Below are positions 1 to 26,373 of a stretch of DNA of 26,373 nt, piece by piece. Origin of the DNA: a virus. Location of the stretch: the IMG/VR virus record IMGVR_UViG_3300048445_000053, positions 1 to 26,373 of that record; one strand, written 5' to 3'. The translations under genes were made by a program, and so were the position numbers. Below the pieces are notes generated by a model, which saw only the letters and a program-made list of their open reading frames with translations, was not told where the DNA came from and made no database searches. Position 1 is the first letter of the stretch; every line of letters starts with the position of its first letter.

Positions 1-34
1 AGCAGCATACTGGGCTAATAAGGAGAAATGGTAA
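1..34 (+). CDS. 3' end of an upstream gene (frame uncertain)
   Basis: The first bases are probably the end of a gene that begins outside the window. In frame 2 the sequence reads AAYWANKEKW and then a TAA at 32-34 that overlaps the next ATG by one base (TAATG), the junction type used throughout this phage. Frame 1 would instead stop at 16-18 (SSILG) just before the AAGGAG Shine-Dalgarno. The product cannot be identified from so few residues. Confidence 0.35.
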   Translation, partial: AAYWANKEKW

Positions 35-186
35 TGCCTAAAGGATTATACGCAAACATTCATGCTAAACGTAAACGCATTAAAGCAGGTTCTGGTGAAC
101 GTATGAGAAAAGTAGGTAGTCCTGGTGCGCCTACTGCTACAGCGTTTAGAAAGGCTAAAAAAACTGTAAAGAAAAAGGCTAAGTAA
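34..186 (+). CDS. Small lysine-rich protein, 50 aa
   Basis: This 50-residue, very basic protein starts MPKGLYANIHAKRKRIKAGS and ends in a lysine cluster (KKTVKKKAK). The start at 34 is chosen because AAGGAG at 20-25 lies 8 bases upstream; the ATG at 28 would be only 2 bases from it. Similar short basic proteins are common, functionally uncharacterised residents of marine phage structural regions. The charge suggests nucleic-acid or membrane contact, possibly within the virion, but this is inference. Its stop overlaps the next start (TAATG at 184-188). Confidence 0.8.
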   Translation: MPKGLYANIHAKRKRIKAGSGERMRKVGSPGAPTATAFRKAKKTVKKKAK

Positions 187-380
187 TGGAAGATACCAGT
201 CAACAGCTAGGTAGGCTACAGGCTCAGGTAGAGTCTTTACAAAGACAGATGGAAGAACTACGCATAGACGTTAAGTGTATGTCTGATGTTGTTACTAAGT
301 GGAAAGGTGCTGGTGCTTTACTGCTTATACTAGGTGCTTCACTGGGTTGGTTAGTAGATGCTATCGCTAGACGGCTATAA
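186..380 (+). CDS. XhlA-like coiled-coil membrane protein, holin candidate
   Basis: The 64-residue protein has an N-terminal amphipathic coiled coil (about residues 5-35, with LGRLQAQVESLQRQMEELR) followed by one hydrophobic membrane segment (about 42-60, GALLLILGASLGWLVDAI) and a short basic tail (ARRL). This is the architecture of haemolysin XhlA-type phage lysis proteins. It overlaps the previous gene by one base and the following spanin-like gene by 23 bases, which supports a lysis role. A holin or holin-accessory function is inferred; the 52-aa membrane protein at 11999 is a competing holin candidate. Confidence 0.7.
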   Translation: MEDTSQQLGRLQAQVESLQRQMEELRIDVKCMSDVVTKWKGAGALLLILGASLGWLVDAIARRL

Positions 381-783
381 AAAGTACTTGACTTTATTGT
401 CAATATGTGGTATATTCTTTTTACAAGGATGCACCGCTTTGGGTTTAGCTAAAGCTGTATTGCCAGGTAAATCTGGTACTAATGTTAATGCTAATGCTCA
501 GGTAGGAAAAGAGAACACACAGCAGGTAGTAGGTCAACAAGACAACACCAAGATCGAAGGTGAGAATGTTAATGTTAGTCAGAAGGAAAACGACACCAGC
601 ATTAACACATCTAAAGTAGATAGCTTAATACAAAATAATACTAATGTACCGATGTGGTACTTATTGTTGTTGGTATTAGGGTGGTTACTTCCTAGTCCAC
701 AAGAAATATGGAATGGGTTCATCGGATCAATCGAAAGAATAATTCATGGCAAGAAACGTAACATCCATAATAAAGAGACATAA
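358..783 (+). CDS. Lipoprotein with C-terminal TM, probable unimolecular spanin
   Basis: The 141-residue protein begins with a lipoprotein signal peptide (KKYLTLLSICGIFFLQGC, lipobox LQGC with Cys near residue 25). A polar, Asn/Gln-rich middle of about 70 residues follows, then a hydrophobic segment (about 99-113, MWYLLLLVLGWLLP) and a basic tail (HGKKRNIHNKET). An outer-membrane lipid anchor plus an inner-membrane TM in one polypeptide is the defining layout of u-spanins such as T1 gp11 (131 aa), which disrupt the outer membrane in the last step of lysis. The ATG at 358 lies inside the upstream holin-like gene. The topology implies a Gram-negative host. The u-spanin assignment rests on architecture alone. 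Confidence 0.75.
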   Translation: MLSLDGYKKYLTLLSICGIFFLQGCTALGLAKAVLPGKSGTNVNANAQVGKENTQQVVGQQDNTKIEGENVNVSQKENDTSINTSKVDSLIQNNTNVPMWYLLLLVLGWLLPSPQEIWNGFIGSIERIIHGKKRNIHNKET

Positions 784-1102
784 CTTAGATACAAAAGTCG
801 ATATGTATACTGTCCCAGCAAAGAACACTGCTGAGATACATATGATTTATATCTTAGCTACTGCTGGTAATGCAGATGCTGATCTGTATTGGTACGACAG
901 TCACTCAGCAACAGAGTATCCGTTAGCTCATGCTAAAGCATTACAAGCTACTAACGGTGAGTATTTGTTATTAACCGATTTACAAATAGATTTAAAAGAA
1001 AACGACATACTAAGAGTTCAGAATAGTGACACAGCAAGTACAATTACTTACATGGTTAGTATGAATTTAGCACCATCAATTGCAACACAATTTCATTCAT
1101 AG
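746..1102 (+). CDS. Hypothetical small beta-rich protein, possibly virion-associated
   Basis: This 118-residue protein overlaps the spanin-like gene by 38 bases. After a short N-terminal segment (ARNVTSIIKRHNLDTK) the sequence alternates hydrophobic and polar residues, as expected of a beta-sandwich (IHMIYILATAG, LYWYD, YLLLTDLQIDL, ITYMVSMNL). There is no signal peptide or TM. Small beta-sandwich proteins in this part of marine podovirus genomes are often head- or tail-decorating proteins, but I recognise no specific family, so the function is unknown. The SD is weak (GAAAGAA), consistent with translational coupling. Confidence 0.7.
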   Translation: MARNVTSIIKRHNLDTKVDMYTVPAKNTAEIHMIYILATAGNADADLYWYDSHSATEYPLAHAKALQATNGEYLLLTDLQIDLKENDILRVQNSDTASTITYMVSMNLAPSIATQFHS

Positions 1103-1111
1103 GAGATAGAT

Positions 1112-1177
1112 ATGCCAGGATACGGATACGGTAAGCCAATGAAGAAGAAGAAGAAACCAGTAAAGAAAAAGAAGTAA
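1112..1177 (+). CDS. Lysine-rich 21-aa peptide
   Basis: A 21-codon reading frame begins MPGYGYGKPM and continues almost entirely as lysine, with one proline in the run. A strong AGGAGA at 1101-1106 sits 5 bases upstream of the ATG, which is why it is called despite its size. It lies between the beta-rich protein and the tail adaptor. Together with the 50-aa protein at 34 it forms a pair of polycationic mini-proteins next to virion genes. The function is unknown; DNA or RNA binding is only a charge-based guess. Confidence 0.6.
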   Translation: MPGYGYGKPMKKKKKPVKKKK

Positions 1178-1211
1178 TACCTAATAGCAAGAAAACCAAA
1201 AGGTTTAGATA

Positions 1212-1859
1212 ATGAACTACTTAGATTTAGTTAATGATGTACTAATAAGACTTAGAGAAGATGAGGTAACTGCTACAACAGATACTCCGTATTCTAAACT
1301 TATTGGTAAGTTTGTTAATGACGCTAAAAGAACAGTAGAAGATGCGTATCAATGGAATGCTTTGTCTGAAACATTAACAGTAACTACTGCTAATGATTTG
1401 TTTAACTATGTCATGACAGGATCAGGTCAACGATTCAAAGTGATTGATGTTATAAATAGTGAAGATAATTTTTTCTTAGAGTATATGCCTTTTAGTCAGA
1501 TGAACAATTTGTTTCTTAATCAGACACCACAAAAAGGTTCTCCTTATTACTATAACTTTAACGGTGTAGACGTTAACAACGATACACAAGTTGATATCTT
1601 TCCTATTCCTGATGGTGTTTATAACGTGTTCTTTAACATCTATAAACCACAAGCATCATTAAGTGCTGGTGCAGATCGGTTAGTTGTGCCTTCTGAACCT
1701 GTTCTTAAATATGCTTATGCAATGGCTGTAGCAGAACGTGGTGAGGATGGTGGACTAGCAGCACAAGAAGCTACTGCACTAGCTGATTTATCTTTAGCGG
1801 ATCATATAGCTATTGAGAATGGTAGATACAGTGACGAATATGTTTGGCATCAAGTCTAA
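1212..1859 (+). CDS. Head-to-tail adaptor (T7 gp11-like)
   Basis: The 215-residue protein is mostly helical at both ends. The N-terminus (NYLDLVNDVLIRLREDEV, then KLIGKFVNDAKRTVEDAYQW) and the C-terminal helices (PVLKYAYAMAVAERGEDGG) match the general plan of podovirus adaptor proteins (T7 gp11, P22 gp4; T7 gp11 is 196 aa), which form a dodecameric ring between portal and nozzle. The closest resemblance from memory is to marine podovirus tail tubular A-like proteins. The AAAAGG motif 8 bases upstream supports the start. Its stop overlaps the nozzle gene start (TAATG), and that adaptor-nozzle order is typical. Confidence 0.7.
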   Translation: MNYLDLVNDVLIRLREDEVTATTDTPYSKLIGKFVNDAKRTVEDAYQWNALSETLTVTTANDLFNYVMTGSGQRFKVIDVINSEDNFFLEYMPFSQMNNLFLNQTPQKGSPYYYNFNGVDVNNDTQVDIFPIPDGVYNVFFNIYKPQASLSAGADRLVVPSEPVLKYAYAMAVAERGEDGGLAAQEATALADLSLADHIAIENGRYSDEYVWHQV

Positions 1860-3478
1860 TGGCTGGAAGATTACAATCATCGACAATATCAGCACCAGGT
1901 TTTCTTGGTGTTAATACACAAGAGAGTAGTGTTGATCTTGCATCAGGCTACGCATTAGAAGCATACAACTGTGTTATAGATAAGTTTGGTCGTATAGGTG
2001 CTAGACGAGGTTGGCAGAAAGTAAACAGTTCTACTAACTCTGATCTATTGACAAACGACATTGAGTTTATTTATAACATACCTGAGACAGATGTAACACT
2101 ATGTGCTGGTAATAATTTAATACTGTCAAGAGCTAGTGGTGCAAGTACATTAGTTACTGAAGTAAGTACTACAGTAGCTGACGCAGCAGGAACAAGTACA
2201 ACAGCATACAGCATCACAGGTAATAACTGGATGGGTGCTAGTATTGTATTCGGTGAAGGACCAGATATTAGTCCTCATGCTTACTTAGCACAAGCAGGTC
2301 ATTTGCCTTTGGTCTATCACAAACTAGGAGCTAGTCATGCACACACAGGTGCTTACGGTTTTAATTTACTTAGTGACGCTGGCTCAGTACCTACCACCTA
2401 TGCTTCTGCTAGTGATTTTAAGCCTAATGTAGTTATAGGAGCTTATGGTAGAACATGGTGGGCTGACATTGTTAACGATAAACAGACACTTTACTTTAGT
2501 GCATTACTAGACGGTACTAACTTAGCAACAGGTGACTCAGGTTATTTGTCATTGATTGATGTGTTTCCTAATGGAGACGAGATAGTAGGACTAGCAGCAC
2601 ACAACGGTTTTTTAATTATATTTGGTAGAAGAAACATTGCTATTTATGCTAACCCTATTGATGTAACAAGATTAGAGTTAGTTGACTTAGTAGCTAACGT
2701 AGGTTGTATTGCTAGAGATAGTATTGTCAACACAGGTACGGATGTTATGTTTTTGTCTGACACAGGCGTAAGAAGTATTGCTCGTGTTATTCAGGAAAAG
2801 TCAGCACCTATTAATGACATATCGTTTAATGTTAGAGATGAGTTAGTTGCATTTGCAGAAGCAGAAACTAATAAGATAAAGATTAAAGCAGCTTACTATC
2901 CTAAAGATGCTTTTTATATTTTAACACTACCAACATCTAAGTATGTATTTTGTTTTGATCTACGAGGTAGACTACAGAATGGTGCAGCAAGGGTTACTAT
3001 CTGGGATAGCATTGAACCCACCGCCTTACATGTCACTTATACAGGCGATCTTCTCATAGGTAAAGAAGGTTACTTAGGTAAATACTTTGGGTTCTTAGAT
3101 GACACAGCTATTTATAGATTACGTTACTACACTAACTACTTTGACTTAGGTAACCCAACAACTATGAAGTTCTTAAAGAAAGGTAACTTTGTAGTGGTAG
3201 GTGGAGTAGGACAAGACGTAGCGTTGAAGTATGGTTTTGATTACATTAACTCATATCGATCAATAACCAAACAATTGCGTACTGGTTCTGTTTATGAATA
3301 CAACATTGGTGAGTATGCTATTGCAGAGTTTTCTAGTGGTTTAGTATTAGAAGAAGTTAACAGTAACTTAGGTGGCTCAGGTTCTATTATGCAATTAGGG
3401 TTTGAAGCAGACATTAATTCTGCACCTTTGTCAATACAAAAGATAGATATTTATGTTAAAGCAGGTAAAACAATTTAA
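1859..3478 (+). CDS. Tail nozzle protein (T7 gp12 / P22 gp10-like)
   Basis: I choose the ATG at 1859, which overlaps the preceding stop as TAATG and gives a 539-residue protein starting MAGRLQSSTISAPGF; an in-frame start at 1844 is possible. The N-terminal segment APGFLGVNTQESSVDLASGY, followed by NCVIDKFGRIGARRGW, is typical of podovirus nozzle or packaged-DNA-stabilising proteins. The rest is beta-rich with recurrent Gly-Asp turns, consistent with a beta-propeller. It would form the hexameric nozzle below the adaptor. T7 gp12 is longer (794 aa) and P22 gp10 shorter (472 aa). Fold assignment is by context and N-terminal motif. Confidence 0.7.
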   Translation: MAGRLQSSTISAPGFLGVNTQESSVDLASGYALEAYNCVIDKFGRIGARRGWQKVNSSTNSDLLTNDIEFIYNIPETDVTLCAGNNLILSRASGASTLVTEVSTTVADAAGTSTTAYSITGNNWMGASIVFGEGPDISPHAYLAQAGHLPLVYHKLGASHAHTGAYGFNLLSDAGSVPTTYASASDFKPNVVIGAYGRTWWADIVNDKQTLYFSALLDGTNLATGDSGYLSLIDVFPNGDEIVGLAAHNGFLIIFGRRNIAIYANPIDVTRLELVDLVANVGCIARDSIVNTGTDVMFLSDTGVRSIARVIQEKSAPINDISFNVRDELVAFAEAETNKIKIKAAYYPKDAFYILTLPTSKYVFCFDLRGRLQNGAARVTIWDSIEPTALHVTYTGDLLIGKEGYLGKYFGFLDDTAIYRLRYYTNYFDLGNPTTMKFLKKGNFVVVGGVGQDVALKYGFDYINSYRSITKQLRTGSVYEYNIGEYAIAEFSSGLVLEEVNSNLGGSGSIMQLGFEADINSAPLSIQKIDIYVKAGKTI

Positions 3479-3486
3479 GGACAAGT

Positions 3487-4239
3487 ATGAGTGATTATAC
3501 AAAAGCAACTAACTTCACGTTAAAAGATGGATTAACTACAGGTGATCCTCAGAAGATTATTAAAGGTTCTGAGATAGATGCAGAGTATAACGCTATTGCG
3601 TCTGCTGTTTCATCTAAGGCTGATCTAAATAGTCCTACGTTTACAGGTACACCATCAGCACCTACAGCATCTACAGGAACATCTAGTACACAAGTAGCTA
3701 CAACAGCGTTTGTGCAGTCAGCTTTAGTTGGTGCGTATCCTGTTGGTTCTATTTACATGAACGCTACTGTAGCTACTAATCCTGCTACCTTGTTAGGTTT
3801 TGGTACTTGGGTAGCGTTTGGTGCAGGTAAAGTTCCAGTAGGTATAGATACTGGTGACTCAGACTTTAATACTGTAGGAGGAACTGGTGGTAGTAAAACA
3901 AATAGTGTTTCAGTAACTACTTCAGGTACTTCTGGGTCTACTGCACTTACAGAAGCTCAGATGCCAAAACACTATCACAAAATGCGAGGACCAACATTTA
4001 CTACTGGTTATCCTCAAGGAAGTTCAGGATCAAGTGGTATTTATTTTGGTGGAAGTCCTGACGATAGTGGTCATTTATATGGCACTTACTCGACAGGTGG
4101 TGGAGCTACTTCTGCAGGTTATGAAACAGGAACAGGTAATGGTGACGGTCATACTCACAGTATTTCTTCTTCAGGAACTGGTACAGCAGATGTAGTCCAA
4201 CCGTACATCGTAGTTTATATGTGGAAGCGTACAGCTTAA
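3487..4239 (+). CDS. Short tail fibre / receptor-binding collar protein
   Basis: The 250-residue protein has an N-terminal virion-attachment region (about 1-50, with KIIKGSEIDAEYNAIASAV). A repeat-like stalk follows (about 49-80, SPTFTGTPSAPTAS... TTAFVQSAL) and then a C-terminal collar domain starting YPVGSIYMNAT. The C-terminal half carries His motifs (MPKHYHKM and HTHS) resembling the His-x-His metal sites of T4 gp12-type fibre tips, and ends VVQPYIVVYMWKRTA, the standard end of tail-collar domains. It probably trimerises and contacts the host surface. AAGGACA lies 7 bases before the ATG. Gly/Ser-rich variable loops at about 170-215 are the likely specificity region. Confidence 0.85.
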   Translation: MSDYTKATNFTLKDGLTTGDPQKIIKGSEIDAEYNAIASAVSSKADLNSPTFTGTPSAPTASTGTSSTQVATTAFVQSALVGAYPVGSIYMNATVATNPATLLGFGTWVAFGAGKVPVGIDTGDSDFNTVGGTGGSKTNSVSVTTSGTSGSTALTEAQMPKHYHKMRGPTFTTGYPQGSSGSSGIYFGGSPDDSGHLYGTYSTGGGATSAGYETGTGNGDGHTHSISSSGTGTADVVQPYIVVYMWKRTA

Positions 4240-4532
4240 TGACAGAAGAGGATATCGAAAGGTATTTAAAAAAGTCAAAAGACAAAGACATAGAGACTGA
4301 TAATCTAATAGAGAACGAACATGGTTTTATGTCTTGGACAACGTGGGAAGATTACTTAGTAGCTATTCAAGTTTATGGTGATGGTAATTATTGGAATCAA
4401 CAGTTAGATAATTTAGCTAAAGAATTGGGATATGAAAAGATTATGATGGCTACTAAAAGAAACTACAAAGGTTTTGAAAGAAAGTTTGGGTTTAAACTAA
4501 CAGGGTATGTATTAGAGAGAAGGGTACAGTAA
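4239..4532 (+). CDS. Truncated GNAT-like protein (possible T7 gp13 counterpart)
   Basis: Starting at the TAATG overlap (ATG 4239) this gives 97 residues. The C-terminal half (LDNLAKELGYEKIMMATKRN, then GFERKFGFKLTGYVLERRV) has the shape of the last helix and strands of GNAT acyltransferases. The N-terminal half lacks a recognisable acetyl-CoA-binding loop, so catalysis is doubtful. In T7, gp13 lies in the equivalent position between tail and ejection-protein genes and is needed for virion assembly. An assembly role by analogy is inference. It overlaps both neighbours by one base. Confidence 0.6.
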   Translation: MTEEDIERYLKKSKDKDIETDNLIENEHGFMSWTTWEDYLVAIQVYGDGNYWNQQLDNLAKELGYEKIMMATKRNYKGFERKFGFKLTGYVLERRVQ

Positions 4533-5620
4533 TGGGCAAAAGCGTTAAAGGTTTACTTGGTGCTGCAGCTCCTGCGATAGGGACAGCATTAGGCGGTCCT
4601 ATTGGAGGAGCTATAGGTTCTGCTGTTGGTGGAGCTATTGCTGGTAATCAAATATCAGGTGCTGTCAATAGAGCAGGTAGTCAATACGCTGGTCAATTAG
4701 ACAGATATGGTCGAATGGGTATGTTTAGACCTGTTGGCGTTAAAACTTATTTTGGAGAATCTAAGTTTGATGTAGACCCGACTACTGGACAACTTAAGTC
4801 TGCTTCATATGACGCTTCTCCTGAAGTATTAGCTAGACAACAGCAACTAGGTTCTTTAATGGGAACGAGTCTTGGACAAGCTGAACGCGCTGCTGCCCTA
4901 CAGCCACAGTTTGAACGAGCAGGTGGTGGTCTTTTAAACTTAGGTGAGAGTTATCTTGCACAAACTCCTGAACAGCTTAGACAGCGTTATATGCAACAAC
5001 AGATGGATGTCTTACGCCCTTATGACATTGAAGAAGAACAACGTCTTGCATCAAGTGTGTTTGGTCGTGGTCGAGGAGGGCTAAGTGTTGGTACTGGTGG
5101 ACAACCAGAACTACAGGCGTTATCAGAATCTCGTAGGCGTAGAGATTTACAGTTAGCTGCACAAGCTGAACAGGCTTCACAACAGCAGTTAGGTTTTGGT
5201 GCAGGTTTATTAGGTCAGGGAGCAGGAGTATTAACATCAGGCTACCAGACTCAAGCAGGTGCATTAGCTCCGTTCCAAGCTCAGTTCCAGACACAACGTG
5301 ATTTAGAAACTGCTGCACAACAACCATTACAACTTGGATCTACATTAGGTCAAGCTGCAATGGGTGGCGGTCAGTTTGCTGCTGGTCTAGGCGCACAAGG
5401 AGCGTTAGGACAATTACAAGCAGGTCAAGCAGGTGAGGCAGCACGTTATAACATTATGCGTGGATTAATGGAAAGTCCTACTGTACAGCAAGGAGCTAAA
5501 CAGGGAGCAGGAATGTTAGGTGACTTCTTTGGGAATATTTTTAGACCTGGTGGTGGTATTGGTGGCGGTATGACCGGCAGCAGTATAGGTGTTGATTTAG
5601 GTATGAGGAGGAGAGACTAA
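4532..5620 (+). CDS. Glycine-rich internal virion / ejection protein
   Basis: The 362-residue protein starts with a Gly/Ala-rich hydrophobic stretch (about residues 7-42, GLLGAAAPAIGTALGGPIGG and onward) typical of ejection proteins that insert into the host envelope. The middle is Gln/Arg-rich and helical (about 95-240), and the C-terminus is again Gly-rich (GMLGDFFGNIFRPGGG). Its position after the tail genes and before larger internal proteins corresponds to T7 gp14. Start and stop both overlap neighbours (TAATG). No enzymatic motif is visible. Confidence 0.65.
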   Translation: MGKSVKGLLGAAAPAIGTALGGPIGGAIGSAVGGAIAGNQISGAVNRAGSQYAGQLDRYGRMGMFRPVGVKTYFGESKFDVDPTTGQLKSASYDASPEVLARQQQLGSLMGTSLGQAERAAALQPQFERAGGGLLNLGESYLAQTPEQLRQRYMQQQMDVLRPYDIEEEQRLASSVFGRGRGGLSVGTGGQPELQALSESRRRRDLQLAAQAEQASQQQLGFGAGLLGQGAGVLTSGYQTQAGALAPFQAQFQTQRDLETAAQQPLQLGSTLGQAAMGGGQFAAGLGAQGALGQLQAGQAGEAARYNIMRGLMESPTVQQGAKQGAGMLGDFFGNIFRPGGGIGGGMTGSSIGVDLGMRRRD

Positions 5621-6699
5621 TGGCAACAGTCGCATCGTTATTTGGTCCTTCAGCAGAAGAAATTGTTTTTGCTAGAAAGAAAGAAGAAGAGGACGCAGCA
5701 AGACAAAAATACTTAGCTAGACTACAAGGTGCTGGTCAGGGTCTTGGTCCTTTTGCGTGGGCAGCTAGGGCTGGAGTGGACGTAGGAGAAACTTTAAGAA
5801 CTGCTGGTGGTATGTTCGGAGAGCAGATAGAAGATCCTCTTATTAAAAAGTACAACCGTATCAATCAGATTCTTGTCGAAGAAGGCGGTGACTTAAACGA
5901 TCCAGAAGCACTTAAAAGGGTAGCTGATAAGTTACAAGCTGAAGGCTATACTAACGAAGCTGTTCGTCTCTATGATCGTTCAAGTGCTTTATCTACTGCT
6001 GCTCGTCAACTTGATATTGAAGAAGGTAAAATGACGCAGTTAACAACAGCTTATGTTGACAAAGACGGTAATCCTGTGATGGTTAATAAAAACACAGCAC
6101 AGTTTTTTACTCCTGATGGTACTCCTATACCAGCAGATGAGGTTATACCAAAAACAACTTGGGACGATGTAACACTAAGACGTATGGCAGTTGAAAAAAT
6201 TGAAGGCAAAAAAGCAGCACAGGATCCTAATAGTTGGCAACCTGTAGGTCTTTACACCGAAGATGGTACTAATTTAATTCAAGGTGGTCCAACAGGATTT
6301 CAAGCTGCTTTAGAAGAAAGATTACAGCAAGAGCAAGAAGCACGAGATAAAGAAATAAGAAACAGAGAAGGTGTTCCTGATATTTATGATGATACTGCAA
6401 CAGACGTAGAAGAAATAAGAAGACGAGAAGCAGAAGCTGGGCGAGAAGGTGACTCTATTGGTGTTATTGCAGAATCGGCTGGAAATGAGTTTGGAGGAGC
6501 TTTATATGGTGGAATAACTGATCCAAGTTATCAACCTCCTAATAATATAGGTAGATCAGAAAGGTCTTTAACTCCTCGCACGCCAAGGTATACACTTGAT
6601 CAAGGAATAACTCCAGGAATGTTATTCGATCCTAGAAGAATGAATGAGGAAGATATAGTTGTACCACCTTGGGATATTCGTTATCAAAATAGATTTTAA
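5620..6699 (+). CDS. Internal virion protein, function unknown
   Basis: The 359-residue protein begins MATVASLFGPSAEEIVFARK, an opening I associate with internal proteins of marine podoviruses. The N-terminal 130 residues are charged and helical (KKEEEDAARQKYLARLQ, LADKLQAEGYTNEAVRLYD-like repeats); the remainder is low-complexity and rich in Asp, Glu and Pro. There is no signal peptide and no clear TM, apart from a small Gly-rich segment near 35-60. It is presumably packaged in the capsid and ejected with the DNA, as its neighbours would be. The family is unassigned. Confidence 0.6.
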   Translation: MATVASLFGPSAEEIVFARKKEEEDAARQKYLARLQGAGQGLGPFAWAARAGVDVGETLRTAGGMFGEQIEDPLIKKYNRINQILVEEGGDLNDPEALKRVADKLQAEGYTNEAVRLYDRSSALSTAARQLDIEEGKMTQLTTAYVDKDGNPVMVNKNTAQFFTPDGTPIPADEVIPKTTWDDVTLRRMAVEKIEGKKAAQDPNSWQPVGLYTEDGTNLIQGGPTGFQAALEERLQQEQEARDKEIRNREGVPDIYDDTATDVEEIRRREAEAGREGDSIGVIAESAGNEFGGALYGGITDPSYQPPNNIGRSERSLTPRTPRYTLDQGITPGMLFDPRRMNEEDIVVPPWDIRYQNRF

Positions 6700-6708
6700 G
6701 GGTTATCA

Positions 6709-8430
6709 ATGGCTTTAAGTGATATAGACAAACTAGCTAAAAGCGACCAAGAAGAAGCTAGAAAAGCTTTACAAACAGGAGATTGGAGTAAGGTATCTAC
6801 TGCTGCTATGCGTGTCTTAGGTGATGTACCTTATGATACTAGCGATGTTATATCAACACAGTTTGGAAGAGGAGCTACTTCTACTATAAGAGGTATAGCT
6901 GATCTGTTTGGTGCGGATATTACCGATGACGTAGAAGAAGAAAAGAAATCAAGAGCAATGTTTGAAACTAATCCTGCTGCCTCTTGGACTTCTTACATTG
7001 GTGGTAGTGTTCTCGATCCTGTTAATCTAGTACCACTTGCAAGAGTTAAGACAGCAGGTGAGGCTTTTTTAAAACTAGGGGCTTTTGGCGGTATTACTGG
7101 TTTTGTTGAGCCTGTTTACGATGAGTATGAAGATAGTCGCTTAACTAACGCAGCATTTGGTGCAGGTACTTTAGGTTTATTTGGTGCTGGTGTCACTGGT
7201 TTAGTTAATAAGATTGCAGGTAAATCCGCTAAAGAAGTAGAAGAGGCTTTAACATCTCAAGCTCAAGATAGTTTGAATGCTGCGACAACTACACCTAGTA
7301 TGGTTGGTCCTAAGCCTAGATTAAAAAGTGGTCCTGCTACAGTAAGAGAACCTGGAGTAACACCACAAGCTGCTGGTTTAACTCCAGAAGATACGTTTGG
7401 TGTTCCCACTACTCCTGATGAAGTATTAGATGTTGCTTTTAGTCCACCTAAATTTAACAGGACTCATGGCAAACCTACACCAGGTTTTCAAAATAAAGGA
7501 CCAGTCGATTTTGAATCTGATTTAGATAAAGCTCTTTATATTATAGGTAAAGAAGGCGAACGTTCTGCTGCTGATGCTAAATTTTTAGATTTTGTAATGA
7601 AAAATACAGGACTAGATGAAGCAGGAGCAAGAGCAGAAGGTAGAAAAATTGCAAAGGTAGTGGCTCAAGAATTAAAAGATGTTGCTAGTTCTTCTGAAAA
7701 AAGAATACCTACTACTTGGAAACCTGATACATCTAGATTACCTAAGCCTAGTTTAACGTCAGTACAACAAGCTGCAGCTAATGTTAAAAATTTAAAAGAA
7801 GCTCCTAAGTTATCATCCAAATTGTTTGATGAACCTATTGTTCATGACAACTCTAAACTAGTGTTTAGTTCTGATATAGATAAAGCTGCTGTTGCGGTTA
7901 AAAAGAACAACGTCAATAAAAAAGAGTATTTAGATTATGTTAAGAATACGTTTGGCATTAACGAACAGCAAGCTAAAAAGATTATTGACGAAATATCTTT
8001 TGAGGTCTTACAAAAGTTAAATAAAACTAAAGCAACTGAAGGTAAGCTCGGAGCTTCAACTTCAGTACCTATTTCTAAAACTGTAGACAACATTGTAAAC
8101 CCTGTCTTTAAACACATGGACGATGAGTCAAGATACATTTATAATTATAGTAAGTCTATAACTAGTCCTGACGGTAAACCTAGAGTTAAGATGGATGAAG
8201 GATTTCAAAAGTTTACTACAAAGATGCGTCAAATATTTCCTGATATAAAGGTTAACGAAGCTATTGCAACTGCTCAAGGTTATCAAAGGTTAATGGATAA
8301 TCTTAAACTAGAAAAAGGTGCTAAGTTTACGTCAACTAATATTAGAGACTTTGCTGCTAACAGAGAAGCTAACTTAGATGCTTTCATTGCGTCAGTTAAA
8401 CGAGGTGATATGGATGGGTGCTGGTCATGA
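6709..8430 (+). CDS. Large internal virion protein, segment 1
   Basis: The 573-residue protein is preceded by TAAGGG 8 bases before the ATG. It has an amphipathic, Gly-rich hydrophobic zone at about residues 90-165 (SWTSYIGGSVLDPVNLVPLA; AFGAGTLGLFGAGVTGLV) that could enter membranes. A Pro-rich linker (about 190-265) and long charged helices to the end follow. The C-terminus (NIRDFAANREANLDAFIASVKRG) looks like the middle of a longer helical protein rather than a natural domain end. Its TGA overlaps the next start as ATGA (8427-8430). It is probably the first part of a gp15/gp16-like ejection apparatus divided among three genes. Confidence 0.6.
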   Translation: MALSDIDKLAKSDQEEARKALQTGDWSKVSTAAMRVLGDVPYDTSDVISTQFGRGATSTIRGIADLFGADITDDVEEEKKSRAMFETNPAASWTSYIGGSVLDPVNLVPLARVKTAGEAFLKLGAFGGITGFVEPVYDEYEDSRLTNAAFGAGTLGLFGAGVTGLVNKIAGKSAKEVEEALTSQAQDSLNAATTTPSMVGPKPRLKSGPATVREPGVTPQAAGLTPEDTFGVPTTPDEVLDVAFSPPKFNRTHGKPTPGFQNKGPVDFESDLDKALYIIGKEGERSAADAKFLDFVMKNTGLDEAGARAEGRKIAKVVAQELKDVASSSEKRIPTTWKPDTSRLPKPSLTSVQQAAANVKNLKEAPKLSSKLFDEPIVHDNSKLVFSSDIDKAAVAVKKNNVNKKEYLDYVKNTFGINEQQAKKIIDEISFEVLQKLNKTKATEGKLGASTSVPISKTVDNIVNPVFKHMDDESRYIYNYSKSITSPDGKPRVKMDEGFQKFTTKMRQIFPDIKVNEAIATAQGYQRLMDNLKLEKGAKFTSTNIRDFAANREANLDAFIASVKRGDMDGCWS

Positions 8431-9059
8431 GTAAGCGTTGTTATCTTGATAAGTTTGCTAAATTCTTACCAAAAGATATTAGTCCTAATTTAACAGCAGA
8501 TCAAATTAAAAATCTATCGGCTTTAGATTCAAAAGACGCTGCTAAATTATTAGGTCGTATGTCAGAGATACCTGATAAACGTATGACTGATCTTATGTCC
8601 AAGATGCTTAGTCCAAAGCAAGTAGGTAAAGTTTCTAGAATAGGACAACCTATAACAGAAAACGAAAAAGCTGCACAAGCAGAAGCTAAAAGAATAGCAG
8701 AAGAGTTATCTCCAGATCAATTAGAAAACGGACAACGAGCAGCCCAAATTATAGCTAGTCAATATTCTAAAGGAGACTTATTATCTGAAGGGCAGAGAGA
8801 ACTTGTTGCTACACACTTTGCAGGAAGAGTAGACGAAACGATTGGTGTTCTTGAACAGTTAGATTACGCTATGGATAAAGGTGATGACGCAACAGTGTCT
8901 TATCTTTGGAATAAACTAACACCAACTATAACTTTAGGCAGTGCTTTAATGGGAGACAAAAACGCATTGTCTAGAGCGTTAAGCGATCAAAAAAGAATCA
9001 ATAAAATTATTGCAGAAGCTGGGGATATTACCCGTCTGTTTGAAAATGGAGCTTGTTAA
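8427..9059 (+). CDS. Large internal virion protein, segment 2
   Basis: The start is placed at ATG 8427, which overlaps the previous stop (ATGA), giving 210 residues; an in-frame GTG at 8418 is less convincing. The product is all-helical and charged, with recurrent short helices (DQIKNLSALDSKDAAKLLGR, MSKMLSPKQVGKV, QLDYAMDKGDDATVSYLW) and no motif I can name. It is sandwiched between two ejection-type genes in a different frame from each and ends in a TAATG overlap. A role in the same internal complex is inferred from position. Confidence 0.55.
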   Translation: MSKRCYLDKFAKFLPKDISPNLTADQIKNLSALDSKDAAKLLGRMSEIPDKRMTDLMSKMLSPKQVGKVSRIGQPITENEKAAQAEAKRIAEELSPDQLENGQRAAQIIASQYSKGDLLSEGQRELVATHFAGRVDETIGVLEQLDYAMDKGDDATVSYLWNKLTPTITLGSALMGDKNALSRALSDQKRINKIIAEAGDITRLFENGAC

Positions 9060-11170
9060 TGGCGTTAAACCCTAGATGTAGAATGTTGATTCAACAGATA
9101 GTTGAAGGATTCAGAGGTAAATCTAGTAATCCTGAAATAGACAAAGCTCAACTAGTTGCTGATATGACTAAATCTTTAGTTGATATAGCAGACAGACCTA
9201 GTTTACGGGAAAGTGCCGGTAGCATGATAAGAAATAACTTTTTGTCTGCTCCGTCTACTACCTTTAAAAACTTTATGGGTAACTTAGCAAGAGTTCTTTC
9301 AGCCCCTATTGACCGTTTTGCTGCTGGTCTAGCGACTAGAGACGCTAAATTAATTAAAGAAGCTGGGGATATTCTTGTCGGTTACACCAAAGCATTTGCT
9401 GAAGTGTTTCCTAGATTTATTGGTGGCTATCAAAATAGAAACATTGTCTTTGACGGCAGGACCGCTAAGGAAGTAGATTTTTATTTAAAGTTCCCAGGTC
9501 AAGACCCATCGAAAGAGTTGTCTGCTTTTGATAAAGGTTTAAACACTGTCGTTACGTTTCCTCAAAGTTTACAAAGAGGGATTGACGAAGGGTTTGCTAC
9601 GTTCTTTGAAAGAGCGCAGTATCAGGTTGTGATGAACAGATTAAAGAACGCTCCTAATGAAGAAGTATTAACACGTTTAGGAATGACTAGAGACGAACTA
9701 GTAGATACTTTAGAAACTGCTGTGACCAGTAAGGCACGAGGCGGTAAAAGAAATGTTCAAGAAGAACGATTGTTTGATGCTGTAGCGAAGATTGATCCTG
9801 AAGCTGCAAAGTTAATCGAGGAGTTTTCTCTTTATGGTACGTTCAGAAGTAAATTAGGTACTAGTCTTATAGATACCAGTGCTTCTAAATGGTTTGATAT
9901 CGTTCAAAAAGTACCTGAGCTTGCTGCAATTACTCCGTTTATTATTACACCCGTTAACGTAGCTAAGTACGGTGCAGGTTATGTCCCAGGTTTAGGTCTT
10001 TTGAGAACTAGACAAACGATGAAAGACATAAAACGATTGAATATAAAAAAGCAATCTCTTATTGCAAAACTAGGTAAGAGTAGAACAGACATAACTAGAG
10101 CTAAAGTACAAAAGCAGATAGATGAAACGTCTGGAGAAATACAAGCTAAACAACAGTTAAAAAATGATTTTATGGGTCAACAGTTGTTAGGTTTAGGTTT
10201 TACTGGTTGGGCGTATGCAATGGTACAAGACGGTCAACTAACTGGTGATTACCCTGCTAACCCAGCACTACGAGCTAGGATGCAAGAGCAAGGAATACCA
10301 CCTAACTCCGTAAAGATTGGAGATCGTTGGGTAAGTTACTCAGGTATAGAACCGTTACATACTGTGTTTGCTATATTTGCTAATGGTAAAGAAAAAGCAG
10401 AGCAGCAAAGACTAGAAGGCAACGAAGCATTAAGTGTAGAAACTTTAGCATCAGTTGCTGGAGTGATTAAAAATTCATTCTTAGATAAAACTTTTACCAC
10501 TCAGTTAGGTGAGTTTATGGGTGCTATTACTTCTAATGAAGGGTTTAATAAAGTTAAAGGTATGGCTGTAGGTGCGACAAACGGTCTTACTCCTAACTTA
10601 TTTAACATGATTGCAAGACTTGAGGATCCTATTCGTAAGCAGACTAAAGATGAAAACTTTTCTACTTGGGTCTTAAACAACATGAAAGCTAGACTACCAG
10701 GTTTGCGTAGTGATCTTCCTGATAGAGTTAGTCCTATTACAGGTGAGCCTGTATCCTTAGGAAGTTCAGCAGAAATTGTTTCTGGTTTTAAGTTTGAAGA
10801 AGTAAATAGAACTAAATTACAAAAACTATTTGACAATCCAGAATTAAAAATAGCACCGCCATCTAGTAATGTTTTTGGTATTACGTTAAACAACGAGCAA
10901 TATTCTAGAATGTCTCAGTTAATGGGTGAACATACTAATCAGACTCTAAACTATTTAGCTTCTTCAGAAGGATTTATGTCTCTTCCTGATAGTCTTCAAG
11001 CTAAAGGAATTAAAGATGCAGTAAGTTCAATCCGTAGTAGCGTTCGTAAAATGATACTGGCTGAACTGATTCAAGATAAAAGTAGTAAAGAATATACTGA
11101 CTTTATAAATAATGAGTATAAGAAAAAAGGTATTAATCCTTACACTAACCCTGACTATATTGTGGACTAA
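9059..11170 (+). CDS. Large internal virion protein, segment 3 (gp16-like core)
   Basis: From ATG 9059 (TAATG overlap) the protein has 703 residues. The segment NNFLSAPSTTFKNFMGNLAR followed by SAPIDRFAAG resembles the conserved core of large podovirus ejection proteins. Several moderately hydrophobic stretches occur (about 300-320, LAAITPFIITPVNVAKYGAG; about 375-395, LLGLGFTGWAYAMV), as expected for a protein forming a channel across the envelope. No transglycosylase motif is seen; peptidoglycan cleavage may be supplied by the adjacent LysM-lysozyme gene. T7 gp16 is 1318 aa, so this is about half its size. Confidence 0.65.
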   Translation: MALNPRCRMLIQQIVEGFRGKSSNPEIDKAQLVADMTKSLVDIADRPSLRESAGSMIRNNFLSAPSTTFKNFMGNLARVLSAPIDRFAAGLATRDAKLIKEAGDILVGYTKAFAEVFPRFIGGYQNRNIVFDGRTAKEVDFYLKFPGQDPSKELSAFDKGLNTVVTFPQSLQRGIDEGFATFFERAQYQVVMNRLKNAPNEEVLTRLGMTRDELVDTLETAVTSKARGGKRNVQEERLFDAVAKIDPEAAKLIEEFSLYGTFRSKLGTSLIDTSASKWFDIVQKVPELAAITPFIITPVNVAKYGAGYVPGLGLLRTRQTMKDIKRLNIKKQSLIAKLGKSRTDITRAKVQKQIDETSGEIQAKQQLKNDFMGQQLLGLGFTGWAYAMVQDGQLTGDYPANPALRARMQEQGIPPNSVKIGDRWVSYSGIEPLHTVFAIFANGKEKAEQQRLEGNEALSVETLASVAGVIKNSFLDKTFTTQLGEFMGAITSNEGFNKVKGMAVGATNGLTPNLFNMIARLEDPIRKQTKDENFSTWVLNNMKARLPGLRSDLPDRVSPITGEPVSLGSSAEIVSGFKFEEVNRTKLQKLFDNPELKIAPPSSNVFGITLNNEQYSRMSQLMGEHTNQTLNYLASSEGFMSLPDSLQAKGIKDAVSSIRSSVRKMILAELIQDKSSKEYTDFINNEYKKKGINPYTNPDYIVD

Positions 11171-11180
11171 CGGAGTAACG

Positions 11181-11999
11181 ATGCCAAAAGTAACAGTACA
11201 ACCTGGAAGTAATTTGTTTCAGCTAGCTCAAGGAACTGGGTACACTCCAGAACAGTTAGCTGCTTACAACATGATAGAAGACCCTAATCAAATTAGAGCA
11301 GGTCAGGATATATTTATTCCTTATTCACGACAAGAGTTTGAATCGTTTGCTGGTCCAATGACACAACCTGTACAAGCGACTACGCCTGTTCAATCTACAG
11401 CGACACAACCTGTTGTCCAAACTAGGCAAGCGCAAATAACAGACCCTCCTATAGAAATGTGGAACACCTCTTACGGTCAGTTATCTAAACAAGAAAAATG
11501 GTTTGGAGGACAAGATGCGGTAAACAAATACAAAGCAGACAATCCAAATGTTCAATTAACTCCGGCACAAGAGTATGTAATTGCTAATGAAGGTTACTTA
11601 CCTGATCCTTATTACTTAAATAAAGAAGAGAAAGAAAAAGGTATTCTTACTCAAGGAGTAGGTCAGACTAAGAGAAAAGGTAAAGACTACATTGCGTTAG
11701 GATTTCCTGCAACTTATGAGGATAGGATTGCAGACCTTAAACGTAAGATGGGTGCTGACTTAGTAGACGCTGTTGAACAAAATGAGCCTGAGAAGTTTAA
11801 GGCATTAGCTGACTTAGCGTACCGAGGAGATATTGGTCCTAAATGGGCTGGTCACTATAAGGCTAATCGATTAGATGATGCCTTTGAAGAGTTCTGGAAT
11901 AACAAAGAATACAAAGACTTAATAGCTGATAGTCCTAATAGTGGTGTCTTGTCTAGGATAAGAAAAAACTCTGAGATACTATTTGGTAAGACTAAGTAA
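11181..11999 (+). CDS. LysM-lysozyme (GH24-like) peptidoglycan hydrolase
   Basis: The 272-residue form starts at ATG 11181 behind CGGAG. Residues 3-47 are a LysM peptidoglycan-binding module (TVQPGSNLFQLAQGTGYTPE, ending AGQDIFIPYS). A Thr/Gln/Pro linker (about 60-90) leads to a lysozyme domain. ANEGYLPDP (E137) and LTQGVGQT (T157) match the order of the catalytic Glu and the TIGIGH-type segment of T4-like GH24 lysozymes; the usual Asp could be D142 or within the NKEEK loop. It may be the lysis endolysin or a virion enzyme acting with the ejection proteins. An in-frame ATG at 11112 would add a hydrophobic, signal-like leader (see findings). The stop overlaps the next gene (TAATG). Confidence 0.8.
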   Translation: MPKVTVQPGSNLFQLAQGTGYTPEQLAAYNMIEDPNQIRAGQDIFIPYSRQEFESFAGPMTQPVQATTPVQSTATQPVVQTRQAQITDPPIEMWNTSYGQLSKQEKWFGGQDAVNKYKADNPNVQLTPAQEYVIANEGYLPDPYYLNKEEKEKGILTQGVGQTKRKGKDYIALGFPATYEDRIADLKRKMGADLVDAVEQNEPEKFKALADLAYRGDIGPKWAGHYKANRLDDAFEEFWNNKEYKDLIADSPNSGVLSRIRKNSEILFGKTK

Positions 12000-12157
12000 T
12001 GGAAAACTTTGTCATCAACTTCTGGGAAATAATCTCAGGGTTATTAGTAGTACTGTTCTTAGCAATAACCTGGAAGGCTGAGATAGGCGCGAGAATCTCC
12101 GTGTTAGAAGAGAAAGTCCGCGCCTTGTTTGATCTCATTAATAGTAAGAAGGATTAA
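11999..12157 (+). CDS. Small membrane protein, 52 aa, holin candidate
   Basis: This 52-residue protein has one N-terminal TM segment (about residues 9-24, WEIISGLLVVLFLAITW) followed by an amphipathic coiled-coil helix (GARISVLEEKVRALFDLINS) and a basic end (KKD). The ATG overlaps the lysozyme stop (TAATG). Adjacency to a lysozyme and its size and topology fit a holin or holin regulator, the mirror image of the coiled-coil-then-TM protein at 186. Its TAA lies in the TTAA also used by the convergent nrdJ gene. Function is inferred from topology and context. Confidence 0.65.
   Translation: MENFVINFWEIISGLLVVLFLAITWKAEIGARISVLEEKVRALFDLINSKKD
12154..12157. other. Convergent stop codons sharing TTAA
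   Basis: The plus-strand 52-aa gene ends with TAA at 12155-12157 and the minus-strand nrdJ ends with TAA read from 12156-12154. The self-complementary TTAA serves both. No hairpin-plus-T-run terminator is visible on either side. Confidence 0.9.
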
Positions 12158-14043
12158 ATCTCACACACTCCTGCTGTACAAGCCAGTGTCTGTACTCCCT
12201 CTACGTTATCATCAACCTCGATGAGACTGTCCCAATCAATACTTGTAGGCATCTTGTGCAACAGTTCTTTATACTCCTCCTCACTGCACTCTTCATAGGG
12301 TGCTTGTTTGTATGTCCCACCATCGTAGGGCAAGAAGCTAACACCACTAACGTCATCGAAGTTCTTCCAAATCCATGAGCCTACCTCTACCCACTCGTCC
12401 TCCTCAACAGAGATAGTGACTGAAGGCTTATGCTCACACCAGTGTTTCTGATACATCAACCACAAGTCTAAATGTTCTATAGCTGTTATATCGTCACGCA
12501 GTAATGCGCTATCTGGTGACTTCTTAGGAAAGCTAAAGACAGTAGTAGACTCTGGTCGTAGCACACAGTCCTCAGACGGTATACCCTGCTCAGTCATGAA
12601 CGTGGATAAAGGATCTTTCTTATCGCCTCGTACCCTGCGCACATAGTATTTACTGTGTCTCGTATGAATGCCACTGGCAGAGTCAACAAGCTGACTAACA
12701 GTGCCAGAAGGCTTAATACAAGTGATGGCAGCAGATACAGGGATATCAAGCTCAGTGGATAGCTGTAAGTTTGTAGCAACCGAAACGTCTCTGAGTCCCT
12801 CAAGCATTGCTTTAGTTTTATCACTGGTTTCTCCCATGAGTTTGTTGTCCAGGATACCAGTCAGTGACACACCAAGTAATCTCTCAGCCTCAGTGTTGTT
12901 CTGCCACACCTTCCTTAGATATGGGAAGTGAGTCATCGTAGACTGATACGTTCCTAATATTGTAGCTAGTCTAACCTTACGTTCTAGATCCTGCTTAGTA
13001 TCTGTATCTCGTACCACAACCTCAGACAAGTTACAGAACTGATATGGTCTAAGGATAATCTCTGAGCATGGGTTAGTACCGAACTCGAAGTCTGTATCCC
13101 TTCGTCCATTCTTCTTAGCAGTAGCAACAGCAGCCTCACGATTAAAGATACCTCGCTCCCCACTATGACTGTGATAAAGGCTGGTCCACTCGTTTAGGAA
13201 CTGACCAACATCAGGCTTTGTAGCATACACAGCAGAGTTGTTAGCTAATGCACGTTGAGGATTAGCTTCCCACCACTGACCTACCTTAGCGTGTCTCATC
13301 TTGTCATCTTCCAGATCAGACAGTGAGATCATAGCTGAACGTCTAACACCACCCACTACTACAACCTCAGCTACCTTACACATAATGTCGTGACACTCTA
13401 ATGTGTTGAGCTTTCGTCCTGCTGCACCTTTGAACTTGTTAATCACAAACTCAATCAACTCATTCAGTGGTGCTGGTCCACTAGCTCTACCACCAAAGGT
13501 CTTGAGTCTAGCACCTGCTGGTCTAACCTTTCGTAAGTCCCACTTAGGTATCTCACCTGAGTACAGTAGTGCTATGACTTGACGTAATGCTTTAGCCCAT
13601 CCCTCTTTACTATCAGCAACAACGATAGTCGTGTCTGACTTGAATAGCTTCTCAGGGATCTCAGGTAGCTTGTCAACGTACTTATGCTCGACACTAAAGC
13701 CTACACCAGTACCACACAGTAGTATGTACATAGCCTCATCGAATGCTTTAGGATCATCAACAGGAAGATAACTACAGTTGTATCCTGCTGTGTTGTCCCT
13801 GTCCAGAGCCTTACCTGCTGACATGATAGCTCTCATAGAAGGTACAACCTCTAGGTTCTTGATAGCCTCGCGTAACTCTGAGTCTGTTTCCATCGGGATC
13901 ACATAGTTATATTTAGTCTCCAAGTGATTCTTCATGAAGTCCATGTATCGATCTACTGTCTCAAACCAGTTCTCTCTACGTCCTTCGTCCTGCACAAACC
14001 TGCAGTACCTGCTCTTAGCAATATATTCTTGGTAAAAATCCAC
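12154..14043 (-). CDS. nrdJ: Class II (adenosylcobalamin-dependent) ribonucleotide reductase
   Basis: The 629-residue protein is a monomeric class II ribonucleotide reductase, which makes deoxyribonucleotides using adenosylcobalamin. Visible signatures are YNCSYLPV (C90, first redox Cys), GTNPCSEIIL (C326, the thiyl-radical Cys, and E328), QFCNLSEV (C337, redox partner) and a C-terminal CTAGVC pair (C622/C627) that shuttles electrons from thioredoxin or a similar donor. The layout is that of the Lactobacillus leichmannii enzyme. The start is GTG at 14043-14041 behind AGGAAG, overlapping the upstream TAG (TAGTG). It is the last gene of the replication operon. All active-site Cys are present, so it should be functional where the host supplies B12. 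Confidence 0.95.
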   Translation of the reverse strand: MDFYQEYIAKSRYCRFVQDEGRRENWFETVDRYMDFMKNHLETKYNYVIPMETDSELREAIKNLEVVPSMRAIMSAGKALDRDNTAGYNCSYLPVDDPKAFDEAMYILLCGTGVGFSVEHKYVDKLPEIPEKLFKSDTTIVVADSKEGWAKALRQVIALLYSGEIPKWDLRKVRPAGARLKTFGGRASGPAPLNELIEFVINKFKGAAGRKLNTLECHDIMCKVAEVVVVGGVRRSAMISLSDLEDDKMRHAKVGQWWEANPQRALANNSAVYATKPDVGQFLNEWTSLYHSHSGERGIFNREAAVATAKKNGRRDTDFEFGTNPCSEIILRPYQFCNLSEVVVRDTDTKQDLERKVRLATILGTYQSTMTHFPYLRKVWQNNTEAERLLGVSLTGILDNKLMGETSDKTKAMLEGLRDVSVATNLQLSTELDIPVSAAITCIKPSGTVSQLVDSASGIHTRHSKYYVRRVRGDKKDPLSTFMTEQGIPSEDCVLRPESTTVFSFPKKSPDSALLRDDITAIEHLDLWLMYQKHWCEHKPSVTISVEEDEWVEVGSWIWKNFDDVSGVSFLPYDGGTYKQAPYEECSEEEYKELLHKMPTSIDWDSLIEVDDNVEGVQTLACTAGVCEI

Positions 14044-14159
14044 TAAACTTCCTTTCTTAACATTTCATATTTATCTTCAACAACATCTTCAAAACGATCA
14101 AGTATATCTTCCGAAGTCAGGTCCAGAAGCTCAATCAAGTCAAGCTCATCAAACTGCAT
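14043..14159 (-). CDS. Acidic 38-aa protein upstream of nrdJ
   Basis: A 38-codon frame (starting MQFDELDLIELLDLTSEDIL) fills the space between the MazG-like gene and nrdJ. Its TAG overlaps the nrdJ GTG start, so translation of nrdJ is probably coupled to it. The peptide is strongly acidic and helical with a leucine-rich N-terminal half. The SD is weak (AAAAGAAAAG). A short acidic protein beside ribonucleotide reductase could be a partner or regulator, but no function is known to me. Confidence 0.65.
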   Translation of the reverse strand: MQFDELDLIELLDLTSEDILDRFEDVVEDKYEMLRKEV

Positions 14160-14175
14160 TAGCTTTTCTTTTAAT

Positions 14176-14463
14176 TCAACAAGCGTCAGGTTCACAGTGA
14201 TTCTCCATATCTTCTATCTCCATCAGTACTAGAGTACAGTACCCAGAGATATCCCGCCATGAGTCATCATATAACGGATCACCATTTAGTATTCTAGCTA
14301 ACTTGTTGGCAATCAGGTCTAACGATTCTTTCATATAGTCAGGCATGGTAGCGTAGTTAGGTGAATACTTCATAACTTGTTTTAGTTCTTGGCTGATCTT
14401 ACTGACCATATGATACTGCCCGTAAGTCTGCGCCCTTTCATTTAGTACTTTTTCTACTTGCAT
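14176..14463 (-). CDS. MazG-like / DUF6378-type protein
   Basis: The 95-residue, all-helical protein contains VLNERAQTYGQYHMVSKISQ and later SLDLIANKLARILNGDP, then YDDSWRDISGYCTLVLMEIE. This is the pattern of phage DUF6378 proteins, related to the all-alpha NTP pyrophosphatase (MazG-like) superfamily. The conserved acidic and Lys residues on the second and third helices would bind nucleotide and metal. A role in nucleotide-pool control fits its place next to ribonucleotide reductase, but activity is inferred. It overlaps the metallophosphoesterase gene by 26 bases. Confidence 0.7.
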   Translation of the reverse strand: MQVEKVLNERAQTYGQYHMVSKISQELKQVMKYSPNYATMPDYMKESLDLIANKLARILNGDPLYDDSWRDISGYCTLVLMEIEDMENHCEPDAC

Positions 14464-15217
14464 ATTTCTTCCTTAGATAATTTAAACTGATTGGCATCTC
14501 ATCAAAGCTACCATTGTTTACCTCGTTTAACATCCAAACTCCTGACCAGCTGCCGTTCGTCTGCGGAGTTAAGTAGTCCTCGTCATGTTGGTAACAGATA
14601 CCAGCAAAGATTCCTGTAATGCTAGAACCGTCTGCCCGTTTACTAAATGATATAGCTCGGTCTTGAACGTGTCCCATAATACAACTCATATGCTTCTTCT
14701 GTAATAATAAACCAGGATTACTAACTGGTCTACCCATAACACCGGATGTAAAGTAGTGGCTGTATGCAATGTTATTTATTATTTTTACGTCTAGAAAGTC
14801 TTGTATATCCCAGCCGTACTTTTTTAGGTTAAAGTCCTCATAACCTATCAAGCCTTCTAGTTTTCTATCAGACTCTATGGCTCTTTCTATTCGTTGCTCG
14901 TGATTACCGATCAAAAAAACTAACTTAGGGTTCCATGTTTTCTTTCTGTTTCTCTTTAACCTATTGATTTCATTGACAATTGGTTTCATTAATTTATCCA
15001 TCGCTAAATTACCTGCAATGATATCGTTGTTGTACGTCCGTCCCTCGAATGCTTTCTTACCGACATCGTAAATGGAAAGACTAGGCATGTCCCAATGATC
15101 TCCGAGATGGACAATAACTTCTGGTTTCTTTTCTGCTGCGTATTTCCCGACCCACTCTAAATGCTCAGTAGGATAGCCAGGTTTGCATTGGGTATCAGGA
15201 ATGACTAAGTGTCTCAT
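14438..15217 (-). CDS. Calcineurin-like metallophosphoesterase
   Basis: The 259-residue protein carries the metallophosphoesterase metal-ligand blocks in order: VIPDTQ (D8, with Q10 where DxH enzymes have His), HLGDHWD (D40, D43), GNHEQR (N105, H106), YSHYF (H154) and MGHVQDR (H183, with Q185 in place of the usual second His). A two-metal phosphoesterase site is therefore plausible but with two substituted ligands, a variation I associate with phage members. The substrate is unknown; nucleic-acid or nucleotide phosphoesters are likely from the replication-operon context. AAAGGAG sits just before the ATG. Start and end overlap neighbouring genes. Confidence 0.8.
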   Translation of the reverse strand: MRHLVIPDTQCKPGYPTEHLEWVGKYAAEKKPEVIVHLGDHWDMPSLSIYDVGKKAFEGRTYNNDIIAGNLAMDKLMKPIVNEINRLKRNRKKTWNPKLVFLIGNHEQRIERAIESDRKLEGLIGYEDFNLKKYGWDIQDFLDVKIINNIAYSHYFTSGVMGRPVSNPGLLLQKKHMSCIMGHVQDRAISFSKRADGSSITGIFAGICYQHDEDYLTPQTNGSWSGVWMLNEVNNGSFDEMPISLNYLRKKYASRKSTK

Positions 15218-15554
15218 GTTTCTCCTTTAGCAATCGTATGAAGTATTCTGCATCAATAACAGCCAGTGGTTTAGAGTGGTTCTGTTTAACAATAACAACA
15301 GGCTCTCTATCTTCTGGACAGTTGTCGGCAGCTTGGGAATAAAAGGCATATACAGCGAGAGAACTTCTTGACTTACACTCTACTGATATGCCTAATGTAT
15401 CTCCAGCTTCTTGAGAAAACAGTATGTCTTCCCCTCCTGCTCCCATACTGGTTGATCTTACATCGGACCTGGAAAAGTCGAACCTGTCCAGAATTCTGTC
15501 TCTGAACCATTGCTGGAGTTTTCTTCCTTTGGCTTTTGCACTTTGGGTTTTGAT
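15195..15554 (-). CDS. PD-(D/E)XK nuclease with apparent ATC start
   Basis: The ATG at 15446 gives only 83 residues, but the open frame continues upstream with convincing protein sequence (KTQSAKAKGRKLQQWFRDRI ... SDVRSTSMGAGGEDI). No ATG, GTG or TTG occurs between the upstream in-frame stop (TAG, 15581-15579) and 15446. A perfect AAGGAG at 15566-15561 is followed after 6 bases by an in-frame ATC (15554-15552), giving 119 residues. In that numbering D43, E59 and K61 (VECKSR) form the PD-(D/E)XK site, resembling small phage Holliday-junction or VRR-type nucleases. It lies among replication genes, overlapping the preceding gene by 97 bases and the metallophosphoesterase by 23. The fold call is by motif; the start is the uncertain part. 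Confidence 0.7.
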   Translation of the reverse strand: MKTQSAKAKGRKLQQWFRDRILDRFDFSRSDVRSTSMGAGGEDILFSQEAGDTLGISVECKSRSSLAVYAFYSQAADNCPEDREPVVIVKQNHSKPLAVIDAEYFIRLLKEKHETLSHS

Positions 15555-15844
15555 TGTTTTCTCCTTATGTCTAAGAACCTATTCAATCTAACCCGCTTCA
15601 CTTTAGTAATCATGCCTTTAGGTATCTGCATTCTTGAGTTAGACTGATCGTAGGATATAGCAGCAGCAATACATATAGCGTTATCATCTTCCGCTACTAC
15701 GAAACCTATACTCAATACAGGATGTGCTTCAGCTTTCTCGATGGTTTCCCATCCAGATTCTGATACAGCATCCAACCATTCAATATACGCTATCTCTGGG
15801 AAATCTTCGGTATCCAGATCTCTCCAGCTTTTCTCCGTATCCAT
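15458..15844 (-). CDS. Conserved hypothetical protein, 128 aa
   Basis: The core (about residues 17-90) reads as a small alpha/beta domain: IAYIEWLDAVSESGWETIEK, then LSIGFVVAEDDNAICIAAAI and RMQIPKGMITKVKRV. I associate this with a widespread short phage protein of unknown function, usually near nuclease or replication genes. The last 35 residues are low-complexity Lys/Pro/Ser/Gly and coincide with the DNA encoding the start of the nuclease in another frame, so this tail may exist only because of the overlap. The start overlaps the exonuclease end by 55 bases and its SD is weak. Confidence 0.65.
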   Translation of the reverse strand: MDTEKSWRDLDTEDFPEIAYIEWLDAVSESGWETIEKAEAHPVLSIGFVVAEDDNAICIAAAISYDQSNSRMQIPKGMITKVKRVRLNRFLDIRRKQSKPKVQKPKEENSSNGSETEFWTGSTFPGPM

Positions 15845-16500
15845 AGTAATTGCGCTCTTTCAGTTAGTAACTCAAGGTTATCCTCATACGCTTCTAAAAC
15901 CGTAGCGAATAATTGTCTCTCGTTTTTACAGTCCTTCAGTATCTTTCCAGCTTTAACGGGACCTATGCCCTGTAATCCAGGAATGTTGTCCACTCGATCA
16001 CCAGTCAGTATCTGAAGATAAAAATGTTTGATGGCTTCCTTCTCAGTAATGTAATAAAGATTGTCCTTGACAAAGTTGTAGTGCCATCCCCGCAACATAT
16101 CAAGGTCTTTATCTAACGACATGATGCAAAAGGCTCCTGCCTTCATAGTGTAGGCAGCAATACCAATTGCATCATCCGCTTCTTCACCTTCGCTTAACTC
16201 GAATCCCCATCGTTCAATGAGGTACTGACGCAGAGCTTCGTAATGGTTAGGCTTTCTCGCGCCACTACGATTCCCTTTGTACTCTTTCTCGTTAGCTATC
16301 TTGTACCGGAAGTTGGTCCTGCCGGTGACGTAACCAGAGAAGTCATCTACATAATCGAAGCGTAAAAGATTAGTAACATAGTTACCCATCCGACTAATAG
16401 CAAACTTCTCATCGTCATCGTCACTAGCAAAACCAATTCGGTACACTAGGATATCACCGTCTATCAGTGCAGTTGCATTATTGAGAGACGGTCTACCCAC
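15790..16500 (-). CDS. 5'-3' exonuclease / flap endonuclease (T7 gp6-like)
   Basis: The 236-residue protein has the FEN/PIN-like metal site in order: LIDGDIL (D14, D16), KGNR (about 75-78), GEEADDAIG (E107, D109, D110), SLDKDLDML (D130, D132) and GDRVDNIPG (D168, D171). A helix-hairpin-helix follows (LQGIGPVKAGKIL, about 176-188). It would remove RNA primers and degrade host DNA as T7 gp6 does (347 aa, so this is a compact form). The start is GTG at 16500, overlapping the SSB TAG as TAGTG; no better upstream start is visible. Confidence 0.9.
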   Translation of the reverse strand: MGRPSLNNATALIDGDILVYRIGFASDDDDEKFAISRMGNYVTNLLRFDYVDDFSGYVTGRTNFRYKIANEKEYKGNRSGARKPNHYEALRQYLIERWGFELSEGEEADDAIGIAAYTMKAGAFCIMSLDKDLDMLRGWHYNFVKDNLYYITEKEAIKHFYLQILTGDRVDNIPGLQGIGPVKAGKILKDCKNERQLFATVLEAYEDNLELLTERAQLLWIRRKAGEIWIPKISQR

Positions 16501-16904
16501 TATACTGCTTCTAGTGCGTTCAAATCAGCAGAAGCAGCACCTGCTCCAGTAAACTCGATTAGATTTGTGACAACAACCTCACCTCTAATCCCTGCTGATA
16601 CACCTTTCTTACCTTTGTAATTATAGGTATATGGATCAATGATGGCAATACAATCAGAGCCATTACCGATCTTACCTGTAATCTCATTACCTTCTGAATC
16701 AACCATCTTAATCGGATAGTTACTCTTACAGGTGACATGAAAATCCTGAGTCTCTTTGTGCTTGACATCTAGCATTGCTTCTTCCTGCAGCTTCTCAACT
16801 GCTTTAGCTGACAGTTTCCCGATGTCTACACCATACCGTCCATCATCATATGGCTCGTTGTGGCGTGACCAAAAGACTTGACCTTTTACTTTTACTGGTT
16901 TCAT
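16500..16904 (-). CDS. Single-stranded DNA-binding protein (T7 gp2.5-like)
   Basis: Starting at ATG 16904, behind AAAGGA, the protein has 134 residues; a longer frame to 16973 would overlap the polymerase end and lacks an SD. The sequence KGQVFWSRHNEPYDDGRYGV and the later DCIAIIDPYTYNYKGKKGVS, then GIRGEVVVTNLIEF, fit the OB-fold strand pattern of phage gp2.5-type SSBs. Its place directly after the polymerase gene supports this. The C-terminus (GAASADLNALEAV) is only weakly acidic, unlike the strongly acidic T7 tail that contacts polymerase and helicase. Confidence 0.75.
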   Translation of the reverse strand: MKPVKVKGQVFWSRHNEPYDDGRYGVDIGKLSAKAVEKLQEEAMLDVKHKETQDFHVTCKSNYPIKMVDSEGNEITGKIGNGSDCIAIIDPYTYNYKGKKGVSAGIRGEVVVTNLIEFTGAGAASADLNALEAV

Positions 16905-16918
16905 TTTAATTCCTTTAG

Positions 16919-18562
16919 TTAATGTGTCGCTGCCCAGTTTAGTCCTACTTTGAATTCCCCGTCCAAAGGGCAACGTAAGTTTAGACGGATTCCTGCTTGA
17001 CGGATGGATTGTACCGCTAAGTGTCCAACCGTGTCTGCATCTTGTTCGGTCGTTTCAATCTGCCATTCATCATGCACATTGGCAACAAACCGAGCATCCA
17101 TATTACCATTAATTAACTTTCTGTTCAATATAATTAATGCTTGCTTCATAACTATTGCACCCGCACCCTGCAGTAATGTGTTCAGCGCAGCGTGTTGTGA
17201 CCTAACAATCAACCTACGACCATCCAGTCCAGGTAACCATTCCTTCTCAGCTAACCGGCTAACCTTGTCCTTCAGCTTCTGCAAGGCTGGCGTGTTCTTT
17301 AAGAAGCTATCGATCAATCGTCTGCCTTCTGGCTCACCACCCCCTACAATCTGTCCGATCTTGGCGGGACCAGCACCATACAGAAACGCATAGATAAACG
17401 TCTTGGCTTGATCCCTGTCAGTCAATCCTGCTGCTTGCATGTTAGCTGTATGGATGTCACCTTCGAGTATCTCTTTCGTGTAGTTCTTATCATCCATGTA
17501 GTGTGCAAGCATTCTCAATTCTAAGCCTGAAGCATCCGCACCCAGTAGTACATTACCGTCCTCTGCTGTCCACACAGATCTACACTCCTCACCGTACTCA
17601 CTACCGACACGCGGGACCTGAGCCAGATTAGGTTTACTGTGCGTCATTCTTCCCGTGATTGCTCCGTTGGTTCTGACCTTACAATGTACCCGTCCCCTTT
17701 CAGATACATTCTCAACCCACGACTTAACTTGAGCCACCCGTTTCTGAAGTAGTAGATATCGTAGAATAGGTTTAGCTTGAGGGATTCTAACAGTTTGTAA
17801 TACTTTCTCATCGACAATCACCGTTCCTTTCTCTGTGTGTTTTCTAGGTTTCCATCCAAGACCCATAAGTCGCTCCGCTATTTGCTTGCGGGAACCTGGG
17901 TTGAATACTTCTACTTTATCCTTCAATCTCTTACCTGTCTTGTCGCTATATCGCTCAGTGGTAATCGGTTGAAAGACTTGCTGCAGTTCTTCTTCAATGT
18001 CCATAAGGCTTTGCTGCCAGTTAGCAAGCATCGACATACACTTCGGTACATCTAGTTTAAATCCGTTTTCTTCCTGCTTTTTAACGACAAGAGCGACCTC
18101 ATGCTCAAGATCAACTGACTGACCCCAGTCCAGTAGACTAGAATCAAGATGCGTAAATAATGCATGAGTAATCTCAACGTCTTGTATACAGTACTCAACC
18201 ATGTCTTCAGACAAGCCACCATCGAAGTCACTGAAGTCCCCTTTTTTTAGCCCTAGCCTCACGCCCCATGAATCGAGAGAGTGTCCTTTTTCTAGGACGG
18301 GGTTTAGTAACCTTGACATTATCAACGTATCTCGTAATGGGTTCGAGTCCGTATTCAAATTCCATAGCTTCTTCAACACTGGTAAGTCGAAGTTGATTAT
18401 GTTGTGACCAATCAACAGGTCTTGATCCTCGATGTATTGGTGTAAGCCGTTTGCTGCTTTCCATACCTTAACCTCCCCTGTATCTATGTCCTTAGTAACC
18501 GCACACCATATCTCGGTAGCGTCTAGGTCATCGGTTTCAATATCAATCGCTAGTCTTTTCAT
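16919..18562 (-). CDS. Family A DNA polymerase with 3'-5' exonuclease (T7 gp5-like)
   Basis: The 547-residue polymerase has an N-terminal proofreading exonuclease: ExoI AIDIET (D7, E9), ExoII HNIINFDLP (D59), ExoIII YCIQDVEIT (Y124, D128). The polymerase motifs follow: A, GADASGLELR (D343); B, RDQAKTFIYAFLYG (R383, K387, Y391); C, NVHDEW (H497, D498, E499). Y391 corresponds to E. coli Pol I position 762, where Tyr is the state linked to fast virulent phages. The order and flanks (VFNPGSR, TGRMTHSKPNLAQVP, LYGAGPAKIGQIVGGG) are clearly T7-like. The thumb has only about 20 residues (198-218) where T7 gp5 carries its roughly 80-residue thioredoxin-binding region, so it probably works without that clamp. 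The ATG overlaps the helicase stop as ATGA. Confidence 0.95.
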   Translation of the reverse strand: MKRLAIDIETDDLDATEIWCAVTKDIDTGEVKVWKAANGLHQYIEDQDLLIGHNIINFDLPVLKKLWNLNTDSNPLRDTLIMSRLLNPVLEKGHSLDSWGVRLGLKKGDFSDFDGGLSEDMVEYCIQDVEITHALFTHLDSSLLDWGQSVDLEHEVALVVKKQEENGFKLDVPKCMSMLANWQQSLMDIEEELQQVFQPITTERYSDKTGKRLKDKVEVFNPGSRKQIAERLMGLGWKPRKHTEKGTVIVDEKVLQTVRIPQAKPILRYLLLQKRVAQVKSWVENVSERGRVHCKVRTNGAITGRMTHSKPNLAQVPRVGSEYGEECRSVWTAEDGNVLLGADASGLELRMLAHYMDDKNYTKEILEGDIHTANMQAAGLTDRDQAKTFIYAFLYGAGPAKIGQIVGGGEPEGRRLIDSFLKNTPALQKLKDKVSRLAEKEWLPGLDGRRLIVRSQHAALNTLLQGAGAIVMKQALIILNRKLINGNMDARFVANVHDEWQIETTEQDADTVGHLAVQSIRQAGIRLNLRCPLDGEFKVGLNWAATH

Positions 18563-20148
18563 AGCGCATCCTCATCATGTTTTTCAGTCATCCTACCAGT
18601 TTGTTTATTGTACAACAACCGGCAAGCGGGACCAGTGAGACCACTGAATCTATTCTTCAGGACACGCACCCTAGTGGTATGTCTTTCTTCTTCATCATTA
18701 TGCTGACCGTTACGCTCAAGACCTATGACAATATCCGCAACGTTACCCTGAGCCGATGACCCTTTAAGATGTGCTAGACTAGTTACTGCTCCTTCCTCGT
18801 GACCCTTACCCTCAGGTCTCTTCAGGTGCGACACACCGAACAAACATATCCCAGTCTCTTTAACCAAGATACGCAACTCCCGCATGATCTCTTCCAGTGC
18901 TTCCCGCTCTGACCCTCGCTCCGCTCCTGCAACAATGATAGATATGTGATCGAGGAAGATGTACTTACAGTCAAGAGCCTTAGCCATGTAACGCACACGT
19001 TGGACTATCTTGTCCTTGTCTAGCTCACCGTTACTATCGAGTAGAAACAATCGACCAGTGCCTAACGTAGCCTCGAAAGACTCCCGCAGTTCTTCGTCCG
19101 ATACTTTGGTAGTGGGTAGGTGCAGTAGTTTGTTGGCGTGTAGTGACATCATTGACCGAGCAGTGGTACGCACCGTCTCTTCTAGGAACAATAGTCCTAT
19201 GTTGTCTTTACTGTTGTTCAGGATATGGTAGACAAACTCCCGCATGAACTGGGACTTACCGAGACCTGAACCGGCAGCTACAATCACCATCTCGTTAGGT
19301 CTGATACCATAAGTCAGATCATTCAGTCCCTTGTATGGATAGTTGATCAGGCTGTCTTCCATTGGCTTCCTCACTATATCCCATAAAGTACTACCGTCCA
19401 CGATACCGTCAGGAACATACCTCTGACATTGCCACCATCGTTCCAGGAATCGTTCGCCTCTGTTGTTCTGTAAGTAATCGCTGGCATCTTTATGATCGGG
19501 ATCAGACTTGAATATCTTAGCCTTCGATCCAAACAATTCTGCTACCTGCTTAGCTGCTTCCTGTCCTTGCGGGTCTGAGTCAAAACAAATGTGAATGTTT
19601 TCAAAAGAGTCAATGTATTCGTAGTTATTCTTACAATCTGCTACTGCTGACCCTGCACCATTACGCACACTACACACGGCATACTTAGCTGTACCGCCCA
19701 TCATTTGCCACGCTGAGCACGCATCAAACTCGCCCTCTGTCAGCGTTAAAATAGACTGACCGGATGGAAACAAGTGCTGTCCGAACAACTTACCTGCTTG
19801 CCAGTTACCGTCAGTATGGAATTGTTTCTTGGTAGTGCTACGTTTTTTATATGCGACAAGGTTACCATCATCATCGCAATATGGAAAATGATAGTGACCG
19901 TTTGCTTCGACAAGACCAAAGAATTCGCAAGTGCTTTTACTTATATTGCGATCAACAATGCTCCGAGTAACTCCTGGAACATAACGAAAACCTTTGCTTA
20001 CTGCTTTTAATCTAGTTATCCCTGCGTTTTCTGCATCGAATACAGACTTATCGCAACTAAAACACTTAGTACCCCAGTCATAAATCGTCAAAGCGTCTGA
20101 CGATCCACAATCAGGACATGGTTGATGCGTTAATATTTGGACACCCAT
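18559..20148 (-). CDS. Bifunctional DNA primase-helicase (T7 gp4-like)
   Basis: The 529-residue protein has an N-terminal zinc-binding module (CPDC...CFSC; C11, C14, C29, C32) for primase template recognition and a TOPRIM domain (TLTEGEFDAC, E138; ICFDSDPQG, D190 and D192). A RecA-type SF4 helicase domain follows, with Walker A AAGSGLGKS (291-299), catalytic acidic FLEET (E323/E324) and Walker B YIFLDHISIIV (about 396-406). Length is close to T7 gp4 (566 aa). The C-terminus is short and mildly acidic (HDEDAL). AGGAG lies 7 bases before the ATG. It is preceded by an 87-bp AT-rich gap with repeat elements, the only real break within the minus-strand unit. Confidence 0.95.
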   Translation of the reverse strand: MGVQILTHQPCPDCGSSDALTIYDWGTKCFSCDKSVFDAENAGITRLKAVSKGFRYVPGVTRSIVDRNISKSTCEFFGLVEANGHYHFPYCDDDGNLVAYKKRSTTKKQFHTDGNWQAGKLFGQHLFPSGQSILTLTEGEFDACSAWQMMGGTAKYAVCSVRNGAGSAVADCKNNYEYIDSFENIHICFDSDPQGQEAAKQVAELFGSKAKIFKSDPDHKDASDYLQNNRGERFLERWWQCQRYVPDGIVDGSTLWDIVRKPMEDSLINYPYKGLNDLTYGIRPNEMVIVAAGSGLGKSQFMREFVYHILNNSKDNIGLLFLEETVRTTARSMMSLHANKLLHLPTTKVSDEELRESFEATLGTGRLFLLDSNGELDKDKIVQRVRYMAKALDCKYIFLDHISIIVAGAERGSEREALEEIMRELRILVKETGICLFGVSHLKRPEGKGHEEGAVTSLAHLKGSSAQGNVADIVIGLERNGQHNDEEERHTTRVRVLKNRFSGLTGPACRLLYNKQTGRMTEKHDEDAL

Positions 20149-20175
20149 AATTCATCTCCTTCTATATATACTATA

Positions 20176-20193
20176 TAGTAACTATTAGTAACT
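20176..20193 (-). repeat. 18-bp shared leader element, primase copy
   Basis: On the minus strand this reads AGTTACTAATAGTTACTA, identical to 24522-24539 on the plus strand. It is two 10-bp-spaced copies of a TAGTNACTA dyad. It ends 27 bases before the primase-helicase ATG. Confidence 0.8.
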
Positions 20194-20207
20194 TTTAAAT
20201 CTATTAG

Positions 20208-20223
20208 TCATTCTAGTTAAATA
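20208..20223 (+). repeat. 16-bp direct repeat, copy 1
   Basis: TCATTCTAGTTAAATA is identical to 24467-24482 and centred on a CTAG quasi-palindrome (TTCTAGTTAA). It is in direct orientation on the DNA, so its orientation relative to the two downstream genes is opposite. Confidence 0.75.
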
Positions 20224-20235
20224 ATAATATTAATA

Positions 20236-20397
20236 TTAATTAACCATAGACTTAATAGTTTCCGACTGTACAGTTAATTCCAGTAGATCTGATAAGACTC
20301 TTTCAGTACCATGTTCTAACATCAGATCCACCATGTCTGAAAGAACTGACATGTAATGAGCTTCTTCTAAAGATGCTTCGTATTCCTCTTGACTCAT
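20236..20397 (-). CDS. Acidic 53-aa protein, hypothetical
   Basis: A 53-codon frame (starting MSQEEYEASLEEAHYMSVLS) follows AAGGAT and overlaps the preceding TGA as ATGA. It is acidic and entirely helical, with heptad-like hydrophobic spacing (VLSDMVDLMLEHG, VLSDLLELTVQ). It is the last gene of the small-gene cluster before the primase leader. No family is recognised; dimerisation through the helices is plausible. Confidence 0.7.
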   Translation of the reverse strand: MSQEEYEASLEEAHYMSVLSDMVDLMLEHGTERVLSDLLELTVQSETIKSMVN

Positions 20398-20555
20398 GGT
20401 TTATCCTTTTTAAGTTGATTAGTCCAAGTCTTCTCGCTAACAATCTTACCATCAATCAAGAAACGCTTGGTGTGATTTGTCCAAAACAATTGATACTTAG
20501 GCTTACCGTCTCGGAACACTTCGTAAACAGTTTGTGTATCCCTCTCAGAGTTCAT
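20394..20555 (-). CDS. Basic 53-aa protein, hypothetical
   Basis: The start at 20555 is chosen because GGAGG lies 5 bases upstream; this gives 53 residues beginning MNSERDTQTVYEVFRDGKPK. A longer frame to 20585 lacks a comparable SD. The YEVFRDGKPKYQLFWTNHTK and FLIDGKIVSEKTW segments look like a small beta-rich fold with basic and aromatic residues. Function unknown. Confidence 0.65.
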   Translation of the reverse strand: MNSERDTQTVYEVFRDGKPKYQLFWTNHTKRFLIDGKIVSEKTWTNQLKKDKP

Positions 20556-20778
20556 CAGAGCCTCCAGGCTTCGTTGTAATGTCATCAGGGTAGGTTACCC
20601 CTTCGGTATACGTTAGATCATCGTCAGCATGCTTTAAATCAGGTCTATCGAGCATGAACACGTCGTCCATGTCACTGCTCGACAAACAATCGTTACACAA
20701 ATTGACGAATTCTAACTTCAGGTTTTTGCGAGTTGCCTCATAATCTGACAGCAACCCGTCACACGCTACGCACCTCAT
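20545..20778 (-). CDS. Zinc-ribbon protein, 77 aa
   Basis: The N-terminal half has two CxxC knuckles: MRCVACDGLL (C3, C6) and NLCNDCL (C28, C31), separated by YEATRKNLKLEFV. This is a common phage treble-clef or zinc-ribbon pattern (CxAC..LLxDxExxRK..EFxxLCxxC). The C-terminal half is acidic and unstructured. The ATG overlaps the preceding TGA (ATGA). It may bind nucleic acid or host transcription machinery; the target is unknown. Confidence 0.8.
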   Translation of the reverse strand: MRCVACDGLLSDYEATRKNLKLEFVNLCNDCLSSSDMDDVFMLDRPDLKHADDDLTYTEGVTYPDDITTKPGGSDEL

Positions 20779-20951
20779 TCGTTCGCCCAGTACTGATCGT
20801 CTTCGTATCTGAGAACAATCAGCCTATCGTAAGCATCGTCTTGGTTGAGACTACGGTATTGTCCGAGATACTGACACACTTCACCATAGCTCATTGACAA
20901 TACGTCATCAGTGATTTGGTCTAAACGTGCATCGTTGTATTGATTACTCAT
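20775..20951 (-). CDS. Acidic 58-aa protein, hypothetical
   Basis: GGAGGG stands 6 bases upstream of this 58-codon frame (MSNQYNDARLDQITDDVLSM ... VLRYEDDQYWANE). It is acidic and Tyr-rich and overlaps both neighbours through ATGA junctions. It has no recognisable motif, TM or cysteine pattern. The overlaps and SD make it a real gene of unknown role. Confidence 0.75.
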   Translation of the reverse strand: MSNQYNDARLDQITDDVLSMSYGEVCQYLGQYRSLNQDDAYDRLIVLRYEDDQYWANE

Positions 20952-21115
20952 TGTTTACCCTCCTCGCATGAACAATAATAAAACTCCGTACCGTCTTCGC
21001 TATCGTCAATCAACTCGCACTTGTCACAATCAGGGTCAGGCTTACCGAATGGATTGATACCTTGTGACAACAAATCGATTAAGGATTGCTTGGTTTTCTC
21101 TAGGTCTTTAATCAT
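20948..21115 (-). CDS. Cysteine-bearing 55-aa protein, hypothetical
   Basis: A 55-residue frame starts MIKDLEKTKQSLIDLLSQGI (a helix) and continues with PDCDKCELIDD...YYCSC, a CxxC...CxC arrangement that could bind one zinc. Stop and start overlap neighbours (TAATG upstream, ATGA downstream). Function unknown. Confidence 0.7.
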   Translation of the reverse strand: MIKDLEKTKQSLIDLLSQGINPFGKPDPDCDKCELIDDSEDGTEFYYCSCEEGKQ

Positions 21116-21267
21116 TAGTTGTACTCCTCATCGTCAGTGTCAAAGACTAAACAAATCTGCCCTTCGATCCCGCACTCCACCTCATCGAAGTACAGACCTA
21201 CTGATTCAAGTTTACGTTTCAGTTCCTCAACGCTAATCGGTTTGGTTTCTCTCATTTCAAATTTCAT
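21115..21267 (-). CDS. Small 50-aa protein, hypothetical
   Basis: The 50-residue frame reads MKFEMRETKPISVEELKRKL, then LYFDEVECGIEGQICLVFDT and a DDEEYN end, a helix followed by two beta strands. It is joined to both neighbours by TAATG overlaps. No family is recognised. Confidence 0.7.
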   Translation of the reverse strand: MKFEMRETKPISVEELKRKLESVGLYFDEVECGIEGQICLVFDTDDEEYN

Positions 21268-21407
21268 TAGGCGTAATCCTTTTGTAGATAAATGGTTTGT
21301 TCGGCATCACGATTGCCACAGTTACCACACTCCTCAACAAACGTATCTTGTTCGGGATAAACGTGGGAGCAAAGTAAACATTCAACCTCAACTTTTTCAA
21401 ATTCCAT
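21267..21407 (-). CDS. Zinc-ribbon protein, 46 aa
   Basis: Two CxxC pairs (ECLLCSHVY and EECGNCGNRD) spaced by about 14 residues make a minimal rubredoxin or zinc-ribbon knuckle. The protein starts MEFEKVEVEC and ends LQKDYA. It has one-base overlaps on both sides. Small ribbons like this may bind nucleic acid or inhibit host proteins, which I cannot decide here. Confidence 0.75.
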   Translation of the reverse strand: MEFEKVEVECLLCSHVYPEQDTFVEECGNCGNRDAEQTIYLQKDYA

Positions 21408-21616
21408 TAGCCCCAGTCCTTTCTATCGGTCTCATTCTCATAACCTTCGCGGTATTCTGCTATCTCTTCAGGGGTCATATCGGCTTCCTCAATCCTGATA
21501 CCTTTACCCGTCCCGTCAGGATACCAATGCGGACTATACGGTCTCCCGTAGTAAGCGTCTGCTGATCCTCGGTCGAAACAATCACCATGCTTAGGCATTC
21601 GTGTAAGTAAACTCAT
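21407..21616 (-). CDS. Conserved phage protein with DRGSADAYYGRP motif
   Basis: The 69-residue protein contains CFDRGSADAYYGRPYSPHWY and, near the end, ADMTPEEIAEYREGYENETD followed by RKDWG. I recognise this as a short conserved phage protein of unknown function found in many unrelated phages. AAAGGAAAG precedes the ATG. The stop overlaps the next ATG (TAATG). The invariant Asp/Arg/Tyr/His residues look like a small binding or catalytic surface. Confidence 0.8.
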   Translation of the reverse strand: MSLLTRMPKHGDCFDRGSADAYYGRPYSPHWYPDGTGKGIRIEEADMTPEEIAEYREGYENETDRKDWG

Positions 21617-21617
21617 T

Positions 21618-21791
21618 TTACTTTCCTTTCTTTGGTTTGAATAAAAATAAATCTAATGCAGGATCAATCCTATACAAATCATGCAAGGTACGCAACCGCC
21701 CCTGATTATTGTAAACAAAACCTCCCTGCGCTTTCCGGTGTTTCTTCATTAACTGTTCGCGTCTTTGCTGACGCTGTTCGTCAGATAGCAT
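21618..21791 (-). CDS. Basic 57-aa protein, hypothetical
   Basis: The 57-residue frame has a strongly basic helix (SDEQRQQRREQLMKKHRKAQ) followed by GGFVYNNQGRLRTLHDLYRI and an aromatic, basic end (LFLFKPKKGK). It overlaps the upstream 27-aa membrane-peptide gene by 11 bases in another frame. The SD is weak, so translation may depend on coupling. Nucleic-acid binding is plausible from charge only. Confidence 0.6.
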   Translation of the reverse strand: MLSDEQRQQRREQLMKKHRKAQGGFVYNNQGRLRTLHDLYRIDPALDLFLFKPKKGK

Positions 21792-21864
21792 GAGACCACA
21801 TCCAAACCATGATACCTGCGTGTACCAGTGCTAACAATGACAATAGAAAAATCATCCCTTTCAT
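21781..21864 (-). CDS. 27-aa single-pass membrane peptide
   Basis: A 27-codon frame (starting MKGMIFLLSLLALVHAGIMV) is one hydrophobic helix with a Lys at the N-terminus. GGAGG stands 7 bases upstream and the ATG overlaps the methyltransferase TGA (ATGA), both strong signs of translation. The early position makes superinfection exclusion or host-membrane modulation conceivable, but there is no direct evidence. Confidence 0.65.
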   Translation of the reverse strand: MKGMIFLLSLLALVHAGIMVWMWSHAI

Positions 21865-22610
21865 CGTGTTACCTCCGCTTTGTTAGCCTCGAAGACCGCC
21901 CTCGCAAATCCTCTTGGCGTAGCGCTCCGAATGTTCTTTGTACGCATCGACTTACCGCCTAACTTGCGGTGCTGTCTGCTACTGCCGAACGACTCACAGT
22001 CCACCGGCTTTTTCTTAGGTAATCTAAACCCACCGCCAGTCCACAGACACGTCTTCTTGGAGTATGCGTCACGCGGTGCGATGTATTCAGGGTACAGCGG
22101 GTGATCTGCCTCAGCTTCAGGGATGTAACCGCCATACTCGAAAGGTTGGAAACAATAGTCCGGCTTACGCCATAACGTAGCTAACCGGCTTACAGGATTC
22201 TCCACCATGTAGGGAACCTCTAACAATGACGCAAGCATAGCGGACGCTTTAGCGTGGTCAGTGGCTTCGATCTGGAAACGTGGATTCTTTTCTGCCTTAG
22301 TTTTAAAATGTGCCGCCCCACTGACAGCTAGATCAAAACAGGGAACAAAACTAAAAACCATGTGCGTCTTATAACTGTGACGCTTCAACAATTTGAATAT
22401 GAACGGGTAGAACTCGAAGCCTTTATCGTCCTTCATGGTTTCCTGTAAGTCCATACTGATCTTGGTAATGCTTCCGCCTCCCTCGTAGTGGACTGTTTCA
22501 CCTTCTTCGGTGTGCTGTATGTCATAGCAGAAACACTCATAACCGGCACGCGCCCAAGGTTCGACAGCTACGCCCGTAAAATCGTATAAACTAACAATCT
22601 GATTTTTCAT
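21861..22610 (-). CDS. DNA cytosine methyltransferase-like protein
   Basis: The 249-residue protein has SLYDFTGVAVEPWARAGYEC (degenerate SAM-binding motif I near residues 7-26) and SFVPCFDLAVSGAAHF (motif IV-like, C91). It also has MVENPVSRLATLWRKPDY (ENP motif), then APRDAYSKKTCLWTGGGF and a C-terminal SATPRGFARAVFEA. This matches a phage family annotated as cytosine-5 methyltransferase. The usual PPC is VPC here, but the nucleophile Cys is kept. It could protect phage DNA from restriction. No cognate restriction enzyme is nearby. It overlaps its neighbours by 20 and 4 bases. Confidence 0.75.
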   Translation of the reverse strand: MKNQIVSLYDFTGVAVEPWARAGYECFCYDIQHTEEGETVHYEGGGSITKISMDLQETMKDDKGFEFYPFIFKLLKRHSYKTHMVFSFVPCFDLAVSGAAHFKTKAEKNPRFQIEATDHAKASAMLASLLEVPYMVENPVSRLATLWRKPDYCFQPFEYGGYIPEAEADHPLYPEYIAPRDAYSKKTCLWTGGGFRLPKKKPVDCESFGSSRQHRKLGGKSMRTKNIRSATPRGFARAVFEANKAEVTR

Positions 22611-22764
22611 TTACTTCCCTTTCATCATCGTTAAAAAAACCTTTTTGATTTAACTCTTCATCAGTCCAGTAACCCTCACACGATCTACAAAGCCACCCGT
22701 TACGGTAGCTGTGCAGTGCTCGTTCATCCTCGAGTTCTCCGCATAGGTCGCAAGTGCTACTCAT
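22591..22764 (-). CDS. Zinc-ribbon protein, 57 aa
   Basis: The 57-residue frame has STCDLCGEL and WLCRSCEGYW, two CxxC knuckles spaced like a small zinc ribbon or treble clef, then an acidic tail (DEELNQKGFFNDDEREVNEK). AAGGGG precedes the ATG. It overlaps the methyltransferase start by 20 bases. Function unknown; it is one of at least three CxxC...CxxC proteins in this operon. Confidence 0.75.
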   Translation of the reverse strand: MSSTCDLCGELEDERALHSYRNGWLCRSCEGYWTDEELNQKGFFNDDEREVNEKSDC

Positions 22765-22912
22765 TGTCTGCCCCTTTCTTCAATGTCTTTTCTAATTCGT
22801 AAAGCGTGAGTAGTGAAAACAATAAACCATTCTCTAACGCTACGTCTTTAATCTTTTTCGCACGCTCATAGCACGCGTTCAACTCGAATTCTAAATCTTC
22901 AATATGTTTCAT
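22757..22912 (-). CDS. Helical 51-aa protein, hypothetical
   Basis: A 51-residue, fully helical frame (MKHIEDLEFELNACYERAKK ... LLTLYELEKTLKKGADNE) is preceded by AAAGGG. It overlaps the next gene by 8 bases. Regularly spaced leucines suggest a coiled coil. No family is recognised. Confidence 0.7.
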   Translation of the reverse strand: MKHIEDLEFELNACYERAKKIKDVALENGLLFSLLTLYELEKTLKKGADNE

Positions 22913-22915
22913 GGT

Positions 22916-23554
22916 TTACCCTTTCATTATGTTAATAACGCGCTCCATCTTCTTACCGTGCGCGATGTATCCAATTACCGGAATAGATTTATCCCAACAC
23001 TTTCGACAAGTCCCACACTTACCCGCATTATCGTAAGCATGACACACTGATACACCTTTGGGTATGGTGCTACCCTCGGGAATGATTGTAGACCCGTGGT
23101 GCGCTTCAAATTCGCCCGTGACGCTATCGCTTGACAGTCTAACGGATACGTTAGGTAATGCCTTCATATGCTCGATAATCGTCTTAAACTTAGCGAATTT
23201 GTGCATTCTTGTCGGTATCCAATGCTTTACCCATGGCGTGAGTTTCATCACTTCGTAAATCTTAACGGCTAAGCGCAAAGAGTACATATCGCCACTGTCA
23301 AACCACCTAAAATAGCGATCATTATCTAACTGTTGCACCATGTCTTCGACCCACTCCGAACGCTTCCAATCTTGCTGATTTTCTAGGCGTGGCGCTTTAA
23401 CATTCGGAAATCTATAGTTCCCTGTTGTAGCGTAACATCCCTTACACGCGTCAACTAATTCGCCATTAGATTTCTTCGAAGCTGGGCAAGTGGTTAATGC
23501 TTCAAGACTCCATGAACGGCACGGCATTTTTGAGGCTTTAGATAATCTAATCAT
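22916..23554 (-). CDS. GP88-family-like cysteine-rich protein
   Basis: From ATG 23554 (TAATG overlap) the protein has 212 residues. Cysteines cluster at both ends: MPCRSW (C12), TTCP (C23), DACKGCYA (C37, C40), and C171 with KCGTCRKCW (C180, C183, C186), suggesting metal or Fe-S binding. The opening PCRSWSLEALTTCP, then CKGCYATTGNYRF, together with FRWFDSGDMYS and VRLSSDSV, matches the phage family called Gene product 88 (from a mycobacteriophage), whose biochemical role I do not know. The segments FDSGD and RLSSDS could be a nucleotide- or phosphate-binding site. Confidence 0.75.
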   Translation of the reverse strand: MIRLSKASKMPCRSWSLEALTTCPASKKSNGELVDACKGCYATTGNYRFPNVKAPRLENQQDWKRSEWVEDMVQQLDNDRYFRWFDSGDMYSLRLAVKIYEVMKLTPWVKHWIPTRMHKFAKFKTIIEHMKALPNVSVRLSSDSVTGEFEAHHGSTIIPEGSTIPKGVSVCHAYDNAGKCGTCRKCWDKSIPVIGYIAHGKKMERVINIMKG

Positions 23555-23727
23555 TATGCTTTCTCCCATTCGAACGCGTAAGCGTCAATCTTTATATATT
23601 CGTCTTCATCGTGACAGTACGCCACATAAACCGTGCCGTCTAAATCCGCATTAGGTGAAACCGATACATCAAGAGCGTACTCAACATTGGTAGCGTGGTA
23701 TCTAATCCAATTTGAACGATCAATCAT
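23554..23727 (-). CDS. Acidic 57-aa protein, hypothetical
   Basis: This 57-residue frame (MIDRSNWIRYHATNVEYALD ... AYAFEWEKA) is joined to both neighbours by TAATG overlaps. The alternating pattern LDGTVYVAYCHDEDEYIKID suggests an antiparallel beta hairpin. Function unknown. Confidence 0.7.
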   Translation of the reverse strand: MIDRSNWIRYHATNVEYALDVSVSPNADLDGTVYVAYCHDEDEYIKIDAYAFEWEKA

Positions 23728-23915
23728 TATGCAATTCCCTTTCCTTTTAATTGTTCTATTGCGTCCATTGCGTCTACAGCGTCAAACAAACTACCGACAG
23801 CACCATAAGCGCGAAGACAATACGCCATTTCGTCTGTTGCTCGGCGTTTAACTACATCCATGACAATAGAATCATTCATTAATTCGTTAAGTATTTCGTT
23901 ATATCTTTTTTTCAT
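23727..23915 (-). CDS. First gene of the minus-strand unit, 62-aa hypothetical
   Basis: ATG 23915 is chosen because GGGAAG lies just upstream; it gives 62 residues beginning MKKRYNEILNELMNDSIVMD. In-frame ATGs further upstream (up to 23972) lack an SD. The protein is helical, with an Ala/Asp-rich C-terminal half (GSLFDAVDAMDAIEQLKGKG). It is promoter-proximal in the replication operon, so it should be among the earliest products. Function unknown. Confidence 0.65.
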   Translation of the reverse strand: MKKRYNEILNELMNDSIVMDVVKRRATDEMAYCLRAYGAVGSLFDAVDAMDAIEQLKGKGIA

Positions 23916-23978
23916 TTGCTTCCCTTTCGTTATGTTGCATTGCGTCATTAATTGGTTTGTTTCGTGCGACAAACGAAT

Positions 23979-24006
23979 CCTATAATTATTACTTTGTACT
24001 AGTCAA
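23979..24006 (-). promoter_or_regulatory. Putative sigma70 promoter, minus strand, proximal
   Basis: On the minus strand TTGACT (24006-24001) is separated by 16 bases from TATAGG (23984-23979). It would direct transcription into the replication unit starting at 23915. Confidence 0.45.
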
Positions 24007-24051
24007 TACCTAGTGTCTTAATTGTCATAACTTTGCCATAACTCCATAGCG

Positions 24052-24079
24052 CCTATATATAAAGGTATACCCCTATCAA
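24052..24079 (-). promoter_or_regulatory. Putative sigma70 promoter, minus strand, distal
   Basis: On the minus strand TTGATA (24079-24074) and TATAGG (24057-24052) are 16 bases apart, the same architecture as the proximal copy. The spacer contains a GGTATACC palindrome that could be an operator. Confidence 0.4.
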
Positions 24080-24160
24080 TTATTTTTATAGTACGACCTA
24101 GTCTATTAATTCATCGCTAAAAGGTACATAAACGCCACACACTTTTACGACTGTTCAGTA

Positions 24161-24216
24161 ACTCTTATAACTCTTATGTCTTATATAAGAGTACTCTTAT
24201 GTATTATATAAGACCT
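24161..24216. repeat. 23-bp tandem repeat with nested palindromes
   Basis: Units at 24171-24193 and 24194-24216 agree at 19 of their first 20 positions (CTCTTATGT, then one variable base, then TTATATAAGA). A further partial copy, ACTCTTATA, lies at 24161-24169. Within it, TCTTATATAAGA (24179-24190) and ATAAGAGTACTCTTAT (24185-24200) are perfect palindromes. This could be an operator array or origin iterons. Confidence 0.8.
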
Positions 24217-24224
24217 GTAAAGAC

Positions 24225-24290
24225 ATGGGGGGAGTGCCAACAACACCGGGAGCGACCGTAGAGCACCTTAACAGACACAAAAAAGGCTAA
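24225..24290 (+). CDS. Possible 21-aa peptide in the control region
   Basis: A frame from ATG 24225 reads MGGVPTTPGATVEHLNRHKK and one more residue before TAA. It coincides with the only GC-richer stretch of the control region. There is no good Shine-Dalgarno (only GTAAAG upstream) and it lies upstream of the strong plus-strand promoter. It may be a leader peptide, or the composition may reflect a structured site instead. Confidence 0.25.
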   Translation: MGGVPTTPGATVEHLNRHKKG

Positions 24291-24401
24291 AATAGGCATA
24301 ATACTGCATAAATTAAAGAGTAACTATGTAGAAAAAAGACATTTAGAATTAATGGTTTATAATATATAACTAGATAGCGTCCATTTAGAATAAAAAAGGA
24401 C

Positions 24402-24430
24402 TTGACAAAGGGCTAAAAGTATGCTAGAAT
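24402..24430 (+). promoter_or_regulatory. Strong sigma70-type promoter before the terminase unit
   Basis: TTGACA (24402-24407), a 17-base spacer and TAGAAT (24425-24430) with an extended -10 TGC make a near-consensus host promoter. Transcription should start near 24437, giving a roughly 125-base leader before the terminase small-subunit gene. Confidence 0.75.
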
Positions 24431-24466
24431 CAACCCACTATACAGCACATTCGGACAACACTATAT

Positions 24467-24482
24467 TCATTCTAGTTAAATA
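24467..24482 (+). repeat. 16-bp direct repeat, copy 2
   Basis: TCATTCTAGTTAAATA is identical to 20208-20223. It lies in the predicted leader of the terminase unit. Confidence 0.75.
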
Positions 24483-24521
24483 TTAATATAAATAATGTCA
24501 AATATCTGTATAGATATTAAT

Positions 24522-24539
24522 AGTTACTAATAGTTACTA
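24522..24539 (+). repeat. 18-bp shared leader element, terminase copy
   Basis: AGTTACTAATAGTTACTA is identical to the minus-strand sequence at 20193-20176. It ends 24 bases before the TTG start of the small terminase gene, with AAAAGGA in between. Two TAGTTACTA dyads are spaced one helical turn apart. Confidence 0.8.
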
Positions 24540-24563
24540 AACAGTACTAAAAGGATAAACATT

Positions 24564-24965
24564 TTGTCCCTTGAAGATTCGAAGCCTGTAAAAAGAGGGC
24601 GTGGCAGACCTCGAAAGACTGAAGTTGAAGCAAAAAAGAAACGAAATAAAGTTGGTCGTCCTCCAGGTGAGGCAGCTAGGATTAAAGAGTTTCATGCAAG
24701 ACTATTAGCTACGAGTGGTGAAACGGTTATTAACACAATAATCACTAAAGCACTTGATAACGATGACAAAGATCAGGTAGCGTGTCTTAAAATGTGTATT
24801 GACCGTGTGTTACCGATGTCTTATTTTGAAAAGGGTAGGGATGCAGGTAGAGGTAGTGTTAACATTCAGATATCTATGGTAGGCGATAAGCAATCTGAGG
24901 TACTAGAGCAAGAAGAAGTAACTGATGTAGAGTTTGAGACCGTAAATGTCAGACCTGAAGATTAG
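24564..24965 (+). CDS. terS: Terminase small subunit with AT-hook motifs
   Basis: The 133-residue protein starts at a TTG codon 8 bases after AAAAGGA; no ATG start is available. Residues 8-17 (VKRGRGRPRK) and about 29-35 (KVGRPPG) are two AT-hook minor-groove-binding motifs. They are followed by helices (ARIKEFHARLLATSGETVIN, KDQVACLKMCIDRVLPMSYF) and an acidic tail. Its place directly upstream of the large terminase gene, with a 20-base overlap, and its DNA-binding N-terminus identify it as the small subunit that selects phage DNA for packaging. The acidic C-terminus probably contacts the large subunit. Confidence 0.8.
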   Translation: MSLEDSKPVKRGRGRPRKTEVEAKKKRNKVGRPPGEAARIKEFHARLLATSGETVINTIITKALDNDDKDQVACLKMCIDRVLPMSYFEKGRDAGRGSVNIQISMVGDKQSEVLEQEEVTDVEFETVNVRPED

Positions 24966-26217
24966 TTTACTTCCCTGGCAACAGGAGGTCTGGACTGATC
25001 CAGCTAGATTTAAGGTTATAGCTGCTGGTCGTAGGACAGGTAAGAGTAGAATGGCTGCGTGGAGACTCATAGTGTCTGCGTTAGAAGCTGATAAGGGTCA
25101 CGTCTGGTATGTAGCCCCTACTCAGCAACAGGCTAGGGACATTATGTGGCAACAGCTGCTGGAGTTAGGTAATCCGGTCATAGCAAATAGCCATGTAAAC
25201 AACATGCAGTTAACATTGATTAATGGTTCTATCATATCGTTAAAGGGAGCAGATAGACCAGAGACAATGCGGGGTGTAGCTTTAAAGTTTGTCGTACTCG
25301 ATGAGTATGCAGATATTAAACCTACAGTGTTCGAGCAGATTCTTAGACCAGCGTTAGCTGACTTGAAGGGTCACTGTATATTTATTGGTACACCGAAGGG
25401 ACGTAATCACTTCTATGACATCTACAAGATGGGTAGGAGTGAAAAACCAGAAACTAAAGACTGGAAGTCCTGGCACTTTACTAGCTTTGATAATCCACTG
25501 CTAGAAAAGGAAGAGATTGAAATAGCAAAGAACACCATGTCTACGTTCGCATACAGGCAGGAGTTCATGGCTAGTTTTGAAGCACCACAGTCAGAGATAT
25601 TTAAAGAAGACTGGGTGGTAGTCAAAGATAAAGACGATGAGCCAGAGTATGGTACTTACTACATGGCTGTTGACTTGGCAGGTTTTGAGAACGTATCAAA
25701 GCAAGCTAGTAACAAGAAGAAGTACCTAGACCAAACGTCTATAGCTATTGTCAAGGTAGGTGATGACAATAAATGGTGGGTAGATAAGGTTGATGCAGGA
25801 AGGTGGGATATTAAAGAAGTATGCGAGAGAATCCTAAAGCATGTCCAATTATACGGCATTCAAGTAATTGGAATAGAAAAAGGTTCTTTGATGCGAGCGT
25901 TAACACCTTATCTAACAGAGATGATGTTAAAGCAAGGTGTGTATCCAAGAATAGAAGAAATACGACTAGGCAATAAGAGTAAGGTAGACAGAGTTGTAGG
26001 TGCGTTGCAGGGTAGGTTTGAACACAAGCAGGTAGAACTCTGTGATGGTGACTGGGTAAGAGAGTTTAAAGATGAGTTACTAAACTTTCCTACCACTGGT
26101 GTGCATGATGACATGGTTGATTCAGTGAGTCTAATAGCTCACATAGCTAATGCAGCAGTGTACTTTGAAGATGATTTTGATGATTACGAACCCTTAGACA
26201 TTATATCAGGATATTAA
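24946..26217 (+). CDS. terL: Terminase large subunit
   Basis: The 423-residue packaging motor has an ATPase domain with Walker A AAGRRTGKS (26-34), Walker B FVVLDEY (D119, catalytic E120) and a coupling-type segment FIGTPKGRNHFYDIY (about 146-160). The RNase H-like nuclease has MAVDLAG (D243), IGIEKGS (E311) and VHDDMVDS (D388, D389). The ATPase pumps DNA into the procapsid and the nuclease cuts the concatemer. It is short compared with T7 gp19 (586 aa) but has all motifs, so it is a compact TerL. It overlaps terS and is followed by the portal gene. Confidence 0.95.
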   Translation: MSDLKISLLPWQQEVWTDPARFKVIAAGRRTGKSRMAAWRLIVSALEADKGHVWYVAPTQQQARDIMWQQLLELGNPVIANSHVNNMQLTLINGSIISLKGADRPETMRGVALKFVVLDEYADIKPTVFEQILRPALADLKGHCIFIGTPKGRNHFYDIYKMGRSEKPETKDWKSWHFTSFDNPLLEKEEIEIAKNTMSTFAYRQEFMASFEAPQSEIFKEDWVVVKDKDDEPEYGTYYMAVDLAGFENVSKQASNKKKYLDQTSIAIVKVGDDNKWWVDKVDAGRWDIKEVCERILKHVQLYGIQVIGIEKGSLMRALTPYLTEMMLKQGVYPRIEEIRLGNKSKVDRVVGALQGRFEHKQVELCDGDWVREFKDELLNFPTTGVHDDMVDSVSLIAHIANAAVYFEDDFDDYEPLDIISGY

Positions 26218-26218
26218 T

Positions 26219-26373
26219 ATGGCTGAACAATACGCAGAAACAGAATTCACATCAGAGGAAGAAGAAGTAACTCAGAGTGATAGGGAGCTAGTAGCTTTCG
26301 TAGTTGACCACTGTGACAAGTGGAGAGACTGGAGGGATACTAATTATGAAACCAAGTGGGATGAATATGAAAG
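26219..26373 (+). CDS. Portal protein, N-terminal fragment
   Basis: The frame begins one base after the TerL stop (MAEQYAETEFTSEEEEVTQS) and runs off the window after 51 codons. The segment LVAFVVDHCDKWRDWRD, followed by NYETKWDEYE, is typical of the start of podovirus portal (head-tail connector) proteins, which form the dodecameric DNA-entry ring. Identification rests on this motif and the TerS-TerL-portal order. Confidence 0.75.
   Translation, partial: MAEQYAETEFTSEEEEVTQSDRELVAFVVDHCDKWRDWRDTNYETKWDEYE

Follow-up and report, generated by a model that had tools for sequence, protein, structure and literature searches.

Co-varying leader sequences of the primase-helicase and terminase units in a group of uncultivated marine phages

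Gene organization of the window

The window, meaning the whole stretch of DNA that was analyzed, is a 26.4-kb IMG/VR virus record from an uncultivated marine bacterial virus. Its leftward arm encodes DNA polymerase A, primase-helicase, exonuclease, and a cobalamin-type ribonucleotide reductase, and its rightward arm encodes the terminases and virion genes. The primase-helicase gene lies on the minus strand (18559 to 20148), with an ATG start at 20148 and the Shine-Dalgarno (SD) sequence AAGGAG at 20156 to 20161. The first gene of the late unit, on the plus strand (24564 to 24965), encodes a small-terminase-like protein from a TTG start (SD AAGGA, 24551 to 24555) and is followed by the large terminase gene (24946 to 26217, plus strand). 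The leaders of the two units—P for primase-helicase and T for terminase—are 4.3 kb apart and on opposite strands. An AT-hook motif, KRGRGRPRKTE, is present in the small-terminase-like protein and scores barely above the Pfam cutoff. In the divergent intergenic region, ACTCTTATGTnTTATATAAGA occurs in two direct copies 23 bp apart, each with hairpin potential (24170 to 24213). A candidate promoter for the leftward early unit (TTGACT-18-TAGGAT, 9/12; 23977 to 24006, minus strand) is weak and within chance expectation.

Searches of the window against Rfam 15 gave no match above the gathering threshold. A search for T7-type RNA polymerase (PF00940), the one type covered, gave no match in the 36.2-kb and 36.9-kb relatives of the window and a match at 1.7e-98 in another record. 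Within the phage isolate collection, the closest primase was ≤47% identical, no large-terminase match covered 80% of the query, and no phage with a similar leader was found. Modules are mosaic among the relatives, with large terminases 92 to 94% identical and primases 44 to 55% identical to those of the window. Mosaic genomes included L102, L104, L113, L116, and others; the match between T and P described below was absent in those tested that had both sites.

Two elements shared by the leaders

The 18-bp sequence AGTTACTAATAGTTACTA (element B) occurs as exact copies at 20193 to 20176 (minus strand), ahead of primase-helicase, and at 24522 to 24539 (plus strand), ahead of the small-terminase-like gene. 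An earlier note had pointed out this pair, and exact matching reproduced it, including the distance to the start codon (27 bases for the ATG at 20148, 24 for the TTG at 24564) and the SD after each copy. The dyad unit said to be repeated in each copy is present twice as TAGTNACTA in the terminase copy and once in the primase copy, where the first unit is AAGTTACTA. Element B is quasi-palindromic and has a periodicity of 10 bp, and identity around it reaches about 30 bp at 90%. Allowing up to three mismatches, four matches were found in the window against 0.08 expected, and none of 100 shuffles reached four. Two of these matches are exact and the other two overlap the terminase copy, leaving no stray copies, which the note had named as a way for its idea to fail. 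The 18-mer repeat is real, limited to these two sites in the window, and beyond chance.

Outside the window, the exact 18-mer was found in eight stretches among 2.9 million viral contigs, five of which belong to this phage group and fall at these two sites; the 36.2-kb relative (loci L004 and L010) has it exactly twice, in the same two places. Matches in L005, L007, and L011 were taken as chance: L007 and L011 have no nearby window protein, and the sole likeness of L005 to a window protein is a 30% methyltransferase match. In L011, AGTTACTAAT units stand in tandem (3862 to 3889), so that the 18-mer is matched twice, 10 bp apart; none of the window proteins tested was detected in this contig. 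In the 36.9-kb relative, whose primase is 79% identical, the core of B (TAGTTACTAATAG, ≤1 mismatch) is found only before primase and terminase.

The second shared block is longer. Segment A (24464 to 24494, plus strand) lies in T, and its reverse complement in the message sense, A′ (20205 to 20235, minus strand), lies in P; the two blocks are 31 nt long, 90% identical, and in the same plus-strand sense, and A′ is the best match to A in the window. Since primase-helicase is read from the minus strand and terminase from the plus strand, T leader RNA is complementary to P leader RNA over A. The earlier note missed this block, which is antisense between the two messages and forms the bulk of the evidence presented here.

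The two elements behave differently in relatives. Where primase is 76 to 80% identical, P retains AGTTTCTAATAG or CTAATAG although A′ is fully different, and T retains TAGTTACTAATAG; once primase identity falls to about 67%, B is no longer present. In the window, L021, and L034, B stands in the same sense ahead of both SDs and stays constant while A changes. The expectation that related phages keep the same distance to the start codons did not hold, as spacing drifts from 27 (primase) and 24 (terminase) in the window to about 38 and 20 nt in L021. Judged by these comparisons, B is an element separate from A that is oriented alike in the two leaders. A single phage or host factor, acting at the level of RNA or DNA, probably uses it as a further common site beside the ribosome-binding sites of both genes.

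Promoter and co-varying stem of the terminase leader

The terminase unit has a strong host-type sigma-70 promoter, TTGACA-17-TAGAAT with a TG extension (24402 to 24430, plus strand; 11/12 matches), and relatives have equivalent promoters upstream of terS. Many relatives (L098, L160, L121, and others) also have a second strong sigma-70 promoter in the late arm, after the portal region and several kilobases downstream of the terminase promoter. Downstream of its promoter, T opens with a stem, CUAUACAG/CUGUAUAG, whose 5′ arm S1 (CTATACAG, 24438 to 24445, plus strand) begins 7 nt past the −10 box, at about +1, and whose 3′ arm S1′ (CTGTATAG, 24506 to 24513, plus strand) co-varies with it. Segment A is in the predicted loop of this stem, which would expose the complementary segment in a structured RNA, and the terminase copy of B lies between S1′ and the SD.

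Every lineage has S1 5 to 9 bases past the −10 box, near the predicted +1, and S1′ about 70 nt further on. In a structure-blind alignment of 22 lineages, with rows drawn from loci in which a consensus promoter was found (a selection effect), the eight pairs were formed in 98.9% of cells, including 22 cells with both sides changed, and U-G and G-U pairs occurred at the ends. When the partner was slid by 1 to 3 columns, pairing fell to 10 to 48%. Variants include CTATACAG/CTGTATAG, CTATGTAG/CTACATAG, CTATTGAG/CTCAATAG, CTATAGAG/CTCTATAG, and CTAAATAG/CTATTTAG. This is good evidence for a 5′-terminal RNA stem, with a small residual chance that S1 and S1′ are instead two co-evolving inverted DNA half-sites.

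The promoter also bears on the suggestion, made in the earlier note, that the 18-mer is a phage-specific promoter. The terminase copy of B is placed not at the predicted sigma-70 transcript start but ~85 to 100 nt downstream of it, no fitting −35 box accompanies the primase copy in the window's clade, and the two relatives searched lack a T7-type polymerase. The drift in spacing and the loss of B in more distant relatives, described above, also speak against a promoter. A phage-polymerase promoter is accordingly an unlikely reading of the 18-mer.

The primase leader and its promoters

The most deeply conserved block of P is CTATATAGTATATATAG (20162 to 20178, minus strand), which takes the form CTATATAG-T-TATATA in most relatives and can form a short hairpin directly ahead of the SD. 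In the window's clade, the antisense promoter seen at primase in sister lineages (below) has no recognizable −35 box; what is left of it, TATATA-CTATATAG, is better conserved than any other part of P.

Sister lineages vary in their promoters at this site. L144/L358, L222, L213, L167, and L224 have a consensus sigma-70 promoter antisense to primase (TTGACA-17-TATAAT or TATACT, TG extended, then CTANNTAG) whose −35 box overlaps the primase start codon; since it points away from primase, it would make an RNA antisense to the primase leader. L182, L260, L068, L190, and L248 have a sense sigma-70 promoter upstream of the primase operon, with CTANNTAG-like sites 1 to 4 nt past the −10 box. Among the relatives, CTANNTAG directly follows the −10 box of many promoters on either strand. 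As a genome-wide operator, it was rejected, with 7 occurrences in the window versus 11 expected. The T leader of L182 contains TCCTAAG, which is complementary to the CTTAGGA SD region of its primase operon.

Matching of the leaders within genomes

Segment A is 20 to 35 or 36 nt long, differs in sequence between lineages, and matches P within its own genome. Its variants are CATTCTAGTTAAAT in the window, GAAACTATTCAAACC plus an AT run in L021, TATATGGTyCAyTTAATAAT in L034, TTATAGACTAmTAGAAAAACC in L032, and ACTAGGTwGGAAA in L209. Picked A segments gave low off-diagonal scores across lineages, the off-diagonal being the only informative part, as these segments were chosen for their match.

Unpicked tests of T:P pairing used fixed windows. 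The T:P duplex energy beat that of dinucleotide-shuffled T in seven of eight lineages, with shuffles as good numbering 0/200 in the window, 0 in L021, L032, and L209, 1 in L034, 3 in L051, and 6 in L144; L039 had no match. For the gain in energy upon co-folding, the true pairing of T with P was the best of 40,320 arrangements of the eight lineages. Across 18 lineages, none of 200,000 random pairings was as good as the true one (270/200,000 for a subset of 6 lineages and 2,665/200,000 for 12). The signal is carried by the clade of the window and by L144/L358 and is absent from most other lineages. Most lineages at 44 to 58% primase identity had no T/P match, and about half of the wider lineages tested lacked it.

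The best match of the T loop within the window or locus was P in the window, L021, L034, L032, L144, and L209 and lay 300 to 480 bp upstream of primase in L260, L182, and L068, at the place of their sense promoter for the primase operon; in all nine, T was complementary in sense to primase-operon RNA. Mismatches tolerated by G-U pairing outnumbered others by 17:9, in the expected direction, which is weak and not decisive. Within the larger set, some mismatched pairs gain more upon co-folding than the window's own pair (−12.3), and so does the window's T with the opposite strand of P (−25.6), owing to B: the perfect 18-mer makes T complementary also to the strand opposite P, adding cross-matching. 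Two further candidates were rejected. A compensatory change expected in the L182 lineage was not seen, as P varies and T hardly does, and the match there rests on fixed ends that include the anti-SD stretch in T. A match found by eye in L022 (CTTTATGGATC..CCATAA) had a gain of −14.0, no better than that of the best mismatched pair (−17.5).

By these comparisons, the T and P leaders co-vary. Together with the presence of B at both sites in close relatives, this supports the earlier note's proposal of common control of both units.

Possible basis of the co-variation

Shared elements, stem, promoter, and co-variation of T and P are established at the level of sequence; we infer that the co-variation reflects RNA pairing. 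RNA-level coupling of the two leaders, with the 18-mer as part of two co-evolving leaders, is the explanation that we favor, at slightly less than an even chance. It is favored because T and P are in opposite senses, which fits pairing better than it fits two operator copies; because A is long and placed in the loop of a co-varying stem; and because sister lineages have antisense promoters and mismatches compatible with G-U pairing are mildly in excess. Counting against it, DNA repeats in the same plus-strand sense would yield equal complementarity, L039 and most lineages at 44 to 58% primase identity are unmatched, no terminator was found, and A′ does not reach over the SD in the window's clade.

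A more specific form of RNA pairing is somewhat more tentative, namely, that T is a trans-acting antisense regulator of the primase-helicase message, its loop and the target co-evolving in each lineage, and switches the phage from replication to packaging. After activation of the late promoter, T leader RNA would carry a closed S1/S1′ stem with A in its loop, make its first contact with the primase leader in trans through that loop, and then extend the duplex. The T:P duplex would lower translation or stability of the primase-helicase message and would in this way couple the shift from replication to packaging. The opposite direction is equally possible, in which the primase message titrates the terminase leader.

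The main rival, which we consider less likely and which sequence separates only in part from RNA coupling, is that A and B are DNA sites of a phage regulator near both promoters, with its specificity shifting along with both sites. Such a regulator would keep A equal at both sites, and A indeed has the same plus-strand sense at both. The quasi-palindromic B would suit it, the position of CTANNTAG after −10 boxes on either strand hints at some protein acting there, and sister lineages have a sigma-70 promoter at the primase site, in either the sense (L182, L260, and L068) or the antisense (L144/L358, L213, and L167) direction. However, A is not palindromic and is 20 to 36 nt long, S1 is often non-palindromic (CTATTGAG and CTATAGAG) yet nearly always complements S1′, and CTANNTAG is not enriched across the window. 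The small early proteins tested also gave no match to a DNA-binding family in Pfam or PHROGs, where such proteins often go unrecognized.

A further rival, which is improbable, holds that the leaders are ancient duplicates of a single promoter region whose likeness recombination or gene conversion maintains in each lineage, with no regulatory pairing. The leaders are homologous in places (in L021, an S1-like site, A, and a TTAATACT block follow in the same plus-strand order), and the modules of these genomes are mosaic, as noted above for large terminase and primase. Yet only A and B match while the intervening sequence does not, a match of 20 to 36 bp at 3 to 5 kb is short for conversion, and sense and position are constant across lineages. 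More improbable still is that B alone is a translational operator beside the SD, through which a single RNA-binding protein would repress or activate the two messages: B does precede both SDs in the same sense and is stable while A changes, but it stands at varying distances from the start codon, is lost at about 67% primase identity, and leaves A unexplained.

Should RNA pairing be the mechanism, a coding message would double as a regulator of the opposite arm, and a phage without its own RNA polymerase would have an RNA-based switch, possibly with lineage-specific (heteroimmune-like) recognition. The timing of replication and packaging in phages that use host RNA polymerase throughout is poorly known, and the leaders described here provide a sequence-specific link between two transcription units, shared by many uncultivated marine phages of one large group. 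If the leaders do pair as RNA, their naturally matched loops and targets would also supply ready-made orthogonal RNA pairs.

Comparison with known systems

The genome plan of the window is that of cobaviruses and SIO1-like podoviruses, which have replication and virion arms in opposite directions and a cobalamin-dependent ribonucleotide reductase (PMC6775973). SIO1 has no RNA polymerase gene (PMC6775973). The primase-helicase of the window is about 42% identical to that of SIO1, and, unlike that group, the window has no close relative among the isolates of the collection searched (primase ≤47%).

Lambda OOP and P22 sar are phage antisense RNAs that lower the expression of a phage gene (PMC12197685). 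Some sister lineages here resemble these systems in having an antisense promoter that overlaps the primase start. OOP and sar are short transcripts that arise on the strand opposite their target genes or beside them, and each ends at a terminator of its own. In contrast, complementarity here is in trans, and no terminator-like site was found from 19900 to 26373 by which the leader would end as a discrete small RNA. We do not class T as a phage small RNA because it is part of the terminase message.

The c4 antisense RNA of phages P1 and P7 pairs with phage mRNA around the ribosome-binding site, supposedly through complementarity borne in loops, and its sequence-specific loops differ between related phages (PMC12197685). 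The pairing predicted here would likewise be near a ribosome-binding site, held in a loop, and lineage specific. The gene under c4 control encodes an antirepressor of temperate phages; the candidate regulator here is the 5′ leader of a packaging message, set against a replication gene 4.3 kb away on the opposite strand. The literature searched contained no description of a packaging leader that complements a replication leader, an absence that is weak evidence. As with phage antisense RNAs that act in trans, we found extended complementarity to the leader of the target mRNA and co-variation of the putative regulator with its target, the latter in the matched lineages. Phage antisense RNAs are known; a match between a packaging leader and a replication leader would, if borne out, be new.

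Follow-up and report, generated by a model that had tools for sequence, protein, structure and literature searches.

Tandem SdhR-type operators in a phage control region: a probable case of exchangeable arrays for host DNA-binding regulators

The repeat array in the control region of the phage analysed here is very probably a set of cis-acting operators that belong to DNA-binding regulators of the host; here the set comprises two tandem operators of the SdhR type (SdhR being a regulator of the TCA cycle) together with extra half-sites. The assignment is made by sequence resemblance to bacterial operators, and the same slot in related phages holds arrays of other kinds. The window, that is the whole stretch of DNA analysed, is an entire IMG/VR record of 26,373 bases.

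Two SdhR-type operators in tandem

SdhR is a GntR-family regulator of the HutC subfamily with operators from Burkholderiales, and its operator is a 26-nt palindrome, TCTTATGTCTTATATAAGACATAAGA, as given in the available part of the published account (PMC4494728). The phage array is made up of these elements:

24160..24220, no strand: operator array of alternating TCTTAT/ATAAGA half-sites, comprising two SdhR-type operators and a partial repeat
24159..24177, plus strand: direct repeat, two copies of the 9-bp TAACTCTTA, a partial third unit that supplies further half-sites
24172..24197, plus strand: SdhR-type operator 1, its first 19 nt exactly those of the published SdhR palindrome, with 7 mismatches over 26 (PMC4494728, available part)
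24195..24220, plus strand: SdhR-type operator 2, with 1 mismatch in the first 19 nt and 5 over 26 (PMC4494728, available part)
24185..24200, no strand: 16-bp palindrome ATAAGAGTACTCTTAT, the right half-site of operator 1 joined to the left half-site of operator 2

The initial annotation had described two 23-bp units and a partial third, and this is borne out: ACTCTTATGTCTTATATAAGA (24170-24190) and ACTCTTATGTATTATATAAGA (24193-24213) share 20 of 21 bases and repeat every 23 bp, and the 9-bp repeat provides the third. The array takes the top TRF score (81) among the 19 rows for the window, and a tandem match of 20/21 appeared in none of 2000 dinucleotide shuffles of 24000-24560, the best of which reached 18. 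Both perfect palindromes that had been reported, one of 12 bp (TCTTATATAAGA, 24179-24190) and an overlapping one of 16 bp, are present, and the alternative pairings they were said to allow are explained by the alternation of TCTTAT and ATAAGA half-sites. The 16-bp palindrome is by itself unremarkable, since 58 of 2000 such shuffles yield a perfect palindrome of at least 16 bp.

With 7 and 5 mismatches over the full 26 nt, the outer right half-site of the operators is degenerate. Elsewhere in the window the next-best match to the 19-nt SdhR word has 5 mismatches, and none of 200 whole-window shuffles contains one with 2 or fewer. The two best 26-mer matches of the window both fall inside the array, the third best having 9 mismatches. 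These comparisons take the Burkholderiales operator as their standard. The word TCTTATGTCTTATATAAGA is identical in the SdhR operators of Burkholderiales and in the phage array (PMC4494728, available part). Tandem operators, about 30 bp apart, are also found upstream of aceA in the Burkholderiales SdhR system; the phage operators are 23 bp apart and sit in a phage control region, whereas those of Burkholderiales sit at metabolic genes. Of the switch operator suggested in the initial annotation, the operator part stands, by sequence and for an SdhR-type host regulator; the idea of a phage switch protein acting there does not.

Genomic setting

The array lies between minus-strand replication genes on its left (a T7-gp4-like primase-helicase and PolA) and an ORF in terS position followed by terL on its right. 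Its immediate surroundings are:

23727..23972, minus strand: first minus-strand ORF, 81 aa, without a family match
23977..24006, minus strand: weak predicted promoter of the minus-strand early genes
24227..24289, plus strand: conserved core adjoining every array (G-run, variable spacer, (A)CCTTAACAGACACAAAAAAG), from 38 aligned relatives
24402..24430, plus strand: predicted sigma-70 promoter, TTGACA-17-TAGAAT with a TG extension, upstream of terS
24564..24965, plus strand: ORF in the terS position, 133 aa, called terS by its place before terL and without a family match
24946..26217, plus strand: terminase large subunit (phrog_2, E 5.2e-47)

The array had been placed between promoters of the two strands. 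Predicted promoters do flank it, but promoter-like sites number 6 in the whole window, where 5.0 would be expected. The core CTAACAGAYACAAAAAAG, with a variable spacer and a G-run, adjoins every array, in the window (24227-24289) and in relatives.

A close cultured relative was not found, terL matching 1388 phage records that are all below 60% identity. A distant search with the control region returned a single record, Manatee Spring phage (MW202796), in which 40 bp of the array are matched; these 40 bp are intergenic and again lie between divergent gene blocks. Elsewhere in the window (6709-11170), three overlapping ORFs of 573, 213 and 705 aa resemble one frame-split internal virion protein gene, and the last of them (705 aa) matches phrog_6651.

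The SdhR word in bacteria and in other viruses

The 13-mer core GTCTTATATAAGA gave 19 matches in four Comamonadaceae genomes against none for a reversed control; since palindromic sites match on both strands, this amounts to roughly two to three places per genome. In Comamonadaceae the word marks SdhR-type operons, lying upstream of aceA and also in an mdh / gntR-sdhC region, which encodes GntR and UTRA domains, Sdh_cyt and malate dehydrogenase. One of these genomes has a further site beside a gene that, judged by eye, resembles an aminotransferase gene. Two copies of the core were found in at least 119 stretches of bacterial genomes. The matches listed include many Comamonadaceae and other Burkholderiales as well as Prochlorococcus and Prevotella, and among them the start of an isocitrate lyase gene lies within 500 bp of the double site at 67 of 118 cellular loci. 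Paired TCTTATATAAGA sites, each group with its own fixed spacing, are seen among the matches listed in Prochlorococcus (46 bp in total; L302, L308, L338 and similar) and in Prevotella (34 bp in total; L296, L298 and similar), both distant from Burkholderiales.

In viruses, the exact SdhR 19-mer occurs in 108 stretches. Relatives of the window proteins, mostly terS/terL at 30-60% identity, are encoded at 66 of the 89 loci that were read; the other 23 are without them, some perhaps only as fragments. For the 84 loci with the 19-mer and without the family's DNA core (58 of which fall in one DNA cluster), the word lies inside an ORF of at least 100 aa only once, compared with 971 of 1680 random positions. 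Around the 19-mer at these loci (within 200 bp), words for DnaA, Fur and NtrC are enriched 32-, 47- and 60-fold, figures to which that one cluster contributes 58 of 84 loci; with one locus taken per cluster (n = 17), DnaA and NtrC words co-occur at two loci each, Fur words at one and GGGGAGGG at none. The G-rich tracts GGGGAGGG accompany the SdhR site, at a distance of up to 200 bp, in 22 of the 84 loci, and in 0 of the 17. At one locus (L433), sites for Fur, SdhR, NtrC and again Fur are packed within about 170 bp.

A fixed slot with exchangeable content

Relatives were gathered as 80 loci out of 228 stretches by terL and as 92 stretches by the core pattern. All control regions share a G-run, a variable spacer and (A)CC(C/T)TAACAGAYACAAAAAAG, followed by a TTGACA-17-bp promoter and terS. 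The array lies directly 5' of the G-run in relatives, and its content differs among lineages. Conservation, which the initial annotation had looked to as a check, thus applies to the position of the array and not to its sequence. Of the 59 unique control regions, 14 contain SdhR words and another 18 contain DnaA boxes, with no region having both; DnaA-box arrays usually carry Fur- or NtrC-like sites too, with up to seven DnaA boxes next to the G-run and AT-rich core (L084, L140). In 13 further regions the only recognised sites resemble those of Fur, NtrC or Zur, and for 14 arrays no scanned motif gave a match.

The DnaA, Fur, NtrC, Zur and LexA words used in these scans, which we take to be the consensus, were chosen after the arrays had been read by eye. 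Across the 59 regions, 25 SdhR words fall in the array and 4 in the rest of the same loci, a 144-fold difference in density, and the corresponding counts for DnaA are 75 and 13 (133-fold). The figures are 9 and 8 for NtrC (26-fold), 12 and 10 for Zur (28-fold) and 28 and 67 for Fur (9.6-fold), while the LexA control word occurs 0 times in arrays and 4 times in the rest. Letter-permuted motifs did as well in 0 of 300 trials for SdhR and for DnaA, in 4 of 300 for NtrC and in 8 of 300 for Fur, so that the enrichment of Fur and NtrC is weaker than that of SdhR and DnaA. Several array classes have no regulator assigned (AACACACAGTGTTTT, GTCTCATTTATACAACA, ACTGTATAC and CGCG) and weigh against the host-operator reading; the AACACACAGTGTTTT and GTCTCATTTATACAACA arrays had no match in a search against phages.

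Strong sigma-70-like promoters lie mainly at +180 to +270 bp from the G-run in the 57 regions with full flanks. Promoters in the 30 bp before the G-run are found in 3 of these 57, with no other strong promoter within the array region. Because the strong promoters lie mainly outside the array, a classical overlapping operator is not the obvious reading. KOPS is GGGNAGGG; the G-run as a KOPS was considered and set aside, the window having GGGGAGTG and other relatives being without the KOPS word.

Near-identical genomes carry unrelated arrays. L014 and L016 are 99.76% identical over 4967 bp from the core onward, and their arrays upstream are unrelated, Fur/Zur-like in the former and CGCG in the latter. 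L010 and L011 (99.4% identity over 2082 bp) have a AACACACAGTGTTTT and an SdhR array, respectively. When seven array classes are mapped on a terL tree of 54 sequences, 20 changes are required (minimum 6, shuffled mean 31.2), and a 36,208-bp contig has a different array variant at each end. Chimeric assembly could yield single cases of replacement, all of them less easily. The early minus-strand genes adjoining the array are also hypervariable among close relatives (L014 vs L012, L014 2020-4300).

The initial annotation had called the repeats iteron-like, a claim that does not survive their replacement by unrelated words in near-identical genomes (99.8% backbone). An iteron origin and an operator for a phage repressor were both rejected on the ground of this cassette replacement together with the identity to a bacterial operator.

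Possible functions of the array

The reading we favour, with some hesitation, is that the array works as a generic nucleoprotein checkpoint where early genes give way to late ones; binding in vivo, the block and its relief are steps that we infer. A host protein would bind the array once the DNA is in the cell. Bound there, it would form a compact block, with the hypervariable minus-strand early module on one side of it and the conserved core and terS on the other. This block might serve as a checkpoint, either for the entering DNA, an idea put forward for the T5 injection stop signal (iss), or for polymerases crossing from one module to the other. Release or displacement of the regulator would relieve it. 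Because SdhR, DnaA, Fur/NtrC and other arrays interchange on near-identical backbones, what would count is the occupation of the slot by a high-affinity host protein, whichever that is. Such swapping of different regulators in one fixed slot, the scarcity of promoters there and the parallel with T5 favour a checkpoint. Against a checkpoint on entry, binding of a protein inside the cell would not necessarily halt the entry of DNA, and the link between boxes and stop in T5 is itself a proposal. A checkpoint, regulation by host state and titration all need binding by a host regulator as their first step.

Could the array instead sense the physiology of the host? The bound regulator would then repress or activate the divergent promoters and tune infection to carbon (SdhR), iron (Fur), nitrogen (NtrC), zinc (Zur) or replication state (DnaA), comparable to the "lytic deferment" proposed for CtrA. 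This is possible, though on balance not probable. In favour of sensing, the array occupies a control region flanked by divergent gene blocks, each of the recognised regulators reports nutrient or growth state, and sites for Fur, SdhR and NtrC can be combined, as in L433; CtrA sites of alphaproteobacterial phages bind and regulate (PMC9437464, available part). The strong sigma-70-like promoters, however, lie 180-270 bp from the G-run and outside the array, and frequent exchange of regulators on near-identical backbones would rewire the logic every time.

The operators could also act as a sponge, replicating phage DNA stripping the regulator from host operons, or DnaA from the host origin, with derepression of sdh, mdh, aceA and iron uptake as the outcome. 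Such titration would require no promoter and would be served by near-consensus tandem sites, and with exact SdhR words at two to three places per genome in the four genomes, phage copies would soon outnumber those of the host. We regard it as unlikely, since the array constantly abuts the same G-run and core, an arrangement needless for pure titration.

A packaging site beside terS, also suggested at the outset, or a short direct terminal repeat there is rather unlikely as the explanation, and the data on termini are ambiguous. Left ends of contigs lie 100-189 bp upstream of the G-run in 9 of 55 cases, some at identical bases across contigs; in a 36,338-bp contig, array, G-run and a further 36 bp together form a perfect terminal repeat of 221 bp; and the ends of two more contigs fall 33-37 bp after the G-run begins. 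Yet of the 15 long contigs (35 kb or more) in which the site was located, 10 have the array over 0.8 kb away from both ends, and the 36,208-bp contig has variants at its two ends that differ. Breaks at the array can be explained otherwise, because strain variation there would itself break assemblies. A terminus would also leave the host operators unexplained, though it could coexist with them.

An origin of replication with initiator-binding repeats, of which the DnaA-box class would be the plain form, is improbable. The DnaA boxes beside the G-run and AT-rich core in L084 and L140, and a change in the sign of GC skew at about 24.2 kb, speak for it. The skew, however, follows gene direction, its change at 24.2 kb coinciding with the switch in gene direction just as one at about 12 kb does, DnaA boxes occur in only 18 of the 59 control regions, and GntR repressors are not known to act as initiators. 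The origin put forward in the initial annotation also sits badly with the replacement of the array on near-identical backbones; the conserved core, rather than the array, could be an origin. A chance or structural repeat (hairpin or cruciform) with no protein partner is very improbable, for although 16-bp palindromes arise in 58 of 2000 local shuffles, the array has the exact published operator word, which is rare elsewhere in the same contigs and stands at SdhR-type operons in bacteria.

T5 and other phages with host-regulator sites

Phages controlled by LexA and Spo0A reportedly also use host regulator sites, which are said, unlike the arrays here, to overlap the promoters of defined switch genes. 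In alphaproteobacterial phages, clustered CtrA sites were tested and found to bind and to regulate, and "lytic deferment" has been proposed for them (PMC9437464, available part). As in the arrays, host-regulator sites are dense in an intergenic gap or terminal repeat, turn over fast among close relatives and are found in several unrelated phages (PMC9437464, available part). As CtrA sites are clustered, so the SdhR sites of the window are concentrated in one intergenic region. The arrays here differ in being for predicted metabolic, metal, nitrogen and replication regulators and in being exchanged as cassettes. DnaA sites have no positional asymmetry in the phage set of that study, according to its available part (PMC9437464). 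If the array lies in a short terminal repeat, this would be shared with phiCbK-like CtrA sites (PMC9437464, available part) and with T5. No report of SdhR, Fur or NtrC operator arrays in phages was found in the available text of the open-licence literature.

In T5 (AY543070) the annotated iss spans 9140-10149, in the left terminal repeat. Boxes for LexA (9409, one mismatch) and DnaA (9510) lie within it, together with Fur-like repeats over 9553-9725 and with TGTGCRAATCCGAC repeats. Counted simply by consensus, Fur sites do not stand out in T5 1-12000 (the iss has 4 of the 12 matches at 3 mismatches), and the array character of the iss comes from overlapping repeats, not from consensus counts. 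At the same place phiR2-01 has two LexA boxes, one DnaA box and five Fur-like matches. The mechanism of the injection stop is described as poorly understood in the available part of PMC13250531, where DnaA boxes are mentioned and Fur and LexA boxes are not named for the iss. Like the phage arrays, the iss is a long noncoding stretch with several host-regulator boxes (LexA, DnaA, Fur-like) and tandem repeats; unlike the array of the window, it measures about 1 kb, lies in a terminal repeat of 10.2 kb and includes TGTGCRAATCCGAC repeats as well as a nick site. The likeness between the two is one of composition.

It is conceivable, though doubtful, that host-operator arrays are a general modular element of phages, any high-affinity regulator (SdhR, DnaA, Fur, NtrC, Zur, LexA, CtrA) being drafted as an exchangeable cassette for a checkpoint between early and later DNA, with the T5 iss as one case. 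If true, a broad aquatic phage group would couple to its hosts by exchanging whole sets of host operators. The phage sequence would tell which host regulators matter and hint at the host lineage (Burkholderiales for SdhR), and there would be a concrete list of proteins (Fur, LexA, DnaA) for the unsolved T5 injection stop.

A query with a DnaA/Fur array matched 167 phage records, and one with a Fur array of Cronobacter phage CR3 matched 291, mostly unannotated intergenic stretches of ~150-kb phages, with T5-like phages matching near 9-10 kb. Tandem Fur-like boxes are seen in long noncoding gaps of Klebsiella phage KP2025 and Cronobacter phage CR3 (L525, L526).
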